Virus record (IMG/VR): IMGVR_UViG_3300030328_002651
Location: 1 to 47,055 of that record
DNA length: 47,055 bases
Strand: one strand, 5' to 3'
DNA from: a virus
Shown: positions 1 to 47,055 of the stretch, piece after piece
How positions within the stretch are numbered: the first letter of the stretch is position 1
How the letters are laid out: each line of letters opens with the position of its first letter
Translations under genes and position numbers: made by a program
The notes under the pieces: model-generated
What the model saw: the letters and a program-made list of their open reading frames with translations, nothing else
Told to the model about the DNA's origin: nothing
Databases searched by the model: none

Positions 1-85
1 CTCCAAAGGCAATTGAAAGTGTCATAGGAAGGTCTAATTTGGGAAGTGGCAGAGTAGCTATAAAGATAAAATCACAGAAAAAAGG
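1..85. repeat. Left copy of terminal overlap
   Basis: The first 85 bases match the last 85 of the window (46971-47055) except at position 8 (G here, A at 46978). Positions 9-85 are an exact 77-nt match. The mismatch is silent (AAG/AAA, Lys) in the ParB reading frame that crosses the join. An overlap lying inside a gene, with the frame preserved, shows that the sequence closes into a circle or is circularly permuted. The exact 77-nt run equals a common assembler k-mer, so it is probably an assembly overlap and not a physical terminal repeat (inference). Confidence 0.9.
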
Positions 86-695
86 CGGAACTAAGGAAAA
101 AGTTGAAAGAACAAAGTACTACCTTCAAACAAAGAAGTTTGGAAGAGCTACAGTTCCTTCGTATGTAGATTACTTATATAAGACTTGGGCAAAGAGTTCA
201 GTAACTGAAGAACAAGTCAAGCTTGTAATGAAAGACACTTGGAGTCTATCTTTAAAAGATATATCCGTTGGAAGTCATCAAACTGGATATAATTTAGAAA
301 GAATCCATAAGTTATCTGGAAGCAATCCTCAAACTTTTTCTTTTAGAATACTTCAGGCTTTAATTCACGAATATATATTTCGTTGCAATATAAAAGAGCT
401 TGATAAGTTTGCAAAGCTAGTTAAAGGTGCAATTTCTTACAAAGAATGGTGCTTAAAATGTTGGGAAGCAGAGGATATTAAAGAAGATATGCTTCTTGCT
501 ATCTCAACAACGAACTTAAGAAATGCTTTTAAACAAACTGGTTCAAAGAAAGATATTGTTAAATATATCACAAATAAATCGGATGTTAAGTTTCCCTTTA
601 GAGATATATTTACTAGCAAAGAAGCAGATTGGAAGGAAATCGAAGTGAAATCGGCTTACCTCGATAAGAAGCTTATCTATAAACCTATTATGTAA
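1..695 (+). CDS. ParB-like protein, C-terminal part (gene crosses the circle join)
   Basis: This is the 3' part of the gene that begins at 45980. Joined through the 85-base overlap it gives one 561-residue protein with no frame break. This portion, read from position 3, encodes a basic, helix-rich C-terminal region after the ParB core and is not itself a recognisable domain. An internal TTG at 39 is only a leucine codon of the joined gene, not a start. The gene ends at TAA 693-695 and is followed by a GC-rich hairpin and three 12-bp direct repeats. The C-terminal region of ParB proteins usually supplies dimerisation or specific DNA contacts, which would fit, but I see no diagnostic motif here. 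Confidence 0.85.
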   Translation, partial: PKAIESVIGRSNLGSGRVAIKIKSQKKGGTKEKVERTKYYLQTKKFGRATVPSYVDYLYKTWAKSSVTEEQVKLVMKDTWSLSLKDISVGSHQTGYNLERIHKLSGSNPQTFSFRILQALIHEYIFRCNIKELDKFAKLVKGAISYKEWCLKCWEAEDIKEDMLLAISTTNLRNAFKQTGSKKDIVKYITNKSDVKFPFRDIFTSKEADWKEIEVKSAYLDKKLIYKPIM

Positions 696-707
696 GCTTC
701 GGTTAAA

Positions 708-736
708 AAGGGGGGTGTTCGCATTGCGCCCCCCTT
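708..736. terminator. GC-rich hairpin after parB
   Basis: The stem is AA plus six G, then TGT, pairing with GCG, six C and TT: 11 pairs including two U-G pairs, around a 7-nt loop. There is no T tract on the plus side. A run of A precedes it, so on the minus strand it would look like an intrinsic terminator. It may act as a bidirectional stop or an mRNA 3' end stabiliser. Confidence 0.5.
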
Positions 737-742
737 ATAAAA

Positions 743-778
743 ACCACCCTAGAGACCACCCCTGAGACCACCCTTCTG
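743..778. repeat. Three tandem 12-bp repeats
   Basis: Three adjacent 12-bp units share the core ACCACCC (743-754, 755-766, 767-778); units 1 and 2 differ at two positions. They lie in the non-coding gap between the ParB-like gene and the next gene. Centromere-like sites are commonly short direct repeats beside parB, so these are a candidate binding site for the neighbouring protein (inference only). The unit is not the canonical chromosomal parS palindrome. Confidence 0.6.
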
Positions 779-854
779 TTTTAATTTTTCATAAATATTT
801 ATTATTCAACTGGACAATAATGTTCATTTTGTATTATCTTTAAAGGAGGTAAAA

Positions 855-1208
855 ATGCAAATAAAACAACGATTAGATTCGAAAAAGAAACATTTATTGA
901 TGTCGCAATCAATAAAGTCTCATAAGAATACAACCGTATTAAATCCCCTGTCTGTCAACGCCCAAACGTTATTAAAAGAATTTAAGAATTTCTATGATTC
1001 AAAAGATAATGAAGTCTTGAAGATTCGTACAATGACTAAGTGGCAATTATCTGCCTATATGAGGAAGATTGACAGTAACAAAGCTATTCAAATAGCTAGA
1101 AAAATAAAAGATCGTAGAGAGTTTAATAAATATGTTGGCAAAGATATTCAGGCAATGCTGTCTAATTATATGTTTGCTTATCATAAATTGTTATCTTTCA
1201 ATAAATGA
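855..1208 (+). CDS. Hypothetical basic protein (117 aa)
   Basis: I do not recognise this protein. It is small, lysine-rich and helical, with a serine/lysine-rich first 30 residues and an amphipathic second half. The start is well supported by a near-perfect ribosome binding site (AAAGGAGGT, 5 nt before ATG). It is the first gene after the parB 3' region and follows a 150-nt gap with a 12-bp palindrome at 791-802 and a -10-like TATTAT at 832-837. It probably belongs to the early accessory genes. A small DNA-binding role is possible from its charge but is not shown. Confidence 0.75.
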   Translation: MQIKQRLDSKKKHLLMSQSIKSHKNTTVLNPLSVNAQTLLKEFKNFYDSKDNEVLKIRTMTKWQLSAYMRKIDSNKAIQIARKIKDRREFNKYVGKDIQAMLSNYMFAYHKLLSFNK

Positions 1209-1210
1209 TT

Positions 1211-1278
1211 GAGGTAGGCTCTTGACACAAACTACCGCTTCCTTACCCCTTCCACATACACACGTTAAGAGCCTTCTC
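1211..1278 (+). promoter_or_regulatory. Structured leader of the zinc-ribbon gene at 1288
   Basis: A perfect 8-bp helix pairs 1216-1223 with 1267-1274. It is extended by a 3-bp GAG/CTC helix (1211-1213 with 1276-1278) across a small internal loop. It encloses a 43-nt pyrimidine-rich loop and ends 10 nt before the next ATG. There is no T tract, so a leader structure fits better than a terminator. No known riboswitch class was recognised. Confidence 0.5.
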
Positions 1279-1287
1279 ATAATCACA

Positions 1288-1524
1288 ATGAGAATCAATT
1301 CAAAAAAATGTCCAATTTGTTCTGCAAAACTTATAGGACATTTGCACAATTCTTACGATCCTGAACTAAAAGAAACAATTACAGATGTCACACTAGAGTG
1401 TGAGGTTTGTAAAAAAGAAATAGATATATCAGATTATTACGAAACATCAAATTTAAAAAAGGAAATAAATGGTAGTTTTAGAAGAATTACAAAAAACCTG
1501 GGCAGAGATGTTCAGCAGCATTGA
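1288..1524 (+). CDS. Small zinc-ribbon protein (78 aa)
   Basis: Two CxxC knuckles (CPIC near residue 8 and CEVC near residue 38) form a treble-clef or zinc-ribbon type site. The rest is a short helical tail. An in-frame TTG at 1222 would give a longer product, but that segment lies in the structured leader and reads as low-complexity Thr/Leu/Pro. The ATG at 1288 is preferred although its Shine-Dalgarno is weak. The gene overlaps the next one by 56 nt. Proteins of this type often bind nucleic acid or other proteins; the specific role is unknown. Confidence 0.65.
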   Translation: MRINSKKCPICSAKLIGHLHNSYDPELKETITDVTLECEVCKKEIDISDYYETSNLKKEINGSFRRITKNLGRDVQQH

Positions 1525-1708
1525 CTCCTTTGTGACAAAAGCAAATAGCATTGATCCTGCAATCGCAAAAGACTTAGACAGAAATGTGATTGTTCGGGCA
1601 ATGAAATCCACACGAGAACTGGATGCCCTTCTTTCCCGGGCAAAAGAAATATCCGATGCTAAAAGGATAGATAAAAATCAAGAAACACTTTTTAATGAGC
1701 AAACTTGA
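1469..1708 (+). CDS. Hypothetical helical protein (79 aa)
   Basis: Not recognised. It is an all-helical protein with mixed charge. The start ATG has a good ribosome binding site (AAAAAAGGA, 6 nt upstream). The start lies inside the end of the zinc-ribbon gene and its end overlaps the next start by 14 nt, which suggests translational coupling in one transcript with the genes at 1288-2680. Confidence 0.7.
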   Translation: MVVLEELQKTWAEMFSSIDSFVTKANSIDPAIAKDLDRNVIVRAMKSTRELDALLSRAKEISDAKRIDKNQETLFNEQT

Positions 1709-1952
1709 TACAATAGCGGATGAAATGTGTGAGAACCTATTTCCTTATCTAAGCAGATTAGGTCATCCCACAAAAGAAATTGCAGTAAATGGCTTAATTA
1801 CTACATTTGAATGCACAGAAGAATTAGCCACAAAGATATATGAAAGATGGACTAAACAATGTGATGAATGGCGTGCTAAAAATATGTCAGATCCTCACCC
1901 AGCCCATAAACAAATAATGAAAACATTTAATATTCTAAGGAAAACCTTATGA
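1695..1952 (+). CDS. Hypothetical protein (85 aa)
   Basis: Not recognised. It is a compact, mainly helical protein with three cysteines that are not in paired knuckles. It overlaps the gene before it by 14 nt. Its stop codon overlaps the next start in an ATGA arrangement (1949-1952), so it is probably co-translated with the DUF932 protein that follows and may share its pathway. Confidence 0.7.
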   Translation: MSKLDTIADEMCENLFPYLSRLGHPTKEIAVNGLITTFECTEELATKIYERWTKQCDEWRAKNMSDPHPAHKQIMKTFNILRKTL

Positions 1953-2680
1953 TGAATAAACTAATGGTTCATTGCGGTGGAATAAATGCAGACTACAATG
2001 AAGTTTGTAATGTCCCACTTCCACAGGAAACAGAGACATACGTTCCTGTTCCATATAAAGATATAATAGACAATACAAAAGAAGTAGCCGATACATTACT
2101 CAAAGGTTATGAGTATGATGGCTCTCAGTATGCTTTATCAGGTAAAGATAAAGATGACAACTATAACAAATTCTTCGGAGTTCACTACTATAAAGGTGAA
2201 AATGAAGAAATGCACCAAGCGATTGGTATGCGTTCTAGTTATGACAAATCAATGGCAAATGGCGTTTGTGCTGGTGCTAGAATATTTGTCTGTGATAATA
2301 TGGCTTTCGTAGGTGAAATCACTATAATGAGAAAGCATACTAAAAATGTATTAGGTGATCTTCAAGACAAATTGGTAAGTGCTTTATACAAAGCGAATAA
2401 TAACTTTGCCAATATTGTTAAAGATACTCAAACAATGAAGGATATGCCTGTAAGTAAAGATCAAGCTTACGAGTTTATAGGTAAAGCTAGAGGATACAAG
2501 TTGTTATCAGCTAATCAGTCTAATGATGCTTATAAAAACTGGGATAAACCTCCTTTCGAAGAGTTTAAAGAAGACAATATGTGGTCTTTATATAATGCTT
2601 GCACAGAAGCGTTAAAAACAAGTCCACCTAATAAAATAATAGAAAAGCATATCGCTCTCCATAAAAGAGCAATGGCATAA
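1949..2680 (+). CDS. DUF932 family protein
   Basis: The central part (about residues 90-130) carries the features I associate with the DUF932 phage/plasmid family: an RSSYDKS stretch, then a glycine/alanine patch, the FVCDN segment, GE and RKHT. The family (243 residues here, typical length) is common in phages and plasmids next to recombination genes. Its biochemical activity is not established to my knowledge. The position directly upstream of the annealing protein and the possible ssDNA-binding protein supports a role in DNA replication or recombination. Translation is coupled to the upstream gene by ATGA, and a strong terminator-like hairpin follows it. Confidence 0.75.
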   Translation: MMNKLMVHCGGINADYNEVCNVPLPQETETYVPVPYKDIIDNTKEVADTLLKGYEYDGSQYALSGKDKDDNYNKFFGVHYYKGENEEMHQAIGMRSSYDKSMANGVCAGARIFVCDNMAFVGEITIMRKHTKNVLGDLQDKLVSALYKANNNFANIVKDTQTMKDMPVSKDQAYEFIGKARGYKLLSANQSNDAYKNWDKPPFEEFKEDNMWSLYNACTEALKTSPPNKIIEKHIALHKRAMA

Positions 2681-2690
2681 TTTAATATAT

Positions 2691-2768
2691 GAAGGGTTGG
2701 ATATTCCTTGTACCAAGATACCCACTACTATTACCTATTTTCTTGGTTTTCCAGCCCTTCTCTTTTTT
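2691..2768 (+). terminator. Terminator-like hairpin with inner stem
   Basis: An 11-bp helix with one U-G pair (2691-2701 with 2750-2760) encloses a second, perfect 7-bp helix (2712-2718 with 2741-2747), followed by TCTTTTTT (2761-2768). It separates the DUF932 gene from the annealing-protein gene, whose ATG is 32 nt after the closing helix. It can act as an intrinsic terminator or attenuator. The long structured loop is more than a simple terminator needs. Confidence 0.65.
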
Positions 2769-2791
2769 AATAATTTAACTATAGGAGCATA

Positions 2792-3631
2792 ATGAGCGAA
2801 ACACAAAACGCTAACTTTGAAGAAATGTGCGATATGTACGCAGTTCTTCGCAATGAAGATATAAAAGGTATGACTGAACAGAAAGGAAGATTTGACTACC
2901 TGTCTTGGGCGAAAGCTTGGGATTTAGTAAAGCAATTCTTTCCTAGATGTGATTATACCGTAAAAAGATTTCCAACTGAACTTGGTGGAAATAAGTACTT
3001 ACTTCCCTATACAATATTGCCAGATGCAAGTGCATTGGTGTTTGTAGAAATTGAAATAGAGGATAGAAACGGTGACACTCATACTACAACTATGGAACTT
3101 GCTGTAACTGACAATTCAAATAGATCAGTTAAAAATCCCGATTCTGTTCAAGTTCAAAATACTATTCGCAGATGCCTAGCAAAAGGTTTATCTACTCTAA
3201 CGGGCTTAGGTATCGAATTATGGGCTGGTGAAGATATTAAAATGCTTGACTACAAAAAAGAAACTCACATTACAGGCGATGATATAATGCCCGGGATGGT
3301 GACTGGTGAGCAAAGTAGAAAGCTAAATGAACTAATGCTTAAAACAGAGTGCCCCCAAAAGAATAAGATAGATATTCAAAAACATAAAGAAAGTGGATTT
3401 AAAAATCTTAGTGAAGCTGAAGCTCAAATCTTAATAACAGATACTAAAATAGGCATACATAATAATAAAACGCCTACCAAGACTCGCTTAGAAGCAGTTA
3501 AAAAGCTCCTTTTAAAGCTAGATATGCACGAAGATAAAAAAGAAGAATCAATGTTATTCCTACAAGGTTCTTTAAGCAATCAATTACTTGATAAATTTGA
3601 AAAACAACTAAAAGAAATGGAGAATAAATGA
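2792..3631 (+). CDS. DUF1071-type single-strand annealing protein
   Basis: The N-terminal 150 residues match the pattern of DUF1071 recombination mediators: a YLSWAKAW motif (residues 36-43), a beta-rich middle, a conserved TDNSN near 106-110, NTIRRCLAK around 123-131 and WAGEDIK at 144-150. Such proteins pair complementary single strands in phage recombination and are functional analogues of Red-beta/ERF/Sak. The C-terminal 130 residues are helical and variable, as is usual. The next gene, a possible ssDNA-binding protein, overlaps by 4 nt (ATGA). The replication genes downstream fit a recombination-replication module. Confidence 0.75.
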   Translation: MSETQNANFEEMCDMYAVLRNEDIKGMTEQKGRFDYLSWAKAWDLVKQFFPRCDYTVKRFPTELGGNKYLLPYTILPDASALVFVEIEIEDRNGDTHTTTMELAVTDNSNRSVKNPDSVQVQNTIRRCLAKGLSTLTGLGIELWAGEDIKMLDYKKETHITGDDIMPGMVTGEQSRKLNELMLKTECPQKNKIDIQKHKESGFKNLSEAEAQILITDTKIGIHNNKTPTKTRLEAVKKLLLKLDMHEDKKEESMLFLQGSLSNQLLDKFEKQLKEMENK

Positions 3632-4266
3632 CTGGTTTTGGAAAAGTAGACATATCAAATAAAGGTTCCAATGGGGATTGGCCCAAGGGAATGTGGATTA
3701 AATGCGCTCTTATAACAGATATAAAGAATGTAACAGAGAAAAGTCAGTATGAAAATGATATTTGTATCAATATAAATGCTGATTTACCCGAAGACTCTAA
3801 ATCAAAGTTTGGTATCTATTGGTATATGAACTGCAATCACGAAAAGAATGAAAGAGGCGAAGTTGTAGGATGGGGATCTCCGTTTGGTGATAACAAAGTT
3901 CAAGGACCTTCTAAGAATATCGCAGACTTTCTTACTGCATTAGGTCACGATATTACCGCTGGCACATTAACTGAAGACAAAAAAGGTCTTTCCGAAGAAA
4001 CAATCCGTGATTGTATCGGAAGAAAATGCTATGTGATTGAGTATGAAACAACCGATATAAATGGTAATGGAAACAATAAAAGAACTATTCTTCCTTACAA
4101 ATTCGGTACTGTTGAAAGTGGTATAAAACCAATGCTTGAATGGTGGAAATCTCTTAAGAATAAGCCAAAAAAGTTCAATGGAAACAGCTCTCTTGGTTCT
4201 ATATGGGAAAGTAAAAAAGTTGAAGGCGAAGTAGACACTACAAACCTAATGCCTGATCTTTCCTAA
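3628..4266 (+). CDS. Possible single-stranded DNA-binding protein
   Basis: This 212-residue protein directly follows the annealing protein with a 4-nt ATGA overlap and precedes the primase-helicase, the usual place for a phage ssDNA-binding protein. The sequence alternates beta strands with aromatic residues in the first 130 residues. It ends in a short flexible tail with acidic residues and a hydrophobic end, reminiscent of SSB tails. I see no diagnostic OB-fold motif, so the assignment rests mainly on position and general character. It could be another recombination accessory protein. Confidence 0.45.
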   Translation: MTGFGKVDISNKGSNGDWPKGMWIKCALITDIKNVTEKSQYENDICININADLPEDSKSKFGIYWYMNCNHEKNERGEVVGWGSPFGDNKVQGPSKNIADFLTALGHDITAGTLTEDKKGLSEETIRDCIGRKCYVIEYETTDINGNGNNKRTILPYKFGTVESGIKPMLEWWKSLKNKPKKFNGNSSLGSIWESKKVEGEVDTTNLMPDLS

Positions 4267-4577
4267 TGGATTACACTAGAAAAGCCTCTCATAGGTCAAA
4301 ACCTAGAATACCTAAAATAAGCGTTGAGAGTCTTATTATTGAGTTCTTGCAACGACTTGAAACTGGCACAGTAATAGGTTCGCATCATATACAAATAGAT
4401 GCACCACAATGGGCTTTTAATACATATAGCAAGAGATTCAATCCCGATACTTTTATGAGAAAGTTCAGAGGAATTAAGAATGAGAAAGATTATATGCTCA
4501 AAAACGCAGGTATTACTTTGAAAGAAGTAGTCAAGTTCAAAGGTGAAAAGAGTTGGGAAATCCAACGCATTTCGTAG
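4266..4577 (+). CDS. Hypothetical protein, possible winged helix (103 aa)
   Basis: Not recognised. It is basic, with a helix-rich first half and a beta hairpin near the end, compatible with a small winged-helix DNA-binding fold. It lies between the possible SSB and the primase-helicase, overlapping the primase reading frame by 25 nt if the TTG start of the latter is used. That placement suggests a helicase- or primase-accessory role, but nothing in the sequence shows it. Confidence 0.7.
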   Translation: MDYTRKASHRSKPRIPKISVESLIIEFLQRLETGTVIGSHHIQIDAPQWAFNTYSKRFNPDTFMRKFRGIKNEKDYMLKNAGITLKEVVKFKGEKSWEIQRIS

Positions 4578-6361
4578 AAATAGCTTCAGGGCATATAGCC
4601 AATCGAGGTATGGCAGATTTAATTGCGAATCTGCCTAGCCTTATTGGTGTCTCTTCTGCCAAGCGCGAACTTTATCATAGCTGGTATTCTTTCGATCAGG
4701 AAATTCAAAGTCATCTCGATGGTAAAAACTCTATAAGCACATTTAAGGGTGTTTACTATGTTGATCAGATTATTCTAGATGTTGACTTTAAGGAATTATC
4801 CGAAACTGAGAGATTGCAGGCAGTTAAATTCTTTGTAAATACAGATTTACTTGAGGATTTATCAATAAAAGAAGAACACATACAAGTGTGGTATAGCGGA
4901 ACTGGCTTTCATGTCGTTTTGCCAGATTTATTTGGCTTTACCCCCTCTACTACTCTACCCTTTTCTGTTAAAGCAACTTTAGAAACTGTTTTTCCCGATG
5001 CTGATAAAATATATGATGGTGCAAGATTGATACGCGCTCCTTTTAGTTACAATAAAAAGAGCAAGTTATTTAAGGTTCCTCTAACATTAAGAGAGTTAAA
5101 TACTTTTAGCATAGAAGACATCAAAAAAAAAGCATCAACGGTTCCTGATGAAATAAACTTGAATCAGTATGCTTTTAAAAATGTCGAACACTATCTAAAA
5201 CAGTATTTAAAACTTGAGGTTGAGAAGGTTTATAAAAATGTGACTGCTCAAAAGTCTACATTTGACATAGACCCAACTACAGTAGTTACTTGTATGCAAA
5301 CTCTACTATCTAAGCCTCCAATACCCGGTGAAAGAAACGAATCTATGATGAGGATCGCTGCTTGGTACAGAAGGTCAGGCATTCCAAAGGAAAGTGTTAT
5401 TCAAACATTGATGAGTTGGACTGGCAATAAAGAAGAAGCGATTAGTACTGTAAATAGTGTATATGATAAAGGATATAATTATTGGTGTAATGATTATATA
5501 ATGTCTAAGTACTGCGATCCTAAGTGTATCCATTTCAAACGTAAAGATTATTCTATGCCAATTGAAAATATGAGTACGCTAGCTGAAAAGTATAAAGAGT
5601 TCATTGAATCTGGTATATCAAAAAGTGCTTTCAACTTTAAAGATCTTTATAGAAGTTGGAATTCTGACTTTTGGATAATGCCGGGTGAACTTGTTATCCT
5701 TCTTGGTGATACTGGAATGGGTAAGTCTACATACTTATCTAATCTTGCAGTTCTTTTAAGAAAACACAAGATAATGTATCTATCGCTAGAAAACACTTGG
5801 CATTTAACATATAGAAGATTAGTACAAATATCTTTAGGATATTCAAAAGACCAATCTAATAAGTACCATAAGGAACTTGAAGATATGTCAAATCTATATG
5901 ATAGCATTGACCACATACACGCAGTTCATAAATGCCCTGAAATAGAAAAACTTGAAGAAGAAGTTGCTCGATTTGATCCCGATATAGTAATGGTTGACCC
6001 TACAAATAAACTTATTGTAAAGAATGTTCATAATGAGTTTGATAAGATGAACGCTATAATAACAAAATTGAAAGACATTGCTGTTAATCAAGAATGTGTT
6101 GTGGTTGCGGTTCATCATATTAATAAGGAATCAGCTAAGACTGGTTATGTTGATATTAATTCTGCAAAAGGTTCAAGTACTGTTGTACAAGAAGCTGATA
6201 AAGTATTAACTCTCAATGGAACTAGAATAGAAAATGGAAGAATAATTACCTCTGATAAAAATAGAGATGGAAAAGGTCTTAAAATAATGTTTCAGTTTAA
6301 TAAAGAACATATGACATTTGATGAGCCACCTCCTATCACTCTACACGATCAGAGTTTTTGA
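4553..6361 (+). CDS. Primase-helicase fusion (AEP-type primase plus RecA/DnaB helicase)
   Basis: The N-terminal part looks like an archaeo-eukaryotic primase. It has acidic metal-binding candidates D76 and D78 in a hydrophobic strand, then YSGTGFH (residues 114-120), matching the SGxGxH motif of that superfamily. The C-terminal part is a RecA-fold helicase of DnaB type: Walker A GDTGMGKST (385-393) and a Walker B strand ending at D482 in MVDPTNK. A middle segment with several cysteines may be a zinc site. A single protein would thus prime and unwind at the fork, as T7 gp4 does with an unrelated TOPRIM primase. The TTG at 4553 has a modest ribosome site; an ATG at 4610 is an alternative start 19 residues later. 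Confidence 0.8.
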   Translation: MGNPTHFVEIASGHIANRGMADLIANLPSLIGVSSAKRELYHSWYSFDQEIQSHLDGKNSISTFKGVYYVDQIILDVDFKELSETERLQAVKFFVNTDLLEDLSIKEEHIQVWYSGTGFHVVLPDLFGFTPSTTLPFSVKATLETVFPDADKIYDGARLIRAPFSYNKKSKLFKVPLTLRELNTFSIEDIKKKASTVPDEINLNQYAFKNVEHYLKQYLKLEVEKVYKNVTAQKSTFDIDPTTVVTCMQTLLSKPPIPGERNESMMRIAAWYRRSGIPKESVIQTLMSWTGNKEEAISTVNSVYDKGYNYWCNDYIMSKYCDPKCIHFKRKDYSMPIENMSTLAEKYKEFIESGISKSAFNFKDLYRSWNSDFWIMPGELVILLGDTGMGKSTYLSNLAVLLRKHKIMYLSLENTWHLTYRRLVQISLGYSKDQSNKYHKELEDMSNLYDSIDHIHAVHKCPEIEKLEEEVARFDPDIVMVDPTNKLIVKNVHNEFDKMNAIITKLKDIAVNQECVVVAVHHINKESAKTGYVDINSAKGSSTVVQEADKVLTLNGTRIENGRIITSDKNRDGKGLKIMFQFNKEHMTFDEPPPITLHDQSF

Positions 6362-6372
6362 AAGGCAGTTTA

Positions 6373-6564
6373 ATGAAGTACCTATTCAAATTAGAAATGT
6401 TAAATAGTGGTGAAGGGGTTGGAGCTAGGCTTGTCCTTTTTACTTTAATGAATATGTTTGTCGGTTTTCACAATGTAAACGGTGAACACTTTAATCTAGG
6501 GTTCGGTTTTGGACCAATGGAGTGTAGTCTTACTCTACACAGGTGGACAAAATGGCTACCGTAA
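6373..6564 (+). CDS. Small hydrophobic protein (63 aa)
   Basis: Not recognised. The ATG at 6373 has AAAGG upstream; an in-frame TTG at 6358 is less likely. The middle is hydrophobic (about residues 20-38) and could be one membrane helix, followed by a glycine/phenylalanine-rich stretch. It sits directly after the primase-helicase and overlaps the next gene by 13 nt. It could be spurious, but the tight packing argues for a real gene. Confidence 0.5.
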   Translation: MKYLFKLEMLNSGEGVGARLVLFTLMNMFVGFHNVNGEHFNLGFGFGPMECSLTLHRWTKWLP

Positions 6565-6725
6565 CATATTACAGATACTCAGTTGATGATATATTAATTA
6601 ATAAAGAATATGCACATTTACTTGATAAGTATATAAATGTAACTGATGAAGAAGGAAATATTATTGCTTCTTTGCAAGTTCGTTTTATAGAAAAGGAAAT
6701 AATAAAAAATGAGCAACCCAAGTAA
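6552..6725 (+). CDS. Hypothetical acidic protein (57 aa)
   Basis: Not recognised. The ATG at 6552 follows AGGTGG by 5 nt, which fits better than the in-frame GTG at 6543. It is acidic, with several short beta segments and no cysteines. It overlaps the previous gene by 13 nt and the Hjc-like nuclease by 17 nt, so it is probably translated from the same message. Confidence 0.6.
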   Translation: MATVTYYRYSVDDILINKEYAHLLDKYINVTDEEGNIIASLQVRFIEKEIIKNEQPK

Positions 6726-7011
6726 ACGCAAAGGTAATTCTTTTGAGCGAGAGCTTGTCAACAACGCTAAGGGCTGGGGGTTCTCAGCCCAACGCGCTTG
6801 GGGTTCTAATGGTCAATCATTAGGACTTCACGAAGAAGTTGATTTAAAGATAGAAGAATATACAGTTCAAGCAAAACGCAGAAAAACATTGCCTAAATAC
6901 CTAAAGTGTGAACACACAGATATAGTAGCATTTAGGGAGGATCGTGGAGACACATACGCTTTAATGCCAATGGATAAATTTCTTAATCTTTTAAAACAAC
7001 TCAAGGGATAA
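6709..7011 (+). CDS. Hjc-like / PD-(D/E)XK nuclease, putative Holliday junction resolvase
   Basis: The opening KRKGNSFERELV resembles the N-terminus of archaeal-type Hjc resolvases, with E13 as the conserved glutamate. The core follows as D45 in EEVDLKI and a QAK triad (Q54, K56) in place of the usual ExK. At 100 residues it is slightly shorter than most Hjc proteins. Such enzymes cut four-way junctions or branched replication intermediates before packaging. Its place directly after the recombination and primase genes fits. The Glu-to-Gln change should be checked before assuming full activity. Confidence 0.65.
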   Translation: MSNPSKRKGNSFERELVNNAKGWGFSAQRAWGSNGQSLGLHEEVDLKIEEYTVQAKRRKTLPKYLKCEHTDIVAFREDRGDTYALMPMDKFLNLLKQLKG

Positions 7012-7015
7012 AGTA

Positions 7016-7222
7016 ATGGTGCATTCAATTAAAGATGCAGTTGCTTGTGAAGATTGTAATAAGAAGATAACAAAAATAGCAAAATGGATTAGATACGATT
7101 GTAAAGCTAGTGATGCAGTTGAAGAGATTAAACACTTAATTGAAAAAGCATATAAAAATGATGGGATTCACAAACTTGAATCCGATTATGATGCTGTTTT
7201 GGAATTTACAAAGGATAAATAA
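7016..7222 (+). CDS. Hypothetical small protein with CxxC (68 aa)
   Basis: Not recognised. It has a single CEDC knuckle near residue 11 followed by lysine-rich helices. It starts 5 nt after the nuclease stop and ends 3 nt before the next gene, so it is part of the same operon. One CxxC alone would need dimerisation to complete a zinc site. Confidence 0.65.
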   Translation: MVHSIKDAVACEDCNKKITKIAKWIRYDCKASDAVEEIKHLIEKAYKNDGIHKLESDYDAVLEFTKDK

Positions 7223-7224
7223 TA

Positions 7225-7431
7225 ATGGAATGGGTTATAAAGAAGATGTCTAGACGTTCTACAAGAACTTTTAAACACAATATAAACAATGCTCACATTG
7301 AACGGACATTAAAGTTTTGTCCTACTTGCAAAATGGTATGGTCAATCTCTGTAGATGGATCAGCTGCTAGATATGCTGATATGCCCACATACGGTCTAAA
7401 TAGAATCGTATGCAAGATCTGTAAAAAATAA
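7225..7431 (+). CDS. Small zinc-ribbon protein (68 aa)
   Basis: The N-terminal third is very basic (Arg/Lys/Ser/Thr). It is followed by CPTC near residue 30 and CKIC near residue 64, a classic two-knuckle zinc ribbon. The combination suggests nucleic-acid binding. It is one of several zinc-ribbon micro-proteins in the plus arm. It ends just before a strongly structured intergenic element (7436-7533). Confidence 0.7.
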   Translation: MEWVIKKMSRRSTRTFKHNINNAHIERTLKFCPTCKMVWSISVDGSAARYADMPTYGLNRIVCKICKK

Positions 7432-7435
7432 CAAT

Positions 7436-7533
7436 TTGGGGTTCAAGCTTGAAACATAAAACTGTAATTCTTTTGGTATGAGCAAAGAAGCAATGTGTAA
7501 CAAGTGAAATGGTTGGCGCTGTTTGAGCCCCAA
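7436..7533 (+). ncRNA. Structured intergenic RNA element (98 nt)
   Basis: The ends pair as an 11-bp helix with one U-G pair (7436-7446 with 7523-7533), which can add a wobble and one more pair. Inside, a TTCTTT/AAAGAA helix and shorter CTTG/CAAG and ACA/TGT helices nest in order. There is no T tract after it, and the next ATG (7559) follows by 26 nt. It may be a 5' leader regulator or a stable processed RNA. I do not recognise a known riboswitch or ribozyme core. Confidence 0.55.
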
Positions 7534-7558
7534 TAACTTTAAATAGAAAGGAAAATAA

Positions 7559-7825
7559 ATGTCTGAATTGACAATGAAAACAGAAACAAAAACTGAACAG
7601 ATTTACAAGTTTGGAATTTGGTTTGAGTTAGACGAAATAAAAGAGATTACTGAGTCTCTATATCAAACAAATAAAGAAGGTAGCCTCGCTTCACAGATGA
7701 ATAAGTTTCATCAAAAAGCAAATGATGAGCTTATAAGCATAGAGAGAAAAACAAAAAACTTGGTTAGTGATCAGGAAGTAATCGAATCCAATGAAGGAAT
7801 TTGTAAAGGTGGAAATTGTGACTAA
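7559..7825 (+). CDS. Hypothetical protein (88 aa)
   Basis: Not recognised. It is acidic and helical with a coiled-coil-like middle (about residues 40-75), ending in two cysteines. The ribosome site is AAAGGA, 6 nt from ATG. It is the first gene after the structured element and overlaps the next start. Confidence 0.7.
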   Translation: MSELTMKTETKTEQIYKFGIWFELDEIKEITESLYQTNKEGSLASQMNKFHQKANDELISIERKTKNLVSDQEVIESNEGICKGGNCD

Positions 7826-8030
7826 GTATATAAGCTCACATCATACTACAATGAATTTTGATGGATTGGTAGGTCTGTATAGAGAAATGCTACAAAAGGG
7901 TATGATCGAAAAGAATGGCGCAGCTCACAACAGATTTAAAAAACTTGAAGATAAACAATCTAATATAGCGAAGTGGAAAAACTTACCAAAATCAATAAGA
8001 CAAAACTTAATAACTAGGAGTGAAAAATGA
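7791..8030 (+). CDS. Hypothetical protein (79 aa or 70 aa)
   Basis: Not recognised. It is a basic helical protein. The ATG at 7791 overlaps the upstream gene by 35 nt. A GTG at 7818, preceded by AAAGGTGG, is an equally plausible start. It ends with an ATGA overlap into the membrane protein at 8027. Confidence 0.65.
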   Translation: MKEFVKVEIVTKYISSHHTTMNFDGLVGLYREMLQKGMIEKNGAAHNRFKKLEDKQSNIAKWKNLPKSIRQNLITRSEK

Positions 8031-8218
8031 ATGATATTAGCTGGACTACTTATGCCTACCATATGTTTGTAAATAATAATATGGAATGGATTATGGTTCT
8101 AATGATTGCAATTTGGATATTTGTAAATACTTATCGCAATCACCTTAGGCAAGAACAATTAGACAATATTCAAACTAAGGTAGATGAAATATGGGATGGC
8201 ACAAATCCCAATGGGTGA
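8027..8218 (+). CDS. One-helix membrane protein (63 aa)
   Basis: A single strongly hydrophobic helix (about residues 19-36, MEWIMVLMIAIWIF) lies between a short N-terminus and a charged C-terminal tail. Phages make many such micro-proteins to modify host membranes or as holin/antiholin-like factors. This one lies in the early arm, away from the lysis genes, so a host-takeover role is more likely than lysis (inference). It is coupled to the upstream gene by ATGA. Confidence 0.65.
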   Translation: MNDISWTTYAYHMFVNNNMEWIMVLMIAIWIFVNTYRNHLRQEQLDNIQTKVDEIWDGTNPNG

Positions 8219-8441
8219 TGTTTTTGAAACTATGAAACCTGAATCATATTACGAAGGTGAGTTGGCTAAACTTTCCGGAGAAGTTATGAAATCAGACCAC
8301 ATTATAGAAAAACTAACAGAAGCTTTAAAATCAATAAAGCGAGATATAAACAATGTTCAGTCTTTTGAACCCGATGATTATGGACTTAATAAAGTAACTG
8401 AACTAATCAACAAAACGCTTAACAAGTATGGTGGTAATTAA
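8211..8441 (+). CDS. Hypothetical helical protein (76 aa)
   Basis: Not recognised. It is an acidic, helical protein with coiled-coil character. The ATG at 8211 is near the end of the membrane-protein gene; an in-frame ATG at 8184 would lengthen the overlap. Its stop overlaps the next start as TAATG (8439-8443). Confidence 0.6.
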   Translation: MGDVFETMKPESYYEGELAKLSGEVMKSDHIIEKLTEALKSIKRDINNVQSFEPDDYGLNKVTELINKTLNKYGGN

Positions 8442-8587
8442 TGATAGTATTTGATATTGCTGAATGGATTGCAAATGTGTTAGTACTTGGTATAGGGGTG
8501 GCTATTTGGGTAATTGCCGCTTTCCTTATACTGCTAACATTAGTTTGTGCAATGCACTTGGTAAAGAATACAAAATTATCAGAATAA
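8441..8587 (+). CDS. One-helix membrane micro-protein (48 aa)
   Basis: The gene starts at ATG 8441, overlapping the previous stop as TAATG, and ends at TAA 8585-8587. After a short acidic N-terminus the protein is almost entirely hydrophobic to residue 38 (a long membrane helix, with two tryptophans and several glycines), then KNTKLSE. Its hydrophobic pattern is far more protein-like than the overlapping frame that begins at 8464, so this is taken as the real product of the segment. Function unknown. Confidence 0.6.
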   Translation: MIVFDIAEWIANVLVLGIGVAIWVIAAFLILLTLVCAMHLVKNTKLSE

Positions 8588-8694
8588 AGATTTACGAAGA
8601 TGGTAAGGAAGTCAGTATGGAGAGATACCTATGGCTTCCAGATTGGAAACTTCAGATGAAAGAGGAAAAAGAAAGGCTCGAATACTTGATTTAA
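8545..8694 (+). CDS. Hypothetical small protein (about 49 aa), start uncertain
   Basis: The frame is open from 8464, but its first 27 residues overlap the membrane micro-protein in another frame and are cysteine/glycine-rich without pattern. The later portion (lysine/isoleucine strands, then a charged helix) looks coding. TTG at 8545 or ATG at 8617 are the possible starts. It overlaps the next gene by 64 nt. Confidence 0.35.
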   Translation: MCNALGKEYKIIRIKIYEDGKEVSMERYLWLPDWKLQMKEEKERLEYLI

Positions 8695-8939
8695 TCTATT
8701 ACTTTGGCGAAGACGCTAAAGAGTGGATTGATCTTAAAATGATTGCAGAGGATAAGGCGATTGATAGTTGGCGAGGTAAAAACCCAACAGAATATCCGCC
8801 TTATCTCTGCTTGGAATGCAACCGATATTGGTGCTATAAGCTTAATCGTCGCAAGAAAAAAATTGTAGACTATTTAAGTAGAAGTATTTTTGGTGGCATA
8901 CCCTGTGATCGAAAGAATTGTGAGGTATGCGATGGATAG
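8631..8939 (+). CDS. Zinc-finger-like protein (102 aa)
   Basis: Two cysteine pairs (CLEC near residue 65 and the C-terminal CDRKNCEVC) frame a basic stretch with RRKKK, as in a small zinc finger. The N-terminal half is a charged helix. It overlaps its neighbours at both ends. It is probably a nucleic-acid-binding accessory protein; the family is not recognised. Confidence 0.6.
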   Translation: MASRLETSDERGKRKARILDLIYYFGEDAKEWIDLKMIAEDKAIDSWRGKNPTEYPPYLCLECNRYWCYKLNRRKKKIVDYLSRSIFGGIPCDRKNCEVCDG

Positions 8940-9216
8940 AACATATATGTGGCGAGAAGCACCTTTTATTCGTGGTGACAAAAGTTACCGTTACCAAACT
9001 AACAATCCCGATATACATAAGAAAATGAGACAGAGAAAAGACTTTAAGCTAGTCTTATGGTCTCTTAACTCAAGATTATGGGTTTACGTTTCAGAGAAAA
9101 ATACGCTCGAGAAAGCTAAAAGAACTTTAGGCAACCTAACACGTGGCAAAGTTAAAAAAGATAGAGAGAGCAAGCTATTTTATGCTGAAAATACCCCATA
9201 TATCGCTAGTAAATAG
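8932..9216 (+). CDS. Hypothetical basic protein (94 aa)
   Basis: Not recognised. The ATG at 8932 has GAGG 6 nt upstream and overlaps the previous stop by 8 nt, so it is preferred over a TTG at 8890. The protein is rich in Arg, Lys, Tyr and Trp, with alternating strands and one helix. It could bind RNA or DNA. Confidence 0.65.
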   Translation: MDRTYMWREAPFIRGDKSYRYQTNNPDIHKKMRQRKDFKLVLWSLNSRLWVYVSEKNTLEKAKRTLGNLTRGKVKKDRESKLFYAENTPYIASK

Positions 9217-9225
9217 GAACTTGAA

Positions 9226-9429
9226 ATGAGTAAACAAAAATTAATAGATATAGTAACAGATTCTATCGTACACGAGTTTAATAAAGATGAACAAGAGGAG
9301 TACATCCGACATCTTTTAGAACAAATATACGATAAAGAAAATCTTAAAAAGTCTGAACAACCAACAGAGATTGAAAAAGATTTTGATTTCATACTTAAAG
9401 AAGGATATAGAAAGGTAGGAAGAGAATGA
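9226..9429 (+). CDS. Hypothetical acidic helical protein (67 aa)
   Basis: Not recognised. It is highly charged, mostly helical and without cysteines. Its stop overlaps the next start by 4 nt (ATGA), so the two are coupled. Confidence 0.65.
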   Translation: MSKQKLIDIVTDSIVHEFNKDEQEEYIRHLLEQIYDKENLKKSEQPTEIEKDFDFILKEGYRKVGRE

Positions 9430-9776
9430 ATAATGATGTATACAATAAAACAATTGATATATTTTTAGGTGAGTCTTTAAAGATGGCTGCAGGTAAAAGA
9501 ATAGAGTATACTATTAGCCAAGGTGATAAAGATGTTCACGCTAATTTTAAAAATGTAGGCAATAGATTAGATATTGATCCTAAAAAAGCTATAATGGTTT
9601 ATCTATTAAAGCATATGGACTCTATCACTAACTATGTAAACAAAGGTACTGAATACTCTGATGAAAAGATTGAAGGGCGAATCTCAGATGCAATTCAGTA
9701 CCTACTGTTATTAGTGACATTGATAACAGATGAAAAAAAAGAAACAAAAGGAATACAAAATGACCCAGAATGCTGA
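9426..9776 (+). CDS. All-helical phage protein, possibly nucleotide-related
   Basis: This 116-residue helical protein ends in a pattern seen in small phage proteins linked to nucleotide metabolism or modification (MazG-like and Nmad/DUF1599-type folds): ANFKNVGNRL, then a helix with KH, then an acidic EGRISDAIQYLLLL helix. In those families the acidic helix binds metal and the protein hydrolyses or recognises nucleotides. The similarity is by pattern only, and not all expected acidic residues are clear. Confidence 0.45.
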   Translation: MNNDVYNKTIDIFLGESLKMAAGKRIEYTISQGDKDVHANFKNVGNRLDIDPKKAIMVYLLKHMDSITNYVNKGTEYSDEKIEGRISDAIQYLLLLVTLITDEKKETKGIQNDPEC

Positions 9777-9807
9777 CAAAAAAGCAATTAGAAAAAGGAG
9801 TTGAGTA

Positions 9808-10176
9808 ATGGGTAGATATGTTAATGGAGATATAGAACATAAATTTTGGTTTGCAACACAACCAAGTTCTGATATAATGGATTTTGGAGGAAGAAATCCA
9901 AATAATAGTTGGAGTTGGGATGAAGACGACTTGCCAATATGTGATAAAGAAATAAAAAGAGTAAACAAAGTATGTAAAAAAGAAACAGGCATATCAGCTA
10001 GAAACTGGTTATCTAAAGTAAATGTTAAAGGATGGATAATGTCGACAGATGACCCTGAAACAGAAACTAAATTATGGGAAAAAGCAATGCCTTATGCTGC
10101 TAAGTTCCAATTGGGTATGAGAATCAGAAGAGCAATTAAAGAGTATGGTTATGTGTCTTGTGAGTTTGAAAGTTAA
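9808..10176 (+). CDS. Conserved phage protein of unknown function (122 aa)
   Basis: The opening MGRYVNGDIEHKFWFATQ resembles a group of uncharacterised proteins I associate with aquatic phages; no function is known to me. It is rich in Trp, Asp and Lys with a mixed fold. The ribosome site AAAAAGGAG lies 8 nt before ATG. It is near the end of the plus arm. Confidence 0.65.
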   Translation: MGRYVNGDIEHKFWFATQPSSDIMDFGGRNPNNSWSWDEDDLPICDKEIKRVNKVCKKETGISARNWLSKVNVKGWIMSTDDPETETKLWEKAMPYAAKFQLGMRIRRAIKEYGYVSCEFES

Positions 10177-10178
10177 TC

Positions 10179-10194
10179 AGATTACAAAATAAAA
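10179..10194. repeat. 16-nt direct repeat, left copy
   Basis: The 16 bases are repeated exactly at 10377-10392. The two copies bracket the small gene at 10205-10366, with a period of 198 bp. This is the kind of scar left by tandem duplication or insertion of a small gene. Confidence 0.6.
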
Positions 10195-10204
10195 AGGAGT
10201 AATA

Positions 10205-10366
10205 ATGATAAACAAAGTAAGTAAAAAACAAATTGATGATGCTTTTGAATATTTTATGGATACTGGAAGGTTGGACGAAGTCAATTCAGACGATAGGTAT
10301 TATATTAAAGTGTTATTAAAATCAATAGCAAACCGACAAAATGTAAAATTAGTGTTTGAAGAATAA
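10205..10366 (+). CDS. Hypothetical small protein (53 aa)
   Basis: The start ATG has AAAAAGGAG 6 nt upstream; the stop is TAA 10364-10366. It is an amphipathic helical protein, unrecognised, and the last gene of the plus arm. It is flanked by exact 16-nt direct repeats. Confidence 0.6.
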   Translation: MINKVSKKQIDDAFEYFMDTGRLDEVNSDDRYYIKVLLKSIANRQNVKLVFEE

Positions 10367-10376
10367 GTGGAGAATT

Positions 10377-10392
10377 AGATTACAAAATAAAA
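10377..10392. repeat. 16-nt direct repeat, right copy
   Basis: Exact copy of 10179-10194, just downstream of the 53-residue gene and just before the terminator between the converging arms. Confidence 0.6.
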
Positions 10393-10417
10393 TCCTCAAC
10401 ATTAGTTGCAAGTAAAG

Positions 10418-10459
10418 GGGGCATAGTGGCGTTCTGTAGTAAGAACGCTACTGTGTCCC
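10418..10459. terminator. Bidirectional terminator between the converging arms
   Basis: An 18-bp helix (10418-10435 with 10442-10459) has three G-U pairs and a 6-nt loop. It lies exactly where the plus arm ends and the minus-strand late operon ends. The plus side is followed by a T-rich stretch after about 20 nt, and the minus side by CCTTTACTT. As a long hairpin at a convergent junction it most likely stops transcription from both sides. Confidence 0.75.
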
Positions 10460-10469
10460 AATTGCTTAT

Positions 10470-10562
10470 CTATTTCTTTTTTTTGCTCTTTTTACGTGAC
10501 TTAGATTTCTTTTTTGAGGGTCTACCTCTTTTTCTTCCGTAAGTTCCTTTTCCGTATGGCAT
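10470..10562 (-). CDS. Highly basic micro-protein (30 aa), protamine-like
   Basis: The ATG overlaps the stop of the upstream 553-residue gene as TAATG. The product begins MPYGKGTYGRKRGRPSKKK and continues almost only with Lys, Arg and Ser. RGRP resembles an AT-hook core (GRP flanked by Arg). I recall similar MPxGKGTYG peptides in other phages, without a known function. As the final gene of the late operon it may coat or condense packaged DNA, like the J peptide of microviruses (inference). Confidence 0.65.
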   Translation of the reverse strand: MPYGKGTYGRKRGRPSKKKSKSRKKSKKKK

Positions 10563-12223
10563 TATCTATTCTCCTCTATATTAAATTCTTGACCTAAAGT
10601 AGGTATTGCTGGTAATAACCCTAGTTTTAAATTTTTTCTTATTGTTTCTTGTGCTGTGTTCTCAAACGAGCTTAGAACTGGATCAAGTAGATCACTATCT
10701 CCAAAACCCACACCCCAATCTTTTCTTACAGGGTCTTGCAAGCCTTGCACATATCTTAACTGATCTATAATGTTAGCCTTGTCTCGCATTGCGCTTTGTG
10801 GAAATAATGTTTGTGTAGATTCTTTGCCTACAATGTCTCCTATCCATTGTGAAGTATATGGAGCCTCACTTTTGCTTCTTGCCCATCTGCTTATTCGTTG
10901 TGGCTTAGCTGATAACCGAATTGCACTTTGTATTCCCCCTGTTTGAATAAATCGTCTCTGTATATAATCTGGCATACCTTTAATCTTATCCCAATCAACT
11001 TCTTCCATTACCGGATTGTATCCCGGTGCATTTTTACCAGACATCTTAATCCAGTTTTCTTGTGCAAAAAGCGGAGCTCCACTCTTATCTAAAGCATAAG
11101 GTTTCTGAGCAATAAAATCTAATAAAGATTTTCCAAACTGTCCTTTTCCTTTGCTTGGCGACCCTTTATAAATTTTATTTAAACGATCAGCTATTCTACT
11201 TAACTCGAAATTCATATATGCTGGATCAGTTTTTAATGCCCCCATAAATTTCATATAATTATTGACAGACTCGCCTTTCATCTTGTCTGTTATTCCAGCC
11301 ATACTGGTATCATAAAAACGAATACCACCCGGGGTTAAATCTACACTTAATCGTCTTTCTGGATTGTCTCTTACGTACCTTTGTGCTCTTTCCCAAGCTT
11401 CTCCTTGACTTTCAGCTGTAACCCACTTATTAAAATGTGCAGGGTTTTCAATATCAACATCCGACATTTGAACATCAATATTCCCAAACATCATTTGTTT
11501 GTGCCCCCGTACATTATCAAGATTTTCTATACCTCTAATTTCCCCAAATTGTTTATAGTCGCCTTGACGAAATATAGGAACTGCATCTTTTCCATATCTA
11601 TCCGTTAACATCCAATCAACATCAACTTCGTCTAAACCTCTTATCGTACCACCTGACTCAAGTCTAGGCAACCCCGTAAGAGGAAGTCTACCTACTTGAT
11701 CATCCTTAAACTGATTAACAATTTTTTTAATAGAAGGATTCGATAAATCAAGTAGTTCTGTAGGTTTAGCAACTCCCCTATTTTTAACTGTTACAGGGTA
11801 GTTTGTATATTGGTAAGGATTTGAACTATATGAATTATAAGGATTACTATATGAATTATAAGGATTACTAACTTGTTGTTTTGGTTTTGGTCTACCAGTT
11901 AGTATACTCGCAAGTAATCCACCTACGGCACCTACTTCAGGATTATTTACTGCTTCACCTATACCTGCACCAAATGTTTCAACTATTAAATCTCTAGGGC
12001 TGGCTGGAATTAAATCAACTAAGCCTCTCCCTTGTGGATTTGGAAGTTCTTCACCTTTGCTATCGTAGACTATTTCATATTGATTAATGTTTTTTTGTGG
12101 AATTCTTTTACCCTTAGCATCAAAATATGGACTTTGTTTTGCAGTTGGTGTTTTAAAAGAACTGGGATCAATACCTATAGTTTTAAATAATTGATTATAA
12201 AATTGTCTTTCTCTTGCATTCAT
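10562..12223 (-). CDS. Late structural or ejection-associated protein (553 aa)
   Basis: Not recognised as a family. It is the last large gene of the late operon, directly after the giant RNA polymerase-like gene, sharing one base with its stop. It has a glycine/alanine-rich hydrophobic stretch (about residues 85-110), then a tandem NPYNSYS repeat (near 118-132), then a long mixed domain with many Asp, Arg and aromatic residues. The position suggests a virion protein delivered with the ejection proteins. The hydrophobic segment would suit membrane contact. Confidence 0.6.
   Translation of the reverse strand: MNARERQFYNQLFKTIGIDPSSFKTPTAKQSPYFDAKGKRIPQKNINQYEIVYDSKGEELPNPQGRGLVDLIPASPRDLIVETFGAGIGEAVNNPEVGAVGGLLASILTGRPKPKQQVSNPYNSYSNPYNSYSSNPYQYTNYPVTVKNRGVAKPTELLDLSNPSIKKIVNQFKDDQVGRLPLTGLPRLESGGTIRGLDEVDVDWMLTDRYGKDAVPIFRQGDYKQFGEIRGIENLDNVRGHKQMMFGNIDVQMSDVDIENPAHFNKWVTAESQGEAWERAQRYVRDNPERRLSVDLTPGGIRFYDTSMAGITDKMKGESVNNYMKFMGALKTDPAYMNFELSRIADRLNKIYKGSPSKGKGQFGKSLLDFIAQKPYALDKSGAPLFAQENWIKMSGKNAPGYNPVMEEVDWDKIKGMPDYIQRRFIQTGGIQSAIRLSAKPQRISRWARSKSEAPYTSQWIGDIVGKESTQTLFPQSAMRDKANIIDQLRYVQGLQDPVRKDWGVGFGDSDLLDPVLSSFENTAQETIRKNLKLGLLPAIPTLGQEFNIEENR
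11825..11866. repeat. Exact 21-bp tandem duplication inside a gene
   Basis: Two identical 21-bp units (11825-11845 and 11846-11866) lie in the 553-residue gene and encode two NPYNSYS heptads, followed by a degenerate third. Identity at the DNA level points to recent slippage. Confidence 0.85.
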
Positions 12224-15200
12224 TAGATTGCTACCTCAGCTAATTCTTCTTCTGTTTCTTTACGTGATTTTTTCATTTTCTGTGCTAATCTATGTATAGG
12301 AAACCCAGTTAGTTCTTCTACCCACATTTCAGGATTATCATATGTTCTTACCGCTGATCTTGCAAGCCTACCAAATGGTGCAAACGTCCAAGCGTGATAA
12401 TCTAAAAACGATTCCCAATCGTTATTTATTAAAGCCTTAGTAGGTGAAAGGATATACCTTAATGAAGGACCAGTAACTGCTGAGAGTGGTGCAAGTGCAG
12501 GGTGAGGCCATTGGTTAAAGAAAGCTCTTTCTCTTACTTTTTCGTCTCCAAATAACCAATCTGCTGTATCTTGCATATAAGACATAGGTGGTGGTAAAGC
12601 TGAATCAAATATAGACGATACAAATATTTGACCTAAAGCAAATACCATTAAATCTGCTGTTAACTGCCTTTGAAATCTTTTACCCGCCTGAGTATTCATA
12701 TCGAAACCGTGAACTTTTGCTCTTGAATAAGCTAGTCTTCTAAACTTGATAGAATTCCAAGCAAATGGCATAAACCTAGTAAATATTTTTCCTGTTGATG
12801 TTCTTGAAAAAGCTGGTCTTGTGCTAGAGTGATATAAAAACTGAGTTGCTTCTACTCCCTTTACTGCCATCTTTAATAAATAAGGATCATTGTATTGAAG
12901 ATTTGGTATTAACTGATTAAGGGTTTCTCTTGTACTTAAATAGTGTGATAAAAAAGAATCTCGTCTTAACATTCTTTCAGATTTTCTCATAAACCAAGCA
13001 CCGCCATCTACAACAGTTTTATTAAATCCATGTTTCTTAGCAATATCATAAAGAGTATAATCTGGCATATTGTAATCTTCTTTAAGTTTGCTAGTAAACT
13101 CTTTTAAAAATCCTTTTACTTTCTTACCCCTAAACCCTCTCGCAAGAGAAGCTTCAGATACAATAAAAGATTCTAATGCACCCGATTCTTCAGCAAAACG
13201 ATTTAAAAACTGCATTACATTGTCTCTAGATATTTTAGTGCCATCATTTAATTCTGCACCTCTAAAAACAGAATATAAATATGCGGGATCCTTAGCTTTA
13301 ACAAAATGTCTTAACCCATTATTAGATATAGTATTAGTACTTCCTCCTAAAATATTACCAAATGCTGTTCTTGGATGAGATAGTAAAGAAATAAGAGACC
13401 ACTTTGCTTCAAATGCGCCTATATTTTGCACTATCTTTCTAAGAGCGTAGTCTCGAGCTTGTTTAGTTCTTGGAAGTTCTTTTAATCGTGGAAACCAACT
13501 ATCTTCAAAAGATGGGAGCTTAGGTGTGTCTCTGCCTCCTAATTTAAAAGCAAGTTTTTCTAATTTACTAGAAATAACTTCATCGCTTAACCAATAATAA
13601 GGAGTATGTCTAACTTTTCTTCTTATTTTGTCTTTACGAAGAGTTTCTTTTGCTTGTTCAAAAAATTCATATTCTTGTGTAGAGATAATCTTTCCTTCTT
13701 TATCTGCTTTTTCAATCTCTTTTACTTTCTTCTCCATTCTAATTCTTTGATCTTTAGTAAGACCTATCATTTCTGAATTAAACACACTAGGGTATCCTAA
13801 AACATCTCTAGTGTACATTTTCATATGGTTTTCCCACTCGTCATTGTTGTCTTTATTTTTAAGGGGATTTCTTCTTGAAAAATCAGAAATTCTATCGTGT
13901 GCAATTAATGAGGTTAGGTTGTTATAAAAAGATGAAATCCACTGATTAGAGTAGCTTTCTATTACATCAAAATCTAAAGAAAAACCCGGCATTGTTGTAT
14001 CACCTCTAGCCTTACCTGATCCCGGTCTACTATTAAAACCCGTAGAATCTTTAGTAATGTACTCATCGCTACTATGATTTGCTAAAAGCCATCTCATAGC
14101 GTGTTCATTTGCACCACCATCTTCACTTGCCCTATTTCCTAAAAAGACTTCAAAATCTTGTTCTTGCATAGCAACAAATCTTTCAACAAGTTTTTCTTTA
14201 GTTATTTCACCTTTTTTAAATAGTCTTATATCAGCTTCTGCTTGAGTTATAAACTTTGGTTTAATATTAAAATCTTCTATAGATACATCTTCATTTCTTT
14301 TTATAGCGTCTGCAAATTTTTCAATGTTTGATCTAGTTTCAGATAATTGTTCAGAAATGAATTCTTGAACTGCCCTTCTGCTTGCTCTTGTATTCATATG
14401 TCCCATCTGAGGCCAATACTCAAAGGCATCTAACATAGCAACTTCTTTAGTACCTACATAGCCAGTAGGTCTAAAAGCGGTTTTTCTCCACTCTACAGTT
14501 CCATCGGGTAATGTTCTCCATCTTTTTCTAGATTGAAGTCTGTAATCTAAAGCTTTAGTGCTACTAGGAAAGTATCCTTTTTCAGCTATTCTAGCTTCTA
14601 ACATAATTTCATATTGTATTCTATATAAAGCATCGGCTGATAAAGAACTTGTTTCTATAAGTTTTTTTATTTTGTTTCTATCTCCTTGGGCTGCTGGCTC
14701 TAGTAATTTTTTACGAATACGTCTCATATTTAATTGACCATTTGGTTTGTATTCAAATAGTTCGTCTAGTTTACCAAATTCCGCCTTATCATCTATTTTA
14801 CTCCAATCAATTCCAGAGTTTATCCATTTTTTATAAATATTTTGAAGCAACTCTCCGTGTTGCTCACCTATCCATTCAACAACTTCAGCTCCAGTTTTTT
14901 TAACAGTTTTACCTTTTTCTACAATTTCAAATTCTTTATTCTTTAACAATTCATAGTCTGCTCTATTTTCTTCCCAAAGTTGTCTGTAGTGCTCTGCTCT
15001 TTTAGATTTAGACTGATTGCTCCCCTGTTGTCCAGCACCTCTATCATTAAGCATTTTTGAAACTGCCACTCTATGAAGTTTAGCAAATTGAGTTTCTCCA
15101 TCTTCAAGACCTCTAATTTGATCTCTTAATTCGTATCTGCCTTGAATCTCTTCTTGCATAATTTCTTTTTCAATATTTGTCATTGTATAAAGATGTCCAT

Positions 15201-18200
15201 AAGAAGTGCTTAAATATTTCATTGTACTAAATGGAAGTTTAATGTCAAGAACTTCAACTTTTCCTTGCTTGTTTAAATAAGGAATAGGGTGTTTGTACAT
15301 TTGACTCATATCAAAAGAAAGAGACTTTTCTCCAATTCTTTCAGGGAACATATAATAATAGATTTTTTTCATTCTTGAAGAATCTGCACCTTCAATAACT
15401 ATCTGTTTCATAAACCTATTAAAACCTCTTATGTCATCCCAAGAAGATTCTCCTATTCTTTTTGCAACTCCTGATTTTTCTTGTTGGTACGCTGCAAAAA
15501 AGTTTTCCATAAAATAAGTAGCTTCCTGAGGGAGTCTAGAAAGATTTGTTTCTAATTCTTTTAATACTTTAGGTATATCCTTTGGAACATTTTCTTTTAC
15601 TATAAGAGTTTCCGTTGTGTCTTTAAATCTTTCTGAAAATAAAGTTTCAATCTTTGTCTTAGCTTCTATTCTTCTCTTAGTTTCTCCTGCGCCTTTACCT
15701 TCTTCTACTTTTTCAGGTGCTATCTGCTTTCCTATCTCTTTGTTAATCTTGGTAAAAGGCTGATTGTCTTCTACTAGATTAGCAACCTTAGTAAACCCTC
15801 TAATAAATTCTTCTTTTCTTTTTTCTGATATATGTCTTGTTTCTAAAGGAAAGCGGTTAAAGCTTGTTTTGTTGTACCATTTAGTAAAGTTGTTTTGAAT
15901 TCTTTGATAGTTATTATATAATCTTTGATCAGAATTACTAAGCTCTTCATTTTGACCTCTAGACTCAAATAGTTTTTCTTTGGCTCTAAATTTTTCAACT
16001 TCAGCATCAATAATACTTCGTGTTTTTTGCGGACTCATTGGTTGGTTGTATAGAGAACTCATCATATAATTATCAAAATAATCTGTAGCTATTGCGGGGT
16101 CAATTCCAAAGTCTCTTGCCTTTTTAGTAATGTCAGATTTTACCTTTTCCAATCTATCGCTAATTTGATTTATAGTCTGTATTTCACCTATCTTTTTACG
16201 TTGATTACCAGTCCTAGTTGTATTGTATTTAGATTTAATGTTTATTGCACTTTGAGCAAGTTGCCTAAGAAAATCAAATGAAACATCTCTATGTCCAGCT
16301 TCATCCATTGCTTCAATAAGCCTTTTACCTTTTTTTGATACTCTTAAAGTGCTATATAAATCCATTACATCATTAAACTTTAATTTAGCCTCAGTAAGAA
16401 CATCGTGAGGTTGGATAACTTTTTCAGCTTTCATCTTTTTATAAAGATCAACATACTTTTTATCCATATCCCATTTTTCTTTAGGATCACCCATCATTCC
16501 CTTAATTCGCAATTGCCTAACATTAAGTGCTTTTTCAGGTGTATTTAATTCGGGATTGTCTTTAAAAAACTTTAATAACATTTCCTCTGCTCTGATATTA
16601 TCTGTTTTCATATAAACAGAACCTATCTGCATTTTCTTTCTGTCAATATACTGACCAAATCTGTTAAAAAAGGAAGGGTCTTTTAATTGTTCGTTTACTT
16701 CAGATACCAATGTTCTCCAAGGCTTTGATCCACCCATAAGATTAATTTTAATTTCATTATCAGCCATTTTGTTAGCTAAGTGAAAAAGTGAATTAAACCT
16801 AAATTTTGTACTTTTAGCGTTTTTCATTGCAGTCTGAACTTCGTTTATACTCCAAGGTTTGTTTGCATAATGATTTCTGCCATACAGCTTTTCATTTATA
16901 TGGTACAAATTGCCATACTCAGTTGATTTTAAAAGACTAAAATTAACGTCTATCCTATTTCCTTTTTTATCTACTGCATACGCTTCTTTAAAAGCTTTAT
17001 TAAACATTAAGTCACGCATTTCTAAAGCATCGATAATATTCCAATATTCAGAACTATCTGCGGTTCTGCTAGATGATTCTACTGCATATTTTCTATAGCC
17101 ATCTTTTTCGTTGTTTAGTCTGCTTAAATCAGTCTTTAAAACAAGATTAAAATCTTCATACCCTTTTTTAAATATAGGTATTCTTTTAACACCACCTTTT
17201 TTAATTACATCAGCAGTTACATAGTTTAAAAATGTTTTAGCATTAACAACTGTACCCATTGATTCTTTACCATAGAAAGAAGACATACCTACTTTTCTAA
17301 GTGCAAAAGGCATATACTGACTTAGTTTACTGCTAAAAAGCGCTTCTGTGATTTTATTTGGGAAACCACTACCGAAATCTTCAGTTACTTGCTTACTGGG
17401 ATCTTTATTTGGAAACATAACTTCCTTTTTACCTACTTTAGTAGAAAGTTCATTTCTATTTTTCTTTACAGCATCACGAAACTTCTTAGGCATATTCTGA
17501 TATATAAATACCTTATCCCCATCAACGTCTGCTCCATCAATATAGAAATGATCTTTAGGGTGCATATACACTCCATAATCTTTTTTATTAGAATCGTTTC
17601 TAATAAATCCGCTAAATTGGAGAATTCGTGTTCCTGAAACTGCGGGAGACGGAACTCTCATAATTGCATACTCTAAAGCATCTAGTATATTTTCTTTTTC
17701 TTTTTTATTTGTGGTTTTTTTAGACAGCTCCCAAAGTTTTCCAAGTTCCCAATCTGCACCTGAAAAATTAATTTTCTTTTTTTCGTATGAATAACCTAAC
17801 TTGAATTTTCCTTGTTTAATATGACCGTATTTTAATTTTGAAACGGGATCAACGCCTGCTACCCATCCACTTGCTGAATATCTCCATTTAGGGTATGTGT
17901 ATTTAATTTTTCTGTATCTTTGAACCATTGCTTGATACAGCTCTGGTTTAGCGTGAGCAGCAATAGGATCAAAATCACTATACTTTGCCCATCTTTGAAG
18001 TTCATTTACATAGTTATCCAATTCGATTAAAAATTCTTCTTCACCAAATTCACTATTTCTTTCCTTATATTGCGTTTCCCTTGTCATCTCTTTTAATAAT
18101 TCTTTATAAAGAGGTTTCATACGCTGAGGATTGCTAACTATATAAGTAAACTGAGCATCTCCTATATCTCTTATTTTAAAATTATTAGGAATAGGCATCT

Positions 18201-21200
18201 TAGGATTCTTTTTCATTGACTCAACTACAGCATTTGCATCTTTGGTTCCTTCAATATTTCTATCAAAAATTTCTGATGTAAATTCTTGAAAAGCATCTTT
18301 GGGTATCTGAAGTTCATTTAAAAGAACGTGAAACTGTTTTTTAATTGTTTGAGTTTTTAACAATGCTCCAACATCTTCATAAACACCATAATCAATTCTA
18401 AGGTCTTTTAAAGGTATTTTGATTGTTTTGGGATTTTTAACAATTTTACCTTGCTTGTTTTTAAACTTATATGAAACACCTTTTTTAGTCTTAGAAGCTT
18501 CTCCAAAATACACTTCTGTATTGTTAGGAACTACTTTAGCGGCATCCATTGTAACAATTGCTCTATTTTTATTTAACATAGCTGAATCGTATTCAGGATG
18601 AGATGGATGAATTCCACCTTTAACAATAAATAGCTGATCGCCTATGTAGGCTGCAATAGAAGGTTTTAATCGTGATGTAGAAGCATCAAACCCATTTGCC
18701 TCTAATAAACGATTATAAAGTTCTGTGTGCAAAACCATATAACCATCTATCTCACTTTCGTAATTCTTTTTTACTATTTTTCCTGTTTTAGCGTCCTTTG
18801 TGTAGTAAGTCTCATGTGGTATACCCTTGGTGTTTGTTTTGTGGATTATACCATCAGGCATCCCGTCAATTGGTATAACTTCCATATCAAGGTTAGGAGC
18901 AATATCTCTAAAGGACTCTTCCATATTTTGAGGCATAGCTTTTGAAGCTATCTGACTTTCATATTTTACTCTTTTACCAGCATTAGCAAACTGAGCCCCA
19001 GGTTCGTATAGAAAATTAGATAACATAGCTTTCTTATAAACCTTTTTAAAAGCTTCTTGTTCTAATCGTGGAGCTTTATTAAGACCGTGAAACTCTAGGT
19101 AGTACTTCATATCTTCTTCTATTAAAGACTTTGCTGAAAACGCCTTAGAGTTTTTATCTCTTTTGTTTATACTATCAAAAATGGTTAAGTAGCTATCCCA
19201 CAATTTATCCAATTCAGCACTAGAAAGATTTCTGACGCTTTTGTGGTATGGATAGATTCTTTCAACTCCGTTATCTTTTTTAGGAATCTTTAAATATCTA
19301 TTTCCTTTATCAAGCTTATAGGTAAGGTCTAACCATTCTGCTTTTTCCATTACAGGGACAAATTCTCTAGTTTCTTTATCCCATACTTTTTCATATGGTT
19401 TATAAATACCATATTCTGTATCAAATTCTTTAAACTCAACAATTTTAACATTTTTATCAAATGCCATTGTTTCATAGTCTCTAAATGTATTTGTTTTTTC
19501 GTCGTAAATAATATCCCTAGCATTAGCAAATTCTATCTTGGATTTTGTTTCATCAAAGTCTTTTATGTTGGATCGTATAATCTTTTTACCAGCAGTAGGA
19601 GAAAATTGCTCTGTTGAAATCCAATCTATCCATTCTGATTCGATTTCTTTACTTGATCTAGTTTTTACAATTGGAGTTTGTTTAAAATGAGCTTCATCTG
19701 GTGGAACAGTAGCACGTTCTGCTACACGATCCCCTTTGTTGTTGTAAATATCATTTTCACCGATAAATCCATTTCTGTTATAAAATAAGTAAGGTCTGAA
19801 TTCTTCATTTTGTTGTCTGTTAAATAATTGCTTTAAACTGTTTTCAACTTTTAAAGAAGGAGTATATCTTCCATTTCTATGGTCTTTTACAGCATTAATA
19901 AAATCAACATAACTTGACCCTTCTTTTACAGATTTATTATAGATTTGCAGTACTTCTTGTAGTATTTCAGAAGGAGACTCTTTTCCTTTTAAACTAACTT
20001 CAACTTCCCTTAACCAACCCCTTACTGTATTTGAAACATTAAGCTCCATTTGTTCTTTATTTGTAGCTTCATTCAGATAATCTCCGGGCTCTACCTCCCT
20101 TGTTGATTTGTCTACTTTACCATCAATTACTTGCTCTAAGATGTCAAGCTTTTCTTCAACAGTTCCCTTATCAAACTTTTCTTTTTGAGATTTGGTCATC
20201 CCGTCTACAACTTCTTGAGATTCTGTACTTAATGGTGTTTCTTCAGTTTTTTTATCCGTTTTTGTTTCATTGATTTTTTTATCTATTTTATCACGCTCTT
20301 TATTAAATTTTTCAAGTGCTTTAGGAGTTCCTTCTGTTCTAGATAATATAATATTAACAATATCTTCATTACCCATTCTTTTATGAAACTCATAAATTTC
20401 TAAGGCACTATCAAAACCAACTTTTTGATCTAAAACAAACTTTTCGTTATTTCTCCTATAAATCCAGCTATCTTGAAAGTTTTTATTAAGTAATGTTGCT
20501 TTTGCTGGCGACAAACCAGCGGCTTGTTGATTTATATTACTATACTCTTTCAATATATCTTTCGCTTCAGTTATATCTTTTTCTGTACCGCCTTTTTGAC
20601 GAATAAGCTCTTCTGCTTGAATAGAGTTTAGATTAAGTTGTTTTGAATCTTTAAAACCAATTTTTTTTGCACGCTTATCTAATTCCAAAACTTTATCATT
20701 AAGCTGATTTGGTAAATCTTGAGTTTCTGTTTGCATTCCTTGAGCTTCGGGAATTAATTCTTTTGATACTTTGTCTAGAACAGAAGCTCTTTGAAAGTTA
20801 GCTATAGTTCTATCATAAGACTCTAAAGCCCTAGCCATTGCTTCTGCTTTTTCAACGTCTGTAAGCTCTCTTCCTTCTCCTTTTGCCATCTTTGAAGCAG
20901 CTTCTTGGGCATCTTTATCAAGTATTAATCTTTCTTTAATTCCTTTTAGAAAAACAGAAGCTTCTGTAGGGGTATCTTCTGCTTTTTGAAACATTTCTAA
21001 TTGCCCTACTTTTCTATTGTATCTTTCAGGTATGCTCCATTTGAAACTGTTTCTCACATAAGCTTGCGCTTCGGGAGTTAATGCTTTATAATCTTCAGTT
21101 CTGAGCATTTGAGTTTCTTTGCCTACGTTTTTTTCGCCATATACCTCATTTTCAGGATTTGCAAAAGAATCTACATATGTTTTAGCAGATCGTATTCTTG

Positions 21201-22080
21201 CACTTGGATGTGTGGCACCAAAATAAGTACCAAGTAAAAATTCATACATTGTAACAGATGTAGGGGCATCTTGAGCCATTGCCAAGCCCCCTTGAAGACT
21301 TCCACCTAATCCCGCTTTTACAACCTTATTCCAAAACCAATCTTCGCCAGCTTTTTGAACTTTAGGATTGGGATGCTTAAGCATTTTACCCACATTAACA
21401 AAATTACCTATCGCCCCAAATGCTCCACCAAAAGCAAAGCCATGTATAGAAGAAGCAAGCGACTCACCAAGCCCTCCCCAAGCTGATGAAACCCCTGATG
21501 CAATACCTAGTTCAGCACCACTTCTATATATATCTGTAAGAACGTCACCTTTTTTTAACCCTTTAGCTACATCAAACCCCGCTCTTTTTAAAGTAGGGTT
21601 TATTAATTCTTTATTTACAAATCCACTAACATGAAATGGAATAGATTTACCTAAAGGGTTTGTAGCAAGCCAAGTTCCAAAATCGGTAACTTTATCTGCT
21701 ATCATTTTAGACTTGCTTCCTTTAACGATTCCCATCCCAAGCTTTGCAGCTCCAATGGTGCTATATCGTAAAGGCGCAGTTAATATGCCGGGTGCAAATC
21801 CAATTAAATGACCTAAGCTTCTAGCAATTTGAGACCCATCACTTTCGGGGTCATCTGCCCATCCTAAGGTAGTATATCCCTCAACTAAACCAGAAGAAAA
21901 CTGATTTAATACATCCTTCCAGCCCGCATCAGATTTTATTTCCTCAGCTTCTATATTTCTCTTAAAGGAAATGTTATGTGATTTTGCGTGTCTGCCTAAT
22001 TCATCAACAAAATCGTCATTATAAAGCCAAGGATTAGCTTCATAGCTAGCTATGTGCTGACGAACTTGGTATGGATCCAT
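12223..22080 (-). CDS. Giant ejection protein with a two-barrel (crAss-like) RNA polymerase core, 3285 aa
   Basis: The centre has two segments typical of two-barrel RNA polymerases. First is EIDGYMVLH with D1112, then K1139-P and K1154 in FIVKGG, matching the DG...KP...K layout of the beta-like barrel. Second is R1475-V-P, S/F residues and HP, then GADVDGDKVFIY, where D1518, D1520 and D1522 form the DxDxD catalytic triad followed by K1523, as in crAss-like phage polymerases and beta-prime NADFDGD. Residues 1-330 are Gly/Ala-rich and hydrophobic. The C-terminus (about 2890-3240) has further hydrophobic helices. The gene takes the T7 gp16 slot after gp14- and gp15-like genes. I infer a virion RNA polymerase injected with the DNA. 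The sequence motifs are seen; packaging is inference. Confidence 0.8.
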   Translation of the reverse strand: MDPYQVRQHIASYEANPWLYNDDFVDELGRHAKSHNISFKRNIEAEEIKSDAGWKDVLNQFSSGLVEGYTTLGWADDPESDGSQIARSLGHLIGFAPGILTAPLRYSTIGAAKLGMGIVKGSKSKMIADKVTDFGTWLATNPLGKSIPFHVSGFVNKELINPTLKRAGFDVAKGLKKGDVLTDIYRSGAELGIASGVSSAWGGLGESLASSIHGFAFGGAFGAIGNFVNVGKMLKHPNPKVQKAGEDWFWNKVVKAGLGGSLQGGLAMAQDAPTSVTMYEFLLGTYFGATHPSARIRSAKTYVDSFANPENEVYGEKNVGKETQMLRTEDYKALTPEAQAYVRNSFKWSIPERYNRKVGQLEMFQKAEDTPTEASVFLKGIKERLILDKDAQEAASKMAKGEGRELTDVEKAEAMARALESYDRTIANFQRASVLDKVSKELIPEAQGMQTETQDLPNQLNDKVLELDKRAKKIGFKDSKQLNLNSIQAEELIRQKGGTEKDITEAKDILKEYSNINQQAAGLSPAKATLLNKNFQDSWIYRRNNEKFVLDQKVGFDSALEIYEFHKRMGNEDIVNIILSRTEGTPKALEKFNKERDKIDKKINETKTDKKTEETPLSTESQEVVDGMTKSQKEKFDKGTVEEKLDILEQVIDGKVDKSTREVEPGDYLNEATNKEQMELNVSNTVRGWLREVEVSLKGKESPSEILQEVLQIYNKSVKEGSSYVDFINAVKDHRNGRYTPSLKVENSLKQLFNRQQNEEFRPYLFYNRNGFIGENDIYNNKGDRVAERATVPPDEAHFKQTPIVKTRSSKEIESEWIDWISTEQFSPTAGKKIIRSNIKDFDETKSKIEFANARDIIYDEKTNTFRDYETMAFDKNVKIVEFKEFDTEYGIYKPYEKVWDKETREFVPVMEKAEWLDLTYKLDKGNRYLKIPKKDNGVERIYPYHKSVRNLSSAELDKLWDSYLTIFDSINKRDKNSKAFSAKSLIEEDMKYYLEFHGLNKAPRLEQEAFKKVYKKAMLSNFLYEPGAQFANAGKRVKYESQIASKAMPQNMEESFRDIAPNLDMEVIPIDGMPDGIIHKTNTKGIPHETYYTKDAKTGKIVKKNYESEIDGYMVLHTELYNRLLEANGFDASTSRLKPSIAAYIGDQLFIVKGGIHPSHPEYDSAMLNKNRAIVTMDAAKVVPNNTEVYFGEASKTKKGVSYKFKNKQGKIVKNPKTIKIPLKDLRIDYGVYEDVGALLKTQTIKKQFHVLLNELQIPKDAFQEFTSEIFDRNIEGTKDANAVVESMKKNPKMPIPNNFKIRDIGDAQFTYIVSNPQRMKPLYKELLKEMTRETQYKERNSEFGEEEFLIELDNYVNELQRWAKYSDFDPIAAHAKPELYQAMVQRYRKIKYTYPKWRYSASGWVAGVDPVSKLKYGHIKQGKFKLGYSYEKKKINFSGADWELGKLWELSKKTTNKKEKENILDALEYAIMRVPSPAVSGTRILQFSGFIRNDSNKKDYGVYMHPKDHFYIDGADVDGDKVFIYQNMPKKFRDAVKKNRNELSTKVGKKEVMFPNKDPSKQVTEDFGSGFPNKITEALFSSKLSQYMPFALRKVGMSSFYGKESMGTVVNAKTFLNYVTADVIKKGGVKRIPIFKKGYEDFNLVLKTDLSRLNNEKDGYRKYAVESSSRTADSSEYWNIIDALEMRDLMFNKAFKEAYAVDKKGNRIDVNFSLLKSTEYGNLYHINEKLYGRNHYANKPWSINEVQTAMKNAKSTKFRFNSLFHLANKMADNEIKINLMGGSKPWRTLVSEVNEQLKDPSFFNRFGQYIDRKKMQIGSVYMKTDNIRAEEMLLKFFKDNPELNTPEKALNVRQLRIKGMMGDPKEKWDMDKKYVDLYKKMKAEKVIQPHDVLTEAKLKFNDVMDLYSTLRVSKKGKRLIEAMDEAGHRDVSFDFLRQLAQSAINIKSKYNTTRTGNQRKKIGEIQTINQISDRLEKVKSDITKKARDFGIDPAIATDYFDNYMMSSLYNQPMSPQKTRSIIDAEVEKFRAKEKLFESRGQNEELSNSDQRLYNNYQRIQNNFTKWYNKTSFNRFPLETRHISEKRKEEFIRGFTKVANLVEDNQPFTKINKEIGKQIAPEKVEEGKGAGETKRRIEAKTKIETLFSERFKDTTETLIVKENVPKDIPKVLKELETNLSRLPQEATYFMENFFAAYQQEKSGVAKRIGESSWDDIRGFNRFMKQIVIEGADSSRMKKIYYYMFPERIGEKSLSFDMSQMYKHPIPYLNKQGKVEVLDIKLPFSTMKYLSTSYGHLYTMTNIEKEIMQEEIQGRYELRDQIRGLEDGETQFAKLHRVAVSKMLNDRGAGQQGSNQSKSKRAEHYRQLWEENRADYELLKNKEFEIVEKGKTVKKTGAEVVEWIGEQHGELLQNIYKKWINSGIDWSKIDDKAEFGKLDELFEYKPNGQLNMRRIRKKLLEPAAQGDRNKIKKLIETSSLSADALYRIQYEIMLEARIAEKGYFPSSTKALDYRLQSRKRWRTLPDGTVEWRKTAFRPTGYVGTKEVAMLDAFEYWPQMGHMNTRASRRAVQEFISEQLSETRSNIEKFADAIKRNEDVSIEDFNIKPKFITQAEADIRLFKKGEITKEKLVERFVAMQEQDFEVFLGNRASEDGGANEHAMRWLLANHSSDEYITKDSTGFNSRPGSGKARGDTTMPGFSLDFDVIESYSNQWISSFYNNLTSLIAHDRISDFSRRNPLKNKDNNDEWENHMKMYTRDVLGYPSVFNSEMIGLTKDQRIRMEKKVKEIEKADKEGKIISTQEYEFFEQAKETLRKDKIRRKVRHTPYYWLSDEVISSKLEKLAFKLGGRDTPKLPSFEDSWFPRLKELPRTKQARDYALRKIVQNIGAFEAKWSLISLLSHPRTAFGNILGGSTNTISNNGLRHFVKAKDPAYLYSVFRGAELNDGTKISRDNVMQFLNRFAEESGALESFIVSEASLARGFRGKKVKGFLKEFTSKLKEDYNMPDYTLYDIAKKHGFNKTVVDGGAWFMRKSERMLRRDSFLSHYLSTRETLNQLIPNLQYNDPYLLKMAVKGVEATQFLYHSSTRPAFSRTSTGKIFTRFMPFAWNSIKFRRLAYSRAKVHGFDMNTQAGKRFQRQLTADLMVFALGQIFVSSIFDSALPPPMSYMQDTADWLFGDEKVRERAFFNQWPHPALAPLSAVTGPSLRYILSPTKALINNDWESFLDYHAWTFAPFGRLARSAVRTYDNPEMWVEELTGFPIHRLAQKMKKSRKETEEELAEVAI

Positions 22081-23562
22081 CTATTGCTGACTTCCCCATT
22101 CTGTGTTATCATATGAAGTTGACGGAGTGTCTAATAAGTCTAACAATCCTCGTACATCTTTTAATGCAGTTCTTGCTCTATCTTTGTCATCAAGCGCACT
22201 ATAAAAAGGACCTTCGCTTAATTCTTTTTCATAACTTTTTAAAACTCCGCTTAAAGCTTTTACTCTAGGATCTAAACCAGTTTCACCCATTATATTTTTA
22301 CCAAACCATCCTACCTCTTCTCTAGGTGCGTTTCTTAATATATTTGTCACTTGAGATAAGGTTGTTAAGTTTGTTTCAACTTGATCTAGAACTTGATCTT
22401 CTTTGTAATTTAAACCAAGAATACCAGTTTTATCGTGTAACTGAAAAGGACTTGCAACAAAAGCAGTTTGATCCAATTGTTCTTGCTTTGAAAACTTTGC
22501 ACTTTGTTTCATTTTTAAAATATCAGAAATAAGCTGTCTTTCTTTGGATGCTTTATCTAAAGCACCTCTTCTTTTAAACTCGAATTCGCTTTCAGCAGCC
22601 AAAAACTCTTGTCTGTCGTCTTGCAGTAAAAATTTATTGCCATAGTCGTTTAGTTGAAGCTGAACTCTTTGGTTAAAGTCCTGAAGACTTAAATCGCTTT
22701 CAGCATCAATCATCATTTGCCTAATATTTTCTTCACTTGCAATTTTTGCATTAAGTCTAGAGTCAAGCTTGCCTTGAATATATTGCTCCATAAATGATTT
22801 ATGACCTAGCTCCTTTAACTGCCTTTTATTCAAATTTGATTGAATGTATTTCTGAATGTCTTTATCTCCAGCAATTTGCTTATCTATAATCTGTAAACGT
22901 GTATTTCTATCTGCTCCAGCTATACCTTCAGTACTTGCAATTTGCTCAAGAAGTCTATCCAGTCTACCGTCCTCTTGTAACTGAACAATTGCAGTTTGAT
23001 TTTGAAGTTGCATTGTCAATCTATCTAACATACCAGCTTCTTTTAATTGGCTAATATCCATGCGACTAGCCAACTCTTTTTCAAGCAGATTCTTTGCACT
23101 AATATGATCCATATTTCTTAAATCAATTCTATTTGCCAACTCACCAGCTTGCCTTCGGTCAAGACCCGTCTCTTTAAGTGATGCTATTTTTTCAGCAGAA
23201 TCTATTCTTTTATCTACTATTTCTTTTTGTGCGTCAATATTTAAATTGGTTTTGTCTAATTCAGCGTCAATTTGCATTCCGGCTACAGTTTCTCTACCTG
23301 CAATTTGCCTATCAATACCTTTAAGCCCAAAATCTTGCCCACGCGCTTTTGTACCTTCTTGTTCAGATACAATTCTTTCTCTACTTTTTATTACAGCATC
23401 GTTTAACTCTTTTTGGCTTTTTAAATTTGCAGATAAAACTTCTAATTGTTGTTGTCTATCTACCGCTCCTTTAACTATTGATGTAAATCTATTTCCTTGT
23501 CCCCACGTGGGCTTGTAGTTGCTTTTTTGCATCCCCGGGGGTGTTATTCCTCCATTTGCCAT
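22081..23562 (-). CDS. Coiled-coil ejection protein (gp15-like position)
   Basis: Residues 20-360 are a nearly continuous, Gln/Asp/Arg/Leu-rich coiled coil with repeated blocks of the type RLDxxLxExxxxxQ. The C-terminal 100 residues form a separate helical domain. The ATG at 23562 has an ideal GGAGG 6 nt upstream; the in-frame ATG at 23577 sits on top of that site and is rejected. The stop abuts the giant gene (22081/22080). Position and character match the second T7-type internal virion protein, which forms the ejection channel with its neighbours. Confidence 0.7.
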   Translation of the reverse strand: MANGGITPPGMQKSNYKPTWGQGNRFTSIVKGAVDRQQQLEVLSANLKSQKELNDAVIKSRERIVSEQEGTKARGQDFGLKGIDRQIAGRETVAGMQIDAELDKTNLNIDAQKEIVDKRIDSAEKIASLKETGLDRRQAGELANRIDLRNMDHISAKNLLEKELASRMDISQLKEAGMLDRLTMQLQNQTAIVQLQEDGRLDRLLEQIASTEGIAGADRNTRLQIIDKQIAGDKDIQKYIQSNLNKRQLKELGHKSFMEQYIQGKLDSRLNAKIASEENIRQMMIDAESDLSLQDFNQRVQLQLNDYGNKFLLQDDRQEFLAAESEFEFKRRGALDKASKERQLISDILKMKQSAKFSKQEQLDQTAFVASPFQLHDKTGILGLNYKEDQVLDQVETNLTTLSQVTNILRNAPREEVGWFGKNIMGETGLDPRVKALSGVLKSYEKELSEGPFYSALDDKDRARTALKDVRGLLDLLDTPSTSYDNTEWGSQQ

Positions 23563-23564
23563 AA

Positions 23565-24314
23565 TTAACCTCCCCACCCACTGCTTGTTGGGGGTTCGAG
23601 TGGATCATATGTATTATTACTTCCAGCTCCTCTATTTATTAAGGAAGGTATAAGGCTCAGTCCCCCTGTTGCAAAAGCACCCGCAACATCGCCAATAAGT
23701 CCTAACATTTGACCTCTTTGTGCGTTTACTGCTTCATTGTTAGCTAGGTTTTGATTGTACTGAGATTGTCTTAGATACTGCTCATAAGCATTTCTAGTTT
23801 GAGCATTTTGCATACTAGCCGATAAGGTATTTCTATCTATTTGCCCAAAAAGTCCGCCCACAGCCCCAAAGGTTTGCCCAGCTCCGCTATAAGCACCACT
23901 AGCCATTCCTCCAAATTGCCCCGCTCTGCCTAAAGAAGTATCTTGTATACCAAGAAATCCTTTTCTTAAATTTTCACCCGCAGTATTATACATAGCAGTA
24001 GATAAAAGATTTGACATACCTCCGCTTCCAATTCCCCTAGAAGCTAAAGCTTGGTTCATTCCATATTGCCCCTGAGAAAGCATATCTGAGCTTGATCGCC
24101 TAAGCTCTTTAAACATTCTTTGATTGTAAGCAGAGCCGGGATCAAGCATTTGCCTATAAGCACCCGTAAATTCTTTTCCTAAATTTGTTTGGGCAGTACC
24201 AACTCCTTTTAGACTTTCAATAGAACCCATTAATCCCTCACTTGGGGAATAGTTTACCATTTGAGGGTCAAATTCCCAATCTTGGTATGTTTTCTCTACA
24301 TCAAATAAACCCAT
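23565..24314 (-). CDS. Gly/Ala-rich ejection protein (gp14-like position)
   Basis: This 249-residue protein has Gln-rich helices (residues 80-105 and 165-205, including YEQYLRQSQYNQN and NAQRGQM) and two Gly/Ala-rich hydrophobic segments (about 130-155 and 208-232). That composition recurs in short T7-type internal virion proteins that form the outer-membrane pore of the ejection complex. It is followed 3 nt later by the coiled-coil protein and then the giant protein, the same order as T7 gp14-gp15-gp16. Confidence 0.65.
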   Translation of the reverse strand: MGLFDVEKTYQDWEFDPQMVNYSPSEGLMGSIESLKGVGTAQTNLGKEFTGAYRQMLDPGSAYNQRMFKELRRSSSDMLSQGQYGMNQALASRGIGSGGMSNLLSTAMYNTAGENLRKGFLGIQDTSLGRAGQFGGMASGAYSGAGQTFGAVGGLFGQIDRNTLSASMQNAQTRNAYEQYLRQSQYNQNLANNEAVNAQRGQMLGLIGDVAGAFATGGLSLIPSLINRGAGSNNTYDPLEPPTSSGWGG

Positions 24315-24333
24315 ATCTTACTCCATTTTTTGT

Positions 24334-24996
24334 TTAATTATCGAAGGTTATACCATTGTATACTTGCGCAAATGCCTCTACATACCAACCAGTTCCATCA
24401 GAAACTAATCTAACTCTATCTCCTTTTAATGAAGCATTAGAAAAGGTTATTTTAGTATTAGCACTAGCTCCTACATCTGCATCTGTTCCAGCATTTTCAC
24501 CTTGAGTAGAGCCATAAACAGCTCCGTAAAAATCTTCAGAAGCAGACGCTTGCACAATTGTACATACCGCAGTACTGTAATCAGCAGACTGAATAATCTG
24601 AAATTCTAAACCGGGAAATGCAGATGGAAGTGTAATATCCACACCATTTGCACCCATTAGTATAGTTTTTCCAGAATCAGCAGAACTTAATGTTGTATCA
24701 GCACTAACTGTTTTTATACCTGCACTCGAACCACCTAATTTATCTTTAAACGCAGTTGATGCAAACACCCAACCATCGTCTGTTTTACCGTGAATTTCCC
24801 ACGATTTATTATTATTTTGTATCAGCTTCAAATCGCCTTGTTTTCCTAAAGTTCTGTCATTGCTATCTGCTTGACTGTTGCTATTTACAGCATTAATTAT
24901 TTCATTTATATCATCATACACATTTTGCAAAACTCTATTAATTTCTGAAGGTTCTGCATTAATAATTGATAGAGGTCTTTTCTTTTCTATGCTCAC
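24334..24996 (-). CDS. Tail or fibre protein with LGGSSAGI domain (220 aa)
   Basis: The N-terminal 80 residues are helical, with a KSWEI...DDGWVFAS strand region. Residues 87-220 form a beta-rich domain that begins LGGSSAGI and includes DSGK and ITLPSA. The same domain forms the protein at 35443-35919, and 23 bases at its start are identical at the DNA level. Such domains occur in phage head fibres and tail needles. The gene overlaps the 1180-residue tail gene by 4 nt (ATGA), which suggests a tail-associated role. Confidence 0.6.
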   Translation of the reverse strand: MSIEKKRPLSIINAEPSEINRVLQNVYDDINEIINAVNSNSQADSNDRTLGKQGDLKLIQNNNKSWEIHGKTDDGWVFASTAFKDKLGGSSAGIKTVSADTTLSSADSGKTILMGANGVDITLPSAFPGLEFQIIQSADYSTAVCTIVQASASEDFYGAVYGSTQGENAGTDADVGASANTKITFSNASLKGDRVRLVSDGTGWYVEAFAQVYNGITFDN

Positions 24997-27900
24997 GATA
25001 CCGTCTCCGCATTTGGAACTTTTCTTCTGTATACAATACCTAAAGCATCAATGTGTTTAGATCCTGCAAAATTTGAAATAACCCACTCAACATATTTACC
25101 ACTTTGAGAATTAGTCGTAAAGTTGTTCCATCCGTATGCTCCATCGTTGGGAGATTCTGTAACATCGTTTCCATCTATTTTAACAGATACTCCAGAGCTT
25201 ACAGTTCCTACATTTTCAGTAGGCATATCTCCCACAACGCTAAAATTGTTAAATCTTTTTATTTGAGTATTCTGACCTAAAGTAATCTTTTTACTGGTCC
25301 AATAAAGTCCTTTTCTTTGATCGGGATCTCCAAGAACCTGAAACATTTTATTATTACAACTAAATAAAACTTCTCCATTTTTACCTAGTATAAACCCTTT
25401 AGGCTCACTTGAATTTGGACTCGCTCCGTGTTTTTCAAAAGGTTGCCATAAGTCCCATCTCTTTTTTAATAGATTGTACACCCAAGCATAGTATCCATTT
25501 GTAGCGGTTGTTTTAAATACAATTAAAAACGATTTTAACTTATTCATAAACACTATTTTAGGCTTATAAGACGTATCTATGTTTTGCCAACTATAGGTAG
25601 TATCTCCTTTGCTTATAGCAACCGAAATTGGGTTTGCGAAATTCCCGTCGTGTAAATATATAAAATTTTTATCAGCATAACACATTCCGTAATCAGTTAC
25701 TGCTACGGATGTTTGATCTAAGCACCCAGCACCCTCTACAACATCTTCTATATATAAACTATTAGGTTCTATTCTATAAGTATTGTTTTCATCAAAGACA
25801 TATATACGCCCTTTAAATGAAGCAATTGCAGTTGGTGTAGTTGGTAGTTTTAAAAAGTCGTTTATCCAATTAAACTGATTATAGTTATAAGGCTTAGACT
25901 TAAATAAATAATTACTTGCGCCTTCAATTAACTGATGATGACACTTCGTAACAAATAAATGACTATTTAATTCTGTAGACAATGAGTAATTAGGCGTAGT
26001 AAAGTCTAAAACTTCAGAAATTCCAGTTCTTCCTTCATAACTAGCACCAAGGGTAAATGTATCTATAAAGGTTTTTGTTCTAGCAGTTCCCCAAGTAGCA
26101 TCTGTATCAAATGTCCAAGAGGTATCTAAATCAAGAACTTTTACCAATCTGTAAAATCCATCGGGTTCTGTTCCTCCGTTTGTTTCTGTTTGCGCTCTAT
26201 ATATAGCTACAGAAGTAATTCTTTTACTTAAGGAGTCTGTATGCAGTTTTAAAGTTAATTCTACGTGTTTAGCTTGAGGACTGCTTAGTTGCCAAGAAAT
26301 ACCTAATGGACTTTCCTGAAACCCGTCATAAATAAAAGATGCTTTATACCAATATTCGTGAGAAGCATTAAAGTCTCCTGAAGCCATATCAGTTTGAGAA
26401 AGTGTAATATCTAAGGGAGATTGTTGTCTTTTAGTCCAACTGGAAAAATTAGAAGTTCCAGTAGAGCTAATAGTGGCTAACTTGCCATTTCCCGATCCTG
26501 AATTCAAAAACAAAGAATAAGTAAACCCTGTGCTTACAGATGATATAATAGCACTTGATACCTTTGCTTGGTCAGTTGAGTACTCAAACGTAGGAACAGT
26601 ATCGCTACCTTTTGCAAAACGGTATACTGTCTTAACTGAATTGTGTGCCCATGACCCCGAGCCACCGCCATCACTTGTACAATACCAATGGCTTTTAATC
26701 ATTGTGTCTCCTCCACCAGCAGAGGGAGTTGCGTCTACATAAGTTAAATGCCTTAATTTTGTAGATAAACTAGAAACTCCACCGCTATTGGCAGTATTTG
26801 TAGCAAGAATAATTCTATCATCCGTAAGGTGACCACCCGCATGACTGTAAACTGAAATTATATTATCCCAACTGCTTTGTAGTACTGCGCTAGTTAAATC
26901 TCCTTCTGCTCCGTATTTTCCAATAATATCAGTTGAACTGGATGTTGTTTTCAATCGAACTGGAAACCATTTTTCTTCATCTGCATCATTGTTTGAAAAT
27001 GTACCACTGTCATAAACTGGTGTATACCCGGGAGAAACTAAGTTCATAACTGGTCCATTCATATCAGCTAACTCAACTAGATCAACATTACTTGTTAAAG
27101 TAGCATTTAAAAAATTTATACGAAGTTGAGTTGTTTGAGCGTCTTCTACTACAAACTCACATAGCCAGCCAACCCACCCGATATTTGAAGGTCCTACCCT
27201 AACTAAAGTTGCTTTAGTGTAAGGAATAATCGCTGCGTTACAAGGTACACTTCCACCAGAATCTTTAAACCAAGCTCCTACATAAGGTTCAGCACCAGCA
27301 CTAAGGGTTGTGTCGTGTCCTTGCCAAGGCGTTTTATCTGCAAATGTAAGCGTACCAGAAGTTCCTGTAGGAGCAGTAGCCATTTGCAAAAGACCTCTGC
27401 CCACATTTGCAGTAGGTGAATTTACTTGTCCTTCTCCGTGATACGTATGACCACCTGATTTAGCAAGCCATATGTAATAAGTGCTGGAAAGATTTGTTTC
27501 AATTATATCTGTAAAATCGTGAGAAGTTTCTGTGCCCGCTTGAGTAATTCCGTAAGTTTTTACTACTGAGTGAGCTGTTGTAGACACATCTATCCAAACA
27601 ATTGTATCATTATTATCAACCACCATCAAATAATTGTTATGATCAATTGCCAATGCTTTTGTAGAGGTAAATACTAGATTAGAAACATAAGAATTATAAT
27701 TTCCTGTATTTGTATCAATATAATATAAATATCTACCCCCTTGCTCTATCCCATAAACATAATTTCCATAATTAACTGTTTTATGAAACGAAGGAAAAAA
27801 GCTAGGCGATTGCAATTCTGCATCTACCAATTCTAAAGAAGTTGAAGGATTTGCTCCAAATTGCCCTTTACTGTGATAACCACACCATAGTGGTTTATCT

Positions 27901-28535
27901 AATTGGGAGTTCCCCATTCCTATGTGAACTTCTTTATTATTCGTAACCATCGTAGGGGTTCCAGTAACAGATTCAGCTGATGATGAAACATCTCCTTCAC
28001 TTGGAGGTATTGTATCGTGGTTTATATCGTTTACTTTTTTTACTTTACTATCAGCATTATCAAAATAAACTAAATCCCTGGTTCCATTATCGTTAATCAT
28101 TGCTATTTTATCAGCATTAAAAACAGCTTCGGATGTTTCGTATAGAGTTCCGCCATTTATACGTTTTCCACTTCCTAAAGCACCACTAACTCCATTAATT
28201 ACAGTTGAAGCGGGTTTTCCTGTCCAAGCTATTTTTTGAACCCTTCCCAAAGAATCTATATAATGTCCATTTCCTGAGGTTGCTAAATCAGAATTATCAG
28301 TAACAGTTAGAGTGCTTGAATCGTTATTTTCAGCACCAGTCATATTTGCAGTATCAGAACCACTAGCAGCTAAAGGAACTTCGGTATCGTAAAAAGTTGC
28401 TCTTAAAACACCATCTTCAGTTACAGGATCTACATTTAAACTATATGAAGCAGAATCATCTGGAATATCCCTTTCAGAAGGAACTGTTATAGTCCCCCTA
28501 TGAAACCCTTTTATTTCGTGTACTCTTTTAGGCAC
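24993..28535 (-). CDS. Large beta-rich tail protein (1180 aa)
   Basis: Beta-rich throughout. Residues 1-200 resemble the start of phage proteins that list DIPDDSASYSLNVDP early and strands later. The middle has propeller-like blades (GxxxYYIDT, LMVVDNND), and residues 900-1000 contain FKGRIYVFDENNTYRI, as in tail tube/stabilisation proteins of short-tailed phages. It stands before the ejection trio, matching the place of the T7 gp12 tail tube protein. It is probably a tail hub, nozzle or stabilisation protein exposed on the virion. Confidence 0.6.
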   Translation of the reverse strand: MPKRVHEIKGFHRGTITVPSERDIPDDSASYSLNVDPVTEDGVLRATFYDTEVPLAASGSDTANMTGAENNDSSTLTVTDNSDLATSGNGHYIDSLGRVQKIAWTGKPASTVINGVSGALGSGKRINGGTLYETSEAVFNADKIAMINDNGTRDLVYFDNADSKVKKVNDINHDTIPPSEGDVSSSAESVTGTPTMVTNNKEVHIGMGNSQLDKPLWCGYHSKGQFGANPSTSLELVDAELQSPSFFPSFHKTVNYGNYVYGIEQGGRYLYYIDTNTGNYNSYVSNLVFTSTKALAIDHNNYLMVVDNNDTIVWIDVSTTAHSVVKTYGITQAGTETSHDFTDIIETNLSSTYYIWLAKSGGHTYHGEGQVNSPTANVGRGLLQMATAPTGTSGTLTFADKTPWQGHDTTLSAGAEPYVGAWFKDSGGSVPCNAAIIPYTKATLVRVGPSNIGWVGWLCEFVVEDAQTTQLRINFLNATLTSNVDLVELADMNGPVMNLVSPGYTPVYDSGTFSNNDADEEKWFPVRLKTTSSSTDIIGKYGAEGDLTSAVLQSSWDNIISVYSHAGGHLTDDRIILATNTANSGGVSSLSTKLRHLTYVDATPSAGGGDTMIKSHWYCTSDGGGSGSWAHNSVKTVYRFAKGSDTVPTFEYSTDQAKVSSAIISSVSTGFTYSLFLNSGSGNGKLATISSTGTSNFSSWTKRQQSPLDITLSQTDMASGDFNASHEYWYKASFIYDGFQESPLGISWQLSSPQAKHVELTLKLHTDSLSKRITSVAIYRAQTETNGGTEPDGFYRLVKVLDLDTSWTFDTDATWGTARTKTFIDTFTLGASYEGRTGISEVLDFTTPNYSLSTELNSHLFVTKCHHQLIEGASNYLFKSKPYNYNQFNWINDFLKLPTTPTAIASFKGRIYVFDENNTYRIEPNSLYIEDVVEGAGCLDQTSVAVTDYGMCYADKNFIYLHDGNFANPISVAISKGDTTYSWQNIDTSYKPKIVFMNKLKSFLIVFKTTATNGYYAWVYNLLKKRWDLWQPFEKHGASPNSSEPKGFILGKNGEVLFSCNNKMFQVLGDPDQRKGLYWTSKKITLGQNTQIKRFNNFSVVGDMPTENVGTVSSGVSVKIDGNDVTESPNDGAYGWNNFTTNSQSGKYVEWVISNFAGSKHIDALGIVYRRKVPNAETVS

Positions 28536-29289
28536 TTATTACTTTCCCCGCATAAGTAGTAACTCCATTTTGAATGTCTAGAGTTATTAAATTAAAGTTT
28601 CCATTGCTTAGTATATCTACTACACCAACATTATGTGTCCAATTAGTAGGTCTACCCTTTAAATAATCTTTATCCATATCAGCTAAGCATCCCATTGAAT
28701 GTGCCATGTGTGGTCCTGAGATGTGGGTGATGACGGATTTTTGGCAATCGTGGGTATGCCCGTAAATGATGTTGCATCCCATTTGTAAGGCGTGAGTTCT
28801 TGCATGGGCAATTCCCATGTAGTGTCCTCCGTGATAAGCGTATAACTTGCTTCCAAAAACTTTAAAGATTTCACCGTAGGGATACCATTCATAGCCTCTT
28901 TTGTCAAATCCGAAGGCTTTTCTTGATCCGAGATGCTCAAGGTACGGGTTCTCTTCCACGAAGTGGTCAAACCATAATTCGTGGTTCCCTTGGGCGAATT
29001 GCTTTTTTTTGCATTTGACCTCTTTAAGGACTTTATCAATCCTATCCAATCCTTCATTAGCTTCTTTAATCTCTTTAAGGATAGAAGGGAGTTGATACTC
29101 AAGAGGAGGTCTTTTTCTTTTGCTCCATTGCCAATGTGAGACTGATGTTCCATCAACAAAATCTCCTATTAATACAAACCCTGTAGGTTTTATTTCTTTT
29201 ATTACATTTAAAGCACATTTAAAAGCTGTCTCGTCGTGATTCGGATAGTGAACATCCGGAAACACCACTACTCTGTCTTTGATTTTCAT
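28528..29289 (-). CDS. Calcineurin-like metallophosphoesterase
   Basis: All metal-site motifs are present in order: D12-x-H14, G42-D43-x-x-D46, G101-N102-H103-E104, H153-GG and G177-H-T-H180. The 253-residue length is typical. The family hydrolyses phosphomonoesters or phosphodiesters with two metals; the substrate is not predictable. It is in the late operon between the lysis genes and the tail protein, overlapping the latter by 8 nt. Possible roles are cell-envelope or nucleotide degradation during infection. Confidence 0.85.
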   Translation of the reverse strand: MKIKDRVVVFPDVHYPNHDETAFKCALNVIKEIKPTGFVLIGDFVDGTSVSHWQWSKRKRPPLEYQLPSILKEIKEANEGLDRIDKVLKEVKCKKKQFAQGNHELWFDHFVEENPYLEHLGSRKAFGFDKRGYEWYPYGEIFKVFGSKLYAYHGGHYMGIAHARTHALQMGCNIIYGHTHDCQKSVITHISGPHMAHSMGCLADMDKDYLKGRPTNWTHNVGVVDILSNGNFNLITLDIQNGVTTYAGKVISA

Positions 29290-29318
29290 AGAACCCTTTC
29301 AAAAGCTCCCTTACCCCA

Positions 29319-29795
29319 TTACCCGTATTTGTCCACTATTTCTAAAAACTTCTCTACAGTGCCCTTTCCCTTTGCTGTATTGTAATACACTTTCCATTGA
29401 CTCGCTTGTTCTTCAACTGTCTTAGGCAAAGGTTTAGGAACTCTCCTATAATGCAATCTACACATAATAATCTGTGCTGCTATATTAGTAGTAAGTATTT
29501 TTTCCCAATCTGCTTCATTGGGCTCTAAAAAGTAAAACCACTCTAACTTACAAGCAGATGCTACCTTTTTCATTAAAGACTCTCTATACTTAAGGTAGTT
29601 TTTACATATATCTACAGCTACCCAACCTTCACATTGAAACAGACCTTTAGCGGGTCCTTTTATCTGCTGTAAATAAGTATACTTGCTCTCAACTAATCCT
29701 GTATTATAGATAAGGCTAACAGCATCATCGCTATAAAGGTCTATATCTTTTAAGGTAGATTCTATTACTTCTTTTATTTGTTTTTGATCCAGCAA
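29319..29795 (-). CDS. Lysozyme-like / transglycosylase-like endolysin
   Basis: The core reads NTGLVESKY (the likely catalytic Glu is residue 36 counted from this start) followed by GPAKGLFQCEG, the Glu...GLFQ layout of SLT-type lytic transglycosylases and related lysozymes. A later WKVYYNTAKGKGT segment fits the family C-terminus. The TTG at 29795 has AGGAG 8 nt upstream. A TTG at 29843 would add a 16-residue hydrophobic N-terminus. It sits at the end of a run of small membrane proteins, consistent with cell-wall degradation at lysis. Confidence 0.65.
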   Translation of the reverse strand: MLDQKQIKEVIESTLKDIDLYSDDAVSLIYNTGLVESKYTYLQQIKGPAKGLFQCEGWVAVDICKNYLKYRESLMKKVASACKLEWFYFLEPNEADWEKILTTNIAAQIIMCRLHYRRVPKPLPKTVEEQASQWKVYYNTAKGKGTVEKFLEIVDKYG

Positions 29796-29845
29796 ATCGC
29801 TTTCTCCTATAAGGGTAAATAACAATACCCATCTTAGTAACAAGG

Positions 29846-30073
29846 TTACTTGCCTTTAAATACGCCCTCGATTACGTCTGTTACAACGTCTATAACTTTC
29901 TCAAAGAATATTTGCTCTTTTTCTTCACTTACAAAAGGGATGTCTATTCTTTTGTTAATTGCGGTTGCAATCTTTTCAGACATCTCATCTGACCCAAGTG
30001 ATTTAATCGCTTCTTCTTGCATTCTATCTGCTTGTTCTTCTGCTAGTTTTACCAACATTGACTTTATATCCAT
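29846..30073 (-). CDS. Hypothetical amphipathic protein (75 aa), lysis cluster
   Basis: Not recognised. It is helical and acidic in the middle, with a hydrophobic C-terminal amphipathic helix. It overlaps the upstream membrane protein by 10 nt and precedes the lysozyme-like gene. Membrane association is possible but there is no clear transmembrane helix. Confidence 0.6.
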   Translation of the reverse strand: MDIKSMLVKLAEEQADRMQEEAIKSLGSDEMSEKIATAINKRIDIPFVSEEKEQIFFEKVIDVVTDVIEGVFKGK

Positions 30074-30276
30074 TTACTGCTCCAACTTATTATTAGGGTT
30101 ACTATTGCCATACCGCCTAGCATATAATTACGCCAGTTTTCTAATGACCTTGTTCTTCCATTTAAAGCTTTTAACTGATCTTTAATATCAGGTAATTCTC
30201 TATTGAGAATAGTTTCAATTCTTGTAAGGCGATCTTTAATGTCACTTCTATAGCCATCTATAGTTTCGTAATCCAT
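30064..30276 (-). CDS. Coiled-coil plus C-terminal membrane helix (70 aa), holin/XhlA-like
   Basis: Residues 10-45 form an Ile/Leu heptad coiled coil (RIETILNREL, IKDQLKALN). Residues 50-66 are one membrane helix at the very C-terminus. The layout resembles XhlA-type haemolysin/holin partners that anchor endolysin-release complexes. It shares one base with the upstream gene stop. The lysis role is inferred from layout and position. Confidence 0.6.
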   Translation of the reverse strand: MDYETIDGYRSDIKDRLTRIETILNRELPDIKDQLKALNGRTRSLENWRNYMLGGMAIVTLIISWSSKWI

Positions 30277-30596
30277 TATCTATTGCCACTCCCACCGTTA
30301 ATTCTCCCGGACATATAAGATACTTTATCTGATAACTCATTTAATTCTTTAGTTATATCCTCACGGTGACGCAAGGATGTCTCATCTGATTTATTCCATC
30401 TATCTAACATTTTCAAAACAATTCCTTCTAAATTCTCTAATGTTTCGGATTGTCCTTTGTTCTCAATTTTTAACTCTTGTATTGCTTCGCCTTGTTGTTC
30501 TGCTCTTTTAGCATTCTGATATACCATAAAGACAAACATTGCACCTACAACGCCTATCATTCCAGCTTCTGAATACAACGCTAAAAAGTCTTCCAT
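30276..30596 (-). CDS. Membrane-anchored coiled-coil protein (106 aa), spanin/holin candidate
   Basis: An N-terminal membrane helix (about residues 11-27) is followed by a long charged coiled coil to residue 95, the topology of inner-membrane spanins. There is no lipobox. It abuts its neighbours with one-base overlaps in the same small-gene run. Confidence 0.6.
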   Translation of the reverse strand: MEDFLALYSEAGMIGVVGAMFVFMVYQNAKRAEQQGEAIQELKIENKGQSETLENLEGIVLKMLDRWNKSDETSLRHREDITKELNELSDKVSYMSGRINGGSGNR

Positions 30597-30880
30597 TAGT
30601 CACCACTTCTTAATCTTTCTACTTCTCTTTCAATATAATCAATTCTTTGATTTTGCTTAATATCAGCAGGTATCTCAGCATCTTGATTTTTTTCAGCGTC
30701 TTCTTCTAAGTCAATAATGTGTTGTTCATTCATAGCAACTTGGTATTCAAGAAATGATATTCTAGCATTTAATTGACTATAACCCCAAACTAGCATCACT
30801 ATAAAAGTGACGGCTTGTATTAACATAGGGAGTGAAATGTCTAAACTGCTTGAATCTGATATAGAATTAGCTTCTGCCAT
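30596..30880 (-). CDS. Membrane-anchored coiled-coil protein (94 aa)
   Basis: One membrane helix (about residues 20-37) is followed by a leucine/isoleucine coiled coil and an acidic tail. The topology is as in the next gene downstream. The two may be diverged duplicates or interacting partners (inference). Confidence 0.6.
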   Translation of the reverse strand: MAEANSISDSSSLDISLPMLIQAVTFIVMLVWGYSQLNARISFLEYQVAMNEQHIIDLEEDAEKNQDAEIPADIKQNQRIDYIEREVERLRSGD

Positions 30881-30928
30881 TTCCCATTATAATTGATTCT
30901 ACCATTGCGCAAATATTCACAAATCCAA

Positions 30929-31267
30929 TTACTTTCTTTTTTTCTTTTTTCGCCAACTTAGGGGATTTAGGTTTAGCTCTTTTTGATACCATTGAAGTTC
31001 CTTTTCCATTTGCTCATATCTAACACGTTCTTCAGATATATGTTTTGAAACAAGCTCGGATATTTGATCATTAGCTTCAGCCATCCTTTGTTCCAGTATT
31101 GTGATACGATTCTCGACACGCCAAGCGCCATAAATAATTCCACCAACAAGCACCAAAAGCTGACCCAACCACTTAATATTAATATTGAGGGCGAGATTGT
31201 CATCAATGACATTGCCTCGTATACTTCTAGCGGTTTTAGGCTTTCCATCTATAGACCCATTAGCCAT
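30929..31267 (-). CDS. Membrane-anchored coiled-coil protein with basic tail (112 aa)
   Basis: The N-terminus is basic. One membrane helix (about residues 32-49, LGQLLVLVGGIIYGAW) precedes a coiled coil and a C-terminal cluster of Lys/Arg. The topology is that of an inner-membrane spanin or a coiled-coil holin partner. The start overlaps a tiny GTG gene. Confidence 0.6.
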   Translation of the reverse strand: MANGSIDGKPKTARSIRGNVIDDNLALNINIKWLGQLLVLVGGIIYGAWRVENRITILEQRMAEANDQISELVSKHISEERVRYEQMEKELQWYQKELNLNPLSWRKKKKRK

Positions 31268-31341
31268 CTAACCACCATAGTAAAGGCGAATACAAAGCCT
31301 ACAACTCCTACCCAAAAATATACTTCCTTATCTTCGTACAC
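31249..31341 (-). CDS. Membrane micro-protein (30 aa), GTG start
   Basis: GTG at 31341 has GAGGA 8 nt upstream. The product is an acidic N-terminus (VYEDKE) followed by a single hydrophobic helix covering nearly all the rest, with Arg and Trp near the end. The frame opens only one codon before the GTG. It overlaps both neighbouring genes (31328-31600 and 30929-31267), typical of lysis micro-genes. It could be a real 30-residue holin-like peptide or a chance frame. Confidence 0.4.
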   Translation of the reverse strand: MYEDKEVYFWVGVVGFVFAFTMVVRWLMGL

Positions 31342-31600
31342 TTTTTATATCCTCATATTTATGATGATAGTAACACCAGTTAGTACCTTCATATAAATCA
31401 GTATACCAATGTATTACAGAATCTTGATCTACAATTTCACTAAAGATAGTAGAATAATGCGTAGAGTCTGGAGCAACTTGGTTTCCCAATAAAGATGAAT
31501 TAGAACAGCTAGTAAAAAATGTAGCTATCACCATAGAAAGCAAGAAAACTATATATGTATAGATGTAAAACTTTAAATCTTTTTTAGGGTCACTAATCAT
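31328..31600 (-). CDS. Small secreted/lipoprotein-like protein (90 aa)
   Basis: After a basic N-terminus there is a hydrophobic segment (about residues 13-29) ending in FFTSC, a weak lipobox with C32, then a Ser/Asn-rich region and a Tyr/Trp-rich, mostly soluble tail. That layout would suit an outer-membrane spanin paired with one of the coiled-coil neighbours. The lipobox is imperfect (Thr-Ser before Cys). Confidence 0.5.
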   Translation of the reverse strand: MISDPKKDLKFYIYTYIVFLLSMVIATFFTSCSNSSLLGNQVAPDSTHYSTIFSEIVDQDSVIHWYTDLYEGTNWCYYHHKYEDIKSVRR

Positions 31601-31605
31601 TTTTA

Positions 31606-31983
31606 TTATTCGTTATACTTACCTTTTGCCTTTGTAAGCAAGCTAGACTTTGCTTCTGATTGTGTAAAAGAAACATTATTGTTCCTTAAGTAAGCTTGAA
31701 GCTGAACTGCTGTCCAACTATTTGCTGGTTCGCCACTTGGATGTCCATTTGAATGAACAAAGTATGCTTCTTTTTCTGCATCTCCCCATAACGCTTCAGC
31801 AATCTTTTTTACTTTTGCATCTTCTGATGTAAGTATAGAATTTGGGTTTACTACATGGCGATGATAACTTGTGCTACCAATTTGACTTCCATTATCCATT
31901 ACTTTTGTTGCAGTTCTTACTTGTATTGAGTAATCACCTTTTACTTCTATCTGGTCTACTTCGACCACTTTTTCTAATGCCAT
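31606..31983 (-). CDS. Late protein with C-terminal HeH/LEM-like motif (125 aa)
   Basis: The N-terminal 80 residues are beta-rich, with a YHRHVVNP stretch. The C-terminus (residues 88-120, beginning SWTAVQLQAYLRNN) has the helix-extended loop-helix pattern of HeH/LEM-like motifs, which bind nucleic acid or proteins in phage structural proteins. It follows the LamG protein in the operon, so it may be a fibre partner or chaperone. Moderate support only. Confidence 0.5.
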   Translation of the reverse strand: MALEKVVEVDQIEVKGDYSIQVRTATKVMDNGSQIGSTSYHRHVVNPNSILTSEDAKVKKIAEALWGDAEKEAYFVHSNGHPSGEPANSWTAVQLQAYLRNNNVSFTQSEAKSSLLTKAKGKYNE

Positions 31984-32007
31984 TTCTGACTCCTTTTAAT
32001 TATCCAA

Positions 32008-33492
32008 TTAAATTCTATATGAAAAACCAACTCTTATTTGAAAATTATCATCTAAATTTCCATGACCAAAATATGAGTGTGTCCCATCATCTTGAACATA
32101 AGCAATATTAAAATAGGATTGATTTTCAGGAACTAATACCATTGAAGTCATACCCGAAACTGTACTTCCTCCATGTGAAATTGAACCAAAACCCCATTGA
32201 GAGTCAGCACTTCCACTTAATCCAGTTGCCGATGTATAAGGAAGTGAGATTTTTATATTGCCACTAGCACTTAAATCATTGACTGCATTAAGATAACCAC
32301 TAACATGAACTAAATTTCCAATCCTAACATAACTTAGATATTTATCTGTTCCGCTCACCTCCCAACTATTATCTGTTGAAGCAGTTATTGTAACTTCGTG
32401 TACACCTTCCTCATAAACCAAACCATCATCGCCTGAAGGAGCGTTATTAACTGCTCCATTAGTCATATTTGCGTGTAAATCATTTCCTGACTTATCAAGC
32501 CATTTATCAGATGCTATTCCACTAGGGTCTAAGTCAATTACACAACCAATTGGAATTAAAACAGAACTGTGATTCCATTCTGTTGGAGTAGTTCCACTAG
32601 ATGTAAAAATAACCCCTGAAGCGTTAGATGAAGCACCTAAATTTGTAAAATCATCATTTGAATTATAAGTAGCAATTTTATATGTTTTACCTTGTACTAA
32701 AGTACCAGATGTTAAATTAGTATTAGCTGCACCTTGGTATTTAAAAGGAACAGAACCTCCTGAGTAATAATGCTTTACCTCATCAGCACTTAAAAGTCTA
32801 TTGTGCCATCTTATATTTGAAATATCAACATCTTTATATAAACCAGCATTGTTACCAGTATAAGTGTCAATTGCAAATTTTCCATTAGTGCTTGTAACAC
32901 CAGCCGCACTATAGCTTGTAATGCTTACTGTGCCTACGCTTACACCATCTTGATATATCGTAAGATTACCACTCCTGTCAAAGGTAAAAACAACATGAAC
33001 CCATTTACCAAATTCCCAAGTTGCATTAGGGTTGTAATCTAAAGTGCCAGAACCATCGTTAAGCCTTACCCTCCAAACATTACTTCCAGAACCACCATCA
33101 TAAGCTCTTAAAACCCATCCATTAACAAGCCAACTTTGTATATGTGAAAGCCATAATTGCGCACCTGTTTCTAATTTAAATCGAACTTCGATGCTAAAAT
33201 CATTTGCACCAGCATCATATTTATCATTGTGGTCAATAAAACCATAAGTATTAGCATTAATGTGCATTGAAGGAGCTGGCATTGTATTGGTTACATGGTT
33301 CTGTCTGCCTTCTTCTTTTAAAATGTAATTACCATTAAAACTTGTATCCGTTGTTGATAACTGGACACCAGCAGAAGTTCCTTCACCATCTTCTACTGTT
33401 CTCAGTGTAGCATCTACACCGCTATTTGAATTTGAAACTTGTAGTAAGTCTTTATAAGTGCTTGCTACTGTTTTATTTGTTAAAGTCGCCAT
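32008..33492 (-). CDS. LamG/concanavalin-like fibre protein (494 aa)
   Basis: Residues about 75-250 form a LamG-type lectin domain: FSIEVRFKL, GKWVHVVFTFDRSG and DISNIRWHNRLLSADEV are the typical strands of the Laminin_G_3 family. The remainder is beta-rich and low in charge, ending in a strand-rich domain with GHGNLDDNFQIRVGF. Such proteins bind glycans and serve as host-recognition fibres or head decorations. It lies after the head-tail connector genes. Confidence 0.75.
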   Translation of the reverse strand: MATLTNKTVASTYKDLLQVSNSNSGVDATLRTVEDGEGTSAGVQLSTTDTSFNGNYILKEEGRQNHVTNTMPAPSMHINANTYGFIDHNDKYDAGANDFSIEVRFKLETGAQLWLSHIQSWLVNGWVLRAYDGGSGSNVWRVRLNDGSGTLDYNPNATWEFGKWVHVVFTFDRSGNLTIYQDGVSVGTVSITSYSAAGVTSTNGKFAIDTYTGNNAGLYKDVDISNIRWHNRLLSADEVKHYYSGGSVPFKYQGAANTNLTSGTLVQGKTYKIATYNSNDDFTNLGASSNASGVIFTSSGTTPTEWNHSSVLIPIGCVIDLDPSGIASDKWLDKSGNDLHANMTNGAVNNAPSGDDGLVYEEGVHEVTITASTDNSWEVSGTDKYLSYVRIGNLVHVSGYLNAVNDLSASGNIKISLPYTSATGLSGSADSQWGFGSISHGGSTVSGMTSMVLVPENQSYFNIAYVQDDGTHSYFGHGNLDDNFQIRVGFSYRI

Positions 33493-33496
33493 AATG

Positions 33497-33628
33497 TTAC
33501 CCCGTTAAATCTTCCCAATTGGTTTTTGTTTCTTCCCATTTAAGTCTAATTGCTTCTGCTCCGCTCCATCCAACATCTAATATTGTCTGAACAAAGTTTA
33601 CAGCTACTTGTCTGATTGCCCCTAGCAT
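33497..33628 (-). CDS. Small late protein (43 aa)
   Basis: The ATG shares one base with the previous stop (TAATG at 33626-33630). The product is an amphipathic helix with several Trp. It sits 4 nt before the LamG gene and fills an otherwise empty gap in a tightly packed operon, which supports its reality. Function unknown. Confidence 0.55.
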   Translation of the reverse strand: MLGAIRQVAVNFVQTILDVGWSGAEAIRLKWEETKTNWEDLTG

Positions 33629-33903
33629 TATTTCAACGCTATCATATTGGTTGCAGTTGTTCCTGTAGCGTCTACCCTATCAAAAACAACGGGTAATATT
33701 TGACCACTTGCTAAATTTTTAAATACAATAGCCTCACCGCTATTATTTAAGTCTAACGCAACATCTCCTCCAACACCTACATATAAAGCTTTGTATGGGG
33801 CTCCAGTTACATCAGCGCCATCATTAGGGCTAACTGCTACTGCGCTATCGTATAATAATTGATTTAGTGATTCCTTTACGGAATATTTTTGTAATTCAGC
33901 CAT
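33628..33903 (-). CDS. Hypothetical small structural protein (91 aa)
   Basis: A beta-rich, low-charge protein with Gly/Val/Asn-rich strands, without a recognised family. It lies between a connector-like protein and the fibre gene, so it could be a small head-tail joining or decoration protein. Confidence 0.6.
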   Translation of the reverse strand: MAELQKYSVKESLNQLLYDSAVAVSPNDGADVTGAPYKALYVGVGGDVALDLNNSGEAIVFKNLASGQILPVVFDRVDATGTTATNMIALK

Positions 33904-33913
33904 CTTGTTTCTC

Positions 33914-34633
33914 CTAAGCTACGACACCTTCCCGAGCTTGACTCCTCTCATGGGTGTCTTGGTTTAAAAATATTTGTAATTTTAAATTATAATCTTGAGT
34001 TAAAGACTGCTTTAAAGCAGTATATCTGTCAATGATTCCTTGTTGAGCATTTGCCAGTTCAACATCTTCGTCTGTATTAACATAAGTTTTCATCTGAGTA
34101 ATCGCATCTGAAATAAGATGATTTAAGCAATATATTGAAGCTCCAATAACAAAAAGATGATCCGCCTCTTGAGGAAAGAAAAAGCTCTCAGTGCTAGTAT
34201 TAATCACTGTTGCGGTAGCATCAGAAGCAGAAACTGGCATAATAGGAACATAGTTTACATTTCCAGATGTTTCACCTGATCCCGAATTTCCTATTATGTA
34301 TAATTTTTCATTTGTAATATAATACACAGGGTCAGTATCACTTGCTCCGTATATAGAATTTGAATCATTGTATTTAGTTTTATCCGATACGGGAATTTGT
34401 TTTGCTTGGTAATTTCCTTTATCAACCGATATTATATGAAAATCTCGCACACTAAGACCTTGCCAACTAACTGCTGCTGTCTTAGTGTATCTAGCTAAAG
34501 ATTGATGGGGCATAGCATTTATTATATCAGCTCCCGCTTGTCTAAGTCCTTGTGTTATAATATTATCATCACCAACCGTTCCTATTAAATCTTCTACTTG
34601 TATTTTGTAATTTTCTATTGAAGCGTATGCCAT
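33914..34633 (-). CDS. Head-tail connector / adaptor candidate (239 aa)
   Basis: It has a helical start, a beta-rich middle with PVYYITNEKLYIIG, and long helices from residue 150 on with FFFPQEADHLFVIGASIYCLN. This helix-strand-helix layout is common in adaptor and tail-tube proteins (T7 gp11-like) that read portal to tail. It shares one base with the upstream gene. Confidence 0.55.
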   Translation of the reverse strand: MAYASIENYKIQVEDLIGTVGDDNIITQGLRQAGADIINAMPHQSLARYTKTAAVSWQGLSVRDFHIISVDKGNYQAKQIPVSDKTKYNDSNSIYGASDTDPVYYITNEKLYIIGNSGSGETSGNVNYVPIMPVSASDATATVINTSTESFFFPQEADHLFVIGASIYCLNHLISDAITQMKTYVNTDEDVELANAQQGIIDRYTALKQSLTQDYNLKLQIFLNQDTHERSQAREGVVA

Positions 34634-35046
34634 TAAAAATCATACCCCTTTACCGAATAAGCACCCGATCTTTCTCTGTTTGCATTTTTCTTAGCTTCGT
34701 TAACCATCTCTCTATAAAGTCTTCTAAAGTACATGGCTTGATTTAAGCCTTTACCTTCGGGTACTTTTTCATATCCTTTAGCAATAGCATAATAAGTTAT
34801 AGCTTCGTGGAATTCTTCAGGAATGCTTGGAGACTCTGTGTACCCTATAGCACTTGTAGATGTATCTGATTTTGCAAGTCCCTCTTCCGAAACAACAGCG
34901 TGTATATAAACAAATTTGCCCACATCAGATGATGATATAGCGGAATATTTTGTACCATCAGTATTTTCAGTTCTTTGAGCAAGTCCTAAAACTTTATTAT
35001 TAGAAATCCACCAAACTTTTTTTTCTGCATTTGTTTTATCACTCAT
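34633..35046 (-). CDS. Connector-like protein (137 aa)
   Basis: The ATG at 35046 overlaps the previous stop as TAATG; a TTG at 35052 is less likely. The central IPEEFHEAITYYAIAKGYE helix, followed by YFRRLYREMVNEAKKNANRE, is the signature-like pattern of small head-completion/adaptor proteins next to the portal in podovirus-like phages. No catalytic role is expected. Confidence 0.6.
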   Translation of the reverse strand: MSDKTNAEKKVWWISNNKVLGLAQRTENTDGTKYSAISSSDVGKFVYIHAVVSEEGLAKSDTSTSAIGYTESPSIPEEFHEAITYYAIAKGYEKVPEGKGLNQAMYFRRLYREMVNEAKKNANRERSGAYSVKGYDF

Positions 35047-35387
35047 TACCAAATTTCTCCGCCTTCTCCATCCGTTATAAGTTGTTCGTGACCATCAGTA
35101 ATCCTTGGTATTTCATATCCATCATAATCCACTCTTTCGATTTCTAAAATTCTCTCTCCATCTGAAACGCTGGGACTACCTAATTGAACAAGACCATCAA
35201 AAGCGTAAAAAACTCGAGCATTCCCCGTTTCGGTATTGCTTGCAACAGTATTCCTATATGTTTTTCTTAATATTCTAGATTTTGCAGAAAAATCTTTCAA
35301 TGCGTGGTTTAAATGAATTCGTGCTTCAGCTTGTCCCATATCGGGGTGATGTTGCTGAACCAATTCTATCATTTGTTTTTGTGTCAT
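35046..35387 (-). CDS. Small connector-like protein (113 aa)
   Basis: A helical first half (with HHPDMGQAEARIHLNHALKD) leads into a beta-rich acidic second half. Position between the decoration gene and the adaptor-like gene suggests a head-tail connection or head-closure role. The family is not recognised. Confidence 0.5.
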   Translation of the reverse strand: MTQKQMIELVQQHHPDMGQAEARIHLNHALKDFSAKSRILRKTYRNTVASNTETGNARVFYAFDGLVQLGSPSVSDGERILEIERVDYDGYEIPRITDGHEQLITDGEGGEIW

Positions 35388-35401
35388 AGTATCTCCGATA
35401 T

Positions 35402-35426
35402 TGGAGGGGCATTAAGCCCCCCCAAC
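35402..35426 (-). terminator. GC-rich hairpin between decoration and connector genes
   Basis: A strong hairpin (a GGAGGGGC side pairing with GCCCCCC across a 5-nt loop) lies directly after the decoration gene. On the minus strand it has no T tract, so it is more likely an RNA processing or partial-attenuation element that sets head protein levels. Confidence 0.45.
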
Positions 35427-35442
35427 ACGTTTTGTTTAGTTA

Positions 35443-35919
35443 TCAATCACTATCTGTGAATAATGCTGATCCATCCGAGTCTGCATCATCAGAATACACA
35501 CAACCTGAAACCATCCATTGATCAGATGTTATCTTTGTTAACTCTATCCATGAACCTACTTCACCACCAGTATCATTAAGATTAGCATCAAGGATAATAT
35601 TACAGTCATTAGCTGCTGGTAAAACTGCAAAAGCATAACCAGCTGTAGTAGATGCAAGTATTACACCTCCTACAAAATCATCACCACCAGAATCCGCAAT
35701 ATCTCCTGTCTTTATTGTATAAGCATTATCATTCGCTGTTTGAACAATAAATTTTACACTAAATCCAGTATCAACATTTGCGTCTGTTGGTAACGTAACT
35801 GTTACAGCAGAACTGCTATTCAAAGACATAATCTTACCTGAATCAGACTTTGCAAGTGTTTTATCTGCAGTAACATCTACAATACCTGCACTCGAACCAC
35901 CTAAATAAGGTCTAGCCAT
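35443..35919 (-). CDS. Head decoration/fibre protein with LGGSSAGI domain (158 aa)
   Basis: It is almost entirely one beta-rich, acidic domain, beginning LGGSSAGI at residue 6 with DSGK and a VTLPT strand. The same domain forms the C-terminal two thirds of the protein at 24334-24996. It lies directly downstream of the capsid gene, the usual place for a decoration or head-fibre protein. The shared domain may let both proteins bind the same ligand or a common trimer base. Confidence 0.6.
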   Translation of the reverse strand: MARPYLGGSSAGIVDVTADKTLAKSDSGKIMSLNSSSAVTVTLPTDANVDTGFSVKFIVQTANDNAYTIKTGDIADSGGDDFVGGVILASTTAGYAFAVLPAANDCNIILDANLNDTGGEVGSWIELTKITSDQWMVSGCVYSDDADSDGSALFTDSD

Positions 35920-35931
35920 AAATAACCTCCC

Positions 35932-37254
35932 TTACGCTGTGATTTTGAATAGCTTGTGACTTTCAATTAGAGTTACGCCAATGCCTTCATCAGACATATA
36001 CTGATCCTTTACACCATCATAAGCATTATCAGTTTTGATGTTAGCCTGAAACTTTGGTGCGCGATACTGCATCAAAGAAAGGTTTTCATCACTTACGACA
36101 AGCATATAATTGTTATAAGGACCACGCAATGCTGGAGTTGGAATCAACTGCAATGCACCATGAGGTGTTTCAAGAACTCTGTAGTTAAAACCAAGAGTAT
36201 CTCTTTGCATATTATCTAGATTTACAGTCCAACCAGAGTTCCCAGCTAATCCTGAACTACCCGCCATTTTAGACCAGTAACTCATAGCACCCATTCCGCA
36301 GAAAGCACGCTTCATACCAGCTTCAGGAACATATTGGAAAACTTTTTCCATATCATCTACAAAACTTCCATAGCTATAGCTAGCTTCAGAAATTGTAAAA
36401 CGATTTTGATCGTCACCGTCGGTGGCTCCGTGTTCTTCAATTGCTGGGATAATACCCATTGTTGCACGAAGTGCGTTAGAGCCTGCATCGGTCATACTCT
36501 CAAGACTTGAAAAAGAACCTGAAAGACCAAAAGGATTTCTTCCAAACAAGAAAGCTCTTTCTTTTTGTATCTTATGCTCTTGAGACTTAACATCACGAAG
36601 CCTTGCCAATTCTGAAGACTCACCACGTAAGGAAGCTTCTAACAAAGTTCCTGTAATTTGTAGTGGTGTTTTGAATATCTGAGTAGAATTGTAAACAACT
36701 TCTAGCTCATCTGCCCAAGCTTCAGGAGACTCAGTTCCTTCTCCGTGTGCATTTCCAACTACAACTCCAAAATCTCCATCTACAATGCCTATATCATCAG
36801 AATTATCATCTGCCGCACCTGAAAGATTTTTTAATTTAATTGTAGTTCCATCAGCGGATACAGTAGTAATAATTGCTGATCCTTTTTTGGTTGTCTTTGC
36901 TGCATTCCATACATCAACTTGATAGCCAACCCAAGATTGATGAGCTTTTGAAGCATCATCTAAATACTTGCCCATGCCTACAATGCCATCAATGTCAACT
37001 GTGCCAGACTCTGTTTTATCATCTTGAACAGTTACTGATCCATTAAAATTAAACTCTTGTTTTTGCCAAGGGTTTCTGTGTTCGAACATTTTAAATGTTG
37101 GGTCAGCTAAACCAGATACTACATTTCTATTTGAAATAGTTGTTGTAAATGGAGTTACATCTGTCCACAACTCTTTTACGACGTTAGGGCGAATATAAAA
37201 ATCTCTACGATCTGTATATAAGACACCCGAACTTCCAAGCGTTTTTGCCGCCAT
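35932..37254 (-). CDS. Major capsid protein
   Basis: At 440 residues, directly downstream of the scaffold and portal, this is the expected coat protein. It has an N-arm start (YTDRRDFYIRPNVVKELW), beta-hairpin segments near 30-70, a KEESTAL-like acidic domain and a C-terminal QFQANIKTDNAYDG stretch, consistent with an HK97 fold. The assignment rests on order and character; no single diagnostic motif. The ribosome site is GGAGAA. Confidence 0.75.
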   Translation of the reverse strand: MAAKTLGSSGVLYTDRRDFYIRPNVVKELWTDVTPFTTTISNRNVVSGLADPTFKMFEHRNPWQKQEFNFNGSVTVQDDKTESGTVDIDGIVGMGKYLDDASKAHQSWVGYQVDVWNAAKTTKKGSAIITTVSADGTTIKLKNLSGAADDNSDDIGIVDGDFGVVVGNAHGEGTESPEAWADELEVVYNSTQIFKTPLQITGTLLEASLRGESSELARLRDVKSQEHKIQKERAFLFGRNPFGLSGSFSSLESMTDAGSNALRATMGIIPAIEEHGATDGDDQNRFTISEASYSYGSFVDDMEKVFQYVPEAGMKRAFCGMGAMSYWSKMAGSSGLAGNSGWTVNLDNMQRDTLGFNYRVLETPHGALQLIPTPALRGPYNNYMLVVSDENLSLMQYRAPKFQANIKTDNAYDGVKDQYMSDEGIGVTLIESHKLFKITA

Positions 37255-37270
37255 TATCTTCTCCTAGTTT

Positions 37271-38185
37271 TTAAACTCGTTTATTTTTCATTAAACCGAG
37301 ATTAAATGAGTCTTCATCTGTGTATTGAGGTTGATTCTCTCCACCGCCAACACTTGGAGGGGGAGGAATATTTACCCGATTTTGACGATTCTTCATCATC
37401 TCAGCCTTCTGTCTCGTATCCACCTCAGCGGTACTTGGAGCATTCCTAAGCTTATCTAAAGCAACAAGATTCTCTAAAGAAATACTATCGGGAGATGAAT
37501 AATACTTGATGAACTCACCGGCTCTCTCAGGGGTATATCCATAACTATCCATTAGATTTCTCTGCATAGCCTCTCGTTGCTGAACTGCCATTGCTTGTTG
37601 TTGTTGTGCTTGTTGCGCTTGGTATTGCCTTTCGGCTTCTTGATTTCGATGTGTTTCCATATTTTCTTGGTAGCTAACCAAGTCTTCACGGTAATTATCG
37701 AGCGCATCACGATACTTAAAGCTGGCAGACTCAGGATCCATGTATGCTTCTGATGGATCATAATTGCTTGGCTTACTAGGTCTTTCGGGTTTCTTTGGTA
37801 AGCCCTGAGATTCGGGTTGCCCGGCAACCTTAGGGGAATTACCAGAGAGTGATGATGCAACATTATCGAGAATCCAAGGATTGTCCTTGATATGCTTTGC
37901 TATAGGCTCCACAGTTTCAAGTTCTTTTATCTTTTCTTCCATTCTGTTGTACTCACTCGCCTTCTGATCGTACTTACTTTGCCAATATTCGTAGCGTTGC
38001 TCTTGAGGTTCAGCCCCTTGCTCTGCTACAGGTTGCTCAGTTGCAACCCTTTCATTTCCCGCATATTGCCCCGTTTCAGGATTGAAATCTGGGCTAAACG
38101 GCTCTAGAACGTCAGTTACGTTCTCGTTAACTGCGTTGTCGTTTGTAGTTTCCCCAGCAACGACATCTTGTACTTGGTCTTCCAT
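37271..38185 (-). CDS. Scaffolding protein
   Basis: It is acidic, Pro/Gln/Glu-rich and largely predicted to be disordered or coiled coil, with a Gln-rich segment (about residues 195-215, QAQQAQQQQAMAVQQ). It lies between portal and capsid, the usual scaffold position. The ATG at 38185 has AGGAG 9 nt upstream; the in-frame ATG at 38191 is only 3 nt away from it. Such proteins guide procapsid assembly and leave before DNA packaging. Confidence 0.75.
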   Translation of the reverse strand: MEDQVQDVVAGETTNDNAVNENVTDVLEPFSPDFNPETGQYAGNERVATEQPVAEQGAEPQEQRYEYWQSKYDQKASEYNRMEEKIKELETVEPIAKHIKDNPWILDNVASSLSGNSPKVAGQPESQGLPKKPERPSKPSNYDPSEAYMDPESASFKYRDALDNYREDLVSYQENMETHRNQEAERQYQAQQAQQQQAMAVQQREAMQRNLMDSYGYTPERAGEFIKYYSSPDSISLENLVALDKLRNAPSTAEVDTRQKAEMMKNRQNRVNIPPPPSVGGGENQPQYTDEDSFNLGLMKNKRV

Positions 38186-38209
38186 TATCATCTTCTCCTT
38201 CCGATTTGT

Positions 38210-40384
38210 CTATCCGACAGCAACCGGTGTTTGAGTTTCTGCTTCTTCTTCCCGTTCCGTTTTCAGTAGGTCGTTTAATCGAGCCTCATACAATTCAACT
38301 GCTTTAGCTGTCTTGTCACTAGCTCTACCTAACTGACGTTTAAATTTTTCTATTTCGACACGTTTCTTGTCGTGAACGCTTTCACGCTCTGTAGTTTGAA
38401 GATCGCCTTTGATCTTCTTTAATTCTTCTTGGAGTTGCTGAATCATAGATTGTTGCTGTTGCATAATCGAGGTTCTTTCGAGTACGCCTTCTGTATCAGC
38501 AACTTCAGTTTGTTCTAATATCTCTATTTGGTCAATAATACCTGCTTGATAGAGTTGCATATAATAATCAAACCTTGCCCAACGGTTAGATGGCAGAGTA
38601 GAACCACTAACTACAATTAGATCGTACTTTCCTATAGTGACATCATTGACACGACCTACAATCTCACCAGTAAAATCATCATATACTGGTTTATTTAAAA
38701 CTGCCACACTTGTTCTACCATCTGGCTTCATCAATCTAACGACTTTTTCATCTGAGTATGTTTGCTGAATAAACTGAACGACAACTTTGCCTATTTGATT
38801 CAGCATTTCATCTATATCATCTAACTTTGATTTGATTCTGCGTTGGGCATATTCGTCAATAGCAACCGTTCCCTTGTATGTTTGAGGAGCGGCACTTGGA
38901 TCACCCTGTGATAATGGATGTATCCCTAGAATATGATAAATACTTGATTTAGCGTCTTCCTTGTTTTTGTAAAGTTCATTAGGTAACGGTATAGGACCCG
39001 CCACAATAGGAGTACCTAATTCAGGATCGTACTCAATGACTCCTGTTCCAGCTCTTGACCATTCTTGTTCTAACTGTTTTCTATCCATTGACCCCCTAGG
39101 AATCAATAATTTTGTATTTGTAGAACTGGATGCGTGAGCAATAATTAAAGATGTTAATTTGTTTATGTACTCTTGAATAGGCTTTACAAACCTCACATCA
39201 CTCATTGGATATGGGTTTCTGTTATGCCTATTCATAAGTGGAACAATTGGATACTCATCAATATCCATAATAGAATTATCAACGAGAAGACCGCCTATAG
39301 ATAAAATCCTTTGAATCCTATCAGTTAGTACTCGATTTAAGACAATGACACCCTCTTCAACCATTTCCATATTTGTCACGGGAGTAAGTCGTGTAGTAGA
39401 GTTTGGAATAGAACCTTCGTGTTCTTCGCCCGGCATTATTTGTGGCTGACCAGTTACAGGGTCAGGCATCATATGATAGACACCACCAGTAGCTTCATAA
39501 ATTTGCAGTAACTCAGCTACTGCTTTGTCTTCAGTTACGGGCTGAACACCTTGTGCATTTTCCATGAATATTGCAGGCTCTTGAGCAAACTCATTAAAAC
39601 CTTCCTCATTCATTATATTCTCTTCACCAGTTAAGGTATCAAGGATATGAAAATAAGGTAGCTTTACCTTCTCATAGCGATCAATGATTTCAAAATGCTT
39701 ATAATATCCGTCATCATCTTCTGTTGGTCCAATCTGTTGGTCTTGAGAACCTTCTCTAGTTGTGCTTGGATACCTATTATTAGATGATGCAGACATCATA
39801 TGCTCCATTTGATCAACTACAGAAGGGTACATTGTTTTAATCTGTTCTTCCGTGATTCTTTTTGAAACAATCATACAAGCAGAATCTCTAGCAAATGGAT
39901 CTTTTGCATTTGGGTCTAAAAATAGGTCAAGGGGATCAATGCTTTTTATCTTGATCTCACCCCGACCAAAATCAGCCATCCCGTCTACATAGGTCTGCAT
40001 GACCCCCATACCTTTTACATAGTAATCATCAACAACTTGCTTTAACTCAACACTTCCATTAGATATATCCCATATATATGCCATTATATCTGAAAATAAC
40101 CTACCAACCTTATTGTCAGAATCGTCTCTGCCAGCAGATTGAAACTTTGGTTTATTAGCTGTAAGTAGTGCTTTGGCTTGCTCTACTGCGGGATATATAA
40201 TATTATCAACAATAGGAACTTGCGAACGATCAGCTAAAACTCTTTTATGTTCACTCTTCCATTGCTGATTATTACGGAACTCATCATCTTCCATTGCTTG
40301 AGTCGCCCACATTGCTCTACCTTCGTGGTAGTTGTCAAGCAACTTTTCTGACTTGGATACTTCGGGGTGTTTTTCGTGTGCCAT
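38210..40384 (-). CDS. Portal protein (724 aa)
   Basis: This large protein follows the terminase. Its opening helices (ADRSQVPIVDNIIYPAVEQ) precede a domain with SIDPLDLFLDP, as in podovirus-type portals (P22-like size, 724 residues). A helical stem region follows, and the C-terminal 100 residues are a highly charged Gln-rich coiled coil that would form the barrel. It forms the dodecameric channel for DNA entry and exit. No clear Shine-Dalgarno is seen; a structured leader lies upstream instead. Confidence 0.8.
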   Translation of the reverse strand: MAHEKHPEVSKSEKLLDNYHEGRAMWATQAMEDDEFRNNQQWKSEHKRVLADRSQVPIVDNIIYPAVEQAKALLTANKPKFQSAGRDDSDNKVGRLFSDIMAYIWDISNGSVELKQVVDDYYVKGMGVMQTYVDGMADFGRGEIKIKSIDPLDLFLDPNAKDPFARDSACMIVSKRITEEQIKTMYPSVVDQMEHMMSASSNNRYPSTTREGSQDQQIGPTEDDDGYYKHFEIIDRYEKVKLPYFHILDTLTGEENIMNEEGFNEFAQEPAIFMENAQGVQPVTEDKAVAELLQIYEATGGVYHMMPDPVTGQPQIMPGEEHEGSIPNSTTRLTPVTNMEMVEEGVIVLNRVLTDRIQRILSIGGLLVDNSIMDIDEYPIVPLMNRHNRNPYPMSDVRFVKPIQEYINKLTSLIIAHASSSTNTKLLIPRGSMDRKQLEQEWSRAGTGVIEYDPELGTPIVAGPIPLPNELYKNKEDAKSSIYHILGIHPLSQGDPSAAPQTYKGTVAIDEYAQRRIKSKLDDIDEMLNQIGKVVVQFIQQTYSDEKVVRLMKPDGRTSVAVLNKPVYDDFTGEIVGRVNDVTIGKYDLIVVSGSTLPSNRWARFDYYMQLYQAGIIDQIEILEQTEVADTEGVLERTSIMQQQQSMIQQLQEELKKIKGDLQTTERESVHDKKRVEIEKFKRQLGRASDKTAKAVELYEARLNDLLKTEREEEAETQTPVAVG

Positions 40385-40402
40385 ATATTATTAGATAATT
40401 AT

Positions 40403-40443
40403 GGCGGTAATATTATCAAGGAGAATTTCCGATTCTCAACGCC
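40403..40443 (-). promoter_or_regulatory. Structured leader of the portal gene
   Basis: A perfect 6-bp hairpin (40421-40426 with 40432-40437, loop 5 nt) is enclosed by a GGCG/CGCC helix (40403-40406 with 40440-40443). Reading on the minus strand, it ends 18 nt before the portal ATG, which lacks a strong ribosome site. It may control portal translation, as portal must be made in limited amounts. There is no T tract. Confidence 0.45.
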
Positions 40444-40448
40444 CTACT

Positions 40449-41939
40449 TTAAACTAATTGCCAATCACTAAATACATTTCTGATTCCCCTTGTTATAAGT
40501 GGAGCATCTTCATATTTATGATGAGGCATATAAGAACCTTTATTAGCATAAAATAAACCATCTAGAATGTCATCGTGCTTCCCCCTAGGAAAAAGTAGCA
40601 ACTCATTGATTAAATCTTGCTGATCTTCCTTTAAAAACATCTTATGATTAGCAAATATAGGCTGAAGGGATTCTAAGCGGTTACTTTTAGAGGTTCTAGG
40701 ATTTTCTCTAATATTAAGACCAGGTATAAATAAATTTTCATCTCTAGAGCGTTTTAAAACATATTCTCTTAGCATCTCCTGATACCCTACAGATTCTATC
40801 CTTGTTTTCTCAGAACGGTATCGTCTGAAATTATTTACAATTGCTTCTGCTAAAGTAAGTGGCGTGGCGTGTTTTCTATAGTAGGGCAACGAATAACGAT
40901 TGTCTTCATCGTCAACGGCTAAGTTGTAGATAACAGAATAATCTGCTCCTCTTTTTACGCTTGAAGCTGGGTCAACCCCCGTAAATACATTTACAGGAAC
41001 TATTTTATCACATTTTTCACCATCTAAAGAGGTTATCCTTAAATAACTTTTCCCTTTTTTACGAAAAAACTCCCCATCGTAATGCCTAAAATCATCTGCT
41101 TTAAAGAGTTGGTCTTCATCCCCTACTATTTCACAAGCATATTCTCTATAGAACACAGATAGTCTATTAATAGATTCTAGCTCTTTTTTCTTTTCAAGAA
41201 GCTTTTCAATACTCCACCAATCCTCCCAAAGGGCAATATTCTTATCGAAATCGGGTTTAAAGGTAAGGTTTTCCCATCCGTGCATCGCTTTTAAGGTTTC
41301 TACCATACATCTTTGGTGCTGAGGAGTGCCAATTATAACAATTCTGCCTTTCATAGGGTCTAATGAAGGAACTGCACTTTGAAGAAGCCATCTTAAGTTA
41401 TTTTCCATAGCTTCAGCAGTTTTTGTATTATTTTCATCTTCGGGATCATCCACTATAATTAACGTAGGTCTCTGATTTCCAACCTTAATACCTCTTAATT
41501 GTTGCCCTGTACCCTTGCAAATGACCATAGAACCGTCTTTTAATTCTATTTCAGCCTTAGACCAGCTTCTAGCACTATGTTGCCCCCAGTAGCCAAATAT
41601 GGAGCGAAAAGACTCAGAGTAGTCCATTGTGTCCTTTAGAAGACCTAATAGTTTAACTGCGTGATCCTGTGTTCTAGACACCAATACAACCAATTTTTGC
41701 CCTTTTCCATACATTAAATGATGCAAAGGAAATATACCACCCACTATAGAAGACTTAGCGTGTCCTCTAGGTGCTACAATATTGATTTGTTTTTTATCGG
41801 GATTAAGTAAATGTTCAGCTATATCATAGTGAAACTTGGGAGAATTGACTGCAAACATATTTGACATACATATTTTGCCAAATAAGACCATATCGTGCCT
41901 CAATTTAGAGGCTATCTCTATTCTTTTGCTATCCGACAC
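40449..41939 (-). CDS. Terminase large subunit
   Basis: The ATPase domain has Walker A APRGHAKSS (residues 56-64) and a Walker B strand ending in D164-D165 (LIIVDDPED). The C-terminal RNase H-like nuclease has FTGVDPASS, with a metal-binding Asp, and a second acidic patch in GKHDDILDGL near residue 458. At 496 residues it is typical. The enzyme powers DNA packaging and cuts the concatemer. It starts at GTG 41939, overlapping the stop of the 54-residue gene by one base. Confidence 0.9.
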   Translation of the reverse strand: MSDSKRIEIASKLRHDMVLFGKICMSNMFAVNSPKFHYDIAEHLLNPDKKQINIVAPRGHAKSSIVGGIFPLHHLMYGKGQKLVVLVSRTQDHAVKLLGLLKDTMDYSESFRSIFGYWGQHSARSWSKAEIELKDGSMVICKGTGQQLRGIKVGNQRPTLIIVDDPEDENNTKTAEAMENNLRWLLQSAVPSLDPMKGRIVIIGTPQHQRCMVETLKAMHGWENLTFKPDFDKNIALWEDWWSIEKLLEKKKELESINRLSVFYREYACEIVGDEDQLFKADDFRHYDGEFFRKKGKSYLRITSLDGEKCDKIVPVNVFTGVDPASSVKRGADYSVIYNLAVDDEDNRYSLPYYRKHATPLTLAEAIVNNFRRYRSEKTRIESVGYQEMLREYVLKRSRDENLFIPGLNIRENPRTSKSNRLESLQPIFANHKMFLKEDQQDLINELLLFPRGKHDDILDGLFYANKGSYMPHHKYEDAPLITRGIRNVFSDWQLV

Positions 41940-42103
41940 TAATAATCAGAGCCAACAAGGGCATTTACGTCTGCATCAGCTACTTCTAAACCCATATCTT
42001 CAGCTACTGCCTTAAGTACGTGCATAAATGAAGATAGCTTCTCTTTATTCTTGTCGTTTGCCTTAATAACGACTGTTTTTTTAAGCTTTTTGTGATCCTT
42101 CAT
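41939..42103 (-). CDS. Small protein between terminase subunits (54 aa)
   Basis: The ATG at 42103 has AAGGA 8 nt upstream; the TAG stop shares its last base with the GTG of the large terminase. The product has a basic N-terminus followed by helices with an acidic end. It overlaps the small terminase end by 23 nt. The overlaps on both sides make a real, coupled gene likely. Function unknown. Confidence 0.6.
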   Translation of the reverse strand: MKDHKKLKKTVVIKANDKNKEKLSSFMHVLKAVAEDMGLEVADADVNALVGSDY

Positions 42104-42857
42104 AGGGTAATTCCTTCTTTTGAGACATCTTTAGACTCTTTTTTTCTTCTGTAGCAATCTGATCTAGTATCGTATTGGACATATCTATCTGCACAGTATC
42201 TGTTGTCATACTCTTTTTAGGCAACATATCGAGTATTTTAACAAATTGTTCAGCACCTCTTAACATATTTGAGGGATCTTTATTTTCTTTAGCTATTTCT
42301 ATAGCCCCTAATAACATATCTAAGACATCACCTTGGGCAATATCCCTGTCTTTTAAGGCTTTTTGTATCTCATCATCCAACATTTTCTGAATCCTCTCTG
42401 TTTTGAACAATCTCCTTGCGGTTAAATCGGGTCTTTCTTGGTCTTTCCTGTATATCTTACCTAATAAGTTCCAATCTATCTTATCGCCACTCAACATCAT
42501 TGCAGCATACGCTTTAACAACATTCTTAGTGCGAGTCTTTTTAGCTTCTTGCTCGTGCCAAGGTCTGACGCCTACTTGCGAGTACTGACCCGCACTACGA
42601 TGAGGCAGATATTCTAGCTTAGAACTATTCACCCATTGCCTCCCATAAGGAAATGTGACTTGATCTACATCCTTATACTCTTTCCGATAGATACATTCAG
42701 CTATATAACCATCATCACTAATACCGAAATCACCCTCCTTGCACTCCTTCCAAGACTTATATTCTATTTCTCTATTACTTGCTTCTTCTTTAGAGTACAC
42801 AGGGTAAGTGACACTTCGATATTCGTTCTTTTTAAATTTTCTAGTTATAAAATCCAT
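42081..42857 (-). CDS. Terminase small subunit
   Basis: The C-terminal half resembles small terminases: a helix-turn-helix region (NVVKAYAAMMLSG to KDQERPDLTARRLFKT, about residues 113-155) and an oligomerisation helix region with DVLDMLLGAIEIAKENKDPS and MLRGAEQFVKILDM. The N-terminal 90 residues are an added beta-rich domain with GDFGISDDGYIAEC, as seen in some larger small terminases. It is the first gene of the late operon proper and recognises DNA for packaging. Confidence 0.7.
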   Translation of the reverse strand: MDFITRKFKKNEYRSVTYPVYSKEEASNREIEYKSWKECKEGDFGISDDGYIAECIYRKEYKDVDQVTFPYGRQWVNSSKLEYLPHRSAGQYSQVGVRPWHEQEAKKTRTKNVVKAYAAMMLSGDKIDWNLLGKIYRKDQERPDLTARRLFKTERIQKMLDDEIQKALKDRDIAQGDVLDMLLGAIEIAKENKDPSNMLRGAEQFVKILDMLPKKSMTTDTVQIDMSNTILDQIATEEKKSLKMSQKKELPYEGSQKA

Positions 42858-42879
42858 CTAGTATAATATATATACTGAC

Positions 42880-42908
42880 TTGACAATTGTACTGTAATAG
42901 TATATTTT
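42880..42908 (+). promoter_or_regulatory. Possible -35/-10 promoter in the operator array
   Basis: TTGACA at 42880-42885 is followed after 17 nt by TATTTT (42903-42908). It points toward the plus arm, across the small minus-strand gene at 42973-43170. The -10 is poor and the region is very AT-rich, so it may be chance. It overlaps the repeated operator elements. Confidence 0.3.
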
Positions 42909-42963
42909 ACTGTATAGTATACTATACAGACTATTATACAGTATAATAAGTACAGTATAATAA
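42891..42963. repeat. Operator/iteron-like array upstream of the late operon
   Basis: A perfect 20-bp palindrome (42910-42929, built on CTGTATAGTA) is flanked by the related half-site ACTGTAATAGTATA (42891-42904). It is followed by two exact 13-bp direct repeats with a 14-bp period (42937-42949 and 42951-42963) that share its ACTGTATA-type half sites in reverse. All lie in the 115-nt non-coding gap upstream of the small terminase. It resembles a multi-site regulator binding array or replication iterons. Confidence 0.7.
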
Positions 42964-42972
42964 TCCCTGCAT

Positions 42973-43170
42973 TCAGTCCCATTCAATATGTGATACTCCT
43001 TTCAGTCCGTATCTCCAATCTTGTATCTGAAATATGCGTTCCATTATCTTCTGTTCAGCATCAAATATGTTCATTATTCGGATAGCATCTTCACTTAATT
43101 CAACCACTTTCTCAAATTTCCCCGTTTCTGGGTTCATTTTCTCTATTACAGGCATTTCATCAGTTTTCAT
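42973..43170 (-). CDS. Hypothetical acidic protein (65 aa)
   Basis: Not recognised. It is a helical protein with an N-terminal acidic/proline segment. It is divergent from the plus arm and is separated from the late operon by the operator array. As a small gene next to an operator it could be the regulator, but no DNA-binding motif is visible. Confidence 0.6.
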   Translation of the reverse strand: MKTDEMPVIEKMNPETGKFEKVVELSEDAIRIMNIFDAEQKIMERIFQIQDWRYGLKGVSHIEWD

Positions 43171-43236
43171 AGATTGAAGGTATGACTGGCAAATAGCGAT
43201 TCTCTACGCCCCAATCTCAAAAATTTAGTGTAGAAT

Positions 43237-43376
43237 GTGTGAGGGAGATATATAGTCTCCCCACCCCCCTCGCTGTACTGGGCATACCCATACTTTTTCG
43301 TTGAAAAAAGGTGTCTGCCTCCAGTACATCTCAGCCCTTGCTGAGACGGGCAATAGACACAGGTTTATTGTCACAC
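43237..43376 (+). ncRNA. Structured leader with candidate pseudoknot (140 nt)
   Basis: The perfect helices are: outer GTGTGA/TCACAC (43237-43242 with 43371-43376); a 6-bp hairpin (43243-43248 with 43256-43261); A, an 8-bp helix (43274-43281 with 43321-43328); an A/T hairpin (43293-43310); C, 6 bp plus 3 bp across a 3-nt bulge (43311-43319 with 43349-43360); and D, a 6-bp hairpin (43330-43345, loop 4 nt). A and C cross, which makes an H-type pseudoknot or a two-state switch. It ends 34 nt before the ATG at 43410. No known class recognised. Confidence 0.6.
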
Positions 43377-43409
43377 TTAACATAATAACAAACAAAAGGA
43401 TACATAAAA

Positions 43410-43796
43410 ATGAATATAATATTCCAATACTATAGTGAAGTAATGGTGAATAAGTTTAACAAGCTTACTAATGCTATGATGCAAGTCAAGGAGGGCTTTA
43501 CCAATATTCCTCTTGAGGATAAGTGGTCTAACCTATCCAAAGAGGATAAAATGGCAATCGTTGTTAAGGCTGATAGGCTTATAGTCAAGAACTCCCTCAA
43601 CCCAGAGGCTGATGTAACTAGGTTACAGTCGTTTGCAGACCAAATAGGGTTCAAAGGCACAGCAAACGTTGGCGGGAAAGATAAGGATTACGTCTACGTT
43701 AATCGCAGACCAAGTCCCGATACCTCATTTGATTCACTTGCTAACGACCCAGATCTTGCTGATATAACCAGCGAACTCGGGTTCGGCAGTAGGTAA
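43410..43796 (+). CDS. Hypothetical early protein (128 aa)
   Basis: Not recognised. The N-terminal half is helical and basic; the C-terminal half is acidic and Asp/Ser-rich. The ribosome site AGGA lies 9 nt before ATG. It is the first gene of the plus arm after the structured leader and is isolated by a strong terminator downstream, so it is probably expressed early as a single transcript. That is the pattern of phage takeover proteins, though its role is unknown. Confidence 0.7.
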   Translation: MNIIFQYYSEVMVNKFNKLTNAMMQVKEGFTNIPLEDKWSNLSKEDKMAIVVKADRLIVKNSLNPEADVTRLQSFADQIGFKGTANVGGKDKDYVYVNRRPSPDTSFDSLANDPDLADITSELGFGSR

Positions 43797-43812
43797 TCAG
43801 CCTATTCAGTTG

Positions 43813-43844
43813 AAAAGGGGGCAGTCATTGAACTGTCCCTTTTT
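43813..43844 (+). terminator. Intrinsic terminator
   Basis: A 13-bp stem with two G-U pairs (43813-43825 with 43832-43844) and a 6-nt loop ends in a T5 run. It directly follows the 128-residue gene. Confidence 0.85.
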
Positions 43845-43891
43845 AATCCCTGCAAATAAAAAACGCGAAATAAAAATCATTAAATCCTAAA

Positions 43892-43948
43892 GCTAGATAG
43901 GGAGAATATTTTCCAGTTTAACAAGGAAACTGGTCTAGCATATTTTTT
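43892..43948 (+). ncRNA. Bulged hairpin with T tract (candidate small RNA or second terminator)
   Basis: The helix GCTAGA/TCTAGC (43892-43897 with 43934-43939) and a 7-bp CCAGTTT/AAACTGG hairpin (43913-43919 with 43927-43933) are continuous on the 3' side, with a 15-nt bulge on the 5' side. It is followed by CATATTTTTT. It can end a short RNA begun after the upstream terminator, or be a second stop. The gap 43845-44010 holds no other feature. Confidence 0.45.
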
Positions 43949-44010
43949 CATTGGTCTGTGTCTACCAAAAAACAAAGGCACTCAGTTAAAAACAATAAAA
44001 AGGTACTAAA

Positions 44011-44265
44011 ATGCGACAATCAAAGACCAAAAAACAAAAAAGCAGAGCAAAAACTAAAAGACTTGCGATAGAGGGTAGGACAAAAGTGCAAAGAGAGAAG
44101 AATGTGATGAGGTCTGCTATAAACAACTATGATGGTAATCTAGGTGAGCTAAAAGGCGTAACTACAAAAGAACGCTATGTTCATATGAATGCACTAATCA
44201 ATGCTGAAAATGCCAGATTAAAAGCAATTGCAAAGCAAAAAGAGAAATTAGAAAATGTTAATTAA
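44011..44265 (+). CDS. Very basic protein (84 aa)
   Basis: The first 30 residues are almost all Lys, Arg, Gln and Ser; the rest is a charged helix with a C-terminal coiled-coil stretch. It is compatible with nucleic-acid binding. The ribosome site is AAAAAGG. It is followed 15 nt later by the 49-residue gene in the same transcript. Function unknown. Confidence 0.65.
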   Translation: MRQSKTKKQKSRAKTKRLAIEGRTKVQREKNVMRSAINNYDGNLGELKGVTTKERYVHMNALINAENARLKAIAKQKEKLENVN

Positions 44266-44280
44266 AAAGGAACACATACA

Positions 44281-44430
44281 ATGCGTTATTTAATAAACCA
44301 ATCAGAAAAAAGCATCTTTCATCACTTTTTACCTTCAGGAAGTGTAACTGTGGTTTCAATACCAAAGAAAAACTTTCCGAATGTTCTCCAAGCACTGGCA
44401 AAAGCTAGAGAACAAGTGTTGGGAAAGTAG
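44281..44430 (+). CDS. Hypothetical small protein (49 aa)
   Basis: The ATG follows AAAAAGGA by 11 nt; the stop is TAG at 44428-44430. It is a short beta-beta-alpha protein (strand segments near residues 10-28, then a helix with KAREQVLG). It is followed by a clear terminator. Not recognised. Confidence 0.6.
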   Translation: MRYLINQSEKSIFHHFLPSGSVTVVSIPKKNFPNVLQALAKAREQVLGK

Positions 44431-44449
44431 CCTTTTGCTTTCTATTGCT

Positions 44450-44500
44450 TAGGGGGAGTTGCTACTGTTATCTCAGTTGCACTCTCCCTATTTTATTTTT
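44450..44500 (+). terminator. Intrinsic terminator
   Basis: A 10-bp stem with one G-U pair (44450-44459 with 44481-44490) and a 21-nt loop is followed by TTTTATTTTT. It ends the 44011-44430 transcript. Confidence 0.75.
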
Positions 44501-44603
44501 GGGGCATAAAAATAAATAGATAATAAAAACATCAATGTGAGTAATAAAGTTTTGCATAATATTTCTGCATTGAAGTTTTTGGCAGTTATGCCTTTGTCCC
44601 AAA
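44498..44603 (+). promoter_or_regulatory. Structured leader with alternative pairings, gene at 44630
   Basis: An outer TTTGGG/CCCAAA helix (44498-44503 with 44598-44603) encloses a hairpin GCATAA-bulge-CTGC/GCAG-TTATGC (44554-44591). The strand TTATGCC (44586-44592) can pair instead with GGCATAA at 44503-44509. Two states of this kind are typical of switches. The element overlaps the T tract of the preceding terminator and ends 27 nt before the ATG. Confidence 0.45.
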
Positions 44604-44629
44604 TAATTATTAACAAAAAAAGGATAAAA

Positions 44630-45178
44630 ATGAAAACATTAAAAGACATTAAAGATATTAAATTTGTTAACAACGTATCGGAATTAACTCCTATTAAATC
44701 AAATGCTGGCTGGTACATAGGTAAAGTATATAATGATGAAGGTTTTCTTATGCCTTATTCAAGAAACACCGATTATATGAGTAAAAATGATGTAATTGAT
44801 GAATATTATGACGAAACAAGACAAGATTTAAGAGAGAAAGTTGTTTTTAATGATGGTTTTACTATGTCAGTTCAAGCATCAAGAGGTCATTATTGTGTTC
44901 CAAAAATAAATGGCGTGTATACAAAATATAAATACGTCGAAGTAGGATACCCAAATAGAAAAGAAGAATTGCTCTTACCTTATGCAAGCGAACATATAAT
45001 CGAACCTGAATTCGCAAGAAGAAGTAGTGACAAGTGGACACACGAACAAGTTTATCCTACTGTCCCTTCTGTTGTAATAAGATCTATTATAAAAAAACAT
45101 AAAGGTATAAAAAGCGGAGAAATGCCTAAACTAGATTATAATTTAACAGATTGTAGAAAAGGCGTTAACAAGCGTTAA
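44630..45178 (+). CDS. Hypothetical protein (182 aa)
   Basis: Not recognised. The ATG at 44630 has AAAAGGA 6 nt upstream and is preferred over an in-frame GTG at 44537, which lies inside the structured leader. The protein has mixed helices and strands, several Tyr/Asp-rich stretches (DEYYDETRQD) and a basic end. It is a stand-alone early gene between two structured elements. Confidence 0.65.
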   Translation: MKTLKDIKDIKFVNNVSELTPIKSNAGWYIGKVYNDEGFLMPYSRNTDYMSKNDVIDEYYDETRQDLREKVVFNDGFTMSVQASRGHYCVPKINGVYTKYKYVEVGYPNRKEELLLPYASEHIIEPEFARRSSDKWTHEQVYPTVPSVVIRSIIKKHKGIKSGEMPKLDYNLTDCRKGVNKR

Positions 45179-45189
45179 ATAACAAACCT

Positions 45190-45211
45190 AGGGTAATGTA
45201 TCAGTTACCCT
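45190..45211 (+). terminator. Short hairpin after the 182-aa gene
   Basis: A perfect 7-bp hairpin (45190-45196 with 45205-45211, loop 8 nt) lies 11 nt after the stop codon. The downstream sequence is only weakly T-rich, so it is a possible weak terminator or 3' stabiliser. Confidence 0.4.
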
Positions 45212-45303
45212 TAAATCTCTTCATATTAAAGCGATTAAGGTCTTTAAACACCCCATATATCGCTACAATTCAAACACTTCAAATATAAAATAGGAAGAAA
45301 TAT

Positions 45304-45480
45304 ATGATTAATAATATAATTATCATTTCAATTCTAGCAATTAGTTATTACCAATTAAATAAAAAAGATCAGATCATTACGAAGTATAGACATCGGTTAA
45401 ATCAAAAAGAATGTGAACTTTCTAGAGTTCAAAAAGTTTTAACTGATGAACAAAAAACGCTGATTAACTGCAATAATTAA
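45304..45480 (+). CDS. N-terminally anchored micro-protein (58 aa)
   Basis: The first 16 residues (MINNIIIISILAISYY) form a short membrane anchor; the rest is a charged helix. The start has AGGAAG 6 nt upstream. It ends at the first base of the closing helix of the ncRNA candidate (45480). Probably membrane-bound; role unknown. Confidence 0.6.
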   Translation: MINNIIIISILAISYYQLNKKDQIITKYRHRLNQKECELSRVQKVLTDEQKTLINCNN

Positions 45481-45640
45481 TTAACTATGCGGAGGGAGCT
45501 GGGTAAACCAGATTAGTGGATAAATAAAGTGACTGAGTGTCCGAATTGCTGAAGTTTTGGGAAGCACACTTCTTTATTTAGGTTGTGGTGGATTAGGCTG
45601 AAAAGCACTAATCGTGTACGCATAGTTAATAATTTTTTTT
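45480..45640 (+). ncRNA. Candidate structured ncRNA with intrinsic terminator (about 160 nt)
   Basis: The ends pair as a perfect 12-bp helix (45480-45491 with 45619-45630), followed by a T8 tract (45633-45640). Inside are a CTGG/CCAG hairpin (45499-45511), an 8-bp helix (45511-45518 with 45606-45613), a perfect 8-9 bp helix (45521-45529 with 45572-45580) and a 5-bp helix (45536-45540 with 45566-45570). The strand CACTAATC can also pair locally with GATTAG at 45591-45596. No long open frame is present. It is not recognisable as tRNA, tmRNA, 6S or RNase P RNA. Confidence 0.65.
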
Positions 45641-45646
45641 ATACAA

Positions 45647-45719
45647 GTGCTGTGGACTAGGCAATAAGGGTCGCTACCTAACGAAACGTGGATATTAATT
45701 GTCACCACGAACACAGCAC
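45647..45719 (+). promoter_or_regulatory. Three-way-junction-like leader of the gene at 45742
   Basis: A perfect 8-bp helix (45647-45654 with 45712-45719) encloses a 4-bp TAGG/CCTA hairpin (45658-45661 with 45677-45680) and a 5-bp CGTGG/CCACG hairpin (45687-45691 with 45705-45709). The layout is a compact three-way junction of 73 nt, ending 23 nt before the ATG. The conserved bases of the purine riboswitch are not evident. Confidence 0.5.
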
Positions 45720-45741
45720 ACAAATTAACAAGGAACAGCTT

Positions 45742-45996
45742 ATGACAATAAATGAGCTAAACATTACTTTATCTGATCTTACAATAGAAAACCTAATCGA
45801 ATATTTTGACGGATACGGTATTGTTGTAACTGATGATGAATTAATTAAAAAACGAATTAAACAACTGCACAATTATACATCTTGTCTAGGATACGATGTT
45901 ATTCCAGATGAAGATGGACATCTCTACGAAGTTAATTGTGAATGTTGGTATTGTAAACCCCTAACAAAAGGAGTTATAGTTGGAAAACATAACTAA
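45742..45996 (+). CDS. Small acidic protein with cysteine cluster (84 aa)
   Basis: The ATG has AAGGAA upstream; a GTG at 45688 would read through the leader structure and is rejected. The protein has a helical, acidic first half. The second half has CxCxxCxxxx with a conserved look (NCECWYC, about residues 67-73), a likely zinc site. It overlaps the ParB-like start by 17 nt, so the two are coupled. Confidence 0.65.
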   Translation: MTINELNITLSDLTIENLIEYFDGYGIVVTDDELIKKRIKQLHNYTSCLGYDVIPDEDGHLYEVNCECWYCKPLTKGVIVGKHN

Positions 45997-47055
45997 AACC
46001 AAAGAGTCTAAACTCTTATTGACTAAAAACATAGAGTTTGTATCAAATGTTCGTAAAACGATTGATACTAAATCGGATTCATTTAAAAACTTAAAAACCA
46101 GTATAAATAATAATGGTTTAAGAAGTGCTTTAAATGTATTTCAAGACCCTAAAGATAAAAAATATTATCTTATTGCTGGGCATAGAAGATTAAGAGCAAT
46201 TCAAGATTTGGAGAGCGAATATAATATCGCTACAGAAGTCCCTGTAGTGGTATCAGCTCCTCCGAATGGAGATTTGTCTACTCTTCAGATAGAAGAAAAC
46301 TTATTAAGAGAAGATTTAAGCTTCTTGGAAGAAGTTTTAGCATTTAAAGGTATGATTGATAAAGATAGTACAATAAAGAATATATCTGAAAAGTTTGGAC
46401 ATTCTCCTAACTATGTAAAAGAAAGATTAAGATATTCTAATTTAGTACCTGATCTTTTAAAACCTTTTGTGTTTAATTCTGATTCATTTGATAAAAAAGA
46501 AATGAAAGATTTTGCTAGCAATACTCAGCAAGTGCAAAAAGAAGCATTAGCTTGGGCAGTTAAAAGCTCTAAATCAAAAACTGTTGCAAAATATATAAAA
46601 AGTCACTTTGAAGAGGATAATATTTCTTGGCATCATAGTTTTCTCCGTTTTGAAAACTTGGTTGGAGTCAAAGAAGATAAAGATACTTTAATTAAACTTT
46701 GTGGTGGAGAAGATGAGTTTAAAGATTTGCAATCTACTTATCAAACCAAAAGGAAAGTGTCGCTTCAGTTATTTGAAGAGTTTACAGATGATTATGATGG
46801 CACTATAGGCTTTGTTAAGTATGCTTTAACAAACACTTCTGATGAAGTAATGAATGCAATATGGACAAAGTTGAACGAAGTTAAGAAAGTTCCAGATTTA
46901 GAATATGGTTGGAATGAGAATGTGAAGCAAGCTAGTTCTTTGTGTGAACTTATGATAAGCCTACGCAATGCTCCAAAAGCAATTGAAAGTGTCATAGGAA
47001 GGTCTAATTTGGGAAGTGGCAGAGTAGCTATAAAGATAAAATCACAGAAAAAAGG
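45980..47055 (+). CDS. ParB-like DNA-binding protein, N-terminal part (gene crosses the circle join)
   Basis: The start is TTG at 45980 with AGGAG 6 nt upstream. Joined to 1-695 it gives 561 residues. The N-terminal ParB/Srx domain shows AGHRRLRA (66-73), the GxRR box that binds the phosphates of CTP in ParB, and IEENLLREDLS (104-114). A helix-turn-helix follows at about 129-152. ParB clamps load on centromere sites and slide on DNA. No ParA is present in the genome, so a partition system would be incomplete. A transcription-regulator, DNA-condensing or host-hijacking role is possible. It is the largest early-arm protein after the primase-helicase. Confidence 0.8.
   Translation, partial: MENITKTKESKLLLTKNIEFVSNVRKTIDTKSDSFKNLKTSINNNGLRSALNVFQDPKDKKYYLIAGHRRLRAIQDLESEYNIATEVPVVVSAPPNGDLSTLQIEENLLREDLSFLEEVLAFKGMIDKDSTIKNISEKFGHSPNYVKERLRYSNLVPDLLKPFVFNSDSFDKKEMKDFASNTQQVQKEALAWAVKSSKSKTVAKYIKSHFEEDNISWHHSFLRFENLVGVKEDKDTLIKLCGGEDEFKDLQSTYQTKRKVSLQLFEEFTDDYDGTIGFVKYALTNTSDEVMNAIWTKLNEVKKVPDLEYGWNENVKQASSLCELMISLRNAPKAIESVIGRSNLGSGRVAIKIKSQKK
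46971..47055. repeat. Right copy of terminal overlap
   Basis: Same 85 bases as 1-85 with one silent difference (A at 46978). The ParB reading frame passes through it without interruption. Confidence 0.9.

What the first reader, a model, noticed from the sequence alone, without database searches (positions are those of the whole stretch)
16900..18800. A 3285-residue phage protein carries a two-barrel RNA polymerase active site
Seen: D1518-V-D1520-G-D1522-K1523 in GADVDGDKVFIY, preceded by R1475-x-P and an HP about 10 residues before the motif, the spacing of bacterial beta-prime (RxPTLH...HP...NADFDGD). Upstream are DG (1112-1113), KP (1139) and K1154, the layout of the lysine-bearing barrel in crAss-like phage polymerases. 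Known: this arrangement defines double-psi beta-barrel polymerases (beta/beta-prime, QDE-1, YonO, crAss gp66). Inference: this 47-kb phage encodes one inside a giant protein, outside the roughly 100-kb crAss-like phages.
Basis: partly seen in the sequence, partly recalled or inferred. Interest (0 to 1): 0.92.

Follow-up and report, generated by a model that had tools for sequence, protein, structure and literature searches.

The report
Two-barrel RNA polymerase in giant phage protein
A 47-kb uncultured, probably marine phage carries, inside a 3285-residue late protein, an RNA polymerase of the same two-barrel type as cellular and crAss-like phage polymerases; it represents a family not previously described that probably rides in the virus particle and transcribes the first viral genes.

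Summary
Residues 1000-1770 of the giant late protein (ORF 12223-22080, minus strand) form a single-chain two-barrel RNA polymerase. I collected 57 non-redundant sequences from IMG/VR (relatives 18-64% identical to the window). The three Asp of DxDxD, R1475-x-P1477, D1112-G1113, K1139, K1154, K1182 and D1675 are invariant in all 57. An AlphaFold2 model from that alignment (pLDDT 89.8, pTM 0.88) matches two-barrel polymerases best: QDE-1 (Z 16.9), RDR2, crAss-like phi14:2 RNAP (12.9), P23-45 gp64/gp96 (12.2/10.9). Profile alignment to crAss-like RNAPs (E 2e-8; shuffles no better than 0.04) pairs every catalytic anchor, including the 15-residue K-K spacing. Not supported: the 'HP' is not conserved. 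The implied novelty is reduced, because giant virion two-barrel RNAPs outside crAss-like phages are already known (Thermus phage P23-45). New here: a family unknown to Pfam, PHROGs and NCBIfam, in compact phages, with members binned in a Prochlorococcus single-cell genome and a Flavobacteriaceae MAG. Its carrier protein shares a weakly detected C-terminal module with giants of other phages that lack the polymerase and match 'DarB-like' families. Virion packaging and injection are inferred, not shown.

The parts
12223..22080 (-). giant late ORF, 3285 aa, one of the last two genes of the structural (late) block
   Evidence: no Pfam/PHROGs/NCBIfam family
16771..19083 (-). two-barrel RNA polymerase domain (residues 1000-1770)
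   Evidence: AF2 pLDDT 89.8, pTM 0.88; PDB matches to QDE-1, RDR2, 6VR4, P23-45 gp64/gp96
18376..18747 (-). lysine-bearing barrel (DPBB-B), residues ~1112-1235
   Evidence: strands in model; profile match of this half alone to crAss-like RNAP, E 2.5e-4 vs best shuffle 0.057
18742..18747 (-). D1112-G1113, invariant; D aligns with gp66 D962
18661..18666 (-). K1139-P1140; K invariant 57/57, aligns with gp66 K1012
18619..18621 (-). K1154, invariant 57/57, aligns with gp66 K1027 (15-residue spacing from first K in both)
18535..18537 (-). K1182, third invariant Lys, aligns with gp66 K1065
17497..17877 (-). metal-binding barrel (DPBB-A), residues ~1402-1528
17650..17658 (-). R1475-V-P1477; R and P invariant, align with gp66 R1322-x-P1324
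17515..17535 (-). G1516-A-D1518-V-D1520-G-D1522 metal-binding loop; first G and three D invariant
17200..17310 (-). 37-residue helix (1591-1627) after DPBB-A with conserved G1604; bridge-helix candidate
   Evidence: aligned with gp66 region
17050..17067 (-). R-T-A-D1675-S-S; D invariant, aligns with gp66 D1612 (0.99 conserved)
12226..13683 (-). C-terminal module (residues 2800-3285), contains the most conserved segment of the giant; weakly similar to C-termini of giants in Vibrio phage VS-ABTNL-3 and Microcystis phage Mel-JY34, which match 'DarB-like' PHROGs
21091..22080 (-). N-terminal conserved module (residues 1-330), function unknown
38210..41939 (-). P22-like portal and terminase large subunit: same strand and block as the giant gene
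4553..6361 (+). primase-helicase in the opposite-strand replication (early) block

Best explanation
Residues ~1000-1770 of the giant late protein are a single-chain two-barrel RNA polymerase with an intact set of catalytic residues. D1518/D1520/D1522 in one double-psi beta-barrel would hold the Mg ions, and K1139/K1154 (and K1182) in the other barrel would contact the NTP and nascent RNA; D1112-G1113, R1475-x-P1477 and D1675 are further shared anchors. That it is such a polymerase domain is shown by conservation, profile alignment and fold. The following is inferred: the protein is made late, packaged in the virion, enters the cell with the DNA and transcribes the opposite-strand early block (replication, recombination, ParB-like genes) before or without host RNA polymerase, as proposed for crAss-like gp66 and P23-45 gp96. 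The rest of the 3285-residue chain would be the packaging/ejection vehicle.
For: 57 sequences with all catalytic anchors invariant, relatives at 18-64% identity. AF2 model pLDDT 89.8, pTM 0.88. Foldseek top hits 6VR4 (E 2.3e-8) and QDE-1. VIA-align: QDE-1 Z 16.9 over 447 residues, RDR2 16.4, 6VR4 12.9 over 505, P23-45-type gp64 12.2, gp96 10.9. hhalign to a crAss-like RNAP profile E 2.3e-8; reversed profiles 0.3; best of 200 column shuffles 0.043; all anchors pair. Gene lies in the same-strand block as terminase, portal and capsid, opposite the replication genes. C-terminal module similar to phage giants that match 'DarB-like' families; P1 DarB is an injected virion protein (own knowledge), and phage polyvalent proteins are injected with the DNA (PMC5512222, PMC7824862).
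Against: No biochemistry or virion proteomics. A first AF2 run on a 5-sequence alignment failed (pLDDT 45). No vRNAP promoter motif found upstream of early genes. A sigma70-like site lies in the divergent region, so host polymerase could start early transcription, although such matches are no more frequent there than in shuffles. The DarB link is weak (14.7 bits; hhalign E 2e-4).
Confidence: 0.83

Rival explanations
1. It is a real two-barrel RNA polymerase but acts as a non-virion enzyme for middle or late genes, or only after new synthesis; the giant chain is not ejected.
For: Non-virion two-barrel RNAPs exist (P23-45 gp64, PMC10770324; YonO, PMC5467207); packaging was not shown here; a sigma70-like site precedes the early block.
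Against: Fused into a ~3000-aa protein encoded in the structural gene block in the window; P23-45 gp64 is a stand-alone enzyme of 616 aa and YonO of 839 aa, whereas this one is 2600-3600 aa in relatives with full-length frames.
Confidence: 0.12
2. It is a two-barrel DNA polymerase in the manner of archaeal PolD, serving replication; no other DNA polymerase was recognised in the window.
For: PolD shares the two barrels (PMC10770324); no DNA polymerase family found among the larger ORFs scanned.
Against: The best PDB matches are RNA polymerases; similarity to gp66 continues past the barrels through a bridge-helix-like segment and D1675, and PMC10770324 found no conserved elements between RNAPs and PolD outside the barrels; located with structural genes rather than replication genes.
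Confidence: 0.03
3. It is a catalytically dead remnant kept as a structural part.
For: Large structural-block protein; central Gly of DxDGD varies.
Against: All catalytic anchors 57/57; crAss-like gp66, an experimentally validated RNAP (PMC7886860), itself reads DFDID.
Confidence: 0.02
4. It copies RNA (RNA-dependent, like QDE-1/RDR2) rather than DNA.
For: QDE-1 and RDR2 are the highest-Z matches.
Against: A dsDNA phage with DNA packaging genes; QDE-1 itself also takes DNA templates (entry titles); the closest phage relative, gp66, transcribes phage early genes (PMC7886860).
Confidence: 0.03

Closest known systems
crAss-like phage virion RNAP (phi14:2 gp66, PDB 6VR4)
   Same: Single chain, two barrels, same order; D, K-K (15 apart), K, RxP, G-x-DxDxD and later D all pair; best Foldseek PDB hit.
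   Different: Only remote sequence similarity (about 12-13% identity over the alignments); embedded in the middle of a ~3000-aa protein, not 2180 aa; phage of about 47 kb with SU10-like capsid and P22-like portal; the window's polymerase region is not detected by tblastn in any isolate record.
Thermus phage P23-45 gp96 (tail tape-measure virion RNAP, PDB 8H2M) and gp64
   Same: Two-barrel RNAP; gp96 is fused to a giant virion protein outside the crAss-like phages (PMC10770324); VIA Z 10.9 and 12.2.
   Different: gp96 RNAP is N-terminal in a tape-measure protein of a long-tailed phage; no HMM similarity at sequence level; weaker structural match than QDE-1 or 6VR4.
QDE-1 / eukaryotic RDR2 RNAi polymerases
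   Same: Highest structural similarity, Z 16.9 and 16.4.
   Different: Eukaryotic, RNAi function, stand-alone enzymes; about 10% identity.
N4 virion RNAP
   Same: Works alike in the proposed role: giant packaged RNAP in a short-tailed phage.
   Different: N4 vRNAP belongs to the single-subunit (T7-type) RNA polymerases (Kazmierczak 2002, cited in PMC5512222), an unrelated fold.
Phage polyvalent / DarB-like injected proteins (PHROG 10089, 11358)
   Same: C-terminal module of the giant is weakly similar to the C-termini of two phage giants that match these families.
   Different: Those two giants carry no RNAP domain detectable with this family's profile; the passage found in PMC5512222 names only an N4-like polymerase among phage polyvalent domains.

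Membership tests
two-barrel (DPBB) RNA polymerase superfamily | DxDxD metal triad in one double-psi beta-barrel | tested here: met
   57/57; aligned with gp66 D1361/1363/1365
two-barrel (DPBB) RNA polymerase superfamily | second barrel with conserved basic residues | tested here: met
   K1139, K1154, K1182 57/57; this half alone aligns with the crAss profile, E 2.5e-4 vs 0.057 or worse in shuffles
two-barrel (DPBB) RNA polymerase superfamily | overall fold | tested here: met
   AF2 pLDDT 89.8; the 17 best VIA rows are all single-chain two-barrel RNAPs/RDRs
two-barrel (DPBB) RNA polymerase superfamily | catalytic side chains converge in 3D | not testable with these tools
   model coordinates not available to scripts; inferred from fold plus alignment
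two-barrel (DPBB) RNA polymerase superfamily | bridge helix and N-terminal part of trigger loop | tested here: inconclusive
   37-residue helix 1591-1627 and invariant D1675 aligned with gp66 D1612; no residue-level superposition
two-barrel (DPBB) RNA polymerase superfamily | RNA polymerase activity | not tested
   needs biochemistry
crAss-like phages (Crassvirales) | RNAP a close homologue of crAss-like RNAPs | tested here: inconclusive
   profile-profile only, E 2e-8; A7 HMM gives no significant match to gp66
crAss-like phages (Crassvirales) | genome of roughly 90-105 kb | tested here: not met
   47,055 b with 85-bp end overlap; full-size crAss-like records are mostly 88-104 kb
crAss-like phages (Crassvirales) | crAss-like capsid gene | tested here: not met
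   capsid matches SU10_MCP; only 3 phage records hit, none a crAss-like phage
virion RNA polymerases | present in virions and injected | not testable with these tools
   uncultured phage; inferred from gene position and fusion
polyvalent / DarB-like injected proteins | shared C-terminal module | tested here: inconclusive
   top 2 of 292 ORFs at 14.7 and 8.7 bits vs 6.7 or less in 30 shuffles; hhalign E 2e-4; no direct PHROG or Pfam hit

The most novel reading that the evidence does not exclude
A separate, widespread clade of two-barrel RNA polymerases was inserted into a DarB-class injected protein of compact (about 45-50 kb) phages infecting hosts as different as Flavobacteriaceae and Prochlorococcus, giving small phages host-RNAP-independent early transcription by a protein that also carries other effector or ejection modules.
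Probability: 0.3. Interest if true: 0.78.

Novelty: new variant of a known kind. Interest (0 to 1): 0.62.

Why it matters
It adds a divergent, uncharacterised family to the single-chain two-barrel RNA polymerases, with 57 sequences that pin down which residues are indispensable (the Gly of DxDGD is not). It shows that compact phages with P22-like portals carry such enzymes in giant proteins, hints by comparison with polymerase-less relatives that the domain was inserted into (or lost from) a shared giant vehicle, and links members to single-cell and metagenome bins of Prochlorococcus and Flavobacteriaceae, where host-independent early transcription could be tested.

Tried and rejected
Pfam, PHROGs and NCBIfam on the giant and relatives: no family. 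HMM searches of the PDB sequences: nothing relevant. tblastn of the polymerase region and of the C-terminus in 50,697 phage records: none. AF2 with 5 sequences failed (pLDDT 45) and was replaced by the 57-sequence run. The beta-prime 'HP' reading was rejected: not conserved. Search for a promoter repeat upstream of early genes: nothing convincing. Integrated copies in genomes: none with the polymerase query; the C-terminal query found two contigs; 1 of 14 genus and 1 of 299 family genomes matched, each the starting genome, so no host range can be claimed. PolD was not seen among the 50 listed VIA rows; that is not evidence of absence. Transmembrane segments: none above the hydropathy threshold used. 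Rfam: no match in the window.

Full report
What was checked. A lone DxDxD is expected 0.64 times per shuffled protein, but the R-x-P plus G-x-DxDGD arrangement never arose in 2000 shuffles. The region has no match in Pfam, PHROGs, NCBIfam, PDB sequences or the isolate phage records.

Relatives. Scans of IMG/VR with the polymerase region and the conserved C-terminus brought in well over a hundred loci, many of them overlapping pieces of the same contigs. After removing near-duplicates, 57 polymerase regions (the window plus 56 relatives at 18-64% identity) were aligned (A7). Invariant in all 57: S1021, K1039, D1112, G1113, K1139, K1154, K1182, P1397, R1475, P1477, G1483, R1485, G1516, D1518, D1520, D1522, D1675. 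The residue before the last Asp is free (G 24, S 19, I 9, A 5); the validated crAss-like enzyme gp66 also lacks Gly there (DFDID).

Fold. AlphaFold2 on A7 gave mean pLDDT 89.8 and pTM 0.88 for residues 1000-1770, after a 5-sequence attempt failed. [quoted passage not shown] VIA-align gives QDE-1 Z 16.9 (447 residues, 4.4 A), RDR2 16.4, 6VR4 12.9 (505 residues, 4.2 A), P74-26 gp62 / P23-45-type gp64 12.2, P23-45 gp96 10.9. In the viral library the best hits are unnamed UniProt viral proteins (TM 0.73), then crAss-like proteins, so relatives already sit uncharacterised in public databases.

Independent sequence test. A crAss-like RNAP profile was built from gp66 and 80 sequences. hhalign of A7 against it gives E 2.3e-8; reversed profiles give 0.3 and the best of 200 column shuffles 0.043. 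The lysine half alone gives 2.5e-4 against 0.057 for its best shuffle. The alignment pairs D1112/D962, K1139/K1012, K1154/K1027, K1182/K1065, R1475/R1322, P1477/P1324, G1516/G1359, the three Asp/D1361-1363-1365 and D1675/D1612. The lysine spacing of 15 is the same in both families.

Context. The giant gene lies in the minus-strand block with terminase, P22-like portal and SU10-like capsid; the plus-strand block holds a Sak-type annealing protein, a primase-helicase, a possible Holliday-junction resolvase (below Pfam's cut-off) and a ParB-like protein. The record's ends overlap by 85 bases with one mismatch, so the genome is probably complete at about 47 kb. Nearest capsid relatives among isolates include Microcystis phage Mel-JY34 and Vibrio phage VS-ABTNL-3. 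They also have a giant gene at the end of the late block, but without a polymerase detectable by the A7 profile. The C-terminal module of the window's giant is weakly but specifically similar to those giants: top two of 292 ORFs, above all 30 shuffles; hhalign E 2e-4. Their C-termini match PHROG 11358 and the 'DarB-like antirestriction' PHROG 10089. Phage polyvalent proteins of this class are injected with the DNA and include an N4-like virion polymerase (PMC5512222); a two-barrel one was not found in the passages read.

Mechanism. Shown: a conserved, fold-confirmed two-barrel polymerase domain with intact catalytic residues. Inferred: late synthesis, packaging, ejection with the DNA, and transcription of the early block, by analogy with gp66 (a virion component translocated with the DNA that transcribes early genes, PMC7886860) and P23-45 gp96 (PMC10770324). 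No promoter for it was found.

Novelty. Two-barrel virion polymerases in giant proteins are known in crAss-like phages and, outside them, in P23-45. This is a new, divergent family in a different, compact phage group and a different carrier protein: a new variant of a known kind. A relative lies in a Prochlorococcus single-cell genome contig (QCPL01000010.1) and others in a Flavobacteriaceae MAG; binning errors are possible, and the window's own host and habitat are unknown ('probably marine' rests only on these two bins).

Noticed in passing
L034/L238 (IMGVR_UViG_2716884438_000001 = QCPL01000010.1): A 46-kb relative lies in a Prochlorococcus single amplified genome (AG-436-M02), a host hint for a two-barrel-RNAP phage of picocyanobacteria; SAG contamination not excluded. 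None of the other 13 genomes searched in that genus has a match.
   Followed up: partly
L239 and L241 (Flavobacteriaceae MAG UBA5079): Two contigs of one Flavobacteriaceae MAG carry parts of a relative; L239 also keeps the helicase, annealing-protein-like and DUF932-like gene set seen in the window.
   Followed up: partly
L012 and L055, contig IMGVR_UViG_3300030329_002114 (88,986 b): One contig holds two different giant polymerase genes (DVDGD and DKDGD types): either a chimeric assembly of two ~45-kb phages or a phage with two such enzymes.
   Followed up: no
window 42859-42965: Cluster of AT-rich palindromes and repeats (TACAGTATAATAA twice, 13 nt) with a sigma70-like TTGACA-17-TATTTT at 42880-42908 in the divergent region between late and early blocks: possible operator/early promoter.
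   Followed up: partly
L242:17795-23479 and L243:17815-23187: Giants of Microcystis phage Mel-JY34 and Vibrio phage VS-ABTNL-3 (the latter annotated 'putative DNA methylase') look like polymerase-less cousins of the window's giant, matching DarB-like PHROGs.
   Followed up: partly
L007:18293-18366 and L011:12694-12767: tRNA-Gly(gcc) downstream of the giant gene in two relatives; the window has none.
   Followed up: no
window 1-85 and 46971-47055: Record ends overlap by 85 bases with one mismatch, suggesting a complete circularly permuted or terminally redundant genome.
   Followed up: yes
L154:1-6543: The 2180-aa phi14:2 polymerase called gp66 in the literature is numbered gp077 ('structural protein') in GenBank KC821624.
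   Followed up: yes

Follow-up and report, generated by a model that had tools for sequence, protein, structure and literature searches.

A conserved, probably structured leader element upstream of the early genes in dozens of uncultured phages

Introduction

The window analysed here is a 47,055-nt stretch of viral DNA (positions 1 to 47,055 of IMG/VR record IMGVR_UViG_3300030328_002651). Upstream of its first early gene, at positions 43237-43376, an original prediction had placed two interlocking helices, each loop holding one strand of the other, and had likened this pseudoknot to ribozymes, riboswitches and tight translational control. The question is whether relatives of the window keep this arrangement and, if they do not, what is kept at this place and what it may be doing. 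Our verdict is that the window has a hairpin carrying a non-conserved pseudoknot, within a real and widespread leader element.

Sequences analysed

Relatives were collected by a search for the portal in IMG/VR (48 loci) and by two DNA pattern scans, which gave 37 and 102 stretches (80 of the 102 are listed); one of the two scans demanded the GTTGA motif described below. Left out before the counts were L157, a pattern match without GTTGA that has other neighbours and passes the profile, L020, L032, L144 and L090, in which the contig ends in the element, and L153, which has no GTTGA.

Helices in the window

The first predicted helix, in which TGTACTGG (43274-43281) pairs with CCAGTACA (43321-43328), is present with 8 bp and no mismatch. 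The two predicted hairpins (GGGAGA, 43243-43248 with 43256-43261, and TCTCAGC, 43329-43335 with 43340-43346) and the outer helix (GTGTGA, 43237-43242, with TCACAC, 43371-43376) were likewise found. The remaining helix is the one that makes the knot:

43311-43319 with 43349-43360, + strand: crossing helix H2 of the original prediction, present in the window, not conserved

Here GTGTCTGCC does pair with GGC-AAT-AGACAC, but the pairing consists of 6 bp plus 3 bp with a 3-nt bulge, not of 9 continuous bp as had been claimed. The folding energy of the region beats that of shuffled sequences (z -4.3). The first helix by itself is unremarkable, since some 8-bp Watson-Crick helix appears in 26 of 200 shuffles of the region. 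The crossing pair is indeed infrequent by chance, i.e. a pair of such quality arises in 5 of 1000 dinucleotide shuffles, a figure that applies to a single sequence chosen by eye. This infrequency speaks for the pseudoknot, as does a vaguely similar short pairing that we judged by eye to be present in one relative, L013.

A conserved element between two gene blocks

That a structured, conserved element lies immediately upstream of the first early gene is borne out by the relatives. At least 88 distinct pattern matches share a fixed order of parts, i.e. the box TTTYnAAAAWTTn, TAGAAT, a 5' hairpin around GATATA, a C-run (C5) and GTTGA; downstream of GTTGA there follow a complementary 3' arm, often CCCYYG, and then the first early ORF. 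In the window these parts are:

43215..43227, + strand: conserved box TTTYnAAAAWTTn, from column counts over the loci (columns outside the search pattern)
43231..43236, + strand: TAGAAT, -10-like hexamer; from the sequence, transcription would start a few nt downstream
43239..43264, + strand: 5' hairpin P0 of the type GUG-n-GGG ... CCC-n-YAC, in which GATATA is constant, from family columns and the predicted fold
43264..43269, + strand: C-run (C5), constant across the family, presumably unpaired, and also within the search pattern
43270..43299, + strand: 5' arm of P1, the long hairpin; always about 31 nt long and nearly free in sequence, from arm comparisons
43300..43304, + strand: GTTGA motif at the top of P1, from position counts
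43309..43329, + strand: 3' arm of P1, nested with the 5' arm and including the 5' strand of H2, from nested pairing tests and RNAalifold
43329..43346, + strand: small hairpin TCTCAGC/GCTGAGA displaying CCCTTG (family motif CCCYYG), from the alignment and RNAalifold
43394..43400, + strand: AAAAGGA, resembling a ribosome-binding site, not paired in the predicted fold

The box precedes TAGAAT by about 10 nt, and the usual -35 place has no conserved hexamer; the promoter-like sequence at 43215-43236 may need a phage factor or an unusual sigma. A portion of the P0 stem may precede the actual start of the RNA. The register of the next part is conspicuously tight: GTTGA lies 68-71 nt from TAGA in all 84 listed sequences that have GTTGA in the searched span (69 nt in 47, 68 nt in 34), and 54 of these are non-redundant, 36 of the 54 coming from scans that did not require GTTGA. 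The 3' arm follows GTTGA after an interval of anything from a few nt to more than 100. CCCYYG occurs within 60 nt of the pairing end in 41 of the 84 sequences and, in 38 of those 41, within 12 nt.

Sequence is hardly conserved in the 31 nt that separate C5 from GTTGA, yet this stretch is complementary to the downstream arm. Native arms reach a mean score of 38.3 against 27.8 for swapped arms, and none of 10000 permutations reaches the native value. All four Watson-Crick pairs are found at most arm columns (42 of 52 sequences, those above the score cut-off). The P1 pairing has z<-2 in 38 of 84 sequences (225-nt search span, mean -2.0), and the native 3' arm ranks best of all in only 25 of 52. 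A convincing P1 is absent in some AT-rich or long-insert groups (e.g. L104, L109, L139, L095, L110), and the pairings of L013, L061 and L140, whose partner lies 145-197 nt away and reaches into the ORF, are probably spurious. In a diverged subgroup (L059, L065, L074) the nested hairpin is near-perfect, TGTTTATGC/GCATAAACA around ATTTCGTTG/CAACGAAAT; for two of these loci no nearby ORF1, the first early gene described below, was found.

Complementary arms of about 31 nt with free sequence would suit an enzyme that reads shape. The early leaders of phages lambda and T7 carry RNase III hairpins, and our element, like them, belongs to an early leader and forms a hairpin that is long and irregular, but it differs in its fixed promoter register and constant motifs. 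A leader for RNA processing or stability, whose 5' hairpin would protect the early mRNA and whose long hairpin would be an RNase III-like site, would also fit the position of the 5' hairpin near the start. It would, however, leave the fixed position of GTTGA, the constant C-run and CCCYYG unexplained, and also the terminators without promoter room described below; we regard it as an unlikely explanation.

The place of the element in the genome is fixed as well, between leftward terminase and portal genes and rightward early genes, as judged from ORF length and order. In loci with enough flank the leftward neighbours are an ORF of about 65 aa, an ORF of about 258 aa, terminase and portal, and the rightward neighbour is a small early ORF; the exceptions are a few far relatives with extra or missing small ORFs, and L157, which does not fit. 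The element is single-copy: 33 of 35 records were matched, each at one place, and a profile search matched 128 of 158 loci, none of them twice. Compared with named phages the element DNA gave no match, and we found no description of it in the literature searched, which covered few subscription papers. The window is 88% identical to L002 and L003 until the end of the element and diverges from them thereafter. We note a sharp border from 43345, beyond which relatives are unalignable; the early region is hypervariable.

The crossing helix in the relatives

The interlocking of the two helices did not stand up to this comparison. Across the window and its closest relatives, nine sequences in all, the nested pairing has z<-2 in 9/9 and the crossing pairing in 0/9; the crossing pairing has z -1.5 in the window itself and is not significant in any of the 8 close relatives. 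In the wider set, i.e. the 26 of 52 non-redundant sequences in which a recognisable CCCYYG was near enough, nested pairing has z<-2 in 18 and crossing pairing in 2. In other words, the 5' strand of H2 has a competing nested partner, so that in the nested hairpin it pairs inside the first helix instead of with its crossing partner, and the nested pairing alone is conserved. An RNAalifold prediction for the nine closest sequences gives the nested pairs, four of them changed on both sides, plus a CUCAG hairpin, the net covariation score being almost nil (0.15).

In the relatives the first helix survives with compensatory changes and the second is lost, the outcome that the original prediction had itself named as its refutation. 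An H-type pseudoknot calls for two crossing helices that are both conserved, and this is not what we see; as the crossing helix is not kept, a pseudoknot as the conserved core is ruled out. The pseudoknot reading appears largely refuted by the relatives, and it is most improbable that an interlocked knot serves here as a ribozyme, riboswitch or translational switch. Rfam gave no match for the window at the gathering cut-off and none for 43150-43450 at E 10, and for 8 relatives it gave only 4 chance-level matches, to eukaryotic families. The sequence of the helices is nearly free, and the constant motifs presumed to be single-stranded (C5, GTTGA, often CCCYYG) are too few for the usual aptamer or catalytic core, which makes a ribozyme or riboswitch unlikely. 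Tight translational control by a hidden ribosome site is unlikely in the window too, since AAAAGGA lies outside the helices in the predicted fold.

The working molecule

Complementary arms may work as RNA or, as an inverted repeat, in the DNA. At flanked positions a strict count (n=31) gave GU 8 versus AC 4 and YY 16 versus RR 4, which favours a molecule with the sequence of the + strand. A loose count over the P1 arms of the whole family was nearly even (GU 29 versus AC 21); A-C mismatches that are nearly as frequent as G-U, as in this count, are unusual for a structured RNA. The fold z-scores of the two strands (+ -2.43, - -2.15, p 0.14, n=52) do not differ significantly, and the raw folding energy favours the minus strand.

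The near symmetry of the looser count and the lack of a significant strand preference in folding are consistent with a DNA-level element, i.e. a replication origin, a packaging site or a recombination site, the hairpin RNA being incidental. The single copy at the point where two gene blocks diverge, near the minimum of the cumulative GC skew, and the adjoining terminase genes point the same way. Against it stand the excess of YY over RR and of GU over AC in the strict count, and the fact that the promoter-like box and the early ORF are always on the same side. Over 86 loci, 11, 8, 11 and 11 of them end in successive 250-nt intervals downstream of the element, i.e. 41 of 86 in the first kilobase, and 0 end within 500 nt upstream. 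Ends spread out in this way point to breaks in the assembly of a variable region rather than to a physical end, and we rejected a cos-type end. Altogether we consider a DNA element unlikely. RNA is favoured as the working molecule mainly by the promoter-like box and by the constant orientation toward the early genes, and from these we infer that the arms act in a transcript. A structured leader RNA is, in our judgement, the probable nature of the element.

Early genes and terminator-like hairpins

The gene that follows the leader in the window is:

43410..43796, + strand: ORF1, first early gene, 128 aa, member of a fast-evolving family

The first ORFs of 14 loci (the window and 13 others) can be aligned as a single family that evolves fast and has a WKGDV-like motif, the identity to the ORF1 of the window being 13-38%. 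The ORF1 protein gave no match to named phages. Its predicted model is fair (pLDDT 84.5), and a fold search returned no match with E <= 0.001. ORF2 (44011-44265, + strand, 84 aa) has, from its sequence, a Lys/Arg-rich N-terminus. One may ask whether the leader is bound by a phage protein, perhaps the product of ORF1 or ORF2, for autoregulation or as a protein-dependent switch. ORF1 follows the element in most loci and ORF2 begins with a basic stretch, which speaks for such a role; the lack of a significant fold match for ORF1 and the 7 loci that have no ORF1 by the rule applied argue against it, and we hold this explanation to be quite unlikely.

The early genes are followed by hairpins that look like terminators. 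In the window two of them were seen:

43817..43847, + strand: terminator-like hairpin with a T-run after ORF1, not reported by the tool's terminator scan
44450..44498, + strand: second terminator-like hairpin, intergenic, between early genes, likewise not reported by that scan

The scan reported no terminator on the + strand in 43000-47055, the probable reason being that it runs the stem on into A/T tracts. A terminator-like hairpin is also present after the different first ORF of L002. Over the loci, there are 41 such hairpins in 160 kb on the early coding strand and 17 in 577 kb on the late coding strand, i.e. they are about 9 times denser on the early one, with a small contamination of the counts because the 'late' side of the window includes the early genes of 1-10176. 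On the antisense strands there are 116 in 577 kb on the late side and 10 in 160 kb on the early side.

Of the early hairpins, 33 of 38 are intergenic, and intergenic space is larger in early regions. The gap to the next start (n=29) is below 50 nt in 7 cases and below 100 nt in 14. An intergenic terminator was seen in 23 of the 53 loci with at least 900 nt. L128 has four near-identical terminators 19-53 nt before genes; a promoter would barely fit into such gaps, if at all, so that read-through seems needed there. In L128 (about 590-1620 downstream of TAGA), and likewise in L110, near-identical terminators that end in GTGTCTCCCTTTTTTACAG or a close variant lie between consecutive small early genes. 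The L128 leader, too, contains one terminator-like hairpin.

A possible role in antitermination

Our preferred explanation, to which we give a probability of roughly 40%, is that the element is the 5' leader of an early operon in a large group of uncultured phages and acts in cis in antitermination. The sequences show conservation, a single copy, a fixed place and register, co-varying arms and terminator-like hairpins after early genes. Antitermination as its job is a tentative proposal, favoured by the lambdoid/HK022 precedent and by the dense intergenic terminator-like hairpins on the early coding strand. Against it count the P1 pairing that is significant in only part of the family, the many such hairpins on the antisense strand of the late side, the larger intergenic space of early regions, the share of loci with an intergenic terminator (only 23 of 53) and the empty terminator scan of the window at 43000-47055. 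Transcription would start just after TAGAAT. In the nascent RNA the small 5' hairpin would fold and leave the C-run free; the 31-nt arm ending in GTTGA would be made next, and the complementary 3' arm would then close the long irregular hairpin, often beside CCCYYG. The nascent structure would act in cis on the polymerase, either unaided, as HK022 put does, or together with a protein, as lambda nut does, and the polymerase would thereby pass the terminators between the early genes.

The lambda nut system with its N protein has the same order of promoter, leader RNA, small first gene and terminator. It differs in that our element has no second copy and the first gene does not encode an N-like basic protein. 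Inspection of the family sequences by eye revealed neither a constant word resembling boxA nor a short hairpin of the boxB kind. The EAR/epsC leader is linked to antitermination and is comparable as a leader RNA; the difference is that the tested elements have no Rfam match. The epsC RNA is listed as RF01735 in a published table (PMC2864571).

Early genes of lambdoid phages are preceded by terminators, which HK022 overcomes by put RNA in the leader (PMC9378689). As described there, putL and putR are structured RNAs in early leaders, made of stem-loops with bulges, and putL is directly downstream of the promoter (PMC9378689). Our element is similarly located in an early leader next to a promoter, as far as promoter and early role can be read from sequence and gene order. 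The put type consists of two stem-loops in about 70 nt and HK022 has two copies, whereas the element is single-copy and about 100-250 nt long, has the 31-nt arm with GTTGA, and its two hairpins, P0 and P1, are larger and variable. RNAs of the put type work on RNA polymerase via the beta' zinc-binding domain and need no protein factor. A profile of the 5' domain did not match HK022 26000-36500, a segment that carries no put annotation. The element may be analogous to HK022 put or lambda nut, an analogy that does not imply relatedness to either.

A bolder version of the antitermination reading, which we think rather doubtful, is that the element represents a new class of antitermination RNA that is sufficient by itself, has no relationship to put and serves an entire unclassified group of phages. 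The short constant part (5' hairpin, C5, 31-nt arm and GTTGA) would capture the polymerase by about 60 nt, and the long hairpin, sequence-free, co-varying and tolerating inserts of more than 100 nt, would lock onto it; operons with terminators between early genes would be expressed in this way. Few RNAs are known to reprogram RNA polymerase by themselves. With its fixed register, nearly free arms and more than 80 natural variants, the family would be a ready-made natural mutagenesis set for finding the key parts, and the element also marks a likely early promoter in a group of uncultured phages whose adjoining genes change fast.

Other observations

A phage polymerase promoter of N4-like or T7-like type, suggested by GGGAGATATA and by a 3285-aa protein (12223-22080, - strand), was dropped as unsupported, the motif being single-copy and the protein having no Pfam match. 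The window also encodes a Sak-type single-strand annealing protein (2792-3631, + strand) and a DUF932 protein (1949-2680, + strand). The contig of one relative, L156, is binned as Neomarinimicrobiota, which is a weak hint at the host.
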